Shown in pieces: positions 1 through 64,000 of a stretch of 64,000 nucleotides of DNA. The notes below the pieces were generated by a model. That model made no database searches. It was given only the letters and a program-made list of their open reading frames with translations, and was not told the DNA's origin. Location of the stretch: the NCBI RefSeq assembly GCF_014200435.1, contig NZ_JACHBR010000001.1:1302001-1366000 (forward strand), read 5' to 3'. The position numbers and the translations under genes were made by a program. Position 1 is the first letter of the stretch, and each line of letters begins with the position of its first letter. This DNA is from Sphaerisporangium krabiense (lineage in GTDB: Bacteria; Actinomycetota; Actinomycetes; Streptosporangiales; Streptosporangiaceae).

Positions 1-1694
1 TGATCCGCAAGGACGCGTACTTCTCCTGCTACCGGGCCCGCGCGGGCATGATCGAGGCCGGGCCGGTGACGCTCGGCCGGGACGTGCTCGTCGGCGAGTT
101 CACCGTGCTGGACATCGGGACGCGGATGGAGGACGGGGCGCAGCTCGGCCACTCCTCCTCGCTGCACGAGGGCCAGACGGTGCCGGCCGGGGAACGCTGG
201 CACGGCTCCCCCGCCCAGCCCGGCGGCGCGGGCCACCCTGCGGTGGCCCCGGCCCGGTGCGGCGCGGCGCGCCGGTTCCGGTTCGGGCTGCTGCAACTGC
301 TCGGCACGCTGCTGCTGGCCATGCCGCTGACCGTGGCCGGTTCCTACCTGCTCGGCGTCCTCGTCCTCGAACCCGCCGGGCTGGACGGCCGGAGCACGAC
401 CGGGTGGGGCCTGGTCGCCGCGGCGCTCGCCGTGTCGCTGCTGCTGTTCTGCGGCGGCGTCGCCGGGGTGCTCCTCCTGGTCACGACCGTTCCCCGGCTG
501 CTGAACCTCGTGCTCACGCCCGGCCGGGTCTACCCGCTCTACGGCTTCCACTACTGGGCGCACCGGACCGTCGGCCGCCTCACCAACACGACGTTCCTGA
601 TGCGGATGTTCGGCGACAGCTCGTTCATCGTCCACTTCCTGCGCGGCCTCGGCTACGACCTGTCCAGGGCGAGCCAGACGGGGTCGAACTTCGGGCTGGA
701 GCTCAAGCACGAGTCGCCGTACCTGGCCGCCGTCGGCCCGGGCACGATGGTCTCCGACGGGCTGTCGCTGATCAACGCGGACTACTCCGGCACCTCGTTC
801 CGGCTGTCCCCGGCGACCATCGGCGCGCAGACGTTCCTCGGCAACGACGTCGCCTACCCGTCACAGAGCAGGGCGGGCGACAACTGCCTGCTCGCGACCA
901 AGGTCATGGTCCCGGTGGACGGGCCCGTGCGGCACGACGTCGGGCTGCTCGGCTCGCCGTGCTTCGAGATCCCGCGCTCGGTGCAGCGCGACAGCCGCTT
1001 CGACCACATCAAGACCGGGGAGGAGCTGCGCCGCCGCCTGGCGGCCAAGAACCGGCACAACGCGGTCACCATCGGCCTGTACCTGCTGGTCCGGTGGGGT
1101 CACCTCTTCGGCGCGACGCTGCTCGCCATGATCGCGGCGAGCCTGTACGGGCGGTTCGGCCCCGCCGTCGTCGCCGCGGGCGTGCTGTGCACGCTGGTCT
1201 TCTCCGCGCTCCTCCTGGCGCTGGTGGAGCACGCCGCGACCGGATTCCGCGCGCTGCGCCCGCGGTTCTGCTCGATCTACCAGCCGTACTACTGGCGGCA
1301 CGAGCGGTTCTGGAAGCTCAGCGGCACGTCCCTGCTGGACGTCTACAACGGCACCCCGTTCAAGAACCTGGTCTGGCGGCTGCTGGGGGTGCGCCTCGGG
1401 CCGCGGGTGTTCGACGACGGCTGCCACATCCCCGAGCGGACCCTGGTGTCCGTCGGCGGCGACTGCACCCTGTCGGAGGGGGCGCTGATCCAGGCCCACT
1501 CCCTGGAGGACGGCACGTTCAAGTCCGGCCGCATCGTGATCGGCGGTGGATGCACGATCGGCGCCAAGGCCCTCGTCCACTACGGCGTGACCATGGGCGA
1601 GGGCGCGGTCCTGGACGCCGACTCCTTCCTGATGAAGGGCGAGGAGGTCGCCCCGCGGGCCCGCTGGCGCGGGAACCCGGCCGTGCAGACCTAG
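1..1694 (+). CDS. Pls/PosA-family NRPS-like protein, C-terminal part (5' end off window)
   Basis: The frame is open from base 3, so the protein begins upstream of the window. About 563 residues are visible. They contain hexapeptide-like left-handed beta-helix segments flanking hydrophobic membrane stretches (around bases 280-520 and 1080-1240). This matches the C-terminal half of Pls/PosA synthetases, the epsilon-poly-lysine synthetase family, in which A and T domains are followed by a membrane and beta-helix region that works like a condensing or acyltransferase unit. The adenylation and carrier domains would lie upstream and cannot be seen, so the substrate is unknown. Its stop overlaps by 3 nt the stop of the convergent oxidoreductase gene. 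It lies 32 kb from the main NRPS locus, so it probably belongs to a separate function. Confidence 0.8.
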   Translation, partial: IRKDAYFSCYRARAGMIEAGPVTLGRDVLVGEFTVLDIGTRMEDGAQLGHSSSLHEGQTVPAGERWHGSPAQPGGAGHPAVAPARCGAARRFRFGLLQLLGTLLLAMPLTVAGSYLLGVLVLEPAGLDGRSTTGWGLVAAALAVSLLLFCGGVAGVLLLVTTVPRLLNLVLTPGRVYPLYGFHYWAHRTVGRLTNTTFLMRMFGDSSFIVHFLRGLGYDLSRASQTGSNFGLELKHESPYLAAVGPGTMVSDGLSLINADYSGTSFRLSPATIGAQTFLGNDVAYPSQSRAGDNCLLATKVMVPVDGPVRHDVGLLGSPCFEIPRSVQRDSRFDHIKTGEELRRRLAAKNRHNAVTIGLYLLVRWGHLFGATLLAMIAASLYGRFGPAVVAAGVLCTLVFSALLLALVEHAATGFRALRPRFCSIYQPYYWRHERFWKLSGTSLLDVYNGTPFKNLVWRLLGVRLGPRVFDDGCHIPERTLVSVGGDCTLSEGALIQAHSLEDGTFKSGRIVIGGGCTIGAKALVHYGVTMGEGAVLDADSFLMKGEEVAPRARWRGNPAVQT

Positions 1695-2818
1695 GCGAGC
1701 AGTCCGTCCAGGACGGCCGGGGCCAGCCCGAACGCCGTGGTCATGCCGACCCCCGAGGTCACCGAGACCACTTGGACCCCGGGGGCCGGGGTCGCGACCA
1801 GGAAGTCGCGGCCGGGCGCGGAGGCGTAGACGCCCCGCCAGCGCTCCCGCACGGTCAGCGGACCGCCGAGCAGGTTCGCGACCTGGGCGAGGATGCCCTG
1901 GTCCAGGTGCTCGTGGCCGAACGGGTCGAGCGTGCGGGCGTAGGCGTGGGTGTCGCCGACGGTGAGGTCGCCGTCGGGGCGCTGGGTGAGCATGAGGTTC
2001 AGCCCGGCGGCCACCAGCTCGGCGTGCTCGCCGGTCAGGCGGTCCCGGAGCGCGGGCAGCGACGGGCAGGAGGCGAAGCCGGGGTACTTCATCAGCGAGA
2101 ACCCGCTGAGGACGGCCGCGTCCACGGCGCCCGCCGCCGGGCCGCGCACCCGCATCATCTGCAGGCCGCAGCGGACCAGCCCCGCCTCGTCGGCGATCTC
2201 GGGGAAGTGCCGGTCCACGTCGTGCCCGACGGCGACCACCACGTGGCCGGCCGCCAGCTCGCCCCTGCTCGTGCGGACCAGGCCCGGCTCGACGGTGAGG
2301 GCCGCCGTGCCCCACAGGAAGCGGACCCCCCGCGCGGCGAGCCAGGCCGCGATCGCGGGGACGGCCTCGCGCGGGTCCACGCGGACGTCCATGGGCAGCC
2401 ACGCGCCGCCGAGGACGTCGGGGCCCGCCGGCACCCGGGCCTCGACGCCCGCGCGGTCCAGGGGCACGGCCTCCTCGCCGCGCAGCGCGTGGAACTCCTC
2501 CAGCACGGCCATCTCGTCCTCGGCCCGGGCGAGGACGACCGTGCCGCTCTCGCGCAGCCAGAATCCGGCCGACCTCGCCAGGCGCACCCAGGTATCCCTG
2601 GCCGTCCTGGCGTAGGCGAGCGCGGTGCCGTCCTGGGCGGTGACGCAGCCGTGCCCGAAGTTGCGCACCGACGCGCCGACCGCGCGTTCGTCGCGTTCCA
2701 CGACCACGACGGAGCGGCCCCTGGCGAGTGCCTCGCAGGCGTGGGCGAGGCCGACGATGCCGGCGCCCACCACGACCACGTCGGCCCGCTCCGGCCGCCG
2801 GAGGAGTCCACTTGTCAT
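1691..2818 (-). CDS. FAD-dependent oxidoreductase, TIGR03364 type (putative aminophosphonate oxidase)
   Basis: An N-terminal dinucleotide-binding motif GAGIVGL begins about residue 15 and identifies a DAO-type (glycine/sarcosine oxidase fold) flavoenzyme. The full length of about 375 residues is normal. Members of TIGR03364 are typically encoded beside phosphonate catabolic genes. Here the divergent neighbours are a GntR/UTRA regulator and a phosphonatase-like HAD hydrolase, so oxidative deamination of 2-aminoethylphosphonate or an N-methyl derivative to phosphonoacetaldehyde is a reasonable inference. I chose the ATG at 2818. An in-frame ATG at 2848 would add ten residues before the conserved Rossmann start. 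Neither has a clear ribosome binding site, so the message may be leaderless. Confidence 0.78.
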   Translation of the reverse strand: MTSGLLRRPERADVVVVGAGIVGLAHACEALARGRSVVVVERDERAVGASVRNFGHGCVTAQDGTALAYARTARDTWVRLARSAGFWLRESGTVVLARAEDEMAVLEEFHALRGEEAVPLDRAGVEARVPAGPDVLGGAWLPMDVRVDPREAVPAIAAWLAARGVRFLWGTAALTVEPGLVRTSRGELAAGHVVVAVGHDVDRHFPEIADEAGLVRCGLQMMRVRGPAAGAVDAAVLSGFSLMKYPGFASCPSLPALRDRLTGEHAELVAAGLNLMLTQRPDGDLTVGDTHAYARTLDPFGHEHLDQGILAQVANLLGGPLTVRERWRGVYASAPGRDFLVATPAPGVQVVSVTSGVGMTTAFGLAPAVLDGLLA

Positions 2819-2863
2819 GACAAGCAGGGTCGCCGAGCCGACGGCCATCCGTCAACCCGGGGC

Positions 2864-2876
2864 GGCGATGTTCGCC
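2864..2876. promoter_or_regulatory. Inverted repeat in the oxidoreductase/GntR divergent region
   Basis: GGCGA-TGT-TCGCC is a perfect 5-bp inverted repeat lying 46 bp upstream of the chosen oxidoreductase start. Its place between divergent genes, one encoding a HutC-type GntR regulator, makes it a candidate operator. The arms are short and GC-rich, so it could be fortuitous. Confidence 0.3.
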
Positions 2877-2915
2877 ATCCGTTCATTTCCGCCGGTAAAT
2901 GTGCCTATCGTCCCC

Positions 2916-2943
2916 TTGCGCGGCTGCCCGCGACCTGTATAGT
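2916..2943 (+). promoter_or_regulatory. Promoter of the GntR-phosphonatase pair
   Basis: TTGCGC (2916-2921) and TATAGT (2938-2943) are separated by 16 bp, a good sigma-70-type promoter. The GTG start of the regulator is at 2952, only 8 nt after the -10 box and with no Shine-Dalgarno sequence, so the transcript is probably leaderless. Confidence 0.6.
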
Positions 2944-2951
2944 CAACCGGC

Positions 2952-3731
2952 GTGGACGACCCCCTGCACAAGCGCATCGCCGACGATCTGCGCCGCCGCG
3001 TCGCCGCCGGCCTGCTCGCCCCCGGCGACCCGCTGCCCTCGGAGTCGCGGCTCTGCGCCCAGTGGTCGGCCTCGCGCGGCCCGGTGCGCCAGGCGCTCGC
3101 CGCGCTGCGCGCCGAGGGGCTGATCGGCGGCGGCCGGGGCCGTCCCCCGGTCGTGCGCGGCGGCCCGGTGCCGCAGCCGTTCGAGACGCTGCTGTCGTTC
3201 ACCCGCTGGGCGGAGAGCCTCGGCCGCGTGCCCGGCCAGCGGCTGCTGGAGATCGCGCGCAGACCCGCCCGCGCCGAGGTCGCCGACGCGCTGGAGATCG
3301 ACGAGGGCGAGCCCGTGGTCGAGCTGCTGCGGCTGCGCCTGCTCGACGGCAGGCCCGCCATGATCGAGCGCACCGCGTTCGCCGAACCGGTCGGCCGGCT
3401 GCTGTTCGACTTCGACCCCGGCTCCGGCTCCGTCTACGCCTACCTGGCCGCCCAGGGCGTGGCCCTGACCGTCGCCCGGCACGTCTTCGACGCCGTCGCC
3501 GCCGACCCCCTCGACTCCTCGCTGCTCGACGTCCCCGAGGGGGCGCCCCTGCTGCGCGAGCTGCGGCGCGCGTCCGGCGAGTCCGGCGAGCCCTGCGAGT
3601 ACTCCGACGACCGCTACCGGCCCGACCTGGTGACCTTCACCATCGAGAACGCCCAGCGGGCCCACCCGTCCTTCAGCCGTTCCCGGCGGCCCGGCCCGGC
3701 CGCCGCGCATCCCGACCGAGGTGGCTCATGA
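2952..3731 (+). CDS. GntR-family regulator, HutC type with UTRA domain
   Basis: Residues about 1-75 form a GntR winged helix (PLPSESRLCAQW, then GPVRQALAALRAEGLI). Residues about 85-235 form a UTRA effector-binding domain, as in HutC and PhnF. The full length of 259 residues is typical. The GTG start lies 8 nt after a good -10 box, which points to leaderless translation. The stop overlaps the start of the phosphonatase-like gene (ATGA at 3728-3731), so the two are translationally coupled. The divergent oxidoreductase is the likely second target. The likely effector is a phosphonate or its breakdown product, inferred only from context. Confidence 0.85.
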   Translation: MDDPLHKRIADDLRRRVAAGLLAPGDPLPSESRLCAQWSASRGPVRQALAALRAEGLIGGGRGRPPVVRGGPVPQPFETLLSFTRWAESLGRVPGQRLLEIARRPARAEVADALEIDEGEPVVELLRLRLLDGRPAMIERTAFAEPVGRLLFDFDPGSGSVYAYLAAQGVALTVARHVFDAVAADPLDSSLLDVPEGAPLLRELRRASGESGEPCEYSDDRYRPDLVTFTIENAQRAHPSFSRSRRPGPAAAHPDRGGS

Positions 3732-4393
3732 CGATCGAACTCATGGTCCTGGACATCGCCGGCACGACCGTCGAGGAGTACGGCGCCGTCTACGACGCGC
3801 TCGCCGACGCCGCCACCGCGGCGGGCGGGCGGCCGTCCGCCGCGGACGTCCAGCGGTGGATGGGGGCGGGCAAGCGCGAGGCCATCGCCCACCTGCTGGC
3901 CGACCGTCTCGGCCCGGTGGACGACGCCACGGTGGACGCCGCGTTCGCCGACTTCCGCGCCCGCCTGGACCAGGCGTACCGCGACCGGCCGCCCGTCGCA
4001 CTGCCCGGCGTGCCCGAGGCGCTGGCCCGCGTCCGCGCCGCCGGGGTCAAGGTCGCGCTCACCACCGGCTTCGACCGCGAGGTCACCACCGGCCTGCTCG
4101 GCACGCTCGGCTGGGACGCCACGGTGCTGGACGCCGTGGTGTGCGTGGACGACGTCCCCGCCGGGCGGCCCGCGCCTTACATGATCTTCCGCGCGATGGA
4201 GGCGACCGGCGTCCACGACGTCGCGCGGGTGCTGGTGGCGGGCGACACCGTCCGCGACCTCCAGGCGGGCACGAACGCCGGGGCCGGGTTCGTGGTCGGC
4301 GTGCTGACCGGCAAGCTGGACGCGGTCACGCTGGGCGCCGAGCGCCACACCCACATCCTGCCGGGCGTGGCCGACCTGCCCGCCCTGCTCTGA
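3728..4393 (+). CDS. Phosphonatase-like HAD hydrolase
   Basis: The HAD motif I reads LDIAGTT near residue 8, with the nucleophilic Asp followed by Ala rather than the usual Met or Val. The cap contains WMGAGKREAI, where the Lys aligns with the Schiff-base lysine of phosphonoacetaldehyde hydrolase (PhnX). A C-terminal VAGDTVRDLQAG segment supplies the motif III/IV acidic residues. The length of 221 residues is shorter than PhnX and fits the TIGR03351 phosphonatase-like group. The start overlaps the regulator stop. With the oxidoreductase it would give a two-step route: amine oxidation to phosphonoacetaldehyde, then C-P cleavage to acetaldehyde and phosphate. The exact substrate is inferred. 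Confidence 0.82.
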   Translation: MTIELMVLDIAGTTVEEYGAVYDALADAATAAGGRPSAADVQRWMGAGKREAIAHLLADRLGPVDDATVDAAFADFRARLDQAYRDRPPVALPGVPEALARVRAAGVKVALTTGFDREVTTGLLGTLGWDATVLDAVVCVDDVPAGRPAPYMIFRAMEATGVHDVARVLVAGDTVRDLQAGTNAGAGFVVGVLTGKLDAVTLGAERHTHILPGVADLPALL

Positions 4394-4402
4394 CCCGGGC
4401 CG

Positions 4403-6295
4403 TCACGACCGGCTCGCGTACACCCGCGCCTTCGCCGTGCGGACGGCCGCCGACAGGGTCGCCACGTCGTACGCGCCCTCGTGGCGCCGCCCGTTGACGA
4501 AGAACGTCGGCGTGCCCGACACCCCGCTGAGGTCGGCGGAGTCGACGTCCTCGGCGATCCGCTCGGCGCCCGCGTGGGCCTCCAGGTCCTCGTGGAACCG
4601 CTGCACGTCCAGCCCGATCCGCTCGGCGTAGGCGAGAAGGTCGGTGACGAGCAGGGCCCCCTGGTGGTCGAGCAGGATGTCGTGCATCTCCCAGAACGCC
4701 CCCTGTTCCGCCGCCGCCTCGGCCGCCTCCGCGGCGAGCTGCGCGGACGGGTGGACGTCCTGCAGCGGCAGGTGGCGCCAGACGTACCGCAGCTCGCCGA
4801 AACCGGCCAGCAGCTCGCGGACGATCGGCTCGGCCTGGCCGCAGTAGGGGCACTCGAAGTCGCCGTACTCGACCAAGGTGACCGGCGCGTCCTCCGGCCC
4901 CCGCATGTGGTCGCGGTACGGGTCCACGGGCGCGGCCAGGTCCACGATCGGCTCGGCGGTGCCGAGCAGCGCCCGGATCTTCACCGGGCGCGGCAGCAGG
5001 GCGGTCAGCCGCGAGACCAGCCAGGTCAGGACGGACGCGGCCAGCGCGGCGGCGAGCACGCCGAACTTGGCCTCCTCCAGCTGCGGCCCCTCGAAGGCCA
5101 GCGTGGCGATCAGCAGCGACACCGTGAAGCCGATCCCGGCGATCGTGCCCCCGCTCACCAGGGCCGCCCAGCCGACCGGCGCCCGCACCCGTCCCCCGCT
5201 CAGCCGGGTGACCAGCCACGTCGCCCCCGCGATGCCCACCGGCTTGCCGAGGACGTACGCGAAGAAGATGCCGAGCGTGATCGGCGAGCGCAGGGCGCGC
5301 TCCACGAAGGCCCCGCTGATCGGAATGCCCGCGTTGGCCAGCGCGAACATCGGCACGATCACGTAGCCGGTCCACGGGTGGTAGAGCTGCAGCAGCCGGT
5401 GGTTCGGCGAGATCGCCTTGGCGACGCCGAGGCTGGCCGAGCGGGCCAGCTCGGCGGTCGGCTGCTCGCGGAACAGCCGGAACAGGTCCGAGGCCCGCTC
5501 CAGATCGGAGCGTGCGGCGGGCGAGGCGTAGGTCAGCAGGCCCATGGCCAGGCCGATGACGACCGGCTCGACGCCGGACTTCAGCAGCGCCACCCAGGCG
5601 GCGGCCCCGAGCAGCACGTAGATCAGCCCGCTGCGCAGGCGGGCGGCCTTGACCAGCAGCGTCAGACCGAAGATCGCGACGGCGGCGACGAGCCCCGGCC
5701 AGGAGACGTCGCGGCTGTAGAACAGCGTGATCGCGGCCAGCGCCACCAGGTCGTCCACGACGGTGACGGTGAGCATGTACGTGCGGGCGCGGGTGGGCAG
5801 CCGGGAGGCGACCAGGGCGAGCATCCCGAGCGCGAAGGCCGTGTCCGTGGACATCGCCGCGCCCCAGCCGTACGCCGACGGCCGGCCCCCGTTGAACAGC
5901 AGGTAGACCACGATCGGGACGAGCATGCCGCCGACGCCCGCCACCACAGGGAGCAGGAGCCTGCGCCGGTCACGCAGCTCCCCCATGTCGAACTCGCGGC
6001 GGGCCTCCAGGCCCACGACGAAGAAGAAGAACGTCATCAGGCCCGCGTTGACCCAGTGCCGCAGGTCCAGCGCGACGCCGGCGTCGCCGACGCTCACCGA
6101 CAGGTGCGTGCCCCAGATCGCCTCGTACGAGCGAGGCGCGAGGTTCGCCCACCCGAGCGCGGCCACCGTGGCGGCGAGCAGGATCGCGGCGCTGCCCGTC
6201 TCCGTGCGGAGGAACTCGCGCAGCGGGGTGTCGAACCGCCACCCCCATGTGGTCCGTCCGGAGAGCGGCCTGCCCCCTTGCCGAAATTCCGTCAC
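4403..6295 (-). CDS. nhaA: Na+/H+ antiporter NhaA fused to a DsbA-like thioredoxin domain
   Basis: Residues about 20-420 form an NhaA antiporter with many membrane helices, including the ion-binding pair in TVVDDLVAL, which exchanges Na+ for H+ across the inner membrane. Residues about 440-630 form a DsbA/FrnE-like thioredoxin fold with an active-site FECPYCG (CxxC) and a cis-Pro loop SGTPTFFVNG. The total of 630 residues equals a normal NhaA plus one thioredoxin unit. This fusion recurs in actinobacteria. The GTG start at 6295 leaves only a weak ribosome binding site. It is convergent with the phosphonatase gene, with 9 nt between stops. The role of the redox domain is unknown; redox control of transport is one possibility. 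Confidence 0.92.
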   Translation of the reverse strand: MTEFRQGGRPLSGRTTWGWRFDTPLREFLRTETGSAAILLAATVAALGWANLAPRSYEAIWGTHLSVSVGDAGVALDLRHWVNAGLMTFFFFVVGLEARREFDMGELRDRRRLLLPVVAGVGGMLVPIVVYLLFNGGRPSAYGWGAAMSTDTAFALGMLALVASRLPTRARTYMLTVTVVDDLVALAAITLFYSRDVSWPGLVAAVAIFGLTLLVKAARLRSGLIYVLLGAAAWVALLKSGVEPVVIGLAMGLLTYASPAARSDLERASDLFRLFREQPTAELARSASLGVAKAISPNHRLLQLYHPWTGYVIVPMFALANAGIPISGAFVERALRSPITLGIFFAYVLGKPVGIAGATWLVTRLSGGRVRAPVGWAALVSGGTIAGIGFTVSLLIATLAFEGPQLEEAKFGVLAAALAASVLTWLVSRLTALLPRPVKIRALLGTAEPIVDLAAPVDPYRDHMRGPEDAPVTLVEYGDFECPYCGQAEPIVRELLAGFGELRYVWRHLPLQDVHPSAQLAAEAAEAAAEQGAFWEMHDILLDHQGALLVTDLLAYAERIGLDVQRFHEDLEAHAGAERIAEDVDSADLSGVSGTPTFFVNGRRHEGAYDVATLSAAVRTAKARVYASRS

Positions 6296-6437
6296 GTGTC
6301 TTTCGACATCGCGCGGCGGCGAGGCATTCCCGCGGCCACCCGCCCGGCCGCCCCCGTGATCCGTCCCGCCGCACGGAAACGCCGACGACCGCGGGCATTT
6401 CCGTGCGGAACGAGCGCGGCGGATTCATCCGGGCCGT

Positions 6438-6716
6438 CTAGCCGCCACGGCGCCCGGAGGCGATCCCCGGAGGCGCGACGGCCAGCGCCTTCTGGATGGC
6501 CTCCACCAGGGCCAAGGCCGACTCCTCCGTCAGCTCGACGGCCACCCGCGCGGAGGGGCCCTCCGCCGGGTTGGTGAAGTCGATGTTCACGGTGTGCTCG
6601 TGGCAGGCGTGGTAGGGGTGGTCGACGTAGACCATGCCCTGCTTCACCGTGAACCAGCCGGAGCCGCCCTTGCCGGCGCCGTCGAGCTCGAACTTCTCGG
6701 TCAGGTACGTGCACAT
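6438..6716 (-). CDS. DUF6295 family small protein
   Basis: This 92-residue protein begins MCTYLTEKFEL and contains the conserved HACHEHTVNIDF segment (paired His and Cys), which I recognise as the DUF6295 family. No function is established. It is soluble, with no signal peptide or membrane helix. A good ribosome binding site (GGGAGG) precedes the ATG. It starts 12 nt after the dienelactone hydrolase gene ends, so the two are probably co-transcribed. Confidence 0.75.
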   Translation of the reverse strand: MCTYLTEKFELDGAGKGGSGWFTVKQGMVYVDHPYHACHEHTVNIDFTNPAEGPSARVAVELTEESALALVEAIQKALAVAPPGIASGRRGG

Positions 6717-6728
6717 ACCGGCCTCCCG

Positions 6729-7472
6729 TCAGGCGCCGAGGTGGCGGCCGAAGAACGTGAATACCTTCTTCCAGCCGTCGAGCGCGGCGGCCGGGCGGTA
6801 GCTGGGGCGGTCGACGGCGAAGAACCCGTGGCCGGCGTCCGGGAAGACGTGGAACTCGTGTTCCTTGCCCAGCCGGTCCAGCTCGGCGGACAGCCTGGCG
6901 ACCTCCTCGGGCGAGGGGCGGGCGTCCTCGGCGCCGAACAGCCCGAGCAGCGGGCAGGACAGGCCGGGCGCCTTGGACAGCAGCGACGCCGCCTGCAGCG
7001 GGTACCCGGCGGGCGAGTCGCTCGCGACGAACGCGCCGTAGCAGTCCACGGCCGCGTCCAGTGGCAGCGAGCAGGCGGCCAGGAAGGTCTGCCGGCCGCC
7101 CGAGCAGTATCCGATCACCCCGACCTTGCCGTTCGCGTGGTCGAGGGAGTTGAGGTGCGCCACGGCCCCGGCGACGTCTCCGACGAGCTGCTCGTCCGGG
7201 ATTCCCCCCTTGGCGCGCGCGGCGGCGGCCTGGTCGTCGTGGCCGACGCCCGCCCCCTCGCGGGAGTACAGGTTCGGGCAGATCGCCGCGTACCCGTGCG
7301 CCGCGAACCGCCGGACGATCTCCCTGGTCGCCTCGTCGTACCCCGGCATGTGGTGGATCACCACGACGCCGCCGCGGGGGCCGTCGTGGAGCGGATACGC
7401 CAGGTACGCCTCAAGCTCGGCCTTCTCGTGACCGCTGATCGTGACCGTCCCGGCCCGCATCGCGTCGTTCAT
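6729..7472 (-). CDS. Dienelactone hydrolase family protein
   Basis: This 247-residue alpha/beta hydrolase has the cysteine nucleophile elbow VIGYCSGG typical of dienelactone hydrolases, an Asp in FGAEDARPS and a His in FPDAGHGFF. These give a full Cys-Asp-His triad. The family hydrolyses lactones or activated esters, classically dienelactone to maleylacetate, but many genomic members act on unknown substrates. The ATG at 7472 follows a strong GAGGAGG site. It leads an operon with the DUF6295 gene and is divergent from the VOC protein gene. No aromatic-degradation genes lie nearby, so the natural substrate is open. Confidence 0.87.
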   Translation of the reverse strand: MNDAMRAGTVTISGHEKAELEAYLAYPLHDGPRGGVVVIHHMPGYDEATREIVRRFAAHGYAAICPNLYSREGAGVGHDDQAAAARAKGGIPDEQLVGDVAGAVAHLNSLDHANGKVGVIGYCSGGRQTFLAACSLPLDAAVDCYGAFVASDSPAGYPLQAASLLSKAPGLSCPLLGLFGAEDARPSPEEVARLSAELDRLGKEHEFHVFPDAGHGFFAVDRPSYRPAAALDGWKKVFTFFGRHLGA

Positions 7473-7617
7473 TCGCGCCTCCTCGTGCTCCGCGGAGATC
7501 CCATTCTGCTCACCCGTCCCCGCCGTCTCCCACCACCCCCGGCCGAGGGACGTGCGCGGGGTCGTCCCGGTGGGTCATGATCGTGGTCCACCGAGGCGTA
7601 CGCGGGGAAGGAAGTCC

Positions 7618-8004
7618 ATGCCGCACTACAGCAGGATCTACAAGGCCGTGGTGGACGTCCCCGAGGAGGTCCACGACGCGGAGCTGAAGTTCTGGGAGGG
7701 TGCAACCGGCCAGGCGCTGCACCACAACGAGCGCTACCCCGAGTACCACGGCGCCCAGCTGCCCGGCGAGGCGTTCGCCCTGCTCGTCCAGAAGCTCGGC
7801 GAGGGGCCGGGCGGGCTGCACCTCGACATCCACACCGACGACCTGGACGCGGAGGTCGCGCGCCTGGAGAGCCTGGGCGCCACGCGGGTGAGCCACGTGA
7901 ACGGCCACTGGTGGGTCATGCGCGACCCGGCCGGCCTCCTGTTCTGCGTGATCCCCGACAGGTCGGGCACCTTGAACGACTCCAACGCCCAGCGCTGGGA
8001 CTAG
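7618..8004 (+). CDS. VOC (glyoxalase/bleomycin-resistance fold) family protein
   Basis: The 128-residue protein carries paired beta-alpha-beta-beta-beta motifs. HLDIHTDDLDAEVARLESLG and WVMRDPAGLLFCVIP are typical of actinobacterial VOC proteins. The family binds a divalent metal or a small ligand, and no specific reaction can be assigned. The frame stays open upstream, but the ATG at 7618 is the first start followed by the conserved fold and is preceded by GGGGAAGGAAG. Its stop overlaps by 3 nt the stop of the convergent LysR gene. Confidence 0.8.
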   Translation: MPHYSRIYKAVVDVPEEVHDAELKFWEGATGQALHHNERYPEYHGAQLPGEAFALLVQKLGEGPGGLHLDIHTDDLDAEVARLESLGATRVSHVNGHWWVMRDPAGLLFCVIPDRSGTLNDSNAQRWD

Positions 8005-8906
8005 CCCCGATCGAGGGCCGCCTGGCGGCGGAGCGCGGCGACGGCGGCGCCGATGGCCGGGCGGCCGGCCGCGCTCTCCCGCCAGAGCGCGAAGACGCGG
8101 CGGATCGGCGGCGGGTCGATCCGGACGTACCGCACCGACGGGGGCGCCTGCTCGCGGCCCAGCCTGGGGATCACCGCGACCCCGAGCCCGGCGGCCACCA
8201 GCGCGAGCTGCGTCGAGTGCTCGGACGCGGTGTGCGCCACCCTGGGCTCGCCGCCCTCCGCGCGCAGGGTGCGCACGAGCCAGTCATGGCATATCTGGCC
8301 GGCGCTCCAGCTGATCCAGTCGTCACCGGCCAGTTCCCCGACCGCGACGCGATCACGGCCCGCGAGAGGGTGGGCGTCCGGCAGCGCCACGTCGAACGTG
8401 TCGTCCAGCAGGTCGCGCCGCATCAGGCCGTCCGGCGCGGGCGTGACGTCCTCGGCCCAGTCCTGCGCGACGGTGACGTCCAGCCTGCCCCGGCGCAGGT
8501 CGGGGATCGCCTCGTGCGGCTCGCGCTCCGCCAGGGCCACCGACAGCTCCGGGTGCCGTGCGCGCAGGTCGCGCAGCGCGCCGGGCAGCAGGCCGCGCGC
8601 GGCGGTGGCGAAGGCGGCGATCGTCAGGGACCCGGCGACCACGCCGCGGTGCTCGGCCATGCCGCTCTCGACCCGTTCCGCGTGGGCCAGCAGTTCGCCC
8701 GCGTGCCTGGCGAGCAGTTCGCCCGCCTCCGTGAGCCGTACGCCCCTGCCCCGCCGTTCGACCAGCCGCTGCCCCATCTCACGCTCCAGCCGCCCGACCT
8801 GCTGAGATATGGCGGAGGTGGTGACGTGCAACGTGCGCGCCGCACCGACGACCGACCCGGTGGTCGCCACGGCGTGCAGCACCCGCAACCGATCGAGATT
8901 CAACAT
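8001..8906 (-). CDS. LysR-family transcriptional regulator
   Basis: The N-terminal winged helix (LRVLHAVATTGSVVGAARTL, then SAISQQVGRLE) is followed by a periplasmic-binding-like effector domain. The total of 301 residues is standard for LysR. An upstream in-frame extension to 9011 exists, but the ATG at 8906 matches the conserved family start MLNLDRLRVLHAV. A perfect inverted repeat (8907-8921) abuts this start, and TAGCAT on the minus strand overlaps it, suggesting a leaderless and autoregulated gene. It is divergent from an aldo/keto reductase, its likely target. Confidence 0.88.
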   Translation of the reverse strand: MLNLDRLRVLHAVATTGSVVGAARTLHVTTSAISQQVGRLEREMGQRLVERRGRGVRLTEAGELLARHAGELLAHAERVESGMAEHRGVVAGSLTIAAFATAARGLLPGALRDLRARHPELSVALAEREPHEAIPDLRRGRLDVTVAQDWAEDVTPAPDGLMRRDLLDDTFDVALPDAHPLAGRDRVAVGELAGDDWISWSAGQICHDWLVRTLRAEGGEPRVAHTASEHSTQLALVAAGLGVAVIPRLGREQAPPSVRYVRIDPPPIRRVFALWRESAAGRPAIGAAVAALRRQAALDRG

Positions 8907-8921
8907 CGTAGAAATGCTACG
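8907..8921. promoter_or_regulatory. Putative LysR operator
   Basis: CGTAG-AAATG-CTACG is a perfect interrupted palindrome immediately upstream of the LysR start codon and 120 bp upstream of the divergent aldo/keto reductase. Its dyad symmetry and location fit a LysR-type binding site for autoregulation. Confidence 0.5.
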
Positions 8922-9040
8922 TGTTCGACTCCATGAAGACTCGCTTGTCCTTACGGATCGGCCCCCGCAGAGTTGTCCCGTCACCCCCCGCCTACTCTGT
9001 GACCGGCCCACGGCCCCACCGACGCATCCCGAGGAGAACC

Positions 9041-9901
9041 GTGCTCACTTCCGACGCCGCCGGCACCATCACCATCGGCGGCGACCTGCCCGTCAACCGG
9101 CTCGGGTTCGGCGCCATGCGGCTGCGCGGCGGCCCCACCTCGCAGGACCGGGCGACCTCGGCCGCGGTCGCCCGGCGGGCCGTCGAGCTGGGCGTCTCGT
9201 TCATCGACACCGCCGACTCCTACGACCTCGGCGACAACGAGGCGCTGCTCGCCGAGGCCCTGCACCCCTACCCCGACGGCCTGGTGATCGCCACCAAGGC
9301 CGGCCAGTGCCACCCCGGCGACGACTGGATCCCGCTCGGCCGCCCCGAGTACCTGCGCCAGCAGGCCGAGCTGAGCCTGCGGCGGCTGCGCGTCGAGCGC
9401 ATCGACCTCTTCCAGTTGCACCGCATCGACCCGACCGTGCCGCTCGCCGACCAGATCGGCGCGCTGCGCCGCCTCCAGGACGAGGGCAAGGTGCGTCACG
9501 TCGGGCTGTCGGAGGTGACGGTCGCCCAGATCACCGAGGCCGAGAAGATCACGCCGATCGTGAGCGTGCAGAACCGCTACAACCTGACCGACCGCGGCTC
9601 CGAGGCCGTCCTCGACCACTGCGAACGGGAGGGGATCGCCTTCATCCCGTGGCTTCCCGTCGCCCGCGCCCGCACCGGCGCCGCCGGCCCGGCCGACCCG
9701 ATCGGCACGGTCGCCGGCCGTCTGGGCGCCACGCGCACCCAGGTGGCGCTGGCCTGGCTGCTGCACCGCTCCCCCGTCATGCTGCCGATCCCGGGTACGT
9801 CGTCCCGCGCCCACCTGGAAGAGAACATGGCCGCCGCCTCGCTCCGTCTCACCCCGGACGACGTCGCCGACCTCGACGCTCTGGGACCGTCCGCCCCGTG
9901 A
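9041..9901 (+). CDS. Aldo/keto reductase family oxidoreductase
   Basis: This is an NADPH-dependent carbonyl reductase with a TIM-barrel fold. The catalytic tetrad is readable: Asp and Tyr in FIDTADSYDLGDN, Lys in VIATKAGQ and His in FQLHRIDP. The C-terminal LPIPGTSSRAHLEEN is the NADP-binding signature. I chose the GTG at 9041 because GAGGAG (9031-9036) sits just upstream. The longer ATG at 8921 would add 40 poorly conserved residues and run through the LysR operator. The product is 286 residues. Control by the divergent LysR protein is likely. The natural substrate is unknown. Confidence 0.88.
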   Translation: MLTSDAAGTITIGGDLPVNRLGFGAMRLRGGPTSQDRATSAAVARRAVELGVSFIDTADSYDLGDNEALLAEALHPYPDGLVIATKAGQCHPGDDWIPLGRPEYLRQQAELSLRRLRVERIDLFQLHRIDPTVPLADQIGALRRLQDEGKVRHVGLSEVTVAQITEAEKITPIVSVQNRYNLTDRGSEAVLDHCEREGIAFIPWLPVARARTGAAGPADPIGTVAGRLGATRTQVALAWLLHRSPVMLPIPGTSSRAHLEENMAAASLRLTPDDVADLDALGPSAP

Positions 9902-10050
9902 CCCGGCACCGTTCCCGCGCACGGCACGGCTCGAGCAGAACGCCAGGAAAGGGGAGATCCATCTGGAGACGGCCGTGCTAGCGTGATGGTGCACGTATGG
10001 CTTATTGATGATGGTTCGTAGCCATCAGCGAGAAGTTCAGGCGGGACCCC

Positions 10051-10530
10051 TTGAAGATCACTCGCTGGGGCGCGAGCGGCGTGACGCTGACCGCCGTGGC
10101 CGCCCTCACCCTCGTGTCCTCCACCCCCGCGCAGGCCCTTCCCCAGGGTTCGTGCGGCGCCTCCTACCGCAAGGTGGCCACGTACCCCATCTCGCATGGG
10201 GCGAAGGACGGGAAGGCGTACGGCACGGTCACGCTGTACCAGAGCCCCACCGCGCACCGGAAGTGCGCCATCGCCCGGGTGGCGGCCTCCTACATCGGCA
10301 AGACCTCCTACATGTACGTCTCGCTCCTCGTGGACAAGAACCGCAACAAGAAGTACGACGGCCCCGACCTCGGCGTCGCCGACGGCAGCCCGAAGTACAA
10401 GTGGTTCGCGGGCCCGGTCTTCGCCCCCGCCGACCGCCTCTGCGTCCAGGTCACCGGCACCCTCAGGATCGGCTCCCAGCCCGCCGTCCAGGGCGGCACC
10501 CCGGACGGCGGGTGGAAGCACTGCGGCTAG
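10051..10530 (+). CDS. Small secreted protein of unknown function
   Basis: This 159-residue protein has a Sec signal peptide (MKITRWGAS, then hydrophobic VTLTAVAALTLV, with probable cleavage after AQA). The mature part is Tyr- and Lys-rich with three cysteines. It ends DGGWKHCG. The only start in this frame after the upstream stop is TTG at 10051, preceded by a weak GCGGGA site. I do not recognise a family. It resembles the many small exported actinomycete proteins of unknown role. It stands alone between the aldo/keto reductase and the DksA-like gene. Confidence 0.7.
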   Translation: MKITRWGASGVTLTAVAALTLVSSTPAQALPQGSCGASYRKVATYPISHGAKDGKAYGTVTLYQSPTAHRKCAIARVAASYIGKTSYMYVSLLVDKNRNKKYDGPDLGVADGSPKYKWFAGPVFAPADRLCVQVTGTLRIGSQPAVQGGTPDGGWKHCG

Positions 10531-10559
10531 CCCACCACGGCGGGGCGTAGCCTGGTGGC

Positions 10560-10940
10560 GTGATGGCCGAGCGGTCGTCCCGGGGCTTCTCCGCCGCGGA
10601 GGAGACGGTGCTACGCGATCTCCTCACCGCGGAGCGCGTGAGCACGGTGACGCGGATCGAGGTGCTGACGCGCGCCTGGGACGACATCGTCACGTCCGCC
10701 GCGCTCGTGGCCACCGACGACGAACACGACCCCGAGGGCGCCACCATCGCCTTCGAACGCGCCCACGTCCAGTCCCTCCTCGACCAGGCCAGAACCCATC
10801 TGGACGCTCTGGACCACGCTCTGGAACGCCTCCGACAGAACGCCTACGGCGTCTGCGAACGCTGCGGCGACCCCATCCCCCTTCTACGCCTCCAGGCCCG
10901 CCCAACGGCCACGACCTGCGTCCGCTGCGCCGGCCGCTGA
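10560..10940 (+). CDS. TraR/DksA C4-type zinc-finger protein
   Basis: The 126-residue protein has a long helical hairpin followed by a C4 zinc finger, CERCGDPIP then CVRCAGR near the C-terminus. This is the DksA/TraR pattern of proteins that enter the RNA polymerase secondary channel. The coiled coil is long and acidic (DDEHDPEG). The start could be the GTG at 10560 or the ATG at 10563; TAGCCT just upstream suggests leaderless expression. It converges on the secreted repeat-protein gene, with 31 nt between them. Confidence 0.83.
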   Translation: MMAERSSRGFSAAEETVLRDLLTAERVSTVTRIEVLTRAWDDIVTSAALVATDDEHDPEGATIAFERAHVQSLLDQARTHLDALDHALERLRQNAYGVCERCGDPIPLLRLQARPTATTCVRCAGR

Positions 10941-10950
10941 GGCCCGAGAG

Positions 10951-10966
10951 CCCTCCAGGTCGAGGG
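10951..10966. terminator. Weak hairpin between convergent genes
   Basis: CCCTC-CAGGTC-GAGGG forms a short hairpin in the 31-bp gap between two converging genes. It has no T-tract. It may act as a bidirectional terminator. Confidence 0.3.
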
Positions 10967-10971
10967 TCGGA

Positions 10972-11681
10972 TCAGCGGGCGATGCCCTGGCTGTCCTTGT
11001 GGTCGCCGTCCCAGTCGCCGACGACGGGCAGATCGCCGGCGTCGCCGTAGGCGACCAACCGGGTGGTCTCGGTGCCGGAGGTCACCGGGCTGGTGCGCAT
11101 GTAGAACACGTTGCCCATCCGGACACCCACGTTGTCCTTGCCGTCACCGTCCCAGTCCCCCACCAACGGCACCGCGTTGGGATCGCCGTAGGCGAAGAAG
11201 AACTGCGCCTGGCCACTGCCCGGGTTGTTGCTGATGTAGAAACGACCCGACGCCGGGTCATAAGCGCTCACGGTGTCCTTGCCGTCGCCGTCCCAGTCCC
11301 CCGCCAGCGGACGCATCGGCGCGTCACCGTAAGCCACCATCTGCGTGGTCTCGGTGGCCGAGGTCACCGCACTGGTCCGCATGTAGAACACGTTGCCCAT
11401 CCGGACACCCACGTTGTCCTTGCCGTCGCCGTCCCAGTCCCCCACGAACGGCACCGCGTTGGGATCGCCGTACGGGAAGACGTACTGCGCCTGACCACCG
11501 GTCGGGTCGTTGCTGATGTAGAAACGCCCCGACGTCGGGTCATAAGTGCTCACGGTGTCCTTACCGTCACCGTCCCAGTCCCCCTTGATCGGCACCATCG
11601 GACTGTTGCCGTACTGGAACACCGCCCGGGTCGCGGCCGTCGAACCCTGATCATCGGACAGATAGAAATCCAGCACCCCAA
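10972..11681 (-). repeat. Long duplicated segment, copy 1 (repeat-domain 3' half)
   Basis: About 706 bp align with copy 2 at a constant offset of 1567 bp. I read differences at 11263, 11332 and 11650, all synonymous, and then loss of homology starting at 11677. Identity is therefore above 99 percent. Confidence 0.92.
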
Positions 11682-12360
11682 GATCGGCGGAGCCGCTCCA
11701 CAGGGCGTCGACGAGCAGTTGGGCGTCGTGGACCTCGCGGCCGTAGGCGTCGGGGACCGCCGAGACCTGCACCTTCTGGCAGATGGCGCCGATGTCCCCG
11801 CTCATCCATGAGTTGTTGGGGAACTTGCGCAGCATGGCGTTGACGAACGCGTTGGTGGCGTACACCGGATCGACCAGCTGGGCCGGGGTGCCCCATCCCT
11901 GGGAGGGGCGCTGCTGGAACAGTCCCAGGCTGTCGTGGTCGGTGGCGACCGTGTAGTTGTGCAGGGTGCTCTCGGTGATCGCCGTGGTGACGGCGATCAC
12001 CGCCGCTCGCTTGTCCAGCCCGCGGCCCTTGACGGTGCGGGTGATGGCCCGGGCGCACGACACGTTGTAGGCGTTCACGCTCCGTCCCAGGCGCGCGCCG
12101 TTCATGTTCGGCCGCACGGCGTTGGCGACCGCGCCGTCGGCCGCGGTCTCCCCGCCCGCGACGCACGCCGCGTAAGCCAGCGTGGCCGCGAGCTCCGCGG
12201 GTACCGGAAGGCCGGCCGGGCCGGGAATCGGCGGCGTGGGCCCGGACGCGGCGGCCTGGGCCGTGGTCGCCCCGGCGGCGGAGGCGAGGAGCCCGCCGAC
12301 GAGAGCGGTGAGCGCGATGAGGGGCCGGACGGAACGGGGGCGCCGTGCAGGGGCGTTCAT
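10972..12360 (-). CDS. Secreted lysozyme-like protein with C-terminal five-unit DWDGDGKD repeat
   Basis: A Sec signal peptide (cleavage near TAQAAA) is followed at about residues 55-215 by a lysozyme/transglycosylase-like module common in actinobacteria. E130 in TAITESTLHN is the probable catalytic acid, and SLGLFQQRPSQGWG completes the goose-lysozyme-like pattern. Residues about 230-462 hold five repeats with GDWDGDGKD cores, the Asp-rich Ca2+-binding loops of VCBS/FG-GAP propellers; the last is degenerate (DWDGDHKD). The protein likely cleaves peptidoglycan outside the cell, with the repeats as an adhesion or wall-binding module. The repeat half is identical in protein sequence to that of the next upstream gene. 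AGGAGA precedes the ATG. Confidence 0.83.
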   Translation of the reverse strand: MNAPARRPRSVRPLIALTALVGGLLASAAGATTAQAAASGPTPPIPGPAGLPVPAELAATLAYAACVAGGETAADGAVANAVRPNMNGARLGRSVNAYNVSCARAITRTVKGRGLDKRAAVIAVTTAITESTLHNYTVATDHDSLGLFQQRPSQGWGTPAQLVDPVYATNAFVNAMLRKFPNNSWMSGDIGAICQKVQVSAVPDAYGREVHDAQLLVDALWSGSADLGVLDFYLSDDQGSTAATRAVFQYGNSPMVPIKGDWDGDGKDTVSTYDPTSGRFYISNDPTGGQAQYVFPYGDPNAVPFVGDWDGDGKDNVGVRMGNVFYMRTSAVTSATETTQMVAYGDAPMRPLAGDWDGDGKDTVSAYDPASGRFYISNNPGSGQAQFFFAYGDPNAVPLVGDWDGDGKDNVGVRMGNVFYMRTSPVTSGTETTRLVAYGDAGDLPVVGDWDGDHKDSQGIAR

Positions 12361-12383
12361 GGTCTTCTCCTGGAGGGTAGTGA

Positions 12384-12414
12384 CGCCCTGTCTCCGGCTG
12401 CCGGAGACAGGGCG
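12384..12414. terminator. Strong 14-bp stem hairpin between the two repeat-protein genes
   Basis: A perfect 14-bp inverted repeat (left arm 12384-12397, CGCCCTGTCTCCGG) with a 3-nt CTG loop lies 125 nt beyond the stop of the upstream CHAP gene and 24 nt before the start codon of the lysozyme-like gene, both leftward. It is best read as a U-tail-less actinomycete terminator, or as a 5'-leader hairpin of the downstream gene. Confidence 0.6.
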
Positions 12415-12538
12415 AGAGAGTGAGGAAAGGTGAAATGGGGAGGGCGGCCGGATTCCGCCCGGTCACGGTCGTGCTCGGATGTCTTCTCCGGCCGGGAGCC
12501 GGCTCGGAGAGCCTTGGCGGCCGCGGGTCACGGGGATG

Positions 12539-13248
12539 TCAGCGGGCGATGCCCTGGCTGTCCTTGTGGTCGCCGTCCCAGTCGCCGACGACGGGCAGAT
12601 CGCCGGCGTCGCCGTAGGCGACCAACCGGGTGGTCTCGGTGCCGGAGGTCACCGGGCTGGTGCGCATGTAGAACACGTTGCCCATCCGGACACCCACGTT
12701 GTCCTTGCCGTCACCGTCCCAGTCCCCCACCAACGGCACCGCGTTGGGATCGCCGTAGGCGAAGAAGAACTGCGCCTGGCCACTGCCCGGGTTGTTGCTG
12801 ATGTAGAAACGACCCGACGCCGGGTCATAGGCGCTCACGGTGTCCTTGCCGTCGCCGTCCCAGTCCCCCGCCAGCGGACGCATCGGCGCGTCACCGTAGG
12901 CCACCATCTGCGTGGTCTCGGTGGCCGAGGTCACCGCACTGGTCCGCATGTAGAACACGTTGCCCATCCGGACACCCACGTTGTCCTTGCCGTCGCCGTC
13001 CCAGTCCCCCACGAACGGCACCGCGTTGGGATCGCCGTACGGGAAGACGTACTGCGCCTGACCACCGGTCGGGTCGTTGCTGATGTAGAAACGCCCCGAC
13101 GTCGGGTCATAAGTGCTCACGGTGTCCTTACCGTCACCGTCCCAGTCCCCCTTGATCGGCACCATCGGACTGTTGCCGTACTGGAACACCGCCCGGGTCG
13201 CGGCCGTCGAACCCTGGTCATCGGACAGATAGAAATCCAGCACTCCGG
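12539..13248 (-). repeat. Long duplicated segment, copy 2
   Basis: This is the counterpart of 10972-11681. The encoded repeat domain is identical at the protein level. Divergence begins abruptly at the domain border around 13244. Confidence 0.92.
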
Positions 13249-13918
13249 GATCCGAACCACCCGCGCCCACGGGGGCGGAATAGCCGACGATGTCGACGTC
13301 GCCGCGGGAGTAACTGTTCTCCTTGATGCGATTGCCGCTGTTGCCTTCGATGGTGTACACCGTGCTGCCGGTCGCCGACTTGACGATGCCGACGTGGTCG
13401 ATGGTGCCGTCCTGCTGCCAGTCGAAGACGAGGGCGTCGCCCGGCTGCGGCGTGTAGCCGCTGGCGCGGGTGTGCCAGGTGCCGTACTTGGTGCCGTAGT
13501 CCTTGAAGGAGCTGGCCCAGCCGGTGAGCACGCCTCCGCTGGTCTCGGCCACATCGGCGTACGGCACGCCGGCGTTCTTCCACACGTACTTGGAGAAGTC
13601 GGCGCACCAGTCGCTGGTACGCCATTGCACACCGTCCGTGGACGGGCACCCCGACGAGGGCTTCCAGTTCCGGAAGTAGCCGGTGTAGTAGTTGCACCCG
13701 CTTCCGTCCGGCTGCTCGTGGTTGCGCGACGCGTTGCCGAGCTGGCTCTGCGCGACCGAGACGATGGCGCCGCGCGACACGGCGGCGGCGGCCGGCGTCG
13801 TGGTGACGGCGATCGATCCCGTGGTCAGGACGGCCGCGGCGCTCAACCCGGCGCCGAGGCGACCGGCGAACCTCGGGCCGCTCCTGTGTGCTCCTGTCCG
13901 GGCGTCTTTCCCGCTCAT
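12539..13918 (-). CDS. Secreted CHAP-domain peptidoglycan hydrolase with five-unit DWDGDGKD repeat
   Basis: After a long signal peptide (cleavage near PAAAAVS) comes a CHAP amidase/endopeptidase domain with nucleophile Cys in SDWCADFSKYVW and His in IDHVGIVKS. A DGSGCNYYTG cysteine-containing segment precedes it. CHAP enzymes cut peptide cross-links or the Mur-NAc-Ala bond. The C-terminal 235 residues are the same five Asp-rich repeats as in the downstream secreted protein. I use the ATG at 13918, which follows GGAGGAAGG; a longer frame to 14086 would put the signal peptide far from the start. The gene is divergent from the AfsR-like regulator gene. Confidence 0.86.
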   Translation of the reverse strand: MSGKDARTGAHRSGPRFAGRLGAGLSAAAVLTTGSIAVTTTPAAAAVSRGAIVSVAQSQLGNASRNHEQPDGSGCNYYTGYFRNWKPSSGCPSTDGVQWRTSDWCADFSKYVWKNAGVPYADVAETSGGVLTGWASSFKDYGTKYGTWHTRASGYTPQPGDALVFDWQQDGTIDHVGIVKSATGSTVYTIEGNSGNRIKENSYSRGDVDIVGYSAPVGAGGSDPGVLDFYLSDDQGSTAATRAVFQYGNSPMVPIKGDWDGDGKDTVSTYDPTSGRFYISNDPTGGQAQYVFPYGDPNAVPFVGDWDGDGKDNVGVRMGNVFYMRTSAVTSATETTQMVAYGDAPMRPLAGDWDGDGKDTVSAYDPASGRFYISNNPGSGQAQFFFAYGDPNAVPLVGDWDGDGKDNVGVRMGNVFYMRTSPVTSGTETTRLVAYGDAGDLPVVGDWDGDHKDSQGIAR

Positions 13919-13974
13919 GGGCTTTCCTTCCTCCGTGGGCCGCTGTCGACCTCTGCGAGAAAGGCTGCTGTCAG

Positions 13975-14017
13975 GCACTCCAACTTTCCTGGAATAGCAC
14001 TCCAGCGTCATCTGGAG
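13975..14017. promoter_or_regulatory. Direct repeats and inverted repeat upstream of the AfsR-like gene
   Basis: GCACTCCAAC (13975-13984) and GCACTCCAGC (13997-14006) are direct repeats spaced by 22 bp, two helical turns, which is the geometry SARP regulators recognise. CTCCAG (14000-14005) and CTGGAG (14012-14017) form an overlapping inverted repeat. The elements sit between the divergent CHAP and regulator genes. Confidence 0.42.
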
Positions 14018-14100
14018 AACCCGGGACGGCGGTTGCGGCTGACCCGCTGGAGCGGGAATCGGAGTATCCCTATGGGTTCCGTTCAAGAAGCCTGGGTGTT

Positions 14101-17100
14101 ATGACTGTCTTACTTGTCACGTCGGCCCCCACAGGGGGATTGTTGGAGTTCCGTCTGCTCGGGCCGGTTGAGGCATGGCACGACGAGCGCTGCCTTCCGC
14201 TGGGGGGTCCGAAACCCCGCGCGCTCCTGGCCGCCCTCCTGCTGAACGCCGGTAAGGTGGTCTCCAGCGATCGCCTGGTGGACGTCCTCTGGGGGCAGGA
14301 ACCGCCGGGAAGCGCCCACGCCCTGATCCAGACCTACGTGTACGGGCTGCGCCGCGCACTCGCCGCGATCGGCGAGGGGGCGGTGATCGAGACCCGGCCG
14401 CCCGGTTACGTGGCCCGTCCCGGCCCTGGGCGATTAGACGTGGAGACCTTCGAGCGGCTGGTCGCGGACGGCCGGCGGCATGCCGCCGCGAGCCGTCACG
14501 ATTCCGCCGCCAAGGAACTGCGGGCGGCCCTGGAGTTGTGGAAAGGAACCGCCCTCGGCGGGATAGGCCTCGCGCTGCGCGCCGAAGCGCAGCGCCTCGA
14601 GGAGACACGGTTGTCCGTCCTCGAGGAGCGAGTCGACGCCGAGCTCGCGCTGGGCAGGGAAGCGGAGCTGGTCGGCGAGCTCGCCGAGCTGGTGAGGAGC
14701 CACCCCACGCGCGAGCGCCTCCGCGCCCAGCTCATGAAGGCCATGTACCGGCTGGGCCGTCAGGTGGACGCGATGAGCGTCTACCATGAGGGCCGTCAGA
14801 CGCTGGCGGACGAGTTGGGCGTCGACCCCGGCGCGGAGCTCCGGCAGTTGTACGAGGCGATGCTGCGAGCGGACTCGTCGCTGTTGCCGTCCACGGCGCA
14901 CCAGATCGCCGAGTACGCCGGCCTCGCCCAGCCCACGCCCGTGGAGGAACCCGTACGCCGGACCGGGCCGGACATCGTTCCCAGCCATCTCCCGCGCGGC
15001 ATAGCCGACTTCACCGGGCGGGACAAGCAGCTCGGCGAGCTCACCACCCTGCTCACCACGCGCGGCGACAGCATGACGGTGTGCGTCATCTCCGGCAAGG
15101 GCGGAGTGGGCAAGTCCGCGCTCGCCGTGAAGGCGGCGCACCAGGTGGCCGAGGCGTTCCCCGACGGCCAGTTGTACGCCGACCTGCGGGGCGTCACCGA
15201 CTCGCCCGCGCCGCCGCTGGAAGTGCTGGGACGGTTTCTGCGCGCCCTCGGCGTCCAGCCGGCCGCGATCCCCGACATGCTCCAGGAACGGGTCGACATC
15301 TATCGGAGCGTCCTCGCGGGACGCCGGCTGCTCGTCGTCCTCGACGACGCGGGCACCGAGCAGCAGGTCCGCCCGGTGCTGCCGGGCAGCCACACGTGCG
15401 CGGTGTTGATCACGGCGCGCCGGAGGCTGGTGGGCCTGGACGGGATGAGCCTGAGCGACCTCGGGGTGCTCGACACCGAGACGGCCATCGACCTGCTGGC
15501 CCGCATCGCGGGACGCCAGCGCGTCTACACCGAGCACGACGCCGCCGAGCGCATCGTCCATCTCTGCGGCCACCTGCCCCTGGCGCTTCGCACGGCGGGC
15601 GCGCGGCTGGCCGCCCGCCCGCACTGGTCGCTCTCGACGCTGGCCACACGGCTCGCCGACGAGCGCCGCCGGCTCGACGAGCTCACCGCCGGTGACCTGG
15701 AGGTGCGGGCGAGCGTAGGGCTCAGCTACCGAGGGCTCGACGACATGGCGAAGAGGGCGTTCCGCCGGCTCGGCCTGCTCGGGGTCCCCGACTTCGCGTC
15801 ATGGGTGGTGGGGGCTCTCCTGGACGAGGCGGAGGAGACCGGCGAGGAGGTCATCGAGCGGTTGATGGACGCCCAGCTCCTCGACCACGTCGCCGTCGAC
15901 GCCACAGGCCAGAGCCGGTACCGGCTGCACGACCTGCTGCGCGTGTACGCGGCCGAGCGTGCCGAGGCGGAGGAATCGGCCGAGGAGCGCGCGGCGGCGA
16001 TGACCCGGGCGCTGGGCGGGTGGCTGTGGCTGATCACGCACGCCGCCGCCGCGAGCCCTTCGGGCGCGCCTCCCTTACGCCGCGACTACGCCACGGCCCG
16101 GCCCGTCGGCCGCGAGGTGTCGGAGCGGGTGGCCGACGACATGACGGCCTGGTTCGACGCGGAGGCCCCGGCGCTCGTCGTGGCCGTGGAGCGGGCCGCC
16201 GCGATGGGTCTCCACGAGGTGACGTGCGAGGTGGCGGCCGCGCTGTGCCCCTCGTCCTTCTCCGTGGACACGCGGTTCGAGGAGTGGCGGCGCACCCACG
16301 AATCGGCTCTGGAGGCCGCCAGGCGGGCGGGCGACCTCCTGGGTGAGGCGACCTTGCTGGTGGGGCTGGGGCAGCTGCGCCACCGGCAGGACCGCTACCC
16401 GGAGGCGCAGGCGTACTTCCGCCAGGCGCTTCCGCTCCTGCGCGAGGGCGGGGACACCCACGGGGAGACGGTCGCCATCGCGGGAATCGGCGCCGCCTGC
16501 CGGGAACAGGGAGACTTCGCGCAGGCACTGGTCCACCTCCGGCACGCGGGCGCCGCCTTCGAATCGCTCGGCGACGACGCCGGCATCGGCTACGTCAACC
16601 GGATCGCCGGGTCGGTGATGCTGGAAATGGGCGACTTCGAGGCCGCGTCGTCTCTGCTGCACGCGGCGTTGTCCGCTTTCCAGCGGCTGGGCAGCAAGCG
16701 GGGCGAAGGACTCACGTTGCGGTCGATCGCCCTGGTCCACCGGGGCCTGGGCGACCTGGAGCAGGCGGAGAGGCTGTGCGTGCGCGCGGTCGCCCTGCTG
16801 CGCGCGGCCGGTGACCCGCTCATGGAGGCATACGCGGTGCAGGCCCTGTGCAAGGTCCGGATCCGGCTCGGGGACGATGCCCCGGTCCTGCCCTGCCTCG
16901 TGGACGCCTTGAGCGTGTGCGAGCGGCACGGCGACCGGTTCGGGGTGGCGCTCGTCCAGCGCACCATCGGGGAACTGCACCTGGCCCGCGGGCGGCACGA
17001 CCTCGCCGAAGCCCATCTCCGCCGGTCCGTCGTGATGTGGGACGGGCTGGAGCTGCCGCTGTTCCGCGCCCGCACGATGCGTGACCTGGCGTCCGTTCGC

Positions 17101-17223
17101 GAAGCGGTCGGAGACGAGAAGACAGCCGGGTCTCTCCGGGCGGCCGCCCTCGACATCTTCGCCGCGTTCGGGACACGCGAGTACATCGAGCTCGGCGGTC
17201 ATCGGAACGGCCCGGCCGCGTGA
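14101..17223 (+). CDS. AfsR/SARP-family regulator with NB-ARC ATPase and TPR domains
   Basis: Residues about 14-105 form an OmpR-like winged helix (LEFRLLGPVEAW, then YVYGLRRAL). Residues about 110-255 form the BTAD domain ending in YHEGRQTLADELGVDPGAEL. Residues about 310-600 form an NB-ARC ATPase with Walker A GKGGVGKSA near residue 331 and Walker B LLVVLDDAG near 410. TPR repeats follow from about 730 to 1025. The total of 1040 residues is close to AfsR. The ATG at 14101 is the first start adjacent to the conserved domain, although its ribosome binding site is weak. It sits between CHAP and VanX-type genes, both preceded by SARP-like direct repeats, so it probably regulates wall-hydrolase genes. 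Confidence 0.9.
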   Translation: MTVLLVTSAPTGGLLEFRLLGPVEAWHDERCLPLGGPKPRALLAALLLNAGKVVSSDRLVDVLWGQEPPGSAHALIQTYVYGLRRALAAIGEGAVIETRPPGYVARPGPGRLDVETFERLVADGRRHAAASRHDSAAKELRAALELWKGTALGGIGLALRAEAQRLEETRLSVLEERVDAELALGREAELVGELAELVRSHPTRERLRAQLMKAMYRLGRQVDAMSVYHEGRQTLADELGVDPGAELRQLYEAMLRADSSLLPSTAHQIAEYAGLAQPTPVEEPVRRTGPDIVPSHLPRGIADFTGRDKQLGELTTLLTTRGDSMTVCVISGKGGVGKSALAVKAAHQVAEAFPDGQLYADLRGVTDSPAPPLEVLGRFLRALGVQPAAIPDMLQERVDIYRSVLAGRRLLVVLDDAGTEQQVRPVLPGSHTCAVLITARRRLVGLDGMSLSDLGVLDTETAIDLLARIAGRQRVYTEHDAAERIVHLCGHLPLALRTAGARLAARPHWSLSTLATRLADERRRLDELTAGDLEVRASVGLSYRGLDDMAKRAFRRLGLLGVPDFASWVVGALLDEAEETGEEVIERLMDAQLLDHVAVDATGQSRYRLHDLLRVYAAERAEAEESAEERAAAMTRALGGWLWLITHAAAASPSGAPPLRRDYATARPVGREVSERVADDMTAWFDAEAPALVVAVERAAAMGLHEVTCEVAAALCPSSFSVDTRFEEWRRTHESALEAARRAGDLLGEATLLVGLGQLRHRQDRYPEAQAYFRQALPLLREGGDTHGETVAIAGIGAACREQGDFAQALVHLRHAGAAFESLGDDAGIGYVNRIAGSVMLEMGDFEAASSLLHAALSAFQRLGSKRGEGLTLRSIALVHRGLGDLEQAERLCVRAVALLRAAGDPLMEAYAVQALCKVRIRLGDDAPVLPCLVDALSVCERHGDRFGVALVQRTIGELHLARGRHDLAEAHLRRSVVMWDGLELPLFRARTMRDLASVREAVGDEKTAGSLRAAALDIFAAFGTREYIELGGHRNGPAA

Positions 17224-17238
17224 ATCGCGGAGACCCGC

Positions 17239-17269
17239 TTGGCGCGTACTTGTAGGGAACTTATAGGGC
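17239..17269 (+). promoter_or_regulatory. Promoter of the VanX-like gene with tandem 11-bp repeats
   Basis: TTGGCG (17239-17244) and TATAGG (17262-17267) are 17 bp apart. Overlapping them are two tandem 11-bp units, ACTTGTAGGGA (17248-17258) and ACTTATAGGGC (17259-17269), identical at 9 of 11 positions. Direct repeats with an 11-bp period beside the -10 box are characteristic of SARP targets. Confidence 0.55.
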
Positions 17270-17363
17270 GTGGGCCGAACCTGAGGAGGCCTGTCCACCG
17301 TTACGGGCACGCCCGGTCGGCAGACTCCTCGCGGCGGCCCGTTTCCAGTCCCGGGAGAACAAC

Positions 17364-18026
17364 GTGCCGGAAATCGTGCTCATGTCCGATCCTCGTGTCT
17401 CCGCGATTCCCGTGGAGGATCGGGGAGAGCCGCTTGTGGACCTGCGCGCGGTCCCGGAACTGCTCCTGGACCAGCGCCTCGCCGATTCCGAGGGCGCGTA
17501 CGCCCATCTTCGCCACGGGCACGTCGACCGGCTTCTGCGCGCCCAGGCACGGCTGCCCGAAGGGCTTCGTCTGCTGATCGTCGAGGGTTACCGGCCGCTG
17601 GCATTGCAGGAGCGGTACTTCTCGGCGTACGCGGCAAAGCTCAGCGACGCCAATCCGGACTGGTCCGACGAACACGTCTACGTGCAGGCGAGCCGTTCCC
17701 TTTCTCCCCCTCACATCGGCCCTCACGTCTGCGGCGCCGCCGTAGACCTCACCCTGTGCACCCAGGATGGCCAGGAACTGGACATGGGCACGGAAGTCAA
17801 CGCCAGTCCCGAAGAAAGCGAAAACGCCTGCTACACGGCCGCGGAAAACATCTCCCCCCAGGCCAGGGACAACCGGACGATCCTCAGCGAGGTTCTCGTC
17901 GAGGCGGGATTCATCAACTACCCCACCGAATGGTGGCACTGGTCCTACGGCGACCGCTACTGGGCCCTCCTCACCGGAGCCCCGGCGGCCCTCCACTCCC
18001 ACCTCGACTGGCCCGCGAGCGCATAG
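17364..18026 (+). CDS. vanX: D-alanyl-D-alanine dipeptidase, VanX type
   Basis: The 220-residue M15D metallopeptidase carries every VanX landmark at matching spacing: R77 in VEGYRP, zinc ligands H121 and D128 in GPHVCGAAVD, general base E189 and zinc ligand H192 in EWWHWSYGDRYW. VanX cleaves D-Ala-D-Ala in the cytoplasm. No signal peptide is present, which agrees. The GTG at 17364 has GGGAGA upstream at a good distance. No vanH or vanA ligase flanks it, so it is either a wall-recycling enzyme or part of the adjacent lysis set rather than a classic glycopeptide-resistance operon. Confidence 0.85.
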   Translation: MPEIVLMSDPRVSAIPVEDRGEPLVDLRAVPELLLDQRLADSEGAYAHLRHGHVDRLLRAQARLPEGLRLLIVEGYRPLALQERYFSAYAAKLSDANPDWSDEHVYVQASRSLSPPHIGPHVCGAAVDLTLCTQDGQELDMGTEVNASPEESENACYTAAENISPQARDNRTILSEVLVEAGFINYPTEWWHWSYGDRYWALLTGAPAALHSHLDWPASA

Positions 18027-18110
18027 ACCGCACACGTCACCGTGCTCTGCCCGCACGGGAAGGGGCGGGATTACGGACGGCGGTCAACCCTGTCAGAGGA
18101 AATGCACCTA

Positions 18111-18139
18111 TTGACGCCTATTTACCAGCCTGGTACTAA
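18111..18139 (+). promoter_or_regulatory. Promoter and palindrome upstream of the M28 peptidase
   Basis: TTGACG (18111-18116) and TACTAA (18134-18139) are separated by 17 bp. A perfect palindrome TACCAG-C-CTGGTA (18123-18135) occupies the spacer and touches the -10 box, where a bound repressor would block polymerase. Confidence 0.6.
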
Positions 18140-18225
18140 TCGCGAACCTTGTCCCCTCCCTTGCCACCCAAAGGGCGAGGACGCCACGCGGACCTCCACA
18201 TCCGCCAGTACCAGGGAGTTCCTCT

Positions 18226-20478
18226 GTGAGGAGTTCATTCGACCACCCCCCACGGCTCAGGCGACTTACCGTCGTCGGCGGCTTGGCGGCGGCGCTGGCC
18301 TTCGGGACCGTGTCCGCCGCCATCGGCGGTGTCCAGGAGCAGGAACCGTCGGCCACGGGCCCGGCGGCCACCGCGACCAGCGCACTCCTGAAGGACTACG
18401 ACGCCGAGATCGTCGACCGGTTCGACTCGGCCAACTCCGTCGACCACATTCGGCACCTGGCCGTGACCATCGGCCCGCGGCTGAACGGCACCCCACAGGA
18501 GCGGGAGGGCGCGCAGTACATCGGCGGCATCCTGAAGTCCTACGGCTTCGACGTGACCCTCCAGTCATGGGGTCCGGTCTCGACCAAGAACGTCGCGAAG
18601 GTCACGTCCCCGAACGCCGGCCTGCCGGGCGGACCGAACTGGCAGATGTCCGCGTCGACCAGCGCGAAGTTCACCGGCGATGACGCCGCCGTGCAGGGCG
18701 AGGTCGTCTACGCCAAGACCGGCCAGTCCGCCGCGGACTTCCCCGCCGAAACCGCGGGCAAGATCGTGCTGATGGACTACAGCACCACCGCGTCGGTCCG
18801 CAACACCGCCGTCGTCAACGCGGTCAGCCAGGGTGCGGCCGCGGTCATCCTGGCCTACCCGACCGGCAACAGCGCTCCGCCGTCGTTCACGCTCACCACG
18901 GCCCAGCCGAACATCCCGGTGATGGGCGGCGGCAGCGCGCACCACACCTGGATCAAGGACCTTCTGGACAAGGGCCCGCTGACGCTGCGGGTCGCGACCA
19001 ACCAGTACCCGACCCCGATGGGCACCAACGTCATCGGCATCCGGCACGCGGTCGGCGACCCGGACGGCACCAAGGCTCCGATCGTCATGGTCGGCGCGCA
19101 CATCGACTCGGTGCTGGGCGCGCCCGGCGCCCACGACGACGCCTCGGGCAACGGCGTCTCGCTGGAGGTCGCCCGGGTCCTCAGCCAGTACCCACTGGAC
19201 AAGGAGCTGCGGATCGGCGGCTTCGGCGGCGAGGAGGGCGGCCTCCTCGGCGCACGGGCGTACGTCAACACGCTGACCGCGGCGGAGAAGGCGCGGTTCG
19301 TCGGCGAGTGGCAGATGGACATGGTCGGCACGCCGTACGAGCCGGCCCGTCTGTGGGCCCTGACCCCGAACGGCCAGTCGAACTACGTGGTCCAGGAGGC
19401 GTACAACTCGGCCGCGCGCGTCGGTTTCGAGGGACTGCGCAACTGCAGGCTCGGCCAGAGCGACCACCAGGCGTTCTTCGACGCGGGCATCCCGTCCTCG
19501 CTGTTCATCTGGCTCGACTACCGGCCGCCGACCCCGCCGGCCGTCTGCGGTCCGACCGGTGGGACGTACGTCACCGAGCCGCAGTACCACAAGCCGACGG
19601 ACACGATGGACAACATCAGTCCCGAGCGGCTGCAGATCACCCTTGACGTCGTGGGCGGCGCGGTCGCGCACAACGCGTTGAACGCCGTGACGGTGTCCGC
19701 GGTCTCCGACGGCGGACAGCCGCTGGCCGGGGCGCCGGTACGGGCCGACTGCGGCGACGGTCCGCGTGACCTCGGCAGCACCGGCGCCGACGGCCGGCTG
19801 CAGGCGGTGCTCCCGCACGTCACCTGCGACTTCACCACGACCGTCGACGGCAGGGTGGCGAACGAGCGCGGCGTCTCGATCGCCGGTGACCAGGCGGTGA
19901 AGATGACCGTCGACCTCACGAAGCCGACGATCTCCCTCACCACGCCCGCCGACGGCGCGGTCTTCGTGCTCGGGACGGCCGCGACCGCGTCCTACCGGTG
20001 CGATGACAACCTGGCCGGGGTCGCCACCTGTGCCGGCACGGTGCCCGACGGCGGCGCGCTCGAAACCTCCAGCGTGGGCTTCCACGAGTTCACCGTGAAC
20101 GCCACCGACAAGGCCGGCAACGCGGCCGACGAGAAGGTGACCTACCAGGTCGTCTACCCCTGGAAGGCCTACTTCCCCGAGACGATGGACGGCAAGGCCG
20201 GCAGCGCCGTACCGATCAAGTTCGGCCTCGGCGGCGACCACGGCCTGGGCGTCATCGCCGCCGGCTACCCGGCCTCCCAGCAGGTGACCTGCGACACCGG
20301 AACCGCGACCGGCCCGGCCGAGCCGACCGGCAACCCCGGAAACTCGAAGCTCAGCTACGGCGGCGGCCAGTACAACTACGTATGGAAGACCGAGAAGAAC
20401 TGGTCCGGCACCTGCCGCACGTTCGAGTTGAAGCTCAATGACGGCAGCAGCCACCTCACCACCATCCGCCTGAAATAA
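18226..20478 (+). CDS. Secreted M28 zinc aminopeptidase with PA, Ig-like and PxKF regions
   Basis: A Sec signal peptide is followed by an M28 peptidase. Two-zinc ligands are visible: H292 and D294 in VGAHIDSVLG, the Asp pair in GAHDDASGN, the Glu pair in GFGGEEGGLLGA and a late His in YHKPTDTMDN. An inserted PA-like segment lies around residues 165-215. After the catalytic domain (to about residue 485) come a carboxypeptidase-like domain, an Ig/HYR-like unit and a PxKF module (AVPIKFGLGG). The likely role is extracellular aminopeptidase activity. The GTG start has CAGGGAG upstream. The gene is monocistronic under its own promoter. Confidence 0.87.
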   Translation: MRSSFDHPPRLRRLTVVGGLAAALAFGTVSAAIGGVQEQEPSATGPAATATSALLKDYDAEIVDRFDSANSVDHIRHLAVTIGPRLNGTPQEREGAQYIGGILKSYGFDVTLQSWGPVSTKNVAKVTSPNAGLPGGPNWQMSASTSAKFTGDDAAVQGEVVYAKTGQSAADFPAETAGKIVLMDYSTTASVRNTAVVNAVSQGAAAVILAYPTGNSAPPSFTLTTAQPNIPVMGGGSAHHTWIKDLLDKGPLTLRVATNQYPTPMGTNVIGIRHAVGDPDGTKAPIVMVGAHIDSVLGAPGAHDDASGNGVSLEVARVLSQYPLDKELRIGGFGGEEGGLLGARAYVNTLTAAEKARFVGEWQMDMVGTPYEPARLWALTPNGQSNYVVQEAYNSAARVGFEGLRNCRLGQSDHQAFFDAGIPSSLFIWLDYRPPTPPAVCGPTGGTYVTEPQYHKPTDTMDNISPERLQITLDVVGGAVAHNALNAVTVSAVSDGGQPLAGAPVRADCGDGPRDLGSTGADGRLQAVLPHVTCDFTTTVDGRVANERGVSIAGDQAVKMTVDLTKPTISLTTPADGAVFVLGTAATASYRCDDNLAGVATCAGTVPDGGALETSSVGFHEFTVNATDKAGNAADEKVTYQVVYPWKAYFPETMDGKAGSAVPIKFGLGGDHGLGVIAAGYPASQQVTCDTGTATGPAEPTGNPGNSKLSYGGGQYNYVWKTEKNWSGTCRTFELKLNDGSSHLTTIRLK

Positions 20479-20638
20479 CCCCGCCACCCCCCGCCCGGGG
20501 AACGGAGCCGGCCCCCGCGCCCCGCTCCCCGGCCGGGTCGCCCGAGAACCACACCCCGATCCACTGCTCGGCGTCGTACTCCTCACGCACAACCGACGCC
20601 TACCGCGGTGCCGTTCGGCGCCGGCCGTCCAGAGCGTC

Positions 20639-21517
20639 TCAGGTGTTCTTGTCGTCGGGCGGGATGGGCTCGTTCTGCGTCTGCATGTACTCCAGCAGGT
20701 CGTCTTCGTCGATGACCTCATCGGCGGGCGGCGCGGTGACGACGAGAGGGAATCCCCAGCCGGTGTAGCGCGTGTCGCTCCGCTTCACCAGCGGGTCCTT
20801 CCCCTCCCCCACGGTATCGGCGGTGACCAGGCGCTTGAGCAGGTTGTCACGGTCGGTCCAGATCCGCCATGAGATCTTGCCCTTGCTCTTCTCGCCGATG
20901 GGCCGTCCCGAGGTCCAGCTGAGCACGGCGTCCTTGGAAGCCCTGCTCAGCGCCCTGTAGCTCATGGTGCCCCGATAGAGGAACCCGCCAGAGACGGCCG
21001 TGCTCGCCGAGCATCTCAGCACGGCCTTCATCAAGGCCGTGTCGTACACGTTGATCGGTTGCAGGCTGGCGTCCTGTGCCATGTCCCGGGCCATGCTTCC
21101 CCGGTGGGCGTTCGGGAACCGGATCCACTTCTTGCCGTCCGGCACCGGCCCGGGATACCGGCCGGCGTCGTCGTAGACGTCCTTGCCGACGCGGATCACC
21201 CGGTAGGGATCCGGCTTCTTGGACGGGCGCCCTGTGACGTCCGGCCGGGGAAGGTCCCACCAGGTGAAATCCGCGCCCACAGGCCCCGACCTGGCGAGTT
21301 GGAGCACACCCTTGATCCGGGTCCCGCTCCCGGAGACCTTCGACCTCCCGCCGAAGTCATAGCGGCTGACCTCGGAGATCCGGACACCGTGCTCGCTCCG
21401 GAGCTGCCGCTTGAGCGCACGCACCGGATCGGGTGCCGCCTGCGCGACGGCAGAACTCACCGGAACGACCACGGACCCGATCAGCACCGAGACCGCCAGG
21501 GCAACCCACCGTCTCAT
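20639..21517 (-). CDS. Secreted protein of unknown function
   Basis: This 292-residue protein has a Sec signal peptide (MRRWVALAVSVLIGSVVVP, cleavage near AQAAP) without a lipobox cysteine. The body alternates beta-strand-like segments and resembles LppX/LprG-fold actinomycete proteins only loosely (GTRIKGVLQLARSG and YRVIRVGKDVYDD). The C-terminal tail is acidic (VIDEDDLLEYM). AAGGAC precedes the ATG by a suitable distance. I cannot assign a function. Confidence 0.72.
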   Translation of the reverse strand: MRRWVALAVSVLIGSVVVPVSSAVAQAAPDPVRALKRQLRSEHGVRISEVSRYDFGGRSKVSGSGTRIKGVLQLARSGPVGADFTWWDLPRPDVTGRPSKKPDPYRVIRVGKDVYDDAGRYPGPVPDGKKWIRFPNAHRGSMARDMAQDASLQPINVYDTALMKAVLRCSASTAVSGGFLYRGTMSYRALSRASKDAVLSWTSGRPIGEKSKGKISWRIWTDRDNLLKRLVTADTVGEGKDPLVKRSDTRYTGWGFPLVVTAPPADEVIDEDDLLEYMQTQNEPIPPDDKNT

Positions 21518-21563
21518 GGGGCATGTCCTTAGAAGTTGTCGCTACATCACCGCACATGAGATG

Positions 21564-21589
21564 TTAACGGGCTCATCCCACTCCGTTAA
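21564..21589. promoter_or_regulatory. Inverted repeat upstream of the secreted-protein gene
   Basis: TTAACGG (21564-21570) and CCGTTAA (21583-21589) are perfect 7-bp arms with a 12-bp spacer, AT-rich against the local background. They lie 47 bp upstream of the leftward start at 21517. A regulator site is likely. The rest of the 308-bp gap 21518-21825 shows nothing else I recognise. Confidence 0.4.
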
Positions 21590-21825
21590 GATCCGCGCAC
21601 CGACGGCGCGGCCGAGGAGGCACGTCACACCGGCGCCGCCGATGCCGCAATAGCCGTTTGGCACCTTGAAGAGGTATTGCTCAGGTCGGCCAGATCTTTT
21701 CCAAGATTCTTTAGAACACATGTTTCCCAGGTCAGCGCCGGGGTCCGATGACCACCTCGCGTCCTGGGACTAGGAGGCGGCCACCACCGCGTCGATCGCG
21801 TCGGAAACCGGATAGCCTCGCGGGA

Positions 21826-22245
21826 GTGAAAGGCACTTCCCGCCCCCGTAGTACGTCGCCGCGCGCCGGCGCGGAGCCCTGCCCTTGCGCACTGCCCGCC
21901 GCCTACGACGAGTGCTGCGGCCGGTTTCATGCCGGGCAGGCTGCGCCGACGGCGGAGGCGCTCATGCGCTCGCGCTTCGCCGCCTTCGTGGTCCAGGACG
22001 AGGCCTACCTGCTCCGCACCTGGCACCCCACCACCCGGCCGGGACGCGTCGATTTCGAGCCGGGCATGCGATGGACCAGCCTGGAAATCCAGGATGTCTC
22101 CGAGGGGAGCCCCTTCCACATCACTGGCACCGTCACCTTCCGCGCCAACTACACCTTCCGCGGAAAGCCCGGCGAACTGCGCGAGCAGAGCCGGTTCACC
22201 CGGTATGAGGGCGCCTGGGTCTATCTCGACGCCATCGTGGACTGA
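21826..22245 (+). CDS. YchJ-like (UPF0225) metal-binding protein
   Basis: The 139-residue protein begins with the CPCALPAAYDECCGRFHAG cysteine cluster diagnostic of the YchJ/SEC-C group, followed by an NTF2-like fold (ALMRSRFAAFVVQDEAYLL to YTFRGKPGELREQSRF). The SEC-C motif binds zinc; the biochemical role is unknown. I prefer the GTG at 21826, next to a GATAGC -10-like box and so possibly leaderless, over the ATG at 21748, whose extra residues are low-complexity Arg/Pro. Confidence 0.8.
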   Translation: MKGTSRPRSTSPRAGAEPCPCALPAAYDECCGRFHAGQAAPTAEALMRSRFAAFVVQDEAYLLRTWHPTTRPGRVDFEPGMRWTSLEIQDVSEGSPFHITGTVTFRANYTFRGKPGELREQSRFTRYEGAWVYLDAIVD

Positions 22246-22538
22246 GCCCCACCCCGCGGCCGACACCTGCGGGAGCGGGACGTTCTCACGTTTCCGCAAC
22301 CGCGAGACGGTCACGATGATCCCGTTCAGCTCGGCGCCCGAGGAGCCGCGCACGTTCACGCCGCCCGAGCGGAACGCCGACCCCGTGCTCCGGCAGATCC
22401 GCTCGTACGGCAAGGCGCTACAGGCCACGGGTGGTAGGGCACGTCCAAATAGCAGGAAACTGTCTCAGAGTCCTTGACGGGTACCGCTTTAGGGCGTGAA
22501 CGGCCCGCACCCCGGACAGGCGCGGGCCGTACAGAGGA
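22246..22538. other. Non-coding stretch, possible gene remnant
   Basis: This 293-bp gap separates YchJ from the converging secreted-protein gene. Both strands hold short open stretches with no family I recognise, for example VTMIPFSSAPEEPRTF on the plus strand. It may be decayed coding DNA. Confidence 0.35.
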
Positions 22539-24110
22539 TCAGCTCTCCTTGACTTCGAAGTAGTAGGAGTAGCTCCAGACCACCGCACCGTCGCGGTCGA
22601 GAGCCTCGGCAAAGACCCGGTTCAAACCGGGCTGGGTTGGGGTAAGGGAAACTTTTGCCGATCCGTCCCCGTCCACGGGTACCTGGTTGACCTCGTTGTA
22701 GGAGTAGCGGAAGGTGGTGACGATGTCGGCCAGGTCTCCGGAGTTGAACACGAACTCGCCGGGGATTCCGACGCCTCCGCCCGGCTCGGCGCCCCATTTC
22801 GGGTACGTGCTGGAGGAGATGGTGGGCTGGTGTTCCGCCCGTTTCACCGTGAAGCAGTACCTGGTCTCGGGGCTACGGTTGCCCGCACGGTCGATGCTCC
22901 GCACATTGAGGCAATTGGTGAAGTCCCTACGCGGTTTCAGCGTGACGGTGAGGGAGCCGTCGGCGGCCGCCGGGATTTGCCTTAGCATGCTGTCGAACGT
23001 GTAGGCGTAGGCCGCGATGTCGTCGACGCCGTTGGGCGTGAAGGTGAACGCACCGGGCAGGTAGGCGTGCCCACTTGGCACGTCCTGCGGGTAGTCGTCA
23101 GAGGACACCAGCGGCGGCTGTCCGGGGGCGGCGGTGTCGACAGTGAACTCCTGCCACGGCGTCCACTCGCTCAGATCGTAGTCCACTTCGCCGGATCCAA
23201 GGCTCCCCACGGGGTAGGGGTTCTCGGCCCGGACCCGCCAACGATACGTCGAGTCCGCGGCGAGTTGCCCGGCGGGAACCGTCACGCAGAATCGATCCCC
23301 GGCGTAACCCAGATTCGTGACTTCCTCGCCCAGCTTGACGCCATCCTGGGTCGCCCACTCGAAACGGCCCCGGACCTGCTCCAATTCGTGGCCCTCCTCG
23401 CCGTCGACCTTGGAGTCCGGATCGGTCAGCTTGGCGCTCAGCGTGGGCGTGACCACGTTCACGTACGGATGGGGCGAAGGCGTGCCGGCGCACCGGCGAC
23501 TATCGGGCGTCACCGCGGTCTCGATCGGAAGGTTGGGCGGGTTGTTGTAGGTCACAGACAGCCCACCGTTGTCGTACAACTCGTGCCGGATCGCCGGGTC
23601 GGTCTCGTCGATCGATTTGAGCCCCAGCGTGATGTGGTTCCTTCCGGCGGACACCGCCTCCTGGATCGCGGAGGTGATGCGGAAGCTCATTGTGTTGATG
23701 CAGAACGGCCCGCGAGCGGCCACAAGGAGGCGCTGCCACTCAGGCTGGTGCTTCCAGCTGGTCGAGGGGCTGATGTCTCCGGTCTCCCAGACTTCGACAT
23801 CGCGGTGGCACTCCGAGGAGTGGGCTCGGCGCACGCCGAACCAGACCTCGATGATCCGTTCGGCGCTGGAGACCGAGGCCAGGTCTAACTGGAAGAACGC
23901 CCGGGTGATGTCCTTGGGATGCTCCAGGTAACCGACGAAGACCCGGTCCTCCTGCCAATGTGTTTCGTTCTGATGCTTCGACGAGACGTACGTCCATTGG
24001 GAACGAGGGATGTCGGCGGTCTGCACCGCCTCAGCGGCCGTCGGCATCGCGAGCGCCGCCAGCGCCACCGCCAGCGCCACGAGCGCGGCCCGTATCCGTA
24101 AGTGGTTCAC
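22539..24110 (-). CDS. Large secreted protein with DNRLRE-like and Ig/FN3-like domains
   Basis: The 523-residue protein has a GTG start at 24110 preceded by GGGGAGA and a clear signal peptide (RIRAALVALAVALAALAMP, cleavage near AEA). The N-terminal half (RAFFQLDLASVSSAERI, then HITLGLKSIDE) looks like the beta-sandwich DNRLRE module found in actinomycete exported proteins. The second half has three Ig/FN3-like repeats ending in aromatic-rich strands (YRWRVRAENPYP, YAYTFDS, FRYSYNE). The role is probably adhesive or as a matrix component; no catalytic motif is seen. The gene is divergent from a SARP regulator gene. Confidence 0.72.
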   Translation of the reverse strand: MNHLRIRAALVALAVALAALAMPTAAEAVQTADIPRSQWTYVSSKHQNETHWQEDRVFVGYLEHPKDITRAFFQLDLASVSSAERIIEVWFGVRRAHSSECHRDVEVWETGDISPSTSWKHQPEWQRLLVAARGPFCINTMSFRITSAIQEAVSAGRNHITLGLKSIDETDPAIRHELYDNGGLSVTYNNPPNLPIETAVTPDSRRCAGTPSPHPYVNVVTPTLSAKLTDPDSKVDGEEGHELEQVRGRFEWATQDGVKLGEEVTNLGYAGDRFCVTVPAGQLAADSTYRWRVRAENPYPVGSLGSGEVDYDLSEWTPWQEFTVDTAAPGQPPLVSSDDYPQDVPSGHAYLPGAFTFTPNGVDDIAAYAYTFDSMLRQIPAAADGSLTVTLKPRRDFTNCLNVRSIDRAGNRSPETRYCFTVKRAEHQPTISSSTYPKWGAEPGGGVGIPGEFVFNSGDLADIVTTFRYSYNEVNQVPVDGDGSAKVSLTPTQPGLNRVFAEALDRDGAVVWSYSYYFEVKES

Positions 24111-24322
24111 AAGCGTTCTCTCCCCTGAAGAGTGTCCACGACCGGCCCCGGTTTCTCCGAGGTGCCCCTGCGGTCGCCGTACATGCTGATGCTGGCCCGC
24201 GCTCCGTATCGCGAACCATATATCCACCCGTATAAATGACCACCGAAACTTTCGTTCTCAATCATTCGTTATTACCCGAGGCTCGGGGGATTCGGGGAGT
24301 TTCTCACAACGGGGAGTCGGAT

Positions 24323-25156
24323 GTGGAGTTCCGAGTGCTGGGTCGGATCGGGGTGCGGCTCGACAGGTGCATCGATATCTCGGCGCCCAAGCAGCGCATG
24401 CTGCTGGCAACGCTGCTGTGCCACGCCAACGAGGCGGTCTCCCGCGATCGCCTGATCGACGCCTTGTGGGGGGAGCGCCCGCCCCGCTCGGCCGGTGACA
24501 ACCTCCGCGTCTACGTGTCCCAACTACGGCGAGTACTGGGCGACGACGGCAGAATCGTCCGGCGCAGGTACGGTTACGCCCTCAACGTCCAGCCGGGAGA
24601 GCTGGATGCCGACAGCTTTGGGGAGTTGGCCCATCGAGGGCTGGAGGCCTGTGCGGCCAGCGACCCGGCCGCGGCGAGCCGGTTGTTCGGCGACGCACTG
24701 TCGTTATGGCGGGGCACCGTGTCGTTTGAGGAGGTGTCGCGGCGCGGAGCGGTCGGTGCGATGGCGGTTCTGCTCGACGAGCAACGTGAGGTCGTGGTGG
24801 GGGCGCGCATAGATGCCGAACTTTCCCTTGGCCGCTCCGGTGAGCTGATCGGTGAGCTGCGCCGTCTGGTGACGGCCCACCCGCTGAGGGAGAGGCTGCA
24901 CGCACAGCTCATGTTGGCTCTCTACCGCAATGGGCGGCGAGCGGAGGCGCTGGAGGTCTATCGGAATGCCCGCCGGGTGCTGATCGAGGAGCTCGGCCTG
25001 GACCCCGGACCCGAGCTGCGCGCGATGGAGGTCGCCGTGCTCAACGGCGACGCTGCGCTCCTTTCGGCGCCGGGACTGCGCGGACGAACCAGCGCGGGCA
25101 CGCGTGGCCCCTGCGGCATCCCGTGGCCGGACAGCAGGACGGCTCACGCCCAATAA
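24323..25156 (+). CDS. Small SARP-family transcriptional regulator
   Basis: This has an OmpR-like winged helix (VEFRVLGRIGVRL to LRVYVSQLRRVLGDDG) and a BTAD domain ending in VYRNARRVLIEELGLDPGPEL, with no ATPase or TPR extension. The GTG at 24323 has GGGGAG six bases upstream and starts at the conserved family beginning. An ATG at 24236 would add 29 residues but overlaps a TATAAA box (24231-24236), so it is less likely. The product is 277 residues. It is divergent from the secreted Ig-like protein, a possible target. Its tail runs close to a truncated PIN-toxin gene. Confidence 0.82.
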   Translation: MEFRVLGRIGVRLDRCIDISAPKQRMLLATLLCHANEAVSRDRLIDALWGERPPRSAGDNLRVYVSQLRRVLGDDGRIVRRRYGYALNVQPGELDADSFGELAHRGLEACAASDPAAASRLFGDALSLWRGTVSFEEVSRRGAVGAMAVLLDEQREVVVGARIDAELSLGRSGELIGELRRLVTAHPLRERLHAQLMLALYRNGRRAEALEVYRNARRVLIEELGLDPGPELRAMEVAVLNGDAALLSAPGLRGRTSAGTRGPCGIPWPDSRTAHAQ

Positions 25157-25189
25157 TTGAGCGCGAGCCGTACAGCGAGATCTGCGAAG

Positions 25190-25534
25190 TTACTCGTCGG
25201 CCGGGACCAGGCCAAGCCGCTCAGCCAACGCGATCACGGAGGCGTCGACAGCACCCAGCGGAAGATCGGCGTACACCTCCACAAGCTCACTCATCCGGTC
25301 CAGATCTTCGGCGGTGACGTCGGCCAGAGCCAGCCCAGCGCGAAAGGAGGTGAGAAACGCCGCCTCCGCCTTGCTTCTCTGCCGTCTCTCTATGAGCCGG
25401 CAGACTTCCGTGACGACAGTCGTGGGAACGAGAAGCGGGCCGGAGTGGCTACGCAGAAGCCTGGCGCAGGGTTCGTGATACCGGTCCCGAAGGTTGACCG
25501 CTGCAACCAAAGGTCCCGAATCGATGACGATCAC
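25190..25534 (-). CDS. PIN-domain (VapC-like) toxin, apparently C-terminally shortened
   Basis: The 114-residue ribonuclease-fold protein shows three PIN acidic sites: Asp in MIVIDSGPL, Glu in VVTEVCRLIE and Asp in GAVDASVIALAERLG. The usual final strand with the fourth acidic residue (a TLDRRHF-like segment) is missing; the protein ends ERLGLVPADE, about 20 residues early. The start overlaps the antitoxin stop (ATGA), a classic type II toxin-antitoxin arrangement. VapC proteins cleave tRNA or rRNA. This one may be inactive. The converging SARP gene ends 34 bp away, so an insertion or recombination there could explain the loss. Confidence 0.75.
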   Translation of the reverse strand: MIVIDSGPLVAAVNLRDRYHEPCARLLRSHSGPLLVPTTVVTEVCRLIERRQRSKAEAAFLTSFRAGLALADVTAEDLDRMSELVEVYADLPLGAVDASVIALAERLGLVPADE

Positions 25535-25737
25535 AAAGAGTGATTGTCCTCCGAGCGCAAGATCTCTTCAGAGCGTTCCGCGAAATCCGGCTCGGCCTCA
25601 AGCATCCCGATGAACGGCAGATCACGGACGACGGGCCGCTCGTCGAACTGGTCACGAACAAGGCGAAGCAGAGGGGCCACCTTCTCCTCGGGCAGGCAGT
25701 CCACCAGGTGGTGCAGTTCCTCACGCATCACGCTCAT
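25531..25737 (-). CDS. VapB-like antitoxin
   Basis: The 68-residue protein is helical and acidic (REELHHLVDCLPEEKVAPLL, then EEILRSEDNHSL) and sits directly before a PIN toxin with a 4-nt overlap. I start it at the ATG at 25737. TACACT lies about 9 bp upstream on the minus strand, so the message is short-leadered or leaderless. A longer frame to 25863 would include low-quality residues. It would neutralise the PIN protein and probably repress its own promoter. Confidence 0.7.
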   Translation of the reverse strand: MSVMREELHHLVDCLPEEKVAPLLRLVRDQFDERPVVRDLPFIGMLEAEPDFAERSEEILRSEDNHSL

Positions 25738-26077
25738 ACATCGAGTGTAACCAGGCGTGCCCGGCATACGTCGTCCCACCGCGACGCGGGCCGAACAGCA
25801 GGACGACCCGCGCCCGAAGACGATGTTGCAGTGAAGAGCTGCTCCTTGGTCGGGATCAGGCACATCCGGTAGGCGGCCCGCTAAGACGGGTCACCTAGAT
25901 CGACGTTGGTGCCCCCGGTGCCGCGGTGCCTGTTCTCGTTCTCGGGTTCGTGCGGCAGCCAGAGGGGTGATCTTTGTGTCGAGGTCGTGAAACCGTCTCG
26001 GCGGCCCCTCACCGGGGACAGCCGGTTGAGGGAGACCTTCTCATGTGCGGCGCGAGTCGTCGCCGGCGTGTGGATCA
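25738..26077. other. 340-bp intergenic stretch
   Basis: This gap lies between the antitoxin start and the HNH gene stop. It holds the toxin-antitoxin promoter at its left edge. The remainder has only short open frames without recognisable similarity. Confidence 0.4.
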
Positions 26078-26749
26078 TTACCTCTTGCAGGTGCGGAGCA
26101 TGTTGAGCAGGGCCATCTTCTCCCCCCGGGTCACGAAGAGGCGGTAGTGATACTTCACGGTGATCCACGAACTCGCGTAACGGCACCAGTAACCGCGGCG
26201 CGACGGGCGCCAGCTCTGCGGTCCTTGGCCTCCCTTCGCGATGTTGGCGGAGTGGCTGACCACTACCAGCTCGGGGCGAGTGAGATCGTTGGCGAAGGCG
26301 CGCCTCTGCGCCTGGCTCCATCTTCTGGCACCGGAGCGCCAGGCGTACGCCAACGGCACGACATGGTCGACGTCGATCTGTCGCACACTCTTCAGCGACT
26401 TGCCGTCGTACATGCTGTACCAAACACCCGCTACAGGCTGACAAGCCGCGTTTCTGCGCACCCCCCGCCCGCTGCGAGCAAGGATCGTCTCTCGCACGTC
26501 GCATCTCCCCCTGTGGTGTGCCCACCGGGGCTGGAACCGCCGATGGCTGTAGCCACGGATCGACAACGGCCTGGCGACTTTCAGCCGGGCCAGCATGCGG
26601 CGAGCCGGTGCCGCAGCATCGGCCCGGGGCCGCTCGCGCGCGTCGGCCACCGCCTGGCGGGTGGTCATGACAACGGTGATCTGAATGACCAGAAGAGCAA
26701 GTACGACGACTAGGAGGATCCGACTTAAGAAGATCATGATTCCAGCCAT
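26078..26749 (-). CDS. Exported or membrane-anchored HNH endonuclease (DUF1524/GmrSD-C type)
   Basis: The 223-residue protein has an N-terminal hydrophobic segment (SRILLVVVLALLVIQITVVM), then a nuclease domain with DVDHVVPLAYAW and the HSANIAKGG segment typical of secreted actinobacterial HNH family proteins, followed by YWCRYASSWI. It probably degrades extracellular DNA. The ATG at 26749 has GGGGAG eight bases upstream; an earlier in-frame ATG at 26797 lacks one. Confidence 0.83.
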   Translation of the reverse strand: MAGIMIFLSRILLVVVLALLVIQITVVMTTRQAVADARERPRADAAAPARRMLARLKVARPLSIRGYSHRRFQPRWAHHRGRCDVRETILARSGRGVRRNAACQPVAGVWYSMYDGKSLKSVRQIDVDHVVPLAYAWRSGARRWSQAQRRAFANDLTRPELVVVSHSANIAKGGQGPQSWRPSRRGYWCRYASSWITVKYHYRLFVTRGEKMALLNMLRTCKR

Positions 26750-26803
26750 ACCAGTGACTCCCCTTTGGCCGTGCCGATATGCGGGGCACAAGTACAAGAG
26801 GTG

Positions 26804-27070
26804 AAGCGATCACGCGGTGCCGCCGGGCTGAAGCGTTCCTTTCGACCACCGCCCTTCGACCCGACTGGCCTGGAAGCCCCGCTGCCCGGAGCACCACAGT
26901 GGGCATCGTTCGCGCCCCGCCCAGCTGGCGCATTCGGGCAACTGATCGGCGGAGAAGCTCGCCACGAGCGCGAGGAGGCGATCGCCCGCCAAGCATATGA
27001 AAGGGAGAGGGCTCGCTACGAGGCCGCCGATGTTGAGCGGCGCAGGAAGCCGGCGGAACGACACCGCGCC
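26804..27070 (+). pseudogene. Fragment of an Mrr-like restriction-endonuclease-related gene
   Basis: The plus-strand frame encodes PPFDPTGLEAPLPGAPQW, FAPRPAGAFGQLIGGEARHE and a charged helix (YERERARYEAADVERRRK). This resembles the N-terminal part of a family of actinobacterial restriction-endonuclease-like proteins. After about 90 residues the similarity stops, and the frame runs on antisense to the next gene without the catalytic domain. I read it as a 5' remnant. The family call is from memory and needs a search. Confidence 0.4.
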
Positions 27071-27202
27071 GCTCGGGGGGTAGGGTCGGTCAGGCTCGAC
27101 AGTTCCTCCGCCGTGGCGGTCTTCCCTCCCCCTCGGTGGGCGACGTATCGACCTGAAGGAGACGCTGACCCCCTGCTGAGGTGTTCTCGATCAGAGACGT
27201 GC

Positions 27203-28072
27203 TCAGCGCGCTTCTGGTTTGTCCGGCAGGCGCACGACGGCGGTACCGGACTGGGACTCGCCGAATCCCCAGCCTGCGACGAGGGAGTGGTCGACCGCTT
27301 CCAGGACGTCGGTCCACGGCCAGTGGTCGGTGCCGTAATAGAAGCCGCCCTCGCTGCGCGCGTCGTTCTGGGTGAGGCACAGCATGCGGAGGTGGTCGCG
27401 GAGCGCGGGATGGGGGACCGCGTTCAGCTTTTCTTCCCAGGGCTCGCCGGCGGAGCGGGCGTGGTTCATGTCGTGGATCGACACCAGGTGTCCGGGGCCA
27501 CGCTCGGTGAACGTGGCGGCCCGCATCGCGTCGGTGAGAGTGCCGTCGGTGGCCACGCGCAGCAGCACGGTCAGCCAGCAGTTCAGTTTCCTGGATCTCT
27601 CGTTGGTCAGGTCGACGCCATGGCGGCCGAGGAGCGGTCCCAACTCCGCGCCGTGCACCAGCACTTCACCGGCTTCATCGACCGAGGAGACGGTCCGCAG
27701 GTCGGCGACGAAGGCGTCGTCGAACGGCCGGGGGCCCTTGTGCCCGCCTTCCCCCCACGGTCCTGTTCCCGCCACGAGTTCGGCGTCGAAGCGGAACAAC
27801 GACTCGCTCAGGTCGAACCGCCATGTCCAAGGGGAGAAGGGGTACTCACCATCCGAATCCGGAAGGCGCCTCGGCTCCCGGTCCGACAGCGCGTCAGGGG
27901 TGGCCCAGGGATTCGGGAACAGGAACTCGTCGAGGGGGTCCGAGGCGTAATACACCCCGTATCTGGCGGCGGGGTCGACGGCCGGCTTTCCACCGAGCAG
28001 TATCTCGAAGGCACCGGCCAGCGCGGCATCCCACCCGCTGAGATCAGTCGCCGGGGCCGTCTGGGGTGTCAC
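27203..28072 (-). CDS. Protein of unknown function
   Basis: The GTG at 28072 follows GGAGGAG by eight bases, giving 289 residues; a longer frame reaches 28186. It is acidic and aromatic-rich (YGVYYASDPLDEFLFPNPW, WTWRFDLSESLFRFD, FYYGTDHWPWTDVLEAVDHS), without signal peptide or membrane helix. I recognise no family. It is divergent from the large membrane protein at 28247, with a 174-bp shared upstream region. Confidence 0.65.
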   Translation of the reverse strand: MTPQTAPATDLSGWDAALAGAFEILLGGKPAVDPAARYGVYYASDPLDEFLFPNPWATPDALSDREPRRLPDSDGEYPFSPWTWRFDLSESLFRFDAELVAGTGPWGEGGHKGPRPFDDAFVADLRTVSSVDEAGEVLVHGAELGPLLGRHGVDLTNERSRKLNCWLTVLLRVATDGTLTDAMRAATFTERGPGHLVSIHDMNHARSAGEPWEEKLNAVPHPALRDHLRMLCLTQNDARSEGGFYYGTDHWPWTDVLEAVDHSLVAGWGFGESQSGTAVVRLPDKPEAR

Positions 28073-28246
28073 GATGAGCACTCCTCCATGTCGTGTCGCG
28101 TAGGTCGACGCAAGGTATCGCCCGCCATCGCACTTCCCGGGGCTAATGGCGAAGTCTAAGGCCCGCGTTCGTCGCGGTTTGATCAACTTCTTGGTGAGTC
28201 TCTAAGGTTGGACGCTTTGATCACTTCACCCCCCGAAGAGATGGCC

Positions 28247-30577
28247 ATGCGTCGCTACCGTTTCGGCAGAATCGCCGCCCTGATCGCGCTCGGTTACTTC
28301 GCCGTTGTCGCTGTGCTGGGCGGCTTCGCGCTGACCACCGGTCAGAGTGACCTCCTCTGGAAGGTCGTCACCCGCGACCCGGGCCTGGAGTGGTTCTTCG
28401 GCGTCGGTGAAGAAGCCCCCGCGGTTCCGTGGGGGCTGTCGGTCGTCCTGGTCCTTGTCGGAGCGCTTCAGGCCTGGGCGCTGTGGCAGGTGCTGCGCGG
28501 GCGGGCCAGGGGCGAGCTGACACACCGGGACAGGAAGGTCGGTCTGCTGCGGCTCGGCCTGTATCTCGGTATCGGCTGCAGCCTGATCACCATCGCCGGT
28601 TACCTGCTGGTCTACGCGTGGAAGATCTACTGGGTCTGGTCGGTGACGGGGATCGCCTCCGATTGTGTGCAGCTGGCCACCGTCTGGCTGTTCTTCCTGG
28701 TGCTCCGCGACACCGTTTCCAAGAGGCTACGGCTGTTCTCCCTCGTCGTCGGAACCATCGCCGTCGTGGGCGACCTCGGCCAGGAGATCACCGATCTCCT
28801 CGACCTGCACTCCGTCGGACGGATCTTGACCCTGACCGGCGGGTACGGCTATGTCTGGTCGGCGTGGACGGTGTCGATCCTCATCGCCCAGGCCAGGGAT
28901 CCCCGCTGGAGCGCGGCGACCGTCCGGATAGGTGTCATCGCGCGGGTGGTATCTCTCCTCCAGCCCGCCGGGATGGTCTCGTTCGGCGATGAATTCCCCG
29001 GCATCTTCACGATCTACACGCTCCTCGGCGCGGCCAGTGTCTTCGGGCTGGTGTGGGAAGCCAGGACCGCCCACGAGCTGGCGGCCCCCCTTCCCCGGCC
29101 GGGCCCGGGACACGTGCCGGTACGGCCGGCGGCCAGGTGGTGGCCGTTGGCCGCCGTGGCCATCGCACCGCCGCTGATCCCCGCCGCCGTCAACCTCGCG
29201 CACGGCAAGTACCTCTGGATCGGCCCCAGAGGTGTGATCGAGCAGTTCGTCCGCGTGGACGGAGGCAGCGGGAACGCTCTCACCTGGTTCGTCCTGGACG
29301 TCTTCGTCGGCGTCGGCGGACCCGCGCTGGTGGTCCTGGCCGCCGTCTTACGCCGGACCCGCCGCACCCTGCGGTTCACGACGGTGACGCTGATCATCGC
29401 CGCGGCCGTGGGCTTCGCCAGCGCGCTGACGGCGACACCTGTGCCGGAGGACTTCGGCGACGCCTACGAAGGCTCACGGATCTACCCGGAGAGTCTGTTC
29501 ACCGAGAAGCACGCCGGTGAGATCTTCCTCGGCATCTCACCCGCGTGGTACAGCGCCGCCTTACTCGCTTCCGCCCTGCTCCTGTCGTTCCTGTACCCGA
29601 CGCCACCGGCCCGGCGCACGCGCCGCCGTGTGCTCCTCCTGGCCCAGGTCGCCACGCTGGTCGCGCTCGCGTTCGTGCCCGTGGCGGACTTGGCCCGCGG
29701 CCCGGTCACCACGGCCGAAGACTGCGCCCCACGCGAGACATGGAGGGGTGAGCCCAAGGAGCCTGAGCTCCCCCGGGACCAGCGACTCGTGTGCTCCCTC
29801 CGGCAGGCGAACGTGATCAAACTCGCCGCCACCACGTCCGACGCCATGGTCCTCGCCCACGCCCGCTGGCTGTGCGGCATCTACACCCGCAACGATCCCC
29901 GGGAAGTCGCCCACCTTCAGGCGACGCAGGGACTGACCCGCGACGCTCTGACCTACCCGCTCGCGGAGATCTGCCCCAGCGCCGGCGCCGTGGTGAAGGC
30001 CGCGGCCGCCGAGGAGGATCGGGAGATGCGGGAGTGGGAGGCCGACGCGCAGCGCATGTGCGACTCGAGCCCGTCCCACCGTCCGCGCATCGAACCGGCC
30101 AAGGTGATCCGCATGAAGGAACCCCAGTGGACGGACTACGGGGTCGTGGAGACGTACGAGCCGACCGAGAACGGCGGGGACCCGTACGAGGACGGCCTGC
30201 TCGACAAGGCTCAGCGCGACGGCCTGGTGGCCGCCCGCCCCGGCCACCTGATCATCCGGACGCACGCCGACTACGACATCTGCGTCACCCTGGAGACCTA
30301 CACCCGCCGCCCGCCGGTGGAGACCAAGGGCTGGGACCACGTCGTCGAGGTCGGCTACGAAAGCCCCACCGGCGAGATCGTGCTCCGGGACGATCTGAGC
30401 GGAACCCGGTTCCCCGACCTGTCACTCAACGGCCGGGCGGGGCACTACCGGATCCGCGTGCACCACGACCTGTTCGAGTGGAAGGGACGGCAAGTGGGTG
30501 GCCAGCGTCTGCTGATCATGGCGTTCCCCGGGAAGGGCGACGAGCGGGTGACGCACCGCGAACCGCCTCGGCGGTAG
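28247..30577 (+). CDS. Large multi-pass membrane protein of unknown function
   Basis: The product has 776 residues. About ten hydrophobic helices occupy roughly residues 5-490, for example IAALIALGYFAVVAVLGGFA and FVVLDVFVGV-like stretches. A soluble C-terminal part of about 285 residues with scattered Cys (SDAMVLAHARWLCGIY) follows. GAAGAG is positioned for the ATG at 28247 rather than that at 28241. I find no enzymatic motif. It may be a sensor or transport-related protein. Confidence 0.68.
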   Translation: MRRYRFGRIAALIALGYFAVVAVLGGFALTTGQSDLLWKVVTRDPGLEWFFGVGEEAPAVPWGLSVVLVLVGALQAWALWQVLRGRARGELTHRDRKVGLLRLGLYLGIGCSLITIAGYLLVYAWKIYWVWSVTGIASDCVQLATVWLFFLVLRDTVSKRLRLFSLVVGTIAVVGDLGQEITDLLDLHSVGRILTLTGGYGYVWSAWTVSILIAQARDPRWSAATVRIGVIARVVSLLQPAGMVSFGDEFPGIFTIYTLLGAASVFGLVWEARTAHELAAPLPRPGPGHVPVRPAARWWPLAAVAIAPPLIPAAVNLAHGKYLWIGPRGVIEQFVRVDGGSGNALTWFVLDVFVGVGGPALVVLAAVLRRTRRTLRFTTVTLIIAAAVGFASALTATPVPEDFGDAYEGSRIYPESLFTEKHAGEIFLGISPAWYSAALLASALLLSFLYPTPPARRTRRRVLLLAQVATLVALAFVPVADLARGPVTTAEDCAPRETWRGEPKEPELPRDQRLVCSLRQANVIKLAATTSDAMVLAHARWLCGIYTRNDPREVAHLQATQGLTRDALTYPLAEICPSAGAVVKAAAAEEDREMREWEADAQRMCDSSPSHRPRIEPAKVIRMKEPQWTDYGVVETYEPTENGGDPYEDGLLDKAQRDGLVAARPGHLIIRTHADYDICVTLETYTRRPPVETKGWDHVVEVGYESPTGEIVLRDDLSGTRFPDLSLNGRAGHYRIRVHHDLFEWKGRQVGGQRLLIMAFPGKGDERVTHREPPRR

Positions 30578-30624
30578 CGTCTCCGAGTCACGTGACCGAG
30601 GGAGGCGCGTACGGGCGGGAGGAG

Positions 30625-31239
30625 CTACGGCCTGATCGCTTCGGGGAAACCGGTCCAGCGCAGGTCGGGGGGCAGGTGGCTCATGTCGTTGAACATCACG
30701 ATCGTGGGTGGCAGGCCGTCGCGGTACTCGATGACCGTCAGTGCGGTGTTGGCGCTGTTCAGGCCGAGCCACCGGGACGGCGGCGCGTCCAGTGCGTGCC
30801 GTACCAGCCACGCGATCGGGTAGGCGTGCGTCACCAGGACCTCGTGTGTGTCGAGCCGGGCCCCGTTCGCGGTCGTGCCGGGGACCTTCGCGAACCGGGC
30901 GACCAGGGCCTCGGCGAGCCTCTGGCCGGAGGCCGCCTCGGCGTCGTCGTAACCGTCGAAGAAGCCGGCCCAGGACGGGGGCGTTTCGGCCGCGCTCGGA
31001 ACGTAGGGGACGTGGTCGACGAGTTCGGCGGCCTCGGTCACGGGCACGTCCGGGAGATGACGGGCGAGTTCGCGGGCGCATGCCACGGCACGTGGCAGCG
31101 GAGAGTGCCACACGGCGTCGACCGGTACGCCGGCGAGCCGTTCGCCCAGCAGACCCGCCTGCCGGCGCCCGATATCGGTGAGTTGCCCGAACGCGTCGGC
31201 CGCGCCATGGCGTGCGAGGTAGAGACGTCGAGTCGTCAT
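30625..31239 (-). CDS. Histidine phosphatase (phosphoglycerate mutase-like) family protein
   Basis: The 204-residue protein begins TTRRLYLARHGAAD, with the RHG motif whose His is phosphorylated during catalysis. HSPLPRAVACARELA and THAYPIAWLVRHAL supply the other arginine and histidine. The start overlaps the stop of the upstream PEP/pyruvate-binding protein (ATGA at 31236-31239), so they are translationally coupled. Its substrate could be a phosphorylated product of that enzyme, or the swivelling phosphohistidine itself; this is inference from context. Confidence 0.82.
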   Translation of the reverse strand: MTTRRLYLARHGAADAFGQLTDIGRRQAGLLGERLAGVPVDAVWHSPLPRAVACARELARHLPDVPVTEAAELVDHVPYVPSAAETPPSWAGFFDGYDDAEAASGQRLAEALVARFAKVPGTTANGARLDTHEVLVTHAYPIAWLVRHALDAPPSRWLGLNSANTALTVIEYRDGLPPTIVMFNDMSHLPPDLRWTGFPEAIRP

Positions 31240-32477
31240 GCGTTCGTCGCCGTGACGGTGCCGGTGGTGCCGTCGATGGTGATGACGGCGCCGTCGCGGA
31301 GCCTGCTCGTCGCGTCCGGGACGCCGAGGACGGCGGGGATGCCGTGCTCTCGGGCGACGATCGCGGCGTGGGAGAGCACGCCTCCGGTTTCGGTGACGAC
31401 GCCGGCGGCGATGCGGAGCAGCGGCGTCCAGGCGGGGTCGGTGAAGGGGCAGACGAGGATGTCGCCCGGGCGCACGCGGGCGAAGTCGCCGAGACCACGA
31501 ACGATCCTCGCGGTGCCGGTCACGGTCCCGTGGCTGCCCGGCGTTCCGGTGATCCCGGCGGCCGTGATGCCCGAGGCGCCGGAAGGGGGTGGCGGGGGTG
31601 CGGCGGTGACCGGCCGTGCTTGCAGAACCCAGGTGCGGCCGTCGGCGATCGCCCACTCGATGTCCTGCGGGCCACCCCGTGCGGCGGCGATCTGTCCGCC
31701 CAGCTCGGCCAGCCGGGTGGCGGTCTCGTCGTGGACCGCCGGCCGGTTCCGGGAGGCGATGGGCACGTCGCGGACGACGAGCCGCGTGCCGTGCCGGTCG
31801 AGGCGCTTCTGTTTGTCCGCGACGACGCGGGTGACCGACCCGTCCGCGGAGACGCGGTAGGCGTCAGGGGTGACCTTGCCCTCGACGACGCTGGGGCCGA
31901 GGCCCCAGGACGCCTCGATCCGGGTCGCGTCGTCCGGGCCCGCGGGGGTGAACATGACCCCGGACACCTCCGCGTCCAGGTGGCGTTGGACGATGACGGC
32001 CATCAGAAGATCGTCGGACGGGTGGTCGCCGCCGGAGGCGGCCCGGTAGGCGATGGCGCGCGGGGAGAACAGCGAGGCCCAGCAGGCACGTACGGCTTCG
32101 GCGACCTCACCGGGTCCGCGCACGGCGAGGAAGCTCTCGTGCTGGCCCGCGGCCGAGGCCTGACCGGTGTCCTCCTTCGCCGCCGATGACCTTACTGCCA
32201 CGGGCTGATCGCCGAGCTCGTCCAGCGCGCGTCCGAGCGCGTCCGTCACGGCGGCGTGGACCGGGCGGCCCTCGATCGTCCGCCGCGCCGCATCCGCGTC
32301 GTCCGGCTCGCCGGCGAACCACCCGAGGTCGTGGACGGCGGCGAGGTAGGCGGCGAACGAGACGACGAAGCCGTCAGGAACCGGCAGGCCCGCACGGATC
32401 AACGCGCCGAGTGCGCCGGCCTTGCCCCCGCAGGTCTCGGCGACGGCCTCCCTCAGAGGTACGATCACCCGCTCCAC
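31236..32477 (-). CDS. PEP/pyruvate-binding domain protein with swivelling phosphohistidine domain
   Basis: Residues about 10-300 form an ATP-grasp-like PPDK/PEP-synthase N-terminal domain (CGGKAGALGALIRAGLPVP, PVAVRSSAAKED, WVLQARPV). Residues about 325-413 form the mobile domain with the phosphorylatable His in TETGGVLSHAAIVAREHG. The family uses ATP to phosphorylate that His and passes the phosphate to a third domain. Here no PEP/pyruvate TIM barrel or rifampin-binding domain is present, so the acceptor is another protein or a small molecule. The GTG at 32477 has GAAGG upstream, and a second GTG at 32468 is possible. It is co-transcribed with a histidine phosphatase. Confidence 0.83.
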   Translation of the reverse strand: MERVIVPLREAVAETCGGKAGALGALIRAGLPVPDGFVVSFAAYLAAVHDLGWFAGEPDDADAARRTIEGRPVHAAVTDALGRALDELGDQPVAVRSSAAKEDTGQASAAGQHESFLAVRGPGEVAEAVRACWASLFSPRAIAYRAASGGDHPSDDLLMAVIVQRHLDAEVSGVMFTPAGPDDATRIEASWGLGPSVVEGKVTPDAYRVSADGSVTRVVADKQKRLDRHGTRLVVRDVPIASRNRPAVHDETATRLAELGGQIAAARGGPQDIEWAIADGRTWVLQARPVTAAPPPPPSGASGITAAGITGTPGSHGTVTGTARIVRGLGDFARVRPGDILVCPFTDPAWTPLLRIAAGVVTETGGVLSHAAIVAREHGIPAVLGVPDATSRLRDGAVITIDGTTGTVTATNA

Positions 32478-32491
32478 CCTTCAATAGAACG

Positions 32492-32508
32492 TTGACAACA
32501 ATTTGTTG
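32492..32508. promoter_or_regulatory. Perfect palindromic operator between divergent operons
   Basis: CAACAA-T-TTGTTG (32496-32508) is a perfect 13-bp palindrome, AT-rich in a GC-rich genome. On the plus strand it overlaps TTGACA (32492-32497), a consensus -35 box. It lies 18 bp from the PEP-domain gene start and 19 bp from the regulator start, so one bound protein could control both. Confidence 0.7.
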
Positions 32509-32527
32509 ATTGTGCATTCTGAGACGC

Positions 32528-32926
32528 ATGCAACGCAAGGACGACGACATCGCTCCCCGCGTGCACGCCGACCACCTCCAGGCCCAGCGGGAGCGGGACG
32601 CGCGTGCGCGTCTTCTGGACCTGGGCGCGGACGAGCTCGACGCCCGTCCGTGGCGACCCCCGCCGGCCCCGCCGTCGGCGGTCGACCTCGTGCAGTTCGC
32701 CGTCTGGCGCAACGCCGACCTGGACCCGGAGGCCATCCTGAGCGCGCTCGCCCTCCTGCCCGCCGCACGAGCCGAGGTCGAAGGACTCGAATCCGCCCTG
32801 CTGTTCATCGCCCGGAGCGCGGGTCTGACCTGGTCACAGATGGCGCACGTGATGGGGTTCAACTCCCCGCAGGCATGCCAGCAGCACTACACCCGCCTGG
32901 CGGCACGACAGGACGCCGGCTCGTGA
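32528..32926 (+). CDS. Small helix-turn-helix protein
   Basis: The 132-residue protein ends with LTWSQMAHVMGFNSPQACQQ, a sigma-like or MarR-like HTH (a TWxQxA helix). The first half is charged and helical. The ATG at 32528 sits 19 bp from a palindromic operator. Its stop overlaps the GTG of the next gene (GTGA at 32923-32926). It is likely a regulator of the divergent PEP-utilising operon. I know the general fold only. Confidence 0.7.
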   Translation: MQRKDDDIAPRVHADHLQAQRERDARARLLDLGADELDARPWRPPPAPPSAVDLVQFAVWRNADLDPEAILSALALLPAARAEVEGLESALLFIARSAGLTWSQMAHVMGFNSPQACQQHYTRLAARQDAGS

Positions 32927-33558
32927 CGCGCGACTCCTCCCCCGGCCTCCTGGTCCTGCACGCCGTGCGCATCACCGGGTTCGCGGACACCCCGGTGATC
33001 GCTCGCCGGTTCGGGCTCGACGCGGCCACGACGAAAGAGGCGCTCCGCGACGCCGAGACACGCGGCTGGGTCGAGCACACCTCCTTCGCCGGCACCGGAG
33101 GCTGGTCGCTGACCGAATCGGGCCGGGCCGAGAACGAACGCCGGCTCGCGGCCGAGCTCACCCTCGCCGGCGCCGCCGACGAGGTCCGGGACGTCTACCG
33201 CAGGTTCCTCCCGCTGAACGCTCTCCTGCTACAAGCCTGCACCGACTGGCAGCTCCGGCCCGCCGACGGCGATCGGCTCGCCGTCAACGACCACTCCGAT
33301 CCCGCCTGGGACGCCGGAGTGCTCCATGAGCTCGCCTGCGTCGACCGGGCGCTCACGCCACTCGCGGACCGGCTCGGCCGCGTCCTCACGCGGTTCCGCG
33401 GATACGACACACGCTTCGCCGCGGCCCTGGCGCGCGCGCGAGCCGGGGACGGCGCCTGGGTCGACCGCACCGACGTGGACTCCTGCCACCGTGTCTGGTT
33501 CGAGCTGCACGAAGACCTCATCGCCACGCTCGGCCTCGACCGGCACGCCGAACCCTGA
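32923..33558 (+). CDS. Winged-helix DNA-binding protein
   Basis: The 211-residue protein starts with a GTG overlapping the previous stop. Residues about 5-75 resemble a winged helix (VIARRFGLDAATTKEALRDA, then TSFAGTGGWSLTESGRAENE). The remainder is an unrecognised helical domain with conserved-looking WQLRPADG and NDHSDPAWD segments. The pattern, an HTH protein plus this protein divergent from a PEP/pyruvate-binding enzyme, points to a joint regulatory or functional set. Confidence 0.7.
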   Translation: MTRDSSPGLLVLHAVRITGFADTPVIARRFGLDAATTKEALRDAETRGWVEHTSFAGTGGWSLTESGRAENERRLAAELTLAGAADEVRDVYRRFLPLNALLLQACTDWQLRPADGDRLAVNDHSDPAWDAGVLHELACVDRALTPLADRLGRVLTRFRGYDTRFAAALARARAGDGAWVDRTDVDSCHRVWFELHEDLIATLGLDRHAEP

Positions 33559-33583
33559 CCCGCCATCCCGGCTGCCGGACCCC

Positions 33584-35437
33584 TCAGACCTGCCGCCAGC
33601 GGAGGGGGACGTCGCGGCCGGCGGTGACGATGAGTCCGGCATGGGCGGTGAACGTGCCGCCCGGCACCGCTTCCGCCTGGACCTCCCATCCGGGCTCGTC
33701 CCTTCCGGTCCCCGTCTCTTGGATCTCGGGCGGGGGAAGCCGGGTCAGCAGGCGACTCTCGGAGTCCAGGGCGAAGAGCCTGCCGTTCATCCCCCCGAGG
33801 GCGACGGCGCCCGCCGACGAGCCGGCAGGCTCCCAGCCGTCGCCGCCGAAGGGCTGCCGCCACAACTCGCCGGAGGACGTGGCGACCCAGAACGTGCAGT
33901 CGGCCACGGCCAGGCCGATCGCGGACTCGGGCGCGGCGCCGACCTCGCGCCATCCCTGCTCGCCGTGGTGCAGGAGCCGCCCGTCATGCGTGACGCCGTA
34001 CAGGCCGGCGGCGAGGCCGCCCGCGGCCTCGCGCGGGACGGCCAGCCCGCACACGCCCTCGGCGAGGCCGACGGGCCGCCAGGGCACGTTCTGACCGCAC
34101 AGCTCCCGGGCCACCAGCGTCCCGTCCCCGCTCACCGCGTACAGCGTCCGGCCGAGCACCGCGAGCGCCCGCAGGTCGGCCAGCGGGCCGATCACGTCCC
34201 AGCGCCCGCCGCCGGGGGCCGACAGCCGGTCGATCACGTTGCGGGTGATCTGGTCGACGACGGGATCGCGCAGGCCGTTGCCCCAGTTCACGGTCGCCGC
34301 GGTGAAGACGGTCCCGAGACCGCTGGTGAACACGCCCATGGTCGCCATGCCGCCCTGTCCGTAGGCGCTCCAGTGCCGCAGGTCCGCGGTGGCGAGGATG
34401 ACGAACGACGGCGGGGTGCCGTCCCTGCCGGTCGCCCGGGGGATTCCGCCGACCTCCTCGAACTCGGCGGCGTCGGTCTCGTAGCCCAGGCACCCCTGGC
34501 CGAACTTGTCGCCGTCGGTCAGCCCCGTCCCCTCGAACACCCAGTGCGCCGCGAACCGCGTCGTGTACGACTCCTCCAGCATGCGCGGCATGTGCGCCCC
34601 CCAGGCTCCGGCGCCCGCGCGGAAGCTCACCCCCGTCAGCGTGTTCTCCGGGCGGTTCACCGGCGCGGCCGACCACTCGACGGTCGTCTGGCGGGGGTCG
34701 GTTGCGGCCATGGGATCGGACATCGCGTCGCGGTGGCACACGATGGTGCGGCCGCCGTCTTCCAGCCTGATCTGCCACCAGCACGTGTTGCCGGAGAAGA
34801 ACGCGACGTTGCCGCCCCGCCGGACGAACTCCTCCACGGAATCGCGCATCCCCAGCGACCAGTACTCGTCATGCCCGTTGACGATCAGCAGCCGGTGCGA
34901 GGACAGCAGGTCGAGGCCGTCGTGCAGGTCGAGGTTGGAGCAGTACGCCACGTCGTGGCCGCCGCGGCGCAGCCAGCGCATCAGGCCCTCCTCCCAGCGT
35001 TCGGGGGGAAACCCGCTGCCGGGCCGGTCGAAGGTCACCCGCGTGGCCCGCGTGGGAGACTCGGTCCAGTAGAGACCCTGCCCCGGCTCCCCCGCCCTGT
35101 TGTACGCCTGCCAGGTGGTGAAGGGGACGCTCAGCAGCATGGGAGAGCTGGGCACGGCCTGCCGCACCACGAAGTAGACCTCGTTGTCCGGGCATGGCGC
35201 GCTCCCGGGCAGCCCGAACGGCCACGGCTCCTCCGGCCCGAAGCGCGCCCGGTAGAGCGAGCTGCGCCAGCCGGCGGGAATGTCCAGCTCCCACCCGGGC
35301 GCGGAGGCGGATCCCTCGAACACCACCCGGTCGTCGATCGCGTCGGTCACCACCACGGGCGCCGGGCGGTCGAGGACGAAGCCGAGCGAGGTCCCTTGCA
35401 CGCAGGATGTCGAGGTGGCGTAGGCGCGAACGGTCAT
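33584..35437 (-). CDS. N,N-dimethylformamidase beta-subunit-like protein
   Basis: The 617-residue protein begins with a beta-sandwich segment, followed by the family core: SVPFTTWQAYNR, LLIVNGHDEYWSLGMRDS and FSGNTCWWQIR, residues typical of the DmfB-like fold. Dimethylformamidase is an iron-dependent amidase. A C-terminal beta-propeller-like region (GGMNGRLFALD, GDGTLVAREL) ends the protein. The start overlaps the condensation gene stop (ATGA), so it is the last gene of the leftward NRPS operon. It may hydrolyse or rearrange an amide in the product, or remove a protecting group; the role is inferred only from location. Confidence 0.8.
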   Translation of the reverse strand: MTVRAYATSTSCVQGTSLGFVLDRPAPVVVTDAIDDRVVFEGSASAPGWELDIPAGWRSSLYRARFGPEEPWPFGLPGSAPCPDNEVYFVVRQAVPSSPMLLSVPFTTWQAYNRAGEPGQGLYWTESPTRATRVTFDRPGSGFPPERWEEGLMRWLRRGGHDVAYCSNLDLHDGLDLLSSHRLLIVNGHDEYWSLGMRDSVEEFVRRGGNVAFFSGNTCWWQIRLEDGGRTIVCHRDAMSDPMAATDPRQTTVEWSAAPVNRPENTLTGVSFRAGAGAWGAHMPRMLEESYTTRFAAHWVFEGTGLTDGDKFGQGCLGYETDAAEFEEVGGIPRATGRDGTPPSFVILATADLRHWSAYGQGGMATMGVFTSGLGTVFTAATVNWGNGLRDPVVDQITRNVIDRLSAPGGGRWDVIGPLADLRALAVLGRTLYAVSGDGTLVARELCGQNVPWRPVGLAEGVCGLAVPREAAGGLAAGLYGVTHDGRLLHHGEQGWREVGAAPESAIGLAVADCTFWVATSSGELWRQPFGGDGWEPAGSSAGAVALGGMNGRLFALDSESRLLTRLPPPEIQETGTGRDEPGWEVQAEAVPGGTFTAHAGLIVTAGRDVPLRWRQV

Positions 35438-36735
35438 CGGACGGCCGCCTCGACGAGAAGACCCTCCAGTTCCAGCAGACAACGCTCCATGTCGGGCCGG
35501 GACAGATATCGGGTGTCGGCGGTGAGCGAGACGCCCTCCGTGGTGAGGTGGACGCAGAACCGGCAGTTCAGCTTGTCCTGGCTCATCGGCCAGGTCACGG
35601 AGCTCCGCGCCAGCGCCGCCGTGATCTCGGCCGGCTCGCACCGGGCGGGGCCCGGGTCGGCGAAGCGCATGTCGTTGAAGCAGCAGTACGGCTGGATCGG
35701 CTCCCCGCGTTCGGCGCCCGCCGACGCGGTGACGCGGTTCCGGTCGGCGGGGTCGTGGTAGGCGCTGCGGTAGGCGCGCAGCGCGGCCGGCCTGGCGGCC
35801 CGCAGCAGGTCGGCGAAGGACGTCCCTTGGCGGTCGAGCGTGAACAGCCCCTCCTGCGACATCGTGGCGACGATGTCCGTCGTGTCGCGCCGGAACCTGT
35901 TGGCCGAGATCGGCAACACCGCGCACGTCTCGTGACCGGTGAACCGGCCGACCAGCTCGGCCGTGGCCGTGAGCAGCACGGTCGAGGTCGAGGCGTTGTG
36001 CGCGGCGGCGATCGAGCGGACGGCGAGCTCCAGGGCCGGGGAGCTCAGCAGCGCCCGCCACACGGGCGGTTCGGCCGGAGAGTCGCTCGGCACGGAGAAC
36101 ATCGTCGGCGGGATCCGCCGGAATTCGCGCTCCCAGTGCGCCGCCGCCGTCTCCGCCGCCCGCCGCCCTTCCGGACCGGCCTGCCAGCGCGCGAGATCGA
36201 GCGGCTGAGAGGCGTCGGGCCGCCGGATGTCACCCCTGAGCAAGAGCAGCCGCAGGTCGCGCAGCGCGACGTCCGCGCCGAAACCGTCGGCGGCCAGATG
36301 GCAGAAGACCAGCACCACATGGGAGACCCGGTCACCGTCGAGGACCAGCGCCACCCGCAGGGGCCATTCGCCGACGTAGTCGAACGGCCGCGCCTCCAGC
36401 TCGCGCATCACCCGCTCGGGATCCTCGGTGGTGACCATGACCGGCAGCCGCCCGTTCTCCTCCAGCCGCTGGTACGGCTCGGCCTGCCCGTACGGCTCGG
36501 CCAGCCTGGTGCGGAGCGCGCCGTGCCGCGCCACCAGGGCGGCCAGCGCCGTGCGCACCTCGGCGACGGTGCGGGAGCCCGGCACCTTCAGCACCTGGCC
36601 GAAGTTGAAGTAGTGATCGTCGGGGGCCGTCCGCACGATCGCCTCCCAGATGGCCCGCTGGCCCCAGGTGAGCGGCGCGTGGCCGGAGCCGGGACCGGCG
36701 AACTCGACGTGCGTCATCCGGTCGGTGGCGTTCAT
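35434..36735 (-). CDS. Free-standing condensation-domain protein
   Basis: This 433-residue NRPS C domain has the catalytic motif as C145-H-L-A-A-D-G151 in FCHLAADGFGAD, where the first His of HHxxxDG is Cys but the catalytic second His is kept. Later segments (TSTVLLTATAELVGRF, then PISANRFRRDT) are typical of the acceptor half. A solitary C domain could join a carrier-bound acyl group to a free or carrier-bound amine. It overlaps its neighbours on both sides by 4 nt, between the carrier-protein and DmfB-like genes. Confidence 0.85.
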   Translation of the reverse strand: MNATDRMTHVEFAGPGSGHAPLTWGQRAIWEAIVRTAPDDHYFNFGQVLKVPGSRTVAEVRTALAALVARHGALRTRLAEPYGQAEPYQRLEENGRLPVMVTTEDPERVMRELEARPFDYVGEWPLRVALVLDGDRVSHVVLVFCHLAADGFGADVALRDLRLLLLRGDIRRPDASQPLDLARWQAGPEGRRAAETAAAHWEREFRRIPPTMFSVPSDSPAEPPVWRALLSSPALELAVRSIAAAHNASTSTVLLTATAELVGRFTGHETCAVLPISANRFRRDTTDIVATMSQEGLFTLDRQGTSFADLLRAARPAALRAYRSAYHDPADRNRVTASAGAERGEPIQPYCCFNDMRFADPGPARCEPAEITAALARSSVTWPMSQDKLNCRFCVHLTTEGVSLTADTRYLSRPDMERCLLELEGLLVEAAVR

Positions 36736-36968
36736 CGGGACGCCAGGTGCCCGGCCAGCCGGTCGAGATCGTCCAGCATGCTCATGCCGTCCTCGCTCAG
36801 ATCGAACTCCACGCCGAACTCCGACTCGATCGCGTCGATCAGCCGCAGCGTCATGATCGACGTGACGCCCAGGGCCGACAGCGGCACGTTCGCGGCCAGC
36901 ACCTCCTCCGCGGTGACGGCGCCGTCGGACGACTCCGCGACGAGCTCCGCCAGCCTCTTCTTGATCAT
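36732..36968 (-). CDS. Free-standing acyl/peptidyl carrier protein
   Basis: The 78-residue carrier has the phosphopantetheine attachment Ser37 in ALGVTSIMTLRLID (variant GxxS). It follows the dimodular NRPS with a 4-nt overlap and overlaps the free C protein. The Thr-Ser-Ile sequence is closer to ACPs of small adenylation or aryl systems than to in-line NRPS T domains. It is a candidate acceptor for the acyl group delivered by the ligase or E2 protein encoded across the promoter. Confidence 0.85.
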   Translation of the reverse strand: MIKKRLAELVAESSDGAVTAEEVLAANVPLSALGVTSIMTLRLIDAIESEFGVEFDLSEDGMSMLDDLDRLAGHLASR

Positions 36969-39900
36969 CTCAGCTCCTTGGCGAGGCGTTCCGCCTCCTC
37001 TTCCGACATCTGGTCGAGCTCGGCGATCAGAAGTTCCTCGACCGCCCGTGCCAGCCCACCGACCGTGGGGTGGGTGAACAGCGTGCGGATGGGCAGCTCC
37101 AGACCGGTCGCGTCGCGCAGCCGGGCGACGATCCGTACGGCGAGCAGCGAGTGGCCGCCGAGCGAGAAGAAGTCGTCGTGGACCCCGGCCTTCTCGACGC
37201 CGAGCATCTCGCCGAAGACCTCGGCCACCAGTTCCTCGGCGTCGGTGCCGGGTGCGACGTACGCCTCCTGGTGCGCCTGCGGGGTGGGCAGCGCGGCCCG
37301 GTCCACCTTCCCGCTCCGCGTCAGCGGCAGCCGGTCGACCCGGGCCCAGGCGGTCGGCACCATGTACGGCGGAAGCGCGGCGCCGGCGAACTCCGCCAGT
37401 TCGGTGAAGTCGGCGGACCCGGTGACGTAGCCGGCCAGCGTGTCGCCGATCGCGACGACCGCCGCCTCGCCCACCTCGGGATGGGCCAGCAGGCGCGCCT
37501 CGATCTCGCCCGGTTCGATACGGAACCCGCGTACCTTCACCTGCTCGTCGAGGCGACCCAGGAACTCCAGCCGCCCGTCGGGCCGCCACCGCGCCCGATC
37601 ACCGGTCCGGTAGACGCGCTCGCCGCGGAAGTCGGCGAACCGTTCGGCGGTGAGCTCGGGACGGCCGAGGTAGCCGCGGGCCACACCGTCCCCACCGACG
37701 CACAGCTCTCCTGCGGCGCCGCGGGGAGCGAGCCGCCCGGCCGCGTCCAGAACGTAGACGCGCGTGCCTCCGATGGGCCTGCCGATCGGCGGACGCCCGG
37801 GGGCGCCGTCCAGCTCGGCGAGCGTGGCGATGATCGTCGCCTCTGTCGGGCCGTAGGTGTTGACCAGCCGGACCCGGTCGCCGAACCGCTCACGCCAGCG
37901 GCGCACCGCGGCCTCGTGTACCTGTTCCCCGCCCAGGATGACCAGCCGCAGCCCGGCCGGCCAGGCGATCGAGTCGATCTGGTCGACCAGGTGGTGCCAG
38001 TAGGCGGTGGGGAGATCCAGGACGGTGACGCCGTCGAGGTGGTCGGTGAGCGTCACCGCGCCGTCCGGCAGGAGTGCCAGGCGGGCGCCGGCGGCCAGCG
38101 TCGGATAGATCTCCTCGGCGTGCGTGTCGAAGCCGAGCGAGGCGAACTGCACGACCCGGTCCCCCGGCCCGAGGCCGTACTCCCGGACCATCCAGGCGAC
38201 CCTGGCCGCGAGGTTGCGGTGCTCCACGACGACGCCCTTCGGCGTCCCGGTCGAGCCGGACGTGTAGATGACGTACGCCGCGGCGTCGCCGGTGACCGGC
38301 ACGGGCTCGGGCGCGCTCCCGGGGACGGCCTGCGACGTGTACGCCACCGGGACGCCCGGCGGCAGCCCGCCGGCCAGGTCGGCGGAGGTCAGGACGAGCG
38401 CGGCGGCGCTGTCGTCGAGCATGAACGCCAGCCGCTCGGCCGGATGTCCGGGGTCGAGCGGCAGGTAGGCCGCCCCGGCGCGCCAGACCGCGAGCAGCGC
38501 GGCGATGGAGTCCGGCGTCCTGCCGAGGAGGACGCCCACGACGTCACCGGGGCGGGCGCCGCGTGCCTGGAGCAGCGCGGCCAGCTCGCCGGCGCGCGCG
38601 TCCAGCTCGCCGTAGGTCAGCTCGCCCACCGCGCGGGAGTCCCGGTGCGCGCGTACGGCCGAGGCCACCAGCTCGGGGACCCGCGGCTCGGCCGCGACGT
38701 CGGGCCCGCGGCCGAGCTCCAGCAGGCGGGCGTCTTCCGCCGCGGTGGTCAGCCGCGGCGGAGCGGCGAAGTCCTGCCGCAGCACACCCTCCAGCCGGGC
38801 CGCCATCGCCTCGATGGTGCCGTGGTCGAACAGCGTGGCGTCGTAGGAGAGCACGACGAGCAACTCGCGCTCGTCCTGCCACGCCTCCAGCATCAGGTCG
38901 AACTTGACCTGCTCGAAGCCGTGCGCGAACGGCTCGGCCACCAGCCCGGAGAAGGCGGCCGGGGGGGCGCCGGTGTCCTGGTTGTGCAGGATCGCCATCG
39001 TCTGGAAGGCGGGGACGCGCAGCCGTTCGAACGGGATGCCCTGATGCTCGAACGCCGACAGGACCGCGTCGCGGGTCCGCTCCAGCGACTCTGCGAAACT
39101 CGGCCGGCCGGTCGCGACGGGAGCCGCGGCGGACGGGTCCGGGCGGATCAGCAGGACGTCGGCCAGGTAGCCGACCGTCTTCTCGGCCTCGACCCAGTCC
39201 CTGCCGGAGGCGACGGTGGCGATCGTGATGTCGCTCTGCCCGCTCTGGGCGGCGAGGACCGCCTGATAGGCGGTCAGCAACGTCATGAACAGCGTCGCGC
39301 CGTGTTCCCTGCCCTGCTCGACCAGCCGCGCCACGTCCTCGGCGGGGAGCCGGAACGTGTGGAAGCCGCCCTTTCTGGCGGGAGGCGAGGTGGGCGGCCT
39401 GTCGGTCGGCAGGTCGAGCTGCGGTGCGCCGGCCAGCCGCTCGCCCCAGTAGGCGACGAGTTCGTCCTGGTTCCGCTCGCGCTGCCATCGGGCGATGTCG
39501 CCGAACTGCAGCGGCACCGGGTCGAGCCGTTCGCCGGAGTAGAGCCGGCCCAGTTCGTCCAGCATGACGTTCAGCGACCAGCCGTCGCCCAGGATGTGGT
39601 GGAGGACCACGCACAGGACGTGGTCCTCGGGGGAGAGCTCGATCAGCGTCACGTGCAGCGGCGGCCGGGAGGCCAGGTCGAACGGCGCGTTCGTGCGCTC
39701 GGCGACCAGCGCCTCCGCGTGCGCGACGCCGGCGGCGGCGAGCGCCTCCACGGGCACGGGCCCTGGCGGCTCGACCACCGCGAGCGGGACGCCGTCCTCC
39801 TCCGGGAACCTCGTGCGCAGGCTCTCGTGCCTGGCGACCAGCGCGGCCAGGGCTCGTTCCAGGGCGACCGCGTCCAGCGGGCCGCGCAACCGCCGGACCA

Positions 39901-42900
39901 GCCACATGTTGTACGACGCGTCGTCAGGGTCGAGCCGGTGCAGGAACCAGAGCCGTTCCTGGCCGGGCGAGAGCGGCGCGGGCTCTCCCGCCGGGCGGGG
40001 GCGCGGCCCGCCGCGGTCCCCCGCGGCGGCTCGGTCTCCCGTGCCGCCCCGGTCCCCCGCGGCGGTCTGGTCGAGCAGCTCGGCCAGCGCCGCGACGGTC
40101 GAGCGGGTGAACAGCTCGCGCACCGGGATCCGTACCGGCAGCCTGGCGGTGACCATGGTGGCCAGCAGCGAATGGCCGCCGAGCGCGAAGAAGTCGTCGT
40201 CCGCCCGCACGTCCGCCGCGCCGAGCACCTCGGCGAACACGCCGGCCACCAGCCGTTCGGCGTCGGTGCGCGGCGGGACGCCCGCGGACCTGGCGACCTG
40301 AGGATGCGGCAGCGCCTTCCTGTCGACCTTGCCGTTCGGGGTGAGCGGCAGCGCGTCGAGCGCCACGACGGTCGCGGGGACCATGTAGCCGGGCAGCTGC
40401 CCGGCGACGTGCCGCCGGAGGTCGAGGACGTCGGGGATGTCAGGGACGTCGGGGACGACGAAGGCCGCGAGCAGGTCGTCGCGTACGGCGACCACGGCCT
40501 GGCGGACGGCCGGATGCGCTTCGAGCACGGCCTCGATCTCGCCGAGCTCGATCCGGTGCCCGCGCAGCTTGACCTGGTTGTCCGTGCGGCCGATGAACTC
40601 CAGCGTGCCGTCCGCCGACCATCTGACGACGTCGCCGGTGCGGTAGACCCGCTCGCCGCCGTGCCGTACGAACCGCTCCGCGGTGAGGTCCGGACGGCCG
40701 TGGTAGCCGTCCGCGACGCCGGCGCCGCCGATCAGCAGCTCACCGGGCACGCCGATCGGGACCGTGGCGCCTTCCTCGTCGACCACGTGGACGGTGGTGT
40801 TCGCGATCGGGCGGCCGATGGTCACCCGATCGGGCCGCTCGGGCACCTCCCAGGCGGTCGACCAGATCGTGGTCTCGGTCGGGCCGTACATGTTGACGAG
40901 CCTGCGTACCCGCGCCCGCAGCTCGGCGGCGAGCGCGAGCGGGAGGGGCTCGCCGCCGGCGAGGGCGACGACCGGCGGGAGGTCGCCCGCGAGCAGCACC
41001 CGCCAGCCCGACGGGGTGGCCTGGACGTGGGTCACGCCCGTGCCGGCGATCAGCCGGGCGAGGGCCGCGCCGTCGCGTGCCGTCTCCGCGCCGGCGACGA
41101 CCACCCGGCCGCCGGTGACCAGCGGCAGGTAGAGCTCCAGCGCGGAGATGTCGAACGACAGCGAGGTGAGCGCGAGCCAGACGTCCGAGGGCTCCGAGCC
41201 GACGAGGTCGCGCATGGCGAGCAGGAAGTTGGTGAGCGCGCGGTGCGGCACCACCACCCCCTTCGGCCGTCCCGTGGAGCCGGAGGTGTAGAGCACGTAG
41301 GCGGTGTCGCCGGGTGAGGGGCGCTCGACCGGGGCCACGCCGGTCGGGTCCTCGCCCGAGAGGAGGTCGTCGAGGTCGGCGTCGGTGAGGACGAGGGACG
41401 CGCCCGAGTCCTCGATCACGTACGCGACGCGGGCCGCCGGGTAGTCGGGGTCCACCGGCAGGTAGGCCGCCCCCGACATCGCGACGCCGAGCAGCGCGAC
41501 GATCATCGCCGGGCCGCGCGACACGCGCACCGCGACCACGGAACCGCGCCCGGCGCCCTGGTCGCGCAGCCGGGCCGCCAGCTCCGCCGCCCGTGCGGCC
41601 AGCTCGCGGTAGGTCAGCTCCCGGCGGATCCCGGGTGCGTCCTCGGAGACCACCGCGACCGCGTCGGGCCCGGCGGCCACCCTGTCGAGCACCAGGTCGA
41701 CCAGGGTGAGCGGCGGCAGCTCGGCCGCGGTGTCGTTCCACGCGGCGAGCCTGGCCCGCTCGCGCCCGGTGAGCAGGTCGAGCCGTCCCACGGGCAGCGA
41801 GGGGTCGGCGACGGCCGAGGCGAGCAGCACGAGGTAGCGCTCCGTCAACAGCTCGACCGTCTCGCGGTCGAACAGCTCCTCGCTGTAGATGGCGACGCCG
41901 AGCACGCCGCCGTCGTCCTCCGCGTACAGGTCGAGCGACAGGTCGACCCTGGCGGGGTGCCAGCCGAGCGGGAACGGCTCGGCGGCCAGGCCCGGCACCG
42001 GATCGGCGACGTCGCCGTGGGTGTGCAGCGCGAACATGGTCTGGAACAGCGGTGTCCTGCTCGGGTCGCGTTCCACGCCGAGCACGCCGATCAGCCGCTC
42101 GAACGACACGTCCCGATGGGTGAGCGCGGCGAGGACCGCCCGGCGGGTGCGGCGGAGCAGTTCGGCGAAGGTCGGCGAACCGGACAGGTCACATCGGAGC
42201 ACCATGGTCGTCGACAGGTAGCCGATCATCTGTTCCAGCTCGGTGCTGTCGCGGCCGGCCGAGGGGGTCCCCACGCAGAAGTCCGCCTGCCCGCTGTGCC
42301 GGGACAGCAGCGCCTGGTAGGCCGCGAGCTGCACCATGTACGGCGTGCAGCGCGCCTGCCGGGCCGCCTCCGCCACCTTGGCGGCCAGCTCGGGCGGGAT
42401 GCGGAAACGCACCTCCCCGCCCACCGTGCCCCGCGTGGCCGGACGCACCCGGTCGGCGGGGAGCTCAAGGACGGGCGCCCCGGCCAGCCGCGACACCCAC
42501 CAGTCCAGCTCCGCGGCGTCGTCGCGGGCGAGCACGTGGTCGCCGTACTGCGGCGGGAGCGCCTCGGGGAGCGCCCGGCCCGCGTAGTGGTCGGCCACCT
42601 CGGTCCTGAGCACGTTGAGCGACCAGCCGTCGCCGTTGATGTGGTGCAGCACGACGCACAGCACGTGGTCGGCCGGGCCGAGGCGGACCAGCGTGACCCG
42701 GAAGGGCGGCCGCTCGGCGAGGTCGAACGCGGCGTTGGTGCGGGCGCGGACGATCCGCCTGGCCTCGTCCTCCGAGTCCGCCGTGACCTGCTCGATCGTC
42801 ACCGGGGCCGGCGGCTCCACGACGGCCGCCGGCCGTCCGTCGACCTGGACGAAGCGTGTGCGCAGCGCGCCGTGCCTGGCCGTGACCGCGCTGAAGGCGG

Positions 42901-43033
42901 CTTCGAGGGCCGGGATGTCGAGCTCTCCGCGCAGCCGGTACGCGTAGACGGTGTTGTACGAGGGGTCGTCGGGATCGAGTTGGTTCAAGAACCAGAGTCG
43001 TTCCTGGCCACGGGACAGCGGACCTGTCTTCAC
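36965..43033 (-). CDS. Dimodular NRPS (C-A-T-C-A-T)
   Basis: The protein has about 2022 residues. C1 at 1-440 has HHINGDG, and A1 at 460-900 has YVLYTSGSTGRPKGV near 579. T1 is near 953 (FALGGHSLLA), and C2 has HHILGDGWS near 1146. A2 has YVIYTSGSTGTPKG near 1586, and T2 is near 1956. There is no epimerase or thioesterase. The A1 pocket residues read DILQLGMIWK, a glycine code. A2 reads DTEDIGTIIK, resembling lysine or beta-lysine codes. Because the first module starts with C and no loading domain is present, an N-acyl starter is implied. GGGGGAAGG precedes the GTG at 43033. The T2 product would be passed to the C-A-T-TE-MFS protein. Confidence 0.93.
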   Translation of the reverse strand: MKTGPLSRGQERLWFLNQLDPDDPSYNTVYAYRLRGELDIPALEAAFSAVTARHGALRTRFVQVDGRPAAVVEPPAPVTIEQVTADSEDEARRIVRARTNAAFDLAERPPFRVTLVRLGPADHVLCVVLHHINGDGWSLNVLRTEVADHYAGRALPEALPPQYGDHVLARDDAAELDWWVSRLAGAPVLELPADRVRPATRGTVGGEVRFRIPPELAAKVAEAARQARCTPYMVQLAAYQALLSRHSGQADFCVGTPSAGRDSTELEQMIGYLSTTMVLRCDLSGSPTFAELLRRTRRAVLAALTHRDVSFERLIGVLGVERDPSRTPLFQTMFALHTHGDVADPVPGLAAEPFPLGWHPARVDLSLDLYAEDDGGVLGVAIYSEELFDRETVELLTERYLVLLASAVADPSLPVGRLDLLTGRERARLAAWNDTAAELPPLTLVDLVLDRVAAGPDAVAVVSEDAPGIRRELTYRELAARAAELAARLRDQGAGRGSVVAVRVSRGPAMIVALLGVAMSGAAYLPVDPDYPAARVAYVIEDSGASLVLTDADLDDLLSGEDPTGVAPVERPSPGDTAYVLYTSGSTGRPKGVVVPHRALTNFLLAMRDLVGSEPSDVWLALTSLSFDISALELYLPLVTGGRVVVAGAETARDGAALARLIAGTGVTHVQATPSGWRVLLAGDLPPVVALAGGEPLPLALAAELRARVRRLVNMYGPTETTIWSTAWEVPERPDRVTIGRPIANTTVHVVDEEGATVPIGVPGELLIGGAGVADGYHGRPDLTAERFVRHGGERVYRTGDVVRWSADGTLEFIGRTDNQVKLRGHRIELGEIEAVLEAHPAVRQAVVAVRDDLLAAFVVPDVPDIPDVLDLRRHVAGQLPGYMVPATVVALDALPLTPNGKVDRKALPHPQVARSAGVPPRTDAERLVAGVFAEVLGAADVRADDDFFALGGHSLLATMVTARLPVRIPVRELFTRSTVAALAELLDQTAAGDRGGTGDRAAAGDRGGPRPRPAGEPAPLSPGQERLWFLHRLDPDDASYNMWLVRRLRGPLDAVALERALAALVARHESLRTRFPEEDGVPLAVVEPPGPVPVEALAAAGVAHAEALVAERTNAPFDLASRPPLHVTLIELSPEDHVLCVVLHHILGDGWSLNVMLDELGRLYSGERLDPVPLQFGDIARWQRERNQDELVAYWGERLAGAPQLDLPTDRPPTSPPARKGGFHTFRLPAEDVARLVEQGREHGATLFMTLLTAYQAVLAAQSGQSDITIATVASGRDWVEAEKTVGYLADVLLIRPDPSAAAPVATGRPSFAESLERTRDAVLSAFEHQGIPFERLRVPAFQTMAILHNQDTGAPPAAFSGLVAEPFAHGFEQVKFDLMLEAWQDERELLVVLSYDATLFDHGTIEAMAARLEGVLRQDFAAPPRLTTAAEDARLLELGRGPDVAAEPRVPELVASAVRAHRDSRAVGELTYGELDARAGELAALLQARGARPGDVVGVLLGRTPDSIAALLAVWRAGAAYLPLDPGHPAERLAFMLDDSAAALVLTSADLAGGLPPGVPVAYTSQAVPGSAPEPVPVTGDAAAYVIYTSGSTGTPKGVVVEHRNLAARVAWMVREYGLGPGDRVVQFASLGFDTHAEEIYPTLAAGARLALLPDGAVTLTDHLDGVTVLDLPTAYWHHLVDQIDSIAWPAGLRLVILGGEQVHEAAVRRWRERFGDRVRLVNTYGPTEATIIATLAELDGAPGRPPIGRPIGGTRVYVLDAAGRLAPRGAAGELCVGGDGVARGYLGRPELTAERFADFRGERVYRTGDRARWRPDGRLEFLGRLDEQVKVRGFRIEPGEIEARLLAHPEVGEAAVVAIGDTLAGYVTGSADFTELAEFAGAALPPYMVPTAWARVDRLPLTRSGKVDRAALPTPQAHQEAYVAPGTDAEELVAEVFGEMLGVEKAGVHDDFFSLGGHSLLAVRIVARLRDATGLELPIRTLFTHPTVGGLARAVEELLIAELDQMSEEEAERLAKELR

Positions 43034-43057
43034 GTGCCTTCCCCCGGCAGGTGTTGT

Positions 43058-43074
43058 TTTGGAAAGATTATTAA
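43058..43074. promoter_or_regulatory. Degenerate copy of the AGGAAAGTTTCCT-type palindrome
   Basis: This plus-strand segment matches TTAGGAAAGTTTCCTAA at 13 of 17 positions. A TAATAAT -10-like box for the leftward NRPS operon overlaps it on the minus strand. Confidence 0.35.
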
Positions 43075-43213
43075 CTGTTTTCGGGTTGGCCGCAGTGTTC
43101 CATGGATCTTCGGCCACCCGCAAGGCTTCGCCGGCGGCGGCGCAGGGCCGGGTCGGCGCGCGGAGGGTTGCCGCTTCGGCGGCCTCGTGCCAGACTGTCG
43201 CCCGCAATTTTTA

Positions 43214-43230
43214 TAAGGAAAGTTTCCTAT
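43214..43230. promoter_or_regulatory. Palindrome in the divergent NRPS promoter region
   Basis: AGGAAA-G-TTTCCT (43216-43228) is a perfect 13-bp palindrome in the 313-bp gap 43034-43346 between the two NRPS arms. The 17-bp window matches TTAGGAAAGTTTCCTAA at 15 positions. A closely related site precedes the chitinase gene (60432-60448). It is a candidate operator shared by both arms. The rest of the gap shows no other clear element. Confidence 0.6.
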
Positions 43231-43346
43231 TAGAGGTCTCCGGTGGTCACGCGTACCCGCATGGCCGGGCGACCTCTGACCTGGGAATTCCCGTCCTGTT
43301 TATGTACACCGGCGTGCGCGTCCTGGCGACTTGCGGGGAGCCGATC

Positions 43347-44747
43347 ATGAGCATGACTCTTCCCGGCCTGCTTCGAAAGCGGGCCGCCACCGATCCCGGC
43401 CAGGTGGCGATGACCGTCCACGGCTCAGGCTCGCTGACCTTCGGCGAGTGGGAACGCAGGTCGTCCGGCACGGCCCGCGCGCTGCGCGGCCGTGGGATCG
43501 GGCGCGGCGACCGGGTCGGCCTCGTGTTCGGCAACGGCGACTGGCTGGACTACGCGGTCGCGTTCCTCGGCGTGATCAGGGCGGGGGCGGTCGCCGTACC
43601 GCTCTCCGACCGCCTGGCCGGCGTGGACGTCGACGCGATGCTCGCGCACTGCGGCGCCACGGCGGTGCTGCGGCCGGGCGAGCTGCCGTACGCCGAGGGC
43701 GGCGAGGATCTCGAACCGGTGGCGCCCGGCGACCCGGCGCAGATCCTCTACACGTCCGGCACCACCGGCCGGCCCAAGGGGGTCGCCGCCACCCACGCGA
43801 ACCTGGCCTACGGCTGCGGGGGCCGCCGTAGGCCGTTCACCCATTCCCGCCACCTCGCGCACGCCTTCCCCGTCGGCACCAACGCCGGCCAGTGGATGCT
43901 GGTCAACGCCGTGGACGCGCACCCCGAGGTGGTCACGCTGCCGCGTTTCACGCCCGGCAGGTTCGCCGCGCTGATCGAGCACTACCGGGCGGGCACGGTC
44001 TTCGTGGTCCCCGCCATGGCGATCGAGATGCTCGCCGCCGGGGTGCAGGCCAGGCACGACCTGTCGAGCGTGCTGCTACTCGGCTCGGCGGCGGCGCCGC
44101 TGCCCGCGCGGGTCGCGGGCGATCTCAGCGCCGCCTTCCCCAACGCGACGATCACGAACTACTACACCTCGACCGAGGCCGCGCCCGCGCAGACCGTGAT
44201 GATCTACGATCCCGAGCGGCCGTCCAGCGTGGGCCGCCCGCTCTCCGGCGGGGCCGTCAGGATCGCCGCCGCGGACGGCGGGGCGCTGCCGCCCGGCACG
44301 ACCGGCGAGGTGTGGATGCGGTCGCCGGCCGCCACCCGCGCCTACTACGGCGACGAGGCCGCCACCGGCGAGGTCTTCCGGGGAGGCTGGGTGCGCATGG
44401 GAGATCTCGGCTACCTGGACGGCGACGGCTACCTCTACCTGGTCGACCGCGAGAGCGACGTGATCAAGTCGGGGGCCTACAAGGTGTCGACGATCCATGT
44501 CGAGGAGGCCGTCCACCGGCACCCCGGCGTCGTGGAGGCGGCCGCCTTCGGGGTGCCGCACCCGACGCTCGGCAAGGCCGTCGCGGTCGCCGTCGTCGGG
44601 AGCGTCCCGCACGAAGAGCTGCGCATCTTCCTGAAGGACCTGCTGGCCCCGCACGAGCTTCCCTTACGGCTCATCACCCTCGACGCCCTGCCGCGCAACC
44701 ACGGCGGCAAGGTCGACAAGCGCTCACTCCGAGAGGTCGCATCATGA
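43347..44747 (+). CDS. AMP-dependent acyl/amino-acid ligase (class I adenylate-forming)
   Basis: The 466-residue protein is short for the family. It has A3-like QILYTSGTTGRPKGVAATH, an A5-like YYTSTEAAP and A8-A10 (LYLVDRESDVIKSGAYKVS, GGKVDK) with the catalytic Lys. It lacks NRPS-specific pocket signatures and looks like an acyl- or aryl-CoA/ACP ligase. The ATG at 43347 has GGGGAG (43335-43340) six bases upstream. It leads the rightward NRPS operon and may load a starter acid on the free carrier protein or the C-T protein. The substrate is not predictable from what I see. Confidence 0.85.
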   Translation: MSMTLPGLLRKRAATDPGQVAMTVHGSGSLTFGEWERRSSGTARALRGRGIGRGDRVGLVFGNGDWLDYAVAFLGVIRAGAVAVPLSDRLAGVDVDAMLAHCGATAVLRPGELPYAEGGEDLEPVAPGDPAQILYTSGTTGRPKGVAATHANLAYGCGGRRRPFTHSRHLAHAFPVGTNAGQWMLVNAVDAHPEVVTLPRFTPGRFAALIEHYRAGTVFVVPAMAIEMLAAGVQARHDLSSVLLLGSAAAPLPARVAGDLSAAFPNATITNYYTSTEAAPAQTVMIYDPERPSSVGRPLSGGAVRIAAADGGALPPGTTGEVWMRSPAATRAYYGDEAATGEVFRGGWVRMGDLGYLDGDGYLYLVDRESDVIKSGAYKVSTIHVEEAVHRHPGVVEAAAFGVPHPTLGKAVAVAVVGSVPHEELRIFLKDLLAPHELPLRLITLDALPRNHGGKVDKRSLREVAS

Positions 44748-46246
44748 CGGAGGTCTCGTCCGCCCAGCATGGGATGTGGGTCACCGAGCGGATGGGAGTG
44801 GGGACGGCCTACCACATGCCGATCGTGATCCGCTTCGACGGCTCGCGCGCCCCCGATCCGGCCGTCCTGGCCAAGGCGTGCGCAGGCGTGGTCGAGCGGC
44901 ATCCGCTGCTGGGCCGAGCCGTACGGGAGCACGACGGCGTGCCGCACCTGGTCCCCGCCACCCGGCCCCCGTCCATGGAGACGGGGGACTCGGTGGAGGA
45001 GGCCGTCAGACGGCCCTTCGACCTGGAGAACGGCCCGCTCGTCCGCTTCACGCTCGTCGGCGACACCCTCGTGATCGTCGCCCACCACCTGGTCTTCGAC
45101 GGCGGGTCCAAGGACGTCCTGGTCGCCGACCTCGCCGCCTTCGCGGCCGGCGCCGTACCGCCGCCGCTCGAACCCGTCGACCACGCCGCCGGCCGGCGGG
45201 ATCGGGTGGCCGCCTCGCTCGGCGCGGCTCGCGCGTTCTGGGCGGACAGGTGGCGCGAACCAGGCGACACCGTCGTACCGGGCGGGGCGCTCCGCTCCCG
45301 CGGAGGCGGCCCGGGGCGGCTGCTGGAGTTCACGCTCGACGTCCCCGAAGCACCCGGTCTGACGAGGTTCGAGGTGCTGCTGGCGGCGCTGCACGCGCTC
45401 CTCATGTCGTACGGCAACGCCGACGTCGTCACCGCGATCGACCTGTCGACCCGCACCGCCGAGTCGGAGGGACACATCGGCCCCTTCGTCAACGAACTTC
45501 CCGTCTTCTCGAGCCCGCCGCCCGACGCGCCGTTCGTCACGTTCGCCGCCGGGCTGCGCGCCGAGCTCAGGAGCCTCTACGCCTATCGCGAGGTCCCCCT
45601 GGCCAGGGCGGTCGCCGGGCTGAGACCGCACGCGGCGCTCGCTCCCGTCTCGGTCAGCTACCGGCGCGGTCCGGCGGCGTACGGCCGGGATTCGCGGGAG
45701 CGTCCGGCGGAAGCGTTCGGCCAGGTCGACTGGCTGGCGTTCAACCACGCGGTGCGGGGCGCCCTGCAGCTCCAGGTCCTCGACCGCCGTTCCCCCGGCG
45801 TGACGGCGCCGGGAATGACCGCCAGCCTCCGTTACGCCCCCGGCGAGCTGACCGATCCGGCCGGGTTCGCCGACGACCTCCGGGCGGTGCTGGCGGCGAT
45901 CGCCCAGGATCCCGCCCGGCCCCTGGAGACGCTGCTGCCCCGGGAATCCGTGGTCGCCTCGCCCGTCCGCGCCGTACCGGCGCCTGCCGTACCGGAGGCG
46001 GAGGACACCGGCGCCGGCGTGGATCTCGACGATCCGCTGGCGGCCGAGATCCGCGCCATCTGGGAGGAGGTGCTCAAGCTCGCTCCCATCGAGCCGCACG
46101 ACGACATCTTCGACCTCGGCGGCCACTCGCTGACCATCACGCAGATCATCGCCCGCATGCAGAAGCGGCTGGGCGTGGAGGTCGAGCTGGACGACTTCTT
46201 CGACAACCCGACGATCGCCGGCGTGCTCCAGGTGATCCGCCGATGA
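44744..46246 (+). CDS. NRPS C-T didomain protein
   Basis: The protein has 500 residues. The condensation domain has an intact H114-H-L-V-F-D-G120 motif (VAHHLVFDGGSKD), followed from about residue 420 by a carrier domain with DIFDLGGHSLTI. No adenylation domain is present, so the carrier must be loaded in trans, either by the preceding ligase or by the E2 protein encoded three genes later. Starts and stops overlap with both neighbours (ATGA). The pairing of an extra C with an extra T mirrors the free C and free carrier of the opposite arm. Confidence 0.9.
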   Translation: MTEVSSAQHGMWVTERMGVGTAYHMPIVIRFDGSRAPDPAVLAKACAGVVERHPLLGRAVREHDGVPHLVPATRPPSMETGDSVEEAVRRPFDLENGPLVRFTLVGDTLVIVAHHLVFDGGSKDVLVADLAAFAAGAVPPPLEPVDHAAGRRDRVAASLGAARAFWADRWREPGDTVVPGGALRSRGGGPGRLLEFTLDVPEAPGLTRFEVLLAALHALLMSYGNADVVTAIDLSTRTAESEGHIGPFVNELPVFSSPPPDAPFVTFAAGLRAELRSLYAYREVPLARAVAGLRPHAALAPVSVSYRRGPAAYGRDSRERPAEAFGQVDWLAFNHAVRGALQLQVLDRRSPGVTAPGMTASLRYAPGELTDPAGFADDLRAVLAAIAQDPARPLETLLPRESVVASPVRAVPAPAVPEAEDTGAGVDLDDPLAAEIRAIWEEVLKLAPIEPHDDIFDLGGHSLTITQIIARMQKRLGVEVELDDFFDNPTIAGVLQVIRR

Positions 46247-47184
46247 CGCGGCCGTCCACGGCCCTGAAGGGCGAGACGTCCGATCCGGCCGTCTCCGCGC
46301 CGCAGGACGCCGATCTCTCGCTCATGCTGATGATCCGGGCGTTCGAGCTGAAGCTGCTCGACCTGTACGGCCGGGGTCTGCTCAACGGCACGACCCACAC
46401 CTGTCTCGGGCAGGAGTACGTCCCGGTCGCCGTGGAGGCGCTGCTCGACCCGCGTGACCACGTGTTCAGCAACCACCGCGGGCACGGCCACTACCTGGCG
46501 CGCTTCCGCGACCCCGCCGGACTGCTCGCGGAGATCATGGGCCGGGAGGGGGCCGTCTGCGCGGGGGTCGGCGGCAGCCAGCACATCCACAGGGACCGCT
46601 TCCTGTCCACGGGAGTGCAGGGGGAGAGCCTGCCGGTCGCCGCGGGGGTCGCGCTGCACCTCAAGCGGTCCGAGCCCGGCCGCCTCGCCTGCGTCTACGT
46701 CGGGGACGGCACGTTCGGCGAGGGCGCGGTCTACGAGGCGTTCAACATCGCGTCGCTGTGGGGCCTGCCGCTGCTCGTCGTCGTCGAGAACAACGGCATC
46801 GCCCAGTCGACGCCCACGACCCGGCACCTGGCGGGGAGCATCGCGGGCCGGGCGGCGGCGTTCGGCATCGACCACCGCCTGGTCGAGACCTCCGACGTCA
46901 CCGAGATCCGCCGGACGCTCGAACCCCTGGTGTCGCGGGTCCGTTCCCGCGCGACGCCTCTCGTCGTCGAGTTCGTCACCCGGCGCCTCGGACCGCACAG
47001 CAAGGGCGACGACACCCGGCCGGTCCGTGCCCTAGAGGAGATGCGCGAGCAGGACTGGTACGCGCGGTGCGCGGCGGCGTGCCCCGGCCGTTTCCCGCGG
47101 CTCGACGCGGAGGCTCGCGCGCACATCGACGCGGTCGCCGCGGAGGTCATGGCGCGGGGTCCGTCACAGTGGGAGGGGTCGTGA
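46243..47184 (+). CDS. 2-oxoacid dehydrogenase E1 alpha subunit
   Basis: This 313-residue thiamine-pyrophosphate enzyme subunit has the TPP motif GDGTFGEGAVYEAFNIAS...NN (core GDGTFGEG, ending VVVENN) and SNHRGHGHYLA, which is characteristic of pyruvate/acetoin/branched-chain E1 alpha. With the beta subunit it decarboxylates a 2-oxoacid and transfers the acyl group to the lipoyl arm of E2. The ATG at 46243 overlaps the previous stop and its own stop overlaps the next GTG. Its placement within an NRPS operon is the key feature. The substrate specificity cannot be judged from sequence alone. Confidence 0.88.
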   Translation: MTRPSTALKGETSDPAVSAPQDADLSLMLMIRAFELKLLDLYGRGLLNGTTHTCLGQEYVPVAVEALLDPRDHVFSNHRGHGHYLARFRDPAGLLAEIMGREGAVCAGVGGSQHIHRDRFLSTGVQGESLPVAAGVALHLKRSEPGRLACVYVGDGTFGEGAVYEAFNIASLWGLPLLVVVENNGIAQSTPTTRHLAGSIAGRAAAFGIDHRLVETSDVTEIRRTLEPLVSRVRSRATPLVVEFVTRRLGPHSKGDDTRPVRALEEMREQDWYARCAAACPGRFPRLDAEARAHIDAVAAEVMARGPSQWEGS

Positions 47185-48164
47185 GGGTAGCGGAGAACCT
47201 GAACGCGGCGCTGGCCGCCCTGCTCGCGCGGGAGCCGAACCTCTACGTGCTGGGAGAGGACGTCGTCGATCCGTACGGCGGCGCCTTCAAGATCACTCGG
47301 GGCCTGTCCACGGACTTCCCCGATCGCGTCCTGTCGACCCCGATCAGCGAGAACGCCATCACCGGCGTCGCCGCGGGCCTCGCGCTGGCGGGAGACCTGG
47401 CGATCGTCGAGATCATGTTCGGCGACTTCGCCGCGCTCGCCTTCGACCAGTTGTTCAACTTCGCCTCGAAGTCGGTCTCCATGTACGGCTCCCGCCTGCC
47501 GATGCGCATGGTCGTCCGCTGCCCGGTCGGCGGCGGGCGCGGTTACGGGCCGACCCACAGCCAGAGCCCGCAGAAGCACTTCGTCGGCATCCCCGGGCTG
47601 GCCCTCTACGAGCTGTCGCCGTTCCACGACAACCTGGCCGTGTTCGAGGAGATGTTCGCCCGGGAGGAACCGTGCGTGTTCTTCGAGGACAAGGTGCTCT
47701 ACACGCGCCGGATGGGCGCCGTGGAGCCGCCGTTCTCGGTGGAGATCTCCGGCGGCGTGGCCCGGGTTTCCCTCGACGGTCCCCCCGACTGCGTGATCAT
47801 CGCCCCCGGCGGGGTGGCGCATCGGGCGCTGGCCGCGATGCGCTCGCTGCTGGTCGAGGAGGAGATCGCCTGCACGCTGCTGGTGCCGTCCAGGCTGTAC
47901 CCGTTCGACCCGCCCGATCTCTTCGACGCGGCCGTCCGCGCGGCGCGCCGGGTGTTCGTCGTCGAGGAGAGCACCGCCGGGGGGACGTGGGGCGCCGAGG
48001 TGGCCCACCTCGTCCATCGGCGGCACTGGGGGCGCCTGGACCTGCCGGTCACGTTGATCCACTCTCCTGGCGGGGTCATTCCCACCGCGGCCCATCTCGA
48101 GCGGGCGGCCCTCGTGAACGAGTCCACGATCCACAGCACGATCAGGGGGACCCTCCGTGGCTGA
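47181..48164 (+). CDS. 2-oxoacid dehydrogenase E1 beta subunit
   Basis: The 327-residue transketolase-like protein has YVLGEDVVDPYGGAFK at the N-terminus, the STPISENAITGVAAGLAL acidic segment that activates TPP, and a C-terminal half with SPHSP-like RLYPFDPP and EESTAGGTWGAE. It pairs with E1 alpha in an alpha2-beta2 enzyme. GGGAGGGG precedes the GTG at 47181, which overlaps the E1 alpha stop. Its stop overlaps the E2 start by 8 nt. Confidence 0.88.
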   Translation: MRVAENLNAALAALLAREPNLYVLGEDVVDPYGGAFKITRGLSTDFPDRVLSTPISENAITGVAAGLALAGDLAIVEIMFGDFAALAFDQLFNFASKSVSMYGSRLPMRMVVRCPVGGGRGYGPTHSQSPQKHFVGIPGLALYELSPFHDNLAVFEEMFAREEPCVFFEDKVLYTRRMGAVEPPFSVEISGGVARVSLDGPPDCVIIAPGGVAHRALAAMRSLLVEEEIACTLLVPSRLYPFDPPDLFDAAVRAARRVFVVEESTAGGTWGAEVAHLVHRRHWGRLDLPVTLIHSPGGVIPTAAHLERAALVNESTIHSTIRGTLRG

Positions 48165-49277
48165 GCTCCGCGTGCCGAAGCTGAACAACAACGACACCGA
48201 GTACCTCCTCGTCGAATGGCTCGCCGCCGACGGCGCGCGGGTCGCCGCGGACGACGCGGTCGTGCTGGTGGAGACGTCCAAGGCCACCGAGGAGCTCACC
48301 GCGGGCGCCTCCGGCTTCCTTCGTCACAGGCTCCGGCCGGGGGTCTGGTGCCACCCGGACGACGTGATCGCCTCGATCGACGGGACGGCGGAAGCCCCCG
48401 GCCCCGAGCCGGCGTCCCCGGACAGGGCGTCCCCGGTGACGGCTCAGCGGGACACCGCCGGCGACTCGGCGCCGCTCGTCACGGCCCCCGCGCAGGCGCT
48501 CATCGACGAGCTCGGCATCGACCTCGAACGGGTCAGGGCGCTCGGCGTCCCCGTCGTCCGGCGGGCCGACGTCGAACGCCTGGCCGCCACGCCTGACGCC
48601 GGTGGCGCCACGCCCGGCGCCACCAGCGGCGAGACCCCCGCCGCCGGGCGTGCCGAGCACCCGCTCTCGCGGGTGCAGCGGGCCGTGGCCAGGTCCGTCG
48701 AGCTGTCCCACCAGACCATCCCCGCCGCGTACGCCGTCGTGCGCATGGATCTCGGCCAGGCGCTGGAACACGCGCGGGCCACGACCAGGGAGATCCGCCG
48801 CCCCGTGGGGCTCGCGGAGGTGTTCGTCCAGGCCGTCGCGGGCCTGCACGAACGGTTCCCGCTGTTCTTCGCCACCGTCGACGGCACACGGGCGCTGCTG
48901 TCCGAAGCCCCGAACATCGGCGTCACCGTCGACGTCGGCGAGGGGCTGTACGTCCCCGTCGTCCACGACGCGGCCGGCCGTACGACGAAGGACATCGCGA
49001 CGACCCTGATGAAGCACCGGCTCGCCGCCGCCACCGGCGAGTTCAAGGAGAGCGATCTGTCCGGCGCCAACATCGTCGTCACCCTGCACACCGAGCACGG
49101 CGTCGTCCTGGCGATCCCGTTCATCTTCCCCGGCACCGTCTGCGCGCTCGCCGTCGCCGGGCCGCGTGACGGAACCCTCGCGGACATCGGACTGGCCTAC
49201 GACCACCGCCTGATCAACGGCAGGGACGCCGCCCTCTTCCTGAACGCGCTCAAAGCCGTCGTCGAAAGGCTCACCTG

Positions 49278-49278
<1 letters not shown>
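48157..49278 (+). CDS. 2-oxoacid dehydrogenase E2 (dihydrolipoyl acyltransferase)
   Basis: The 373-residue protein has one lipoyl domain with K42 in VLVETSKATEEL, a short subunit-binding-like segment (LIDELGIDLERVRALG) and an acyltransferase catalytic domain (about residues 165-373) with AYDHRLINGRDAA. The canonical DHRxxDG appears here as DHRLING, with Asn for Asp. E2 normally passes acyl groups to CoA; in an NRPS operon a carrier protein is a possible acceptor. No E3 dihydrolipoamide dehydrogenase gene is in the window, so one would be shared. Its stop and the NRPS start overlap by 1 nt (TGATG). Confidence 0.88.
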
Positions 49279-54704
<5,426 letters not shown>

Positions 54705-54758
54705 CGGCCAGGCCGGCAAGGCACGCTCGCGATGTGCCCACAGGAGTAACCGGACCAA

Positions 54759-54795
54759 GAGACCTCCGGGCAGCGCCACGCCGCTCGGAGGTCTC
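54759..54795 (+). terminator. Terminator after the rightward NRPS operon
   Basis: GAGACCTCCG (54759-54768) pairs perfectly with CGGAGGTCTC (54786-54795); an inner AGCG/CGCT pair tightens the loop. ACGTTTCT follows. It lies 55 nt after the stop. Confidence 0.72.
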
Positions 54796-54870
54796 ACGTT
54801 TCTCGTGCGAACCGACGAGGATGTCTCCCTCCAAGCGCCGGACCCGCCCCGCGAGAGCGACGCGGCTCCC

Positions 54871-55290
54871 TCACGCCTTCCGGAGCCCGGCGAACTGCAG
54901 GCCCGTGAACCCCGCCACCCCTGCCGCCTGGACGATCACGAAGGCCGCCCCCAGACCGGCCACCGGGAACCATCCGGCGATCAGCATCTCCACGCTCGCC
55001 GCCACCCAGGCCACGTTGACCACCATCACCGCGATCACCGCCGCCCTGTTCACCACCGGACGGGTGGCGACGTAGAGGAGGTCAGCGGCGAAGACGACCA
55101 GGAACGCGCCGACCGGCACGAGGAAGGCGGCAGGCAGGCCGAACATCGAGCCGGAGATCGCCGCGACGGCCAGGAGGGCGAGGCTGATGGCGCCCGACGC
55201 GATCGCGTCCAGCTTGAGCGCGAACCGCAGCAGCTTGGCCTCGGCGTCGGAGTTGACGGTAGTGGTGGGCGCGGTGGCGATGGCGGCCAT
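54871..55290 (-). CDS. Four-helix integral membrane protein of unknown function
   Basis: The 139-residue protein has four predicted transmembrane helices (AISLALLAVAAISG, FLVPVGAFLVVFAADLLYVA, AAVIAVMVVNVAWVAA and AGLGAAFVIVQAAGVAGF) after a polar N-terminus. AAAGGA precedes the ATG at 55290; the longer frame to 55398 lacks support. It is divergent from the LAL regulator gene at 55488. The family is common in actinobacteria without known function. Confidence 0.72.
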   Translation of the reverse strand: MAAIATAPTTTVNSDAEAKLLRFALKLDAIASGAISLALLAVAAISGSMFGLPAAFLVPVGAFLVVFAADLLYVATRPVVNRAAVIAVMVVNVAWVAASVEMLIAGWFPVAGLGAAFVIVQAAGVAGFTGLQFAGLRKA

Positions 55291-55370
55291 GATCAGATCC
55301 TTTCGTGCGGGACGCTGTCGTCCCTGTGCCAACGAAATTACGCAGGGCGGCGCCGCGCCGAATCTGTCAT

Positions 55371-55393
55371 CGTGACGGTAGTGCCCGGTCACG
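55371..55393. promoter_or_regulatory. Inverted repeat in the membrane-protein/LAL divergent region
   Basis: CGTGAC (55371-55376) and GTCACG (55388-55393) are perfect 6-bp arms spaced by 11 bp, about one helical turn. It is a candidate regulator site. Confidence 0.3.
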
Positions 55394-55487
55394 GTCACCC
55401 GCTCACACGGGGCGGCGGGCGCCTGGCCTTCACCGCCCCTGTCAGGCCGGAGACATGATCCGCGTTCCGTTGGATTAGATTTCGGCC

Positions 55488-58175
55488 ATGTTGTACGGGC
55501 GGGCCGCGGAGCAGGCCCAGGTGGACCGGCTGCTGGCGAACGCGCGGTCCGGGCGCAGTGGTGTGCTGGTTATACGCGGCCAGCCGGGTATCGGGAAGAC
55601 CGCGCTGCTCGGCCACCTGACGGAGCGGGCCGCGGGGGTGCGGGTGCTCCACGGGGTCGGCATCGAGTCCGAGGCGGAGCTGCCGTATGCCGCCCTGCAT
55701 CTGCTCCTGCGTTCCGACCTCGACCGGATCGCCGTGCTGCCCGAGGCGCAGGCGGCGGCGCTGCGGGGCGCGCTGGGGCTGGGGGCGACGGTTCCGGAGA
55801 ACCGGTTCCTCGTCGGGCTGGCCGTGCTCAGCCTGCTGGCCGAGATCGCGGGCGACGGGGCGCTGCTCTGCCTGGTCGACGACGCGCAGTGGTTCGATCG
55901 GGCGTCCATCGACACGCTGGTGTTCGTGGCGCGGCGGCTGGACGCGGAAGGCGTCGCGCTGGTGTTCGCGGGCAGGGAGGAGTTCCGTCCCCAGGGGCTG
56001 CCCGAGCTGTGGCTCGACGGTGTGGACCGCGACGCCGCCGTCGCGCTGCTGGCCGAGTCGACCAGGGACCTGGCGCCGAAGGTGCGTGACCGCGTCCTGG
56101 ACGAGGCGGGCGGCAATCCCCTCGCGCTCATCGAGCTGCCGTCCACGCTCACCGCGGAGCAGCAGGCCGGGCAGCTGAACCCGTTCACCACGATTCCGGT
56201 CGCCAACCGGGTGCAGGAGGCCTTCCAGCAGCAGATCAGGGCGCTGCCCGGCACGGCTCAGGCCCTGCTCGCGGTGCTCGCCGCCGACGACACGGGCGAC
56301 CTCGGCATCGTGCTGCGCGCCGCGGAGTCCTTCTCCGCCGAGCTGGCAGACCTGGAAGCGGCGGAGCAGGCCAAGCTGGTCACGGTGAACGGGGCCGTGG
56401 TGGCCTTCAGGCACCCGCTCATCAGAGCCGCCGCCTACCAGAACATGCCGTTGACCTCGCGGCTGGCCGTACGGCGTGCGCTCGCCGGGGTGCTCGACGG
56501 CGACGAGCACGCCGATCGCCGGGCCTGGCATCTGGCCGCGGCGACGACCACGCCCGACGAGGCCGTGGCGCGCGAGCTGGAGCTGGCCGCGGAGCGGGCG
56601 CGCACCCGTTCCGGCTACGCGGCCATGGCCGCGGCCTACGAGCGGGCCGCGGAAGTCACCCCCGACGCCGCCAAGCGGTCGGTACGGCTGGCCGCGGCGG
56701 CCGTGGCGGCCAGCGACGCGGGCCTGCCGGCCCGCGCGGGCTCGCTGGCCGACCGGGCCAGCGAGGAGATCCAGGACCCGCTGGCCCTCGCCCACCTGAT
56801 CCAGGTGCGCGCCCATCGGGAGTTCGAGCAGGGCAGCCGGGCCGTGGCCGGCGAGCTCATCATCGCCGGCGCGGAGCGGGTCGCCCCGCTGGACGCCGAG
56901 CGGGCGGCCTACCTGATCGTGGAGGCGGTGCGCTGCGGGTGGTACGCCAGTGACCCGGGGCTGGTGGAGCAGGCGGCAAGGCTGCTCAGGACCCTGCCCG
57001 AGATCGGCTCACCGCTGGTGAGCGGCGCGCTCGGGCTGGCCGCACTGGTCAACGGCGATCTGAGGGACGCGGTCACTCTCATGCGGGAGCTGGTGCTCGC
57101 CCCGGATCTGTCCGCGCTCCGGGTGCCGGGCATGCTCTTCGTGGCCCAGCTGTGCGCGCCGATCGGACGCTACGGTCAGGGCGAGGCCGCCGCAGCGCGC
57201 GTCGAGGCCGAGTGCAGGGCCCATGACATGGGCGGCTGGCTGACCATCGCCGTGGAGACCCGGCTGCAGGCGCAGATGCTGCAGGGCAGGTATCGCGAGG
57301 CGGCGACCGAGCTGGAGGAGATCATCCCCGTGACCGGCGACCTGGGGCAGCGGAACGGAGCGGTCGCGCTCACCGCGTTGCTCGCCTTGGCACGTGGCGA
57401 GCTGGGCGACGAGCAGGGTTGCCGGACGGCGGCCGCGGCCGTCTTCGAACAGGCGGGAACGCGCGGGCTACGCGTGGCCGAGGCGATCGCGGTGGCCGGG
57501 CTCGGCCGGCTGGAGCTCGCGCTGGGCCGTCCTGAGGCGTCGCTGGAGATCCTGGAGAGGATTTCGGCCGCCAACGCGCCGGTGTCGGTCTTCTTCGCCC
57601 CCGACCGGATCGAGGCCGCCGTCAGGGCCAGGGAGCCCGAGCGGGCGCGCGAGCTCCTGGCGTACTACTCGACCTGGGCGGCCGGCGTCGGCGTGCCGTC
57701 CGCAGACGCGGTCGTCCTGCGCTGCCGCGCCCTCGTCGAGGACGACGAGGACCTGTACGAGGAGGCCGTGCGGGCGCACGAGCAGGGCGAGCAGCCGCAC
57801 GAGCGGGCCCGCACGCGGCTGCTCTACGGCGAGTGGCTGCGGCGGGCGCGCAAGCGCGCCGCCGCCCGCGCCCAGCTGCGCGCCGCCCTGGAGACCTTCG
57901 ACCGGCTCGGCATGGCCCTGTGGGCCGAGCGTGCCCGCGCGGAGCTGCGCGCCACCGGCGACGTCCCCGCGGCCCCGCGCCAGGCGGACGATCCGCTCAG
58001 CGTGCTCACCGCACAGGAGAGGCAGGTGGTACGGCTGGCCGCCACGGGCGCGTCCAACCGCGACATCGCGGCCCAGCTGTACCTCAGCCCGCGCACCGTC
58101 GGCTACCACCTCTACAAGGCCTTCCCCAAGCTGGGAGTCTCCTCGCGAGCGGAGCTGGCCGCGATCACCACCTGA
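55488..58175 (+). CDS. LAL (large ATP-binding LuxR) family transcriptional regulator
   Basis: The protein has 895 residues. Walker A is GQPGIGKTAL at about 31-40, and Walker B LCLVDDAQWFD at about 127-137. A long helical/TPR-like middle follows, and the C-terminal LuxR HTH (LTAQERQVVRLAATGASNRD, then SPRTVGYHLYKAFPKLGVSS) ends the protein. LAL proteins activate operons in response to a bound ligand. It is the nearest regulator gene to the NRPS locus (784 bp beyond its end), so it could control it, but the terminator between them and the lack of a matching site make this only a possibility. Confidence 0.88.
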   Translation: MLYGRAAEQAQVDRLLANARSGRSGVLVIRGQPGIGKTALLGHLTERAAGVRVLHGVGIESEAELPYAALHLLLRSDLDRIAVLPEAQAAALRGALGLGATVPENRFLVGLAVLSLLAEIAGDGALLCLVDDAQWFDRASIDTLVFVARRLDAEGVALVFAGREEFRPQGLPELWLDGVDRDAAVALLAESTRDLAPKVRDRVLDEAGGNPLALIELPSTLTAEQQAGQLNPFTTIPVANRVQEAFQQQIRALPGTAQALLAVLAADDTGDLGIVLRAAESFSAELADLEAAEQAKLVTVNGAVVAFRHPLIRAAAYQNMPLTSRLAVRRALAGVLDGDEHADRRAWHLAAATTTPDEAVARELELAAERARTRSGYAAMAAAYERAAEVTPDAAKRSVRLAAAAVAASDAGLPARAGSLADRASEEIQDPLALAHLIQVRAHREFEQGSRAVAGELIIAGAERVAPLDAERAAYLIVEAVRCGWYASDPGLVEQAARLLRTLPEIGSPLVSGALGLAALVNGDLRDAVTLMRELVLAPDLSALRVPGMLFVAQLCAPIGRYGQGEAAAARVEAECRAHDMGGWLTIAVETRLQAQMLQGRYREAATELEEIIPVTGDLGQRNGAVALTALLALARGELGDEQGCRTAAAAVFEQAGTRGLRVAEAIAVAGLGRLELALGRPEASLEILERISAANAPVSVFFAPDRIEAAVRAREPERARELLAYYSTWAAGVGVPSADAVVLRCRALVEDDEDLYEEAVRAHEQGEQPHERARTRLLYGEWLRRARKRAAARAQLRAALETFDRLGMALWAERARAELRATGDVPAAPRQADDPLSVLTAQERQVVRLAATGASNRDIAAQLYLSPRTVGYHLYKAFPKLGVSSRAELAAITT

Positions 58176-58419
58176 GCGTGCCGACAGCCCACTGATCTCG
58201 GCTTTGTCGGCGACGAACGCCGCCACTTCATGCTGGACACGCGTACGGCCCGGGCGTGGCCGGCACAGGCCCGGCCCACCCGGCTGATCGGCGGCGGTTT
58301 CCGGTCACCCGACCAGGCCGTCCAGGCATCTCTGAGCCGCTCCTTCGACGTGGTGATCCATCTCCACCAGGTCAAGGCCGCCGTCGCCGAAAACGGCGCT
58401 CCCACCCGCTCATTCCGGC

Positions 58420-59232
58420 TCACACCCGGTGCCAGCGGGCCTCCGCGAAGCAGTAGACGGCGAACAGCACCAGGCCGATCGCGATCACGACGAGCAGCCA
58501 CGGGCCGACCGGGGTGCCGGCGAGCGACTTGAGCGCGCCGTCGATGCCGACCGCCTTGTCGGGGTCGTACGTGAGGGCGGCCTCGCCGATCAACGCGCCG
58601 GCGGCGAGGGCGATGACGCCGCGGGCGACATAGCCGGCCTTACCGATGTTGACCACGAGGCCGCGGGCGCGCGGCTCGGTCACGTGCATGTCCCGCATGA
58701 ACTTCCCGGTCCACCCCTCGTGGATCCAGTACGCGCCGAAGCCGATCAGGGCGAGCGCTATCAGGGCGACCAAGATCTGACCACCGGGCAGGTCGAAAAG
58801 CGCCTCGGTGGCGTCCTGCGACTGGCTGTCGGTCGAGGAGGCGGCCTTGTTCTTGGTGAGCAGAGCCACCATCGAGTACACCAGGGCGCCGTAGACGGCC
58901 GCCTTGGCGACGGACTCGACGCGGTGATGGACCTCGGGCCGGCCCCAGACGGCCTCGAACACCTGCCAGATCGTCAGCGCGGCGAGGCCGACGGCCATGA
59001 CCCACAGCAGGGTGTCGCCGAGGGGCGCGTCGCGCACGATGTGGATCGCGCTGCTCTTGTCCGCCTCGCCGCCGCTACCGAAGGCGATCTGCAGCGCGAC
59101 CAGCCCGATGATCGCGTACAGGACGCCACGCGCGGCGAACCCGATTTTGGCGAGCTTCTCCAGGACGGGATGGTCGGCCACTCGCCGCGCCGCACCCTCC
59201 AACCGCCGGCCGGCCTGATTCGCGGTCGTCAT
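58420..59232 (-). CDS. DUF1206 membrane protein
   Basis: The 270-residue protein shows three repeats of the DUF1206 pattern: AARGVLYAIIGLVALQIAFG, VYGALVYSMVALLTKNK and ARGVIALAAGALIGEA. It has six membrane helices. AGGAGAGG precedes the ATG at 59232. Its promoter region carries a sigma-B-like element, which fits reports that such proteins are stress-induced in related actinomycetes, though I do not know a molecular function. Confidence 0.85.
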   Translation of the reverse strand: MTTANQAGRRLEGAARRVADHPVLEKLAKIGFAARGVLYAIIGLVALQIAFGSGGEADKSSAIHIVRDAPLGDTLLWVMAVGLAALTIWQVFEAVWGRPEVHHRVESVAKAAVYGALVYSMVALLTKNKAASSTDSQSQDATEALFDLPGGQILVALIALALIGFGAYWIHEGWTGKFMRDMHVTEPRARGLVVNIGKAGYVARGVIALAAGALIGEAALTYDPDKAVGIDGALKSLAGTPVGPWLLVVIAIGLVLFAVYCFAEARWHRV

Positions 59233-59302
59233 CGCGGTTCCTCTCCTAGGGGGATCCGCCTGCCTGCTGACCTGAACCGAGACGGTCAAACGTGCGGGTT
59301 TT

Positions 59303-59329
59303 ATACCCACTTCCCGTTATATGAACAAC
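59303..59329 (-). promoter_or_regulatory. Sigma-B-like stress promoter of the DUF1206 gene
   Basis: On the minus strand GTTGTT (59329-59324) and GGGTAT (59308-59303) are separated by 15 bp, matching the GNNT-N14-16-GGGTA(C/T) pattern of Streptomyces sigma-B-type promoters. The start codon at 59232 lies 71 nt downstream. Confidence 0.55.
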
Positions 59330-59401
59330 TTCCCGGTTAATTGCCCTCTCACATTCCGCCGGGTTGGTCACCTGTCCGGGTCCCGTGTCAGAGTGACCGG
59401 C

Positions 59402-60305
59402 ATGTTCGCGATCACCGTACTGACAGAGGACGGTCGCCGGCACGTCCGGCAAGCGCCGAGCAGCTCGCCGAACTGGTCGACCGGCTGGGCGGCCAGGGCG
59501 AAAGGTTCCTGGTCGTTCAGCGGATTCCCGACCTCCCCGACGTCTTCATGCAGGTATGGCACGAGGACGGAGGCGACTATGTGCTGGAACACCGCGACGG
59601 GGCACCCGACCGGCACTCCCAAGCAATACTCGACAGGCCCGACTCGGTGATCTCGGCCATGACCCGTTGGGCGCGCCTGGACGACGGATGGGGATCCGGA
59701 CTGGACTGGACCCCGCTGGACTTGGACATCCCCGAGCCCCTCTCCCTCTCGAACTTGACCAGGACGAACGCGAAAAGCTTGATGCGCGCATCCGTGAAGC
59801 GATCTCGAGTGGTTACGCGACGCGGGCACAACTGATCGAGATCGCCGTGTCAGGCGACCGCCGCCCGGTCTCCCCCGAACAAGCACGCCGGCTGGTGGAC
59901 CGACTGTGGCTGGAACGAGTCGAGGAGCAGGCCTCCTGGAAGGGAGAGACGGACCCGGAACGGCTCAGCCGGGCTTTCGCCACCCTGGAAGCCGCAGGCA
60001 TCACGGCAAGGGAGAACTTCGCCTGCTGCCGTACCTGCGGTCAGGCGGAGATCGGTGCGGCAGGTTCACCGGATGCCCGCGGCTATGTCTACTTTCACCG
60101 CCAGCACACGGACCGGGCCACGGCCGGACACGGGCTGACACTCCTGTACGGCGGGTTCGACGATTCATCGGGCACGACGGCGTCCGTTGGACGAGAAATC
60201 GTGGCCGCGCTCGAACAGACCGGCCTTTCGGTGGAGTGGAATGGCGACCCCCGGCAGACCATCGCTGTTGTTCCCCTCGACTGGCGCAAACGCCTCATCG
60301 GCTGA
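59402..60305 (+). pseudogene. DUF6891 gene broken by two frameshifts
   Basis: The encoded pieces read in order as one DUF6891 protein. MFAITVLTEDGRRHV is in frame 2. LAELVDRLGGQGERFLVVQR to DWTPLDLDIPEP is in frame 1, and LELDQDEREKLDARIREA to VVPLDWRKRLIG is in frame 3. The shifts fall near 59440-59460 and near 59735-59750; each is explained by loss of one base. The remaining coding sequence is well conserved, including FACCRTCGQAEIG and LTLLYGGFDDSSG. Either the gene decayed recently or the assembly has two errors. Translation of the intact C-terminal part alone remains possible. Confidence 0.78.
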
Positions 60306-60431
60306 GGGATGCACAAACCGTTCCCCGAGGGCGATCACCCGCATGGTCGTCGCGGCCGGCCGTAGAGGCCGCCGCGCACGAGTCGACGGGCCCTTGTAGC
60401 AGCTGACAGCGAGGGTTACAATCCGAAAATC

Positions 60432-60448
60432 TTAGTAAAGTTTCCTAA
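60432..60448. promoter_or_regulatory. Palindrome upstream of the chitinase gene
   Basis: TTAGTAAAGTTTCCTAA matches TTAGGAAAGTTTCCTAA at 16 of 17 positions. ATAAACTTTCC follows at 60451. It lies 227 bp before the GTG start, in the 369-bp gap 60306-60674, which otherwise shows only GC-rich sequence. The same core occurs in the NRPS divergent promoter region. Confidence 0.6.
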
Positions 60449-60674
60449 CGATAAACTTTCCCTTCGCTCTCTGTGAGGCCGCTCCACCACGCGCACCCGC
60501 TCCCAGGCGGCCTTGCCGTTCGACCGGCGGGCCATGCGATGCCGACCACGACCTCGGCATGGCGGCCCGGTGGCGCACACGACCTGGCCCGTGACCGCCC
60601 CGCCCGCACGCGGAGGGGACGCCGCGCGGGCGAGCCATCGGCACACTCCACCCCCCACCCCCAGGGAGTGTCAC

Positions 60675-62846
60675 GTGAGATTCCGTGTACTCATCCTCGC
60701 GGTCGTGGCCGTCTTCGTGACGGGCCTGGGCCTCCCGGCGCCGGCCGGAGCCGACGCGGCACGGCAGGCGAGCGTCCAAGCCGCCGCGCCCGACTGGGCG
60801 CCCTTTACCGCCTACACCGTCGGCACGGTCGTCAGCTACAACGGCGTCGAATACCGGTGCCTACAGACCCACACGTCCATGCCCGGCTGGGAGCCCGCCA
60901 CGACCCCGGTGCTGTGGCAGCCCGTCACCGTGCTCCCGGTCCCGGCGAACGTGCGCGTCACCGGCGCCACCTCCAGCAGCCTCTCACTGGCCTGGGACGC
61001 CTCCGGCGACACCGTCACCGGATACCGGATCTACGAGGGCGGCACGCAGCGCGCGCAGGTCACCACCACCACCGCCACCATCTCCGACCTCGGCAAATGC
61101 GAGACCCACAAGTACACGATCAAGACCTACAACGGCAACGGGGAGTCGGCGGGCCGTGACGTGAGGGCCACCACGATGGACTGCACCTTGGTGTCCTGGG
61201 TCGTCTACGCTCCCTACACCGCCGGCACGGTCGTCGTCCACAACGGCGTCACCTACCAGTGCCTGCAGAACCACACCTCCCTGCCCGGCTGGGAGCCCCC
61301 CAACGTCCCGTCGCTGTGGGAGCGCGTCCGCCCCTGGGAGCCCTCGACCGCCTACAACGCCGGCACGGTCGTCACCTACAACGGCGTCACCTACCAGGGC
61401 CTGCGAAACCACACCTCCGCCCCCGGCCAGGAGCCCGAGGGCGACCCGGCGCTGTGGCAGCGTGTCACCCGTAGCGACGACGTCGAACCCTCGTTCCCGG
61501 CGAACCTGCGCGTCACCGGCACCACCTCCGGCAGCGTCTCGCTGGCCTGGGACGCCTCCACCGACGACGTCCGCCTCGCCGGATACGAGGTCTACCGCGG
61601 AAACACACTGGTGGCCGCCGTACCCGACACCAGCTACACCGACTCGGGCCTGGCCGCCTCCACCACCTACACCTACATGCTGCGCGCCCGCGACGCCGCC
61701 GGCAACCGCTCGGACGCCGCCTGGGTCACCGCCACCACCGCGGCACCGGCACCCGGCCAGCCCGGCACCGCCTGGGCGACCGCTAACAACACCAGCGTCA
61801 CGCTGACCTGGGGCGCCTCCAGCGGCACCGTGACCGGCTACCGGATTTACGAGGGCGGCACGCAGCGGGCGCAGGTCACCACCACTACCGCCACCGTCTC
61901 CGGCCTCGGCAAGTGCGAGACCCACAAGTACACGATCAAGGCCTACAACGTCAGCGGGGAGTCGGCGGGCCGTGAGGTGAGCGCCACCACGACCGGCTGC
62001 ACCAGCCCCAACCCCAACCCCTCCAGGCTGCCCGGCGCCCCGTACCTGTACATGGGCTCGGGGAACCCGCCCAACCCGGGCACGGTCATGGTCAACACCG
62101 GCATCAAGTCCTTCACGATGGCCTACATCCAGGCCACAGGCGGCTGTAACCCGGCGTGGGACGGCCTGCGCCCGCTGACCGGTGGCATCGACGCCTCGGC
62201 GATCAACACGATCAGGTCCATGGGCGGCAGCGTGGGAATCTCCTTCGGCGGCTGGAGCGGCGACAAGCTCGGCCCGTACTGCCCGAACCCGCCGGCCTTC
62301 GCCCAGGCGGTCCAGAAGGTCATCGACGCCCTCCACCCGGCCGTGGTCGACTTCGACATCGAGAACGCCGACGAGTTCGAGAACTACACCGTCCAGGACC
62401 GCATCCTCAACGGCCTGAAGATCGTCCGGCAGAACAACCCGAACGTCAAGATCACCATCACCATCCCGACGCTCAGGACCGGCCTGAACCCCGCGGGCAT
62501 CCGCCTGGTCAACCAGGCCAAGGCCCTGGGCGCACCGATCGACAACTACACGATCATGGCCTTCGACTTCGGCGGCATCGACATGTACCAGGACACCGTC
62601 AACGCCTCCGAGGGTCTCAAGAGCTCCCTGAAGAGCGTGTTCGGCTGGAGTGACGCCGAGGCCTACGCCCACATGGGCATCTCGGGCATGAACGGCACGT
62701 CCGACTGGGGGGAGACCACGACCCCGGCCCAGTGGACCCAGATCCGTGACTGGGCCAAGACCAAGGGCCTCACCCGGCTCACCTTCTGGGCGGTCAACCG
62801 CGACCAGCCCGGCTGGCAGTTCACCCAGATCACCGCCGGCTTCTGA
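60675..62846 (+). CDS. Secreted GH18 chitinase-like protein with three CBM5/12 and three FN3 domains
   Basis: The protein has 723 residues and a signal peptide (LILAVVAVFVTGLGLPAPAG). CBM5/12 units are at about 37-80, 172-218 and 219-265, each with a YTVGTVVSYNGVEYRCLQTH-like core. FN3 domains are at about 83-165, 275-355 and 358-440. A GH18 catalytic domain runs to the end, with D559-x-D561-x-E563 in VVDFDIENAD, Glu being the catalytic acid. It should bind and cut chitin outside the cell. The GTG at 60675 has CAGGGAG upstream. Regulation through the palindrome at 60432 is likely. Confidence 0.9.
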   Translation: MRFRVLILAVVAVFVTGLGLPAPAGADAARQASVQAAAPDWAPFTAYTVGTVVSYNGVEYRCLQTHTSMPGWEPATTPVLWQPVTVLPVPANVRVTGATSSSLSLAWDASGDTVTGYRIYEGGTQRAQVTTTTATISDLGKCETHKYTIKTYNGNGESAGRDVRATTMDCTLVSWVVYAPYTAGTVVVHNGVTYQCLQNHTSLPGWEPPNVPSLWERVRPWEPSTAYNAGTVVTYNGVTYQGLRNHTSAPGQEPEGDPALWQRVTRSDDVEPSFPANLRVTGTTSGSVSLAWDASTDDVRLAGYEVYRGNTLVAAVPDTSYTDSGLAASTTYTYMLRARDAAGNRSDAAWVTATTAAPAPGQPGTAWATANNTSVTLTWGASSGTVTGYRIYEGGTQRAQVTTTTATVSGLGKCETHKYTIKAYNVSGESAGREVSATTTGCTSPNPNPSRLPGAPYLYMGSGNPPNPGTVMVNTGIKSFTMAYIQATGGCNPAWDGLRPLTGGIDASAINTIRSMGGSVGISFGGWSGDKLGPYCPNPPAFAQAVQKVIDALHPAVVDFDIENADEFENYTVQDRILNGLKIVRQNNPNVKITITIPTLRTGLNPAGIRLVNQAKALGAPIDNYTIMAFDFGGIDMYQDTVNASEGLKSSLKSVFGWSDAEAYAHMGISGMNGTSDWGETTTPAQWTQIRDWAKTKGLTRLTFWAVNRDQPGWQFTQITAGF
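61005..61187 (+). repeat. Internal FN3 repeat, copy 1
   Basis: This segment encodes FN3 domain 1, with VTGYRIYEGGTQRAQVTTTT and GKCETHKYTIK. It is nearly identical to copy 2 at 61824-62003, with a few base differences, and unlike FN3 domain 2 between them. Confidence 0.75.
61824..62003 (+). repeat. Internal FN3 repeat, copy 2
   Basis: This segment encodes FN3 domain 3 and is the close counterpart of 61005-61187. The similarity implies a recent duplication or gene conversion inside the chitinase gene. Confidence 0.75.
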
Positions 62847-62911
62847 CGGCCCGACCACCACGACACGACGAAGGGGGCAGACAGAAGGACGTACGGCTTC
62901 ACGGGCGCCGG

Positions 62912-63574
62912 TCAGCGGCTACGCAGGTACCGCCAACCCAGTGCCCCGTACCAGATCATGATCGGCAGATGGAGGGCGTACCCGAGCTGTTCCAGCGCCA
63001 CCGTGGGCCCAGCTGTCCCGGTCGTCCACGGAAGCGCGACCGCGGCCAGACCTGAGATCGCGGCGACCACACCGGCGATGCGCAGCCCGGTCGGCATCGG
63101 GACGCCGACCGCTGCGGCGACGGTGGCGGCGACCCACAGCAATCCGGCCAGGTTGACCGCCCACTTGGCGGTGAGCAGTACCGCCCAGGCCACGGTGGCG
63201 ACCGCCGGGGCGGTGGGGTCGGCGGCCAACTGGGTCAGCGCCAGGTTCCCTGCGTCATGAAGCAGGCCTGCCAGCCCGGCGGCGGCCAGCAGTCCACCGG
63301 CCGGCGTCACCAGGTGCTGTCCGGGTGCCTGGGCGGAGCGGGCGGACATCATGAGCCCGGCCGCGGTCAGTGCCAGCCAGCCCAGCACGTCGAAGGCCAG
63401 CTCGGTCAGATGCAGCCCGACCTGCTCACCCACCGCGGCCAGCACGGCATCGGGGTCGGCTGGATTCAGGGTCAACCCCGATGGCACCACGATGGCCGCA
63501 CCGGCGATCATGGCCACCAACGAGGTCAACAGCAGGACACCGGTAAGCCGAGTCCGAGGGTTCGAATTGGTCAT
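62912..63574 (-). CDS. Multi-pass membrane protein, probable MerR target
   Basis: The 220-residue protein has about six hydrophobic helices (GVLLLTSLVAMIAGAAIVVP, LGWLALTAAGLMM, WAVNLAGLLWVAATVAAAVG). I recognise no family name. It is divergent from a MerR-type regulator gene. The shared region has the long-spacer promoter layout that MerR proteins control, so it is probably the regulated target, for example a transporter or resistance protein; this last point is inference. Confidence 0.72.
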   Translation of the reverse strand: MTNSNPRTRLTGVLLLTSLVAMIAGAAIVVPSGLTLNPADPDAVLAAVGEQVGLHLTELAFDVLGWLALTAAGLMMSARSAQAPGQHLVTPAGGLLAAAGLAGLLHDAGNLALTQLAADPTAPAVATVAWAVLLTAKWAVNLAGLLWVAATVAAAVGVPMPTGLRIAGVVAAISGLAAVALPWTTGTAGPTVALEQLGYALHLPIMIWYGALGWRYLRSR

Positions 63575-63582
63575 GGACGGTG

Positions 63583-63614
63583 ACGGTAGGACCTTGCCGC
63601 AAGGACAAAGTCAA
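63583..63614 (-). promoter_or_regulatory. MerR-type long-spacer promoter of the membrane-protein gene
   Basis: On the minus strand TTGACT (63614-63609) and TACCGT (63588-63583) are separated by 20 bp, with the perfect inverted repeat CCTTG-CCG-CAAGG (63592-63604) in the spacer. This overlong spacer with a central dyad is the hallmark of MerR-controlled promoters. Confidence 0.7.
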
Positions 63615-63636
63615 CATTCCGGAGAGAGGAGCCAGG

Positions 63637-64000
63637 GTGTGGCGGATCGGACAACTGGCGCGCATGGTCGGCGTATCCGAACGGACCCTGCGCCATTACG
63701 ACAAGATCGGACTGCTTCCTCCTGCCGCGGTAGACCGATCCACCGGCTACCGCCGGTACGGCGTGGCCGAGCTGTCGCGATTGGAACGCATCCGCGGCTT
63801 ACAGCGCCTCGGCCTGCCGTTACGGCAGATCGCCGATCTGCTGGACGCTCCTGAGGCACAGCTGCGCCAGGCCCTGGCCGAGATCGTGACGGGCATCAAG
63901 CATGACATCGCCGCCCTTGCCGCCGCCGCGGCTCACGCCGAGGACCGCCTTGCCACGCCGATGTCGATCCTGCCCCAGCAAACCACAGTGGGCTCTCGCC
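63637..64000 (+). CDS. MerR-family regulator, 3' end off window
   Basis: The frame starts at the GTG at 63637, preceded by GGAGAGAG. WRIGQLARMVGVSERTLRHY and TGYRRYGVAELSRLERI form the MerR winged helix, followed by the start of a coiled coil (LRQALAEIVTGIKHDIAAL). About 121 residues are visible before the window ends; the effector domain is missing. The layout predicts binding to the divergent promoter upstream and control of the membrane protein. Confidence 0.87.
   Translation, partial: MWRIGQLARMVGVSERTLRHYDKIGLLPPAAVDRSTGYRRYGVAELSRLERIRGLQRLGLPLRQIADLLDAPEAQLRQALAEIVTGIKHDIAALAAAAAHAEDRLATPMSILPQQTTVGSR

Follow-up and report, generated by a model that had tools for sequence, protein, structure and literature searches.

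Three overlapping genes for E1 alpha, E1 beta and E2 proteins of the 2-oxoacid dehydrogenase type, located inside a nonribosomal peptide synthetase (NRPS) operon of the soil actinomycete Sphaerisporangium krabiense, probably form a ThDP/lipoyl system for carrier loading, of the NapB/NapC/NapD kind (also QncN/QncM/QncL and SclQ1-4), which would deliver a glycolyl group to the T domain of the adjoining C-T protein. This reading builds on what was observed in the analysed stretch of 64,000 nucleotides (hereafter the window) and in related loci: gene organisation, domain content, clade, carrier adjacency and common family-specific residues.

The E1/E2 genes and the surrounding cluster

The E1 alpha-type ThDP subunit (46243-47184, plus strand, 313 aa; like NapB, QncN and SclQ2) was identified by Pfam E1_dh (6e-44), by its position in the tree and by the motif HSKGDD. 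It is followed on the same strand by an E1 beta-type subunit (47181-48164, 327 aa; Transket_pyr 2e-24, Transketolase_C 2e-11 and the Lys of the KH motif), which resembles SclQ3 and the N-terminal part of NapD and QncL and whose functional start is, judging by homology, most likely the GTG at 47181. The third gene (48157-49278, plus strand, 373 aa) encodes an E2 with a lipoyl domain (Biotin_lipoyl 2e-6), a degenerate peripheral-subunit-binding domain (PSBD) and an acyltransferase catalytic domain (2-oxoacid_dh 3e-31), an assignment for which AlphaFold2, Foldseek and a tree were also used. Coordinates and Pfam profiles bear out the earlier note's description of a set that overlaps NRPS genes on both flanks, by 4 bp between C-T and E1 alpha and by 1 bp between E2 and the next NRPS gene; the internal overlaps are 4 bp (E1 alpha/E1 beta) and 8 bp (E1 beta/E2). 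Judged by its Pfam scores and by how well relatives conserve it, the set is far beyond chance. The lack of an E3 noted earlier was confirmed as well, since none of the six Pyr_redox_dim matches of the genome falls in the window.

Upstream on the plus strand are a stand-alone AMP-forming ligase (43302-44747, 481 aa), which is more similar to ligases of the acyl-/aryl-CoA type than to A domains for amino acids, and the C-T didomain protein (44744-46246, 500 aa; Condensation 7e-25, PP-binding 5e-19, motifs HHLVFDG and LGGHSL). The T domain of the latter is of NRPS type, and its gene overlaps that of the ligase. Downstream, a single plus-strand chain of 1808 aa (49278-54704), assigned with Pfam, combines a C-A-T module, a thioesterase (TE) and an MFS transporter. 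The minus strand carries a C-A-T-C-A-T NRPS (36965-42988, 2007 aa from the gene-caller start), assigned by motifs and by Pfam run on the longer ORF 36965-43207, a free carrier protein (36732-36968, 78 aa; PP-binding 1e-7), a stand-alone condensation-type protein (35434-36735, 433 aa; Condensation 3e-18) and an N,N-dimethylformamidase-beta-like protein (33584-35437, 617 aa; DMFA2_C 4e-74 on the longer ORF 33584-36061).

All ten genes between 33584 and 54704 are matched in the close relative G191 at 91-96% identity (DMFA2_C protein 91%; the other three minus-strand proteins and the C-A-T-TE-MFS protein 94% each), in a comparison that covered 35 kb, reached about 5 kb past DMFA2 and 8.5 kb past the MFS end, and used an E-value of 1e-10. 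The stretch from DMFA2 to TE-MFS is a conserved orphan NRPS cluster, which includes the minus-strand C-A-T-C-A-T NRPS and has the DMFA2_C gene as its conserved edge. PPDK/PEP-utiliser, phosphatase and LuxR genes are also present in the window, and were dropped as cluster members with no matches (E 1e-10) in the 35 kb of G191. A SARP gene (24236-25156) lies outside the reach of that comparison. Searches of the literature, mainly open-access, returned no paper on a dimethylformamidase plus NRPS cluster; those on Nap/Scl-type systems and on Streptosporangiaceae examples gave none recognised as describing this cluster.

Family membership of the E1 and E2 proteins

Phylogenies of 88 E1 alphas and 80 E2s were built with own-genome copies only as canonical controls (all six other E2s and five of the eight other E1_dh matches) and with three syntenic sets, L066, L079 and L090, standing in for NapB/NapD; neither these nor QncN/QncL and SclQ2-4 were represented by their own sequences. 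The window E1 alpha and the three NapB-like rows fall together among 83 family rows that exclude the five own-genome E1 alphas (97/99), and the window E2 and the Nap-like rows are among 74 family rows that exclude the six own-genome E2s (100/99). In the comparison with NapD-like and CoA-type sequences that the earlier note had proposed, both proteins therefore join the NapD/NapB-type stand-ins, apart from the own-genome CoA-type copies.

The stand-in loci read E1 alpha, carrier (76-92 aa), E1 beta/E2 fusion and a protein of 334-336 aa, the last being a KSIII in L090. They were taken as NapB/NapD-type sets because this is the order of DinU-DinT-DinS-DinQ, which corresponds to NapB-NapC-NapD-NapE in the available part of PMC7570522 (Table 1). 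HpaB occurs in L090 and L066, an ADC synthase in L066, and an FAD monooxygenase, a methyltransferase and an ABC gene in L090.

Two E1 motifs follow the same division, with the Nap-like rows on the family side in both: HSKGDD in E1 alpha (83/83 family rows, 0/5 canonical rows) and the KH-motif Lys in E1 beta (79/79 and 0/4). Lys254 of E1 alpha also counts among the family-specific E1 residues. As far as sequences define it, the E1/E2 genes form a sharply bounded family that includes the NapB/NapD-type genes of dnacin- and naphthyridinomycin-like clusters. These E1 residues bear indirectly on the donor. If carrier loading proceeded from a common 2-oxo acid, be it pyruvate, 2-oxobutyrate or one with a branched chain, it would place acetyl, propionyl or a branched acyl on T; we consider this unlikely. 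Such a donor agrees with an E1 alpha of the 2-oxoacid type PF00676, for which PDH E1 alpha is the top NCBIfam match, at a score below the cut-off, and with the pepteridine precedent, where E1 and an E2 fused to T and C are proposed to prime from 2-oxo acids (PMC5384830, in part). The window's E1 loop residues, however, are those of the Nap-like rows and not of the five own-genome E1 alphas and four E1 betas.

In the E2, the lipoyl Lys is Lys42, within a motif E[TS]SK found in 74/74 family E2s, the catalytic His350 is retained and Asn354 is part of the motif DHRLING. The earlier note had read this Asn as a possible pointer to a changed acceptor. The motif is present, but the argument fails as worded, because the CoA-type E2p of Azotobacter vinelandii carries the same Asn according to the accessible part of PMC8421416. 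The Asn is still a family mark, found in 77 of 78 readable family E2s (Thr in one, two further E2s being unreadable) as opposed to none of the six other E2s of the genome (five Asp, one Gln). Better signs of divergence are the lost subunit-binding loop and the missing TNxGxxG stretch. The loop GTGxxG occurs in 1/74 family E2s against 3/6 own-genome E2s (L001-L003), a fourth of which has the variant PSGPGG (L004), while none was found in L005 and L006; the window E2 reads ALGVPVV at this position. An AlphaFold2 model (mean pLDDT 86) keeps a three-helix PSBD-like fold and matches E2 cores, CoA-type included, in Foldseek against the PDB; the modelling confirms the E2 fold and does not tell a CoA from a carrier acceptor.

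Production of an acyl-CoA starter (branched-chain or PDH-like), to be used by the ligase or by a condensation domain with the adjoining carrier a coincidence, is in our judgement rather improbable. The window set does share with CoA-type pyruvate and branched-chain dehydrogenases the E1 alpha, E1 beta and lipoyl-E2 domains, an intact catalytic His and DHR motif and the E2 core fold, a CoA-type E2p can have the Asn too (PMC8421416), and 13/84 loci have no adjacent carrier. Against this stand its place on the other side of both trees from the own-genome CoA-type copies, the loss of the subunit-binding and TNxGxxG loops, and the carrier adjacency kept in 71/84 loci. The absence of E3 from the window points the same way, yet an E3 is often shared between several 2-oxoacid dehydrogenase complexes.

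Carrier adjacency and comparison with known systems

In the 71 loci with a carrier adjoining or inside the operon the distance is at most 260 bp throughout. Its form varies by genus: some encode a free-standing carrier, and others, as in the window, have a T domain fused to C in one protein. Relatives from Streptosporangium, Planobispora and Planomonospora have a separate C gene and a T gene of 76-79 aa. Six closely similar carrier-less loci (L042, L045, L054, L058, L059, L060) show no C, A or KS domain in the available sequence, so the operon can exist without its supposed acceptor. A ligase homologue (at least 60% identity over at least 60% of the length) is present in 50/83 other loci, and ligase and C-T homologues stand beside the operon in 50/83, from 16 genera; these counts used identity limits because a looser threshold would also take ordinary NRPS A and C domains. 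The DMFA2_C protein recurs at 50% identity or more in 22/83, and 36 of the other loci have the MFS part within one ORF, 1682-2041 aa long. Close relatives of the E1/E2 set occur in about two dozen actinomycete genera; orthologues of E1 alpha (E-value up to 1e-90) were found in 65 of 200 genomes of its own taxonomic family; among 394 genomes of the class there were 17 with an orthologue, and 15 of them belong to that family as well.

The gene layout agrees with the published one of SclQ1-4 from the scleric acid cluster of Streptomyces sclerotialus, described in the accessible part of PMC6335953 as a carrier (76 aa), an E1 alpha-like (305 aa), an E1 beta-like (338 aa) and a lipoyl-E2 protein (386 aa); there, deleting these genes left only residual product, glycolate restored production, and an NRPS C domain was proposed to use the glycolyl unit. 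That the loss was incomplete counts against the proposed role. All four Scl proteins are unfused, as are the three E proteins of the window. The dedicated carrier of the window operon, however, is an NRPS-type T domain fused to C instead of a free ACP, and its cluster has three modules for amino acids along with a stand-alone ligase, a second carrier and a protein of the DMFA2 type. The window set is probably a further example of this known carrier-loading type.

The NapB/NapC/NapD and QncN/QncM/QncL systems (naphthyridinomycin, quinocarcin) and DinU/DinT/DinS (dnacin) belong, judged on L066, L079 and L090, to the same E1 alpha and E2 family. In these three sets the carrier is encoded between the E genes rather than beside them, E1 beta and E2 form a single protein whose PSBD region is unalignable, and the next gene is for a KSIII. 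The window has E1 beta and E2 as two proteins and keeps a PSBD-like fold, and the profile scans run there gave no KSIII. The pepteridine system of Photorhabdus is comparable in that a PDH-like E1/E2 is proposed to prime a C-linked carrier in a pathway without E3, and differs in that T and C are fused to the E2 (Plu2796) and the acyl group comes from 2-oxo acids, while the window's fused C-T is apart from its E2 (PMC5384830, in part). A possible further cousin is polyoxypeptin, for which KSIII, ACP, an 82-aa E2-annotated protein and E1 genes are reported as adjacent in the available part of PMC3943440; the part of PMC11085572 on chalkophomycin that was available yielded no related E1/E2.

Agg4/AbmA4-type E2-like acyltransferases are short and are not known to use a lipoyl domain or E1 partners. 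A comparable tailoring role for the window E2, in which it would acylate an intermediate, carrier-bound or released, at a hydroxyl or amine with no thiol loading, is very unlikely: such proteins act in tetronate acylation and L062 has FkbH and KSIII genes beside the operon, but AbmA4 measures 280 aa (PMC5819245, in part) against a lipoyl-E2 of 373 aa with both E1 subunits in the window, and the scans run on the window's cluster turned up neither FkbH nor KSIII. Hardly any weight attaches to self-resistance, whereby a spare altered E1/E2 would shield against a dynaplanin-like product that inhibits 2-oxoacid dehydrogenase E2 (the suspected target of dynaplanin, with resistance mutations in E2, in the part of PMC9239090 available), for a complete E1 alpha/E1 beta/E2 set of a NapB/NapD-type biosynthetic clade that overlaps a carrier gene is unlike a resistant E2 copy.

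Proposed loading route and its significance

Acyl delivery to a carrier by NapB/NapD-type enzymes, as suggested in the earlier note, is supported at the sequence level by the trees and by the carriers at most loci; donor, acyl group, acceptor and order of steps are inferred. With ThDP, E1 alpha and E1 beta would draw a C2 unit from what is most likely a ketose phosphate, reportedly the C2 donor of the Nap and Qnc enzymes. The lipoyl group that E2 bears on Lys42 would thereby be oxidatively acylated, after which the E2 catalytic domain (His350, Asn354) could pass the acyl group, most likely glycolyl, to a carrier phosphopantetheine thiol instead of CoA. A housekeeping E3 would re-oxidise the dihydrolipoyl group, and one of the cluster's condensation domains would join the loaded unit to the peptide. 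Two acceptors had been named, the C-T protein and the free carrier at 36732; the C-terminal T domain of the overlapping C-T protein is favoured because it adjoins the operon, and the free carrier, not beside it, comes second. Since the ligase gene overlaps the C-T gene, the ligase could load this T domain instead.

A wider reading may be entertained tentatively, with somewhat more doubt than confidence: glycolyl/C2 loading by E1/E2 would be a general way of priming actinomycete NRPS and PKS, beyond tetrahydroisoquinolines, and would here charge a C-paired T domain so that C esterifies a carrier-bound hydroxy acid, giving an undescribed depsipeptide-like class.

A few pathways to antitumour alkaloids already offer examples of carrier loading by E1/E2. 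Direct loading of a two-carbon acid onto a peptide assembly line by a modified PDH-like set is the most likely reading here, and it would make a building block of the orphan cluster at 33584-54704 predictable ahead of its product. The combination of HSKGDD in E1 alpha, KH in E1 beta, DHRxxNG in E2 and an adjacent carrier may serve as a genome-mining signature for carrier-loading as opposed to CoA-type E1/E2, and how an E2 can come to acylate a carrier protein in place of CoA becomes a testable question.

Cluster and operon in the genome

The window corresponds to bases 1302001-1366000 of contig 1 in a genome of 8.53 Mb, and has a GC content of 71%. Among named organisms, Microbispora are its closest relatives. 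E1 alpha (46243-47184), E1 beta (start most likely the GTG at 47181, end at 48164) and E2 (48157-49278) each overlap the next gene, while the gene of the C-T protein (44744-46246) terminates within the start of E1 alpha and that of the C-A-T-TE-MFS protein begins at the E2 stop. Pfam domains and gene overlaps confirm the operon of mutually overlapping, NRPS-flanked genes described in the earlier note. The statement made there that the window lacks an E3 also holds, with none of the six Pyr_redox_dim matches of the genome falling inside it. The genome has two lipA matches and, outside the window's operon, six E2-type catalytic domains.

The cluster was delimited at 33584-54704 by conservation in the close-relative genome G191, where 10/10 cluster genes are 91-96% identical. 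Genes for a DMFA2-like protein, a C-type protein, a 78-aa carrier and a C-A-T-C-A-T NRPS are on the minus strand; the stand-alone ligase, the C-T protein, E1 alpha, E1 beta, E2 and the C-A-T-TE-MFS protein are encoded on the plus strand. The latter (49278-54704) joins NRPS C-A-T-TE and an MFS transporter in a single 1808-aa chain. In 36 other loci the MFS part likewise falls inside one called gene (1682-2041 aa), so the fusion is no sequencing artefact; a synthetase fused to its apparent own exporter seems unusual. The DMFA2-like protein (N,N-dimethylformamidase beta C-terminal family; 33584-35437, minus strand) has homologues of at least 50% identity in 22 of the 83 other loci. A short 413-aa protein with PPDK_N and PEP-utiliser domains (31236-32477, minus strand) resembles parts of PEP synthase, Rph and PigC/RedH and has no match within 35 kb around the cluster in G191. 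A large open frame (60513-62846) contains three chitin-binding CBM5/12 stretches and fibronectin type III domains, with no catalytic domain among its Pfam matches.

Family, trees and kinship with NapB/NapC/NapD

Homologous operons were identified by blastn against plasmid records in four other actinomycetes; the three that were retrieved (L008, L009 and L010) all have a carrier immediately 5' of E1 alpha. A search of genome contigs with four E1 alphas yielded 279 relatives, of which the best 80, spanning 26 actinomycete genera and one cyanobacterium, were retained, including non-independent loci (L052 and L073 are one strain; L014 and L080 carry one strain number). An operon with adjacent carrier is also seen in the cyanobacterium Desmonostoc muscorum (L088). 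An E1 alpha orthologue at an E-value of 1e-90 or better occurs in 65 of 200 genomes of the same taxonomic family, and class-wide at 1e-80 in 17 of 394 genomes. In the former set, a step from 56% to 40% in the listed identities separates the E1 alpha family members from the homologues ranked next.

In the E1 alpha tree one branch (97/99) separates 83 family rows, including the window, from five own-genome E1 alphas. Rows were those readable, with L088 omitted since the GC-based gene caller did not read it, and three of the eight other own-genome E1_dh matches were excluded (L096 and L098, beyond reach of the family profile, and one without locus). In the E2 tree, from which E2s called at 300 aa or shorter were excluded and which carries a warning for long branches meeting among E2 rows, one branch (100/99) separates 74 family catalytic domains from six own-genome E2s.

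Three family rows, L066 (Actinocrispum wychmicini), L079 and L090 (Umezawaea), have a Nap-like gene order, in which E1 alpha is followed by a carrier (76-92 aa), an E1 beta-E2 fusion (645-702 aa) and then a 334-336-aa protein. The L090 set matches the Pfam domains PP-binding, Transket_pyr, Transketolase_C, Biotin_lipoyl, 2-oxoacid_dh and KSIII. The order is that of dnacin genes DinU (306), DinT (76), DinS (754) and DinQ (336), entered as homologues of NapB/NapC/NapD/NapE in a table that also names U. tangerina genes among the best matches (PMC7570522, Table 1). L066 shares ADC synthase and HpaB with dnacin (DinV and DinW), L090 an HpaB, an ABC transporter, an FAD monooxygenase and a 244-aa methyltransferase (DinW, DinR6, DinX and DinY). 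On these grounds the three loci serve as stand-ins for NapB/NapC/NapD. They fall inside the family in both trees, and the window's E1 alpha and E2 group with them, own-genome copies being outside, which supports the NapB/NapD-type kinship proposed earlier.

The E2 lipoyl motif E[TS]SK is found in 74/74 family members. The subunit-binding loop GTGxxG is present in 1/74 family E2s versus 3/6 own-genome E2s (of the remaining three, one has PSGPGG and the last two nothing), and the catalytic-domain loop [STN][NS]xGxxG in 0/74 versus 6/6 (4/6 under a stricter first pattern). The AlphaFold2 model of the window's E2 (mean pLDDT 86) retains the E2 core and, at residues 110-144, a segment of three helices, and Foldseek matches it to E2 cores, among which that of A. 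vinelandii E2p. The latter also has Asn at the position of Asn354 in the DHRLING motif, so the suggestion that this residue signals a changed acceptor did not stand as worded; according to PMC8421416, E. coli Asp607 corresponds to Asn in A. vinelandii E2p, Asn being less frequent.

Carriers beside the operon

A carrier profile placed a carrier directly upstream of the operon in 67 of 84 loci, inside it in three and downstream in one, with no adjacent carrier in 13, a descriptive count rather than a test since 20 of the 84 loci seeded the profile and are recovered by construction. All 71 carriers lie at most 260 bp from the operon. All ten carriers submitted, nine of them from other loci and one being the window's 78-aa protein, were confirmed by Pfam PP-binding, two barely above cut-off. 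Separate genes encode ligase, C and T (76-79 aa) in seven of eight listed Streptosporangium and Planobispora/Planomonospora loci (exception L028), and the window's C part matches the middle gene in each of the seven at 52-55% identity (blastp); C and T are fused in both listed Microbispora loci, L039 and the window. Since T keeps its place beside E1 alpha whether split from or fused to C, this argues for the carrier as a partner of E1/E2.

Six closely similar operons (L042, L045, L054, L058, L059 and L060), around which neither a carrier nor any C, A or KS domain turned up in the stretches examined, count against this partnership. They are spread over Nocardia, Lentzea, Saccharopolyspora and Streptomyces; in the three gene lists of L054, L059 and L060 the flanks share a single gene, about 362 aa long, and otherwise differ, and some genes of L059 look transposase-like by eye. 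This operon is possibly mobile and can be present without the proposed acceptor nearby. Five Nonomuraea loci (L071, L076, L081, L085 and L089) have no adjacent carrier either, NRPS-size genes following on the opposite strand in the two whose gene lists were inspected; L075 has a carrier one gene distant and L087 none nearby.

In L062 (5107-10007, Micromonospora lupini) the E1/E2 operon is immediately preceded by genes for FkbH, a second FkbH-C-like protein, KSIII and a carrier; glyceryl and glycolyl loading on carriers might meet here. Proteins of 514-531 aa directly after E2 in L009 (22968-24512) and L063 (13138-14733) match the FkbH model below cut-off and over its C-terminal part alone; they may be accessory acyltransferases.

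Proposed reaction and novelty

Most likely, a C2 unit would pass from its donor to ThDP, then to lipoyl Lys42 of E2 and finally to the C-T protein's T domain; E3 would be borrowed from housekeeping complexes. That E1/E2 load a carrier in some way is very probable; that they do so with glycolyl as the unit is fairly likely. The closest published layout is SclQ1-4 of scleric acid, which, like the window, encodes carrier, E1 alpha, E1 beta and E2 separately. PMC6335953 proposes condensation of the glycolyl unit by an NRPS C domain and reports that deleting sclQ1-4 left residual product, with production restored by glycolate.

The donor could instead be a 2-oxo acid, which stays the main rival because the pepteridine system, with E2 fused to T and C, uses 2-oxo acids as source (PMC5384830). 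HSKGDD occurs in 83/83 family E1 alphas versus 0/5 canonical rows and the Lys of the E1 beta KH motif in 79/79 versus 0/4, Nap-like rows carrying both; such extra basic residues near the E1 active site would suit a phosphorylated donor. As for the acceptor, the case for the C-T protein's T domain is weakened by the stand-alone ligase, which resembles acyl-CoA ligases more closely than amino-acid A domains and could charge either carrier.

Judged by its clade, its domain content and its linkage to a carrier, the core machinery belongs to a known type. The open-access literature searched yielded no description of the window's cluster. What the present evidence adds is the breadth of the family, a linked carrier in the form of the C-T protein's T domain, and a conserved orphan cluster that includes a TE-MFS fusion.
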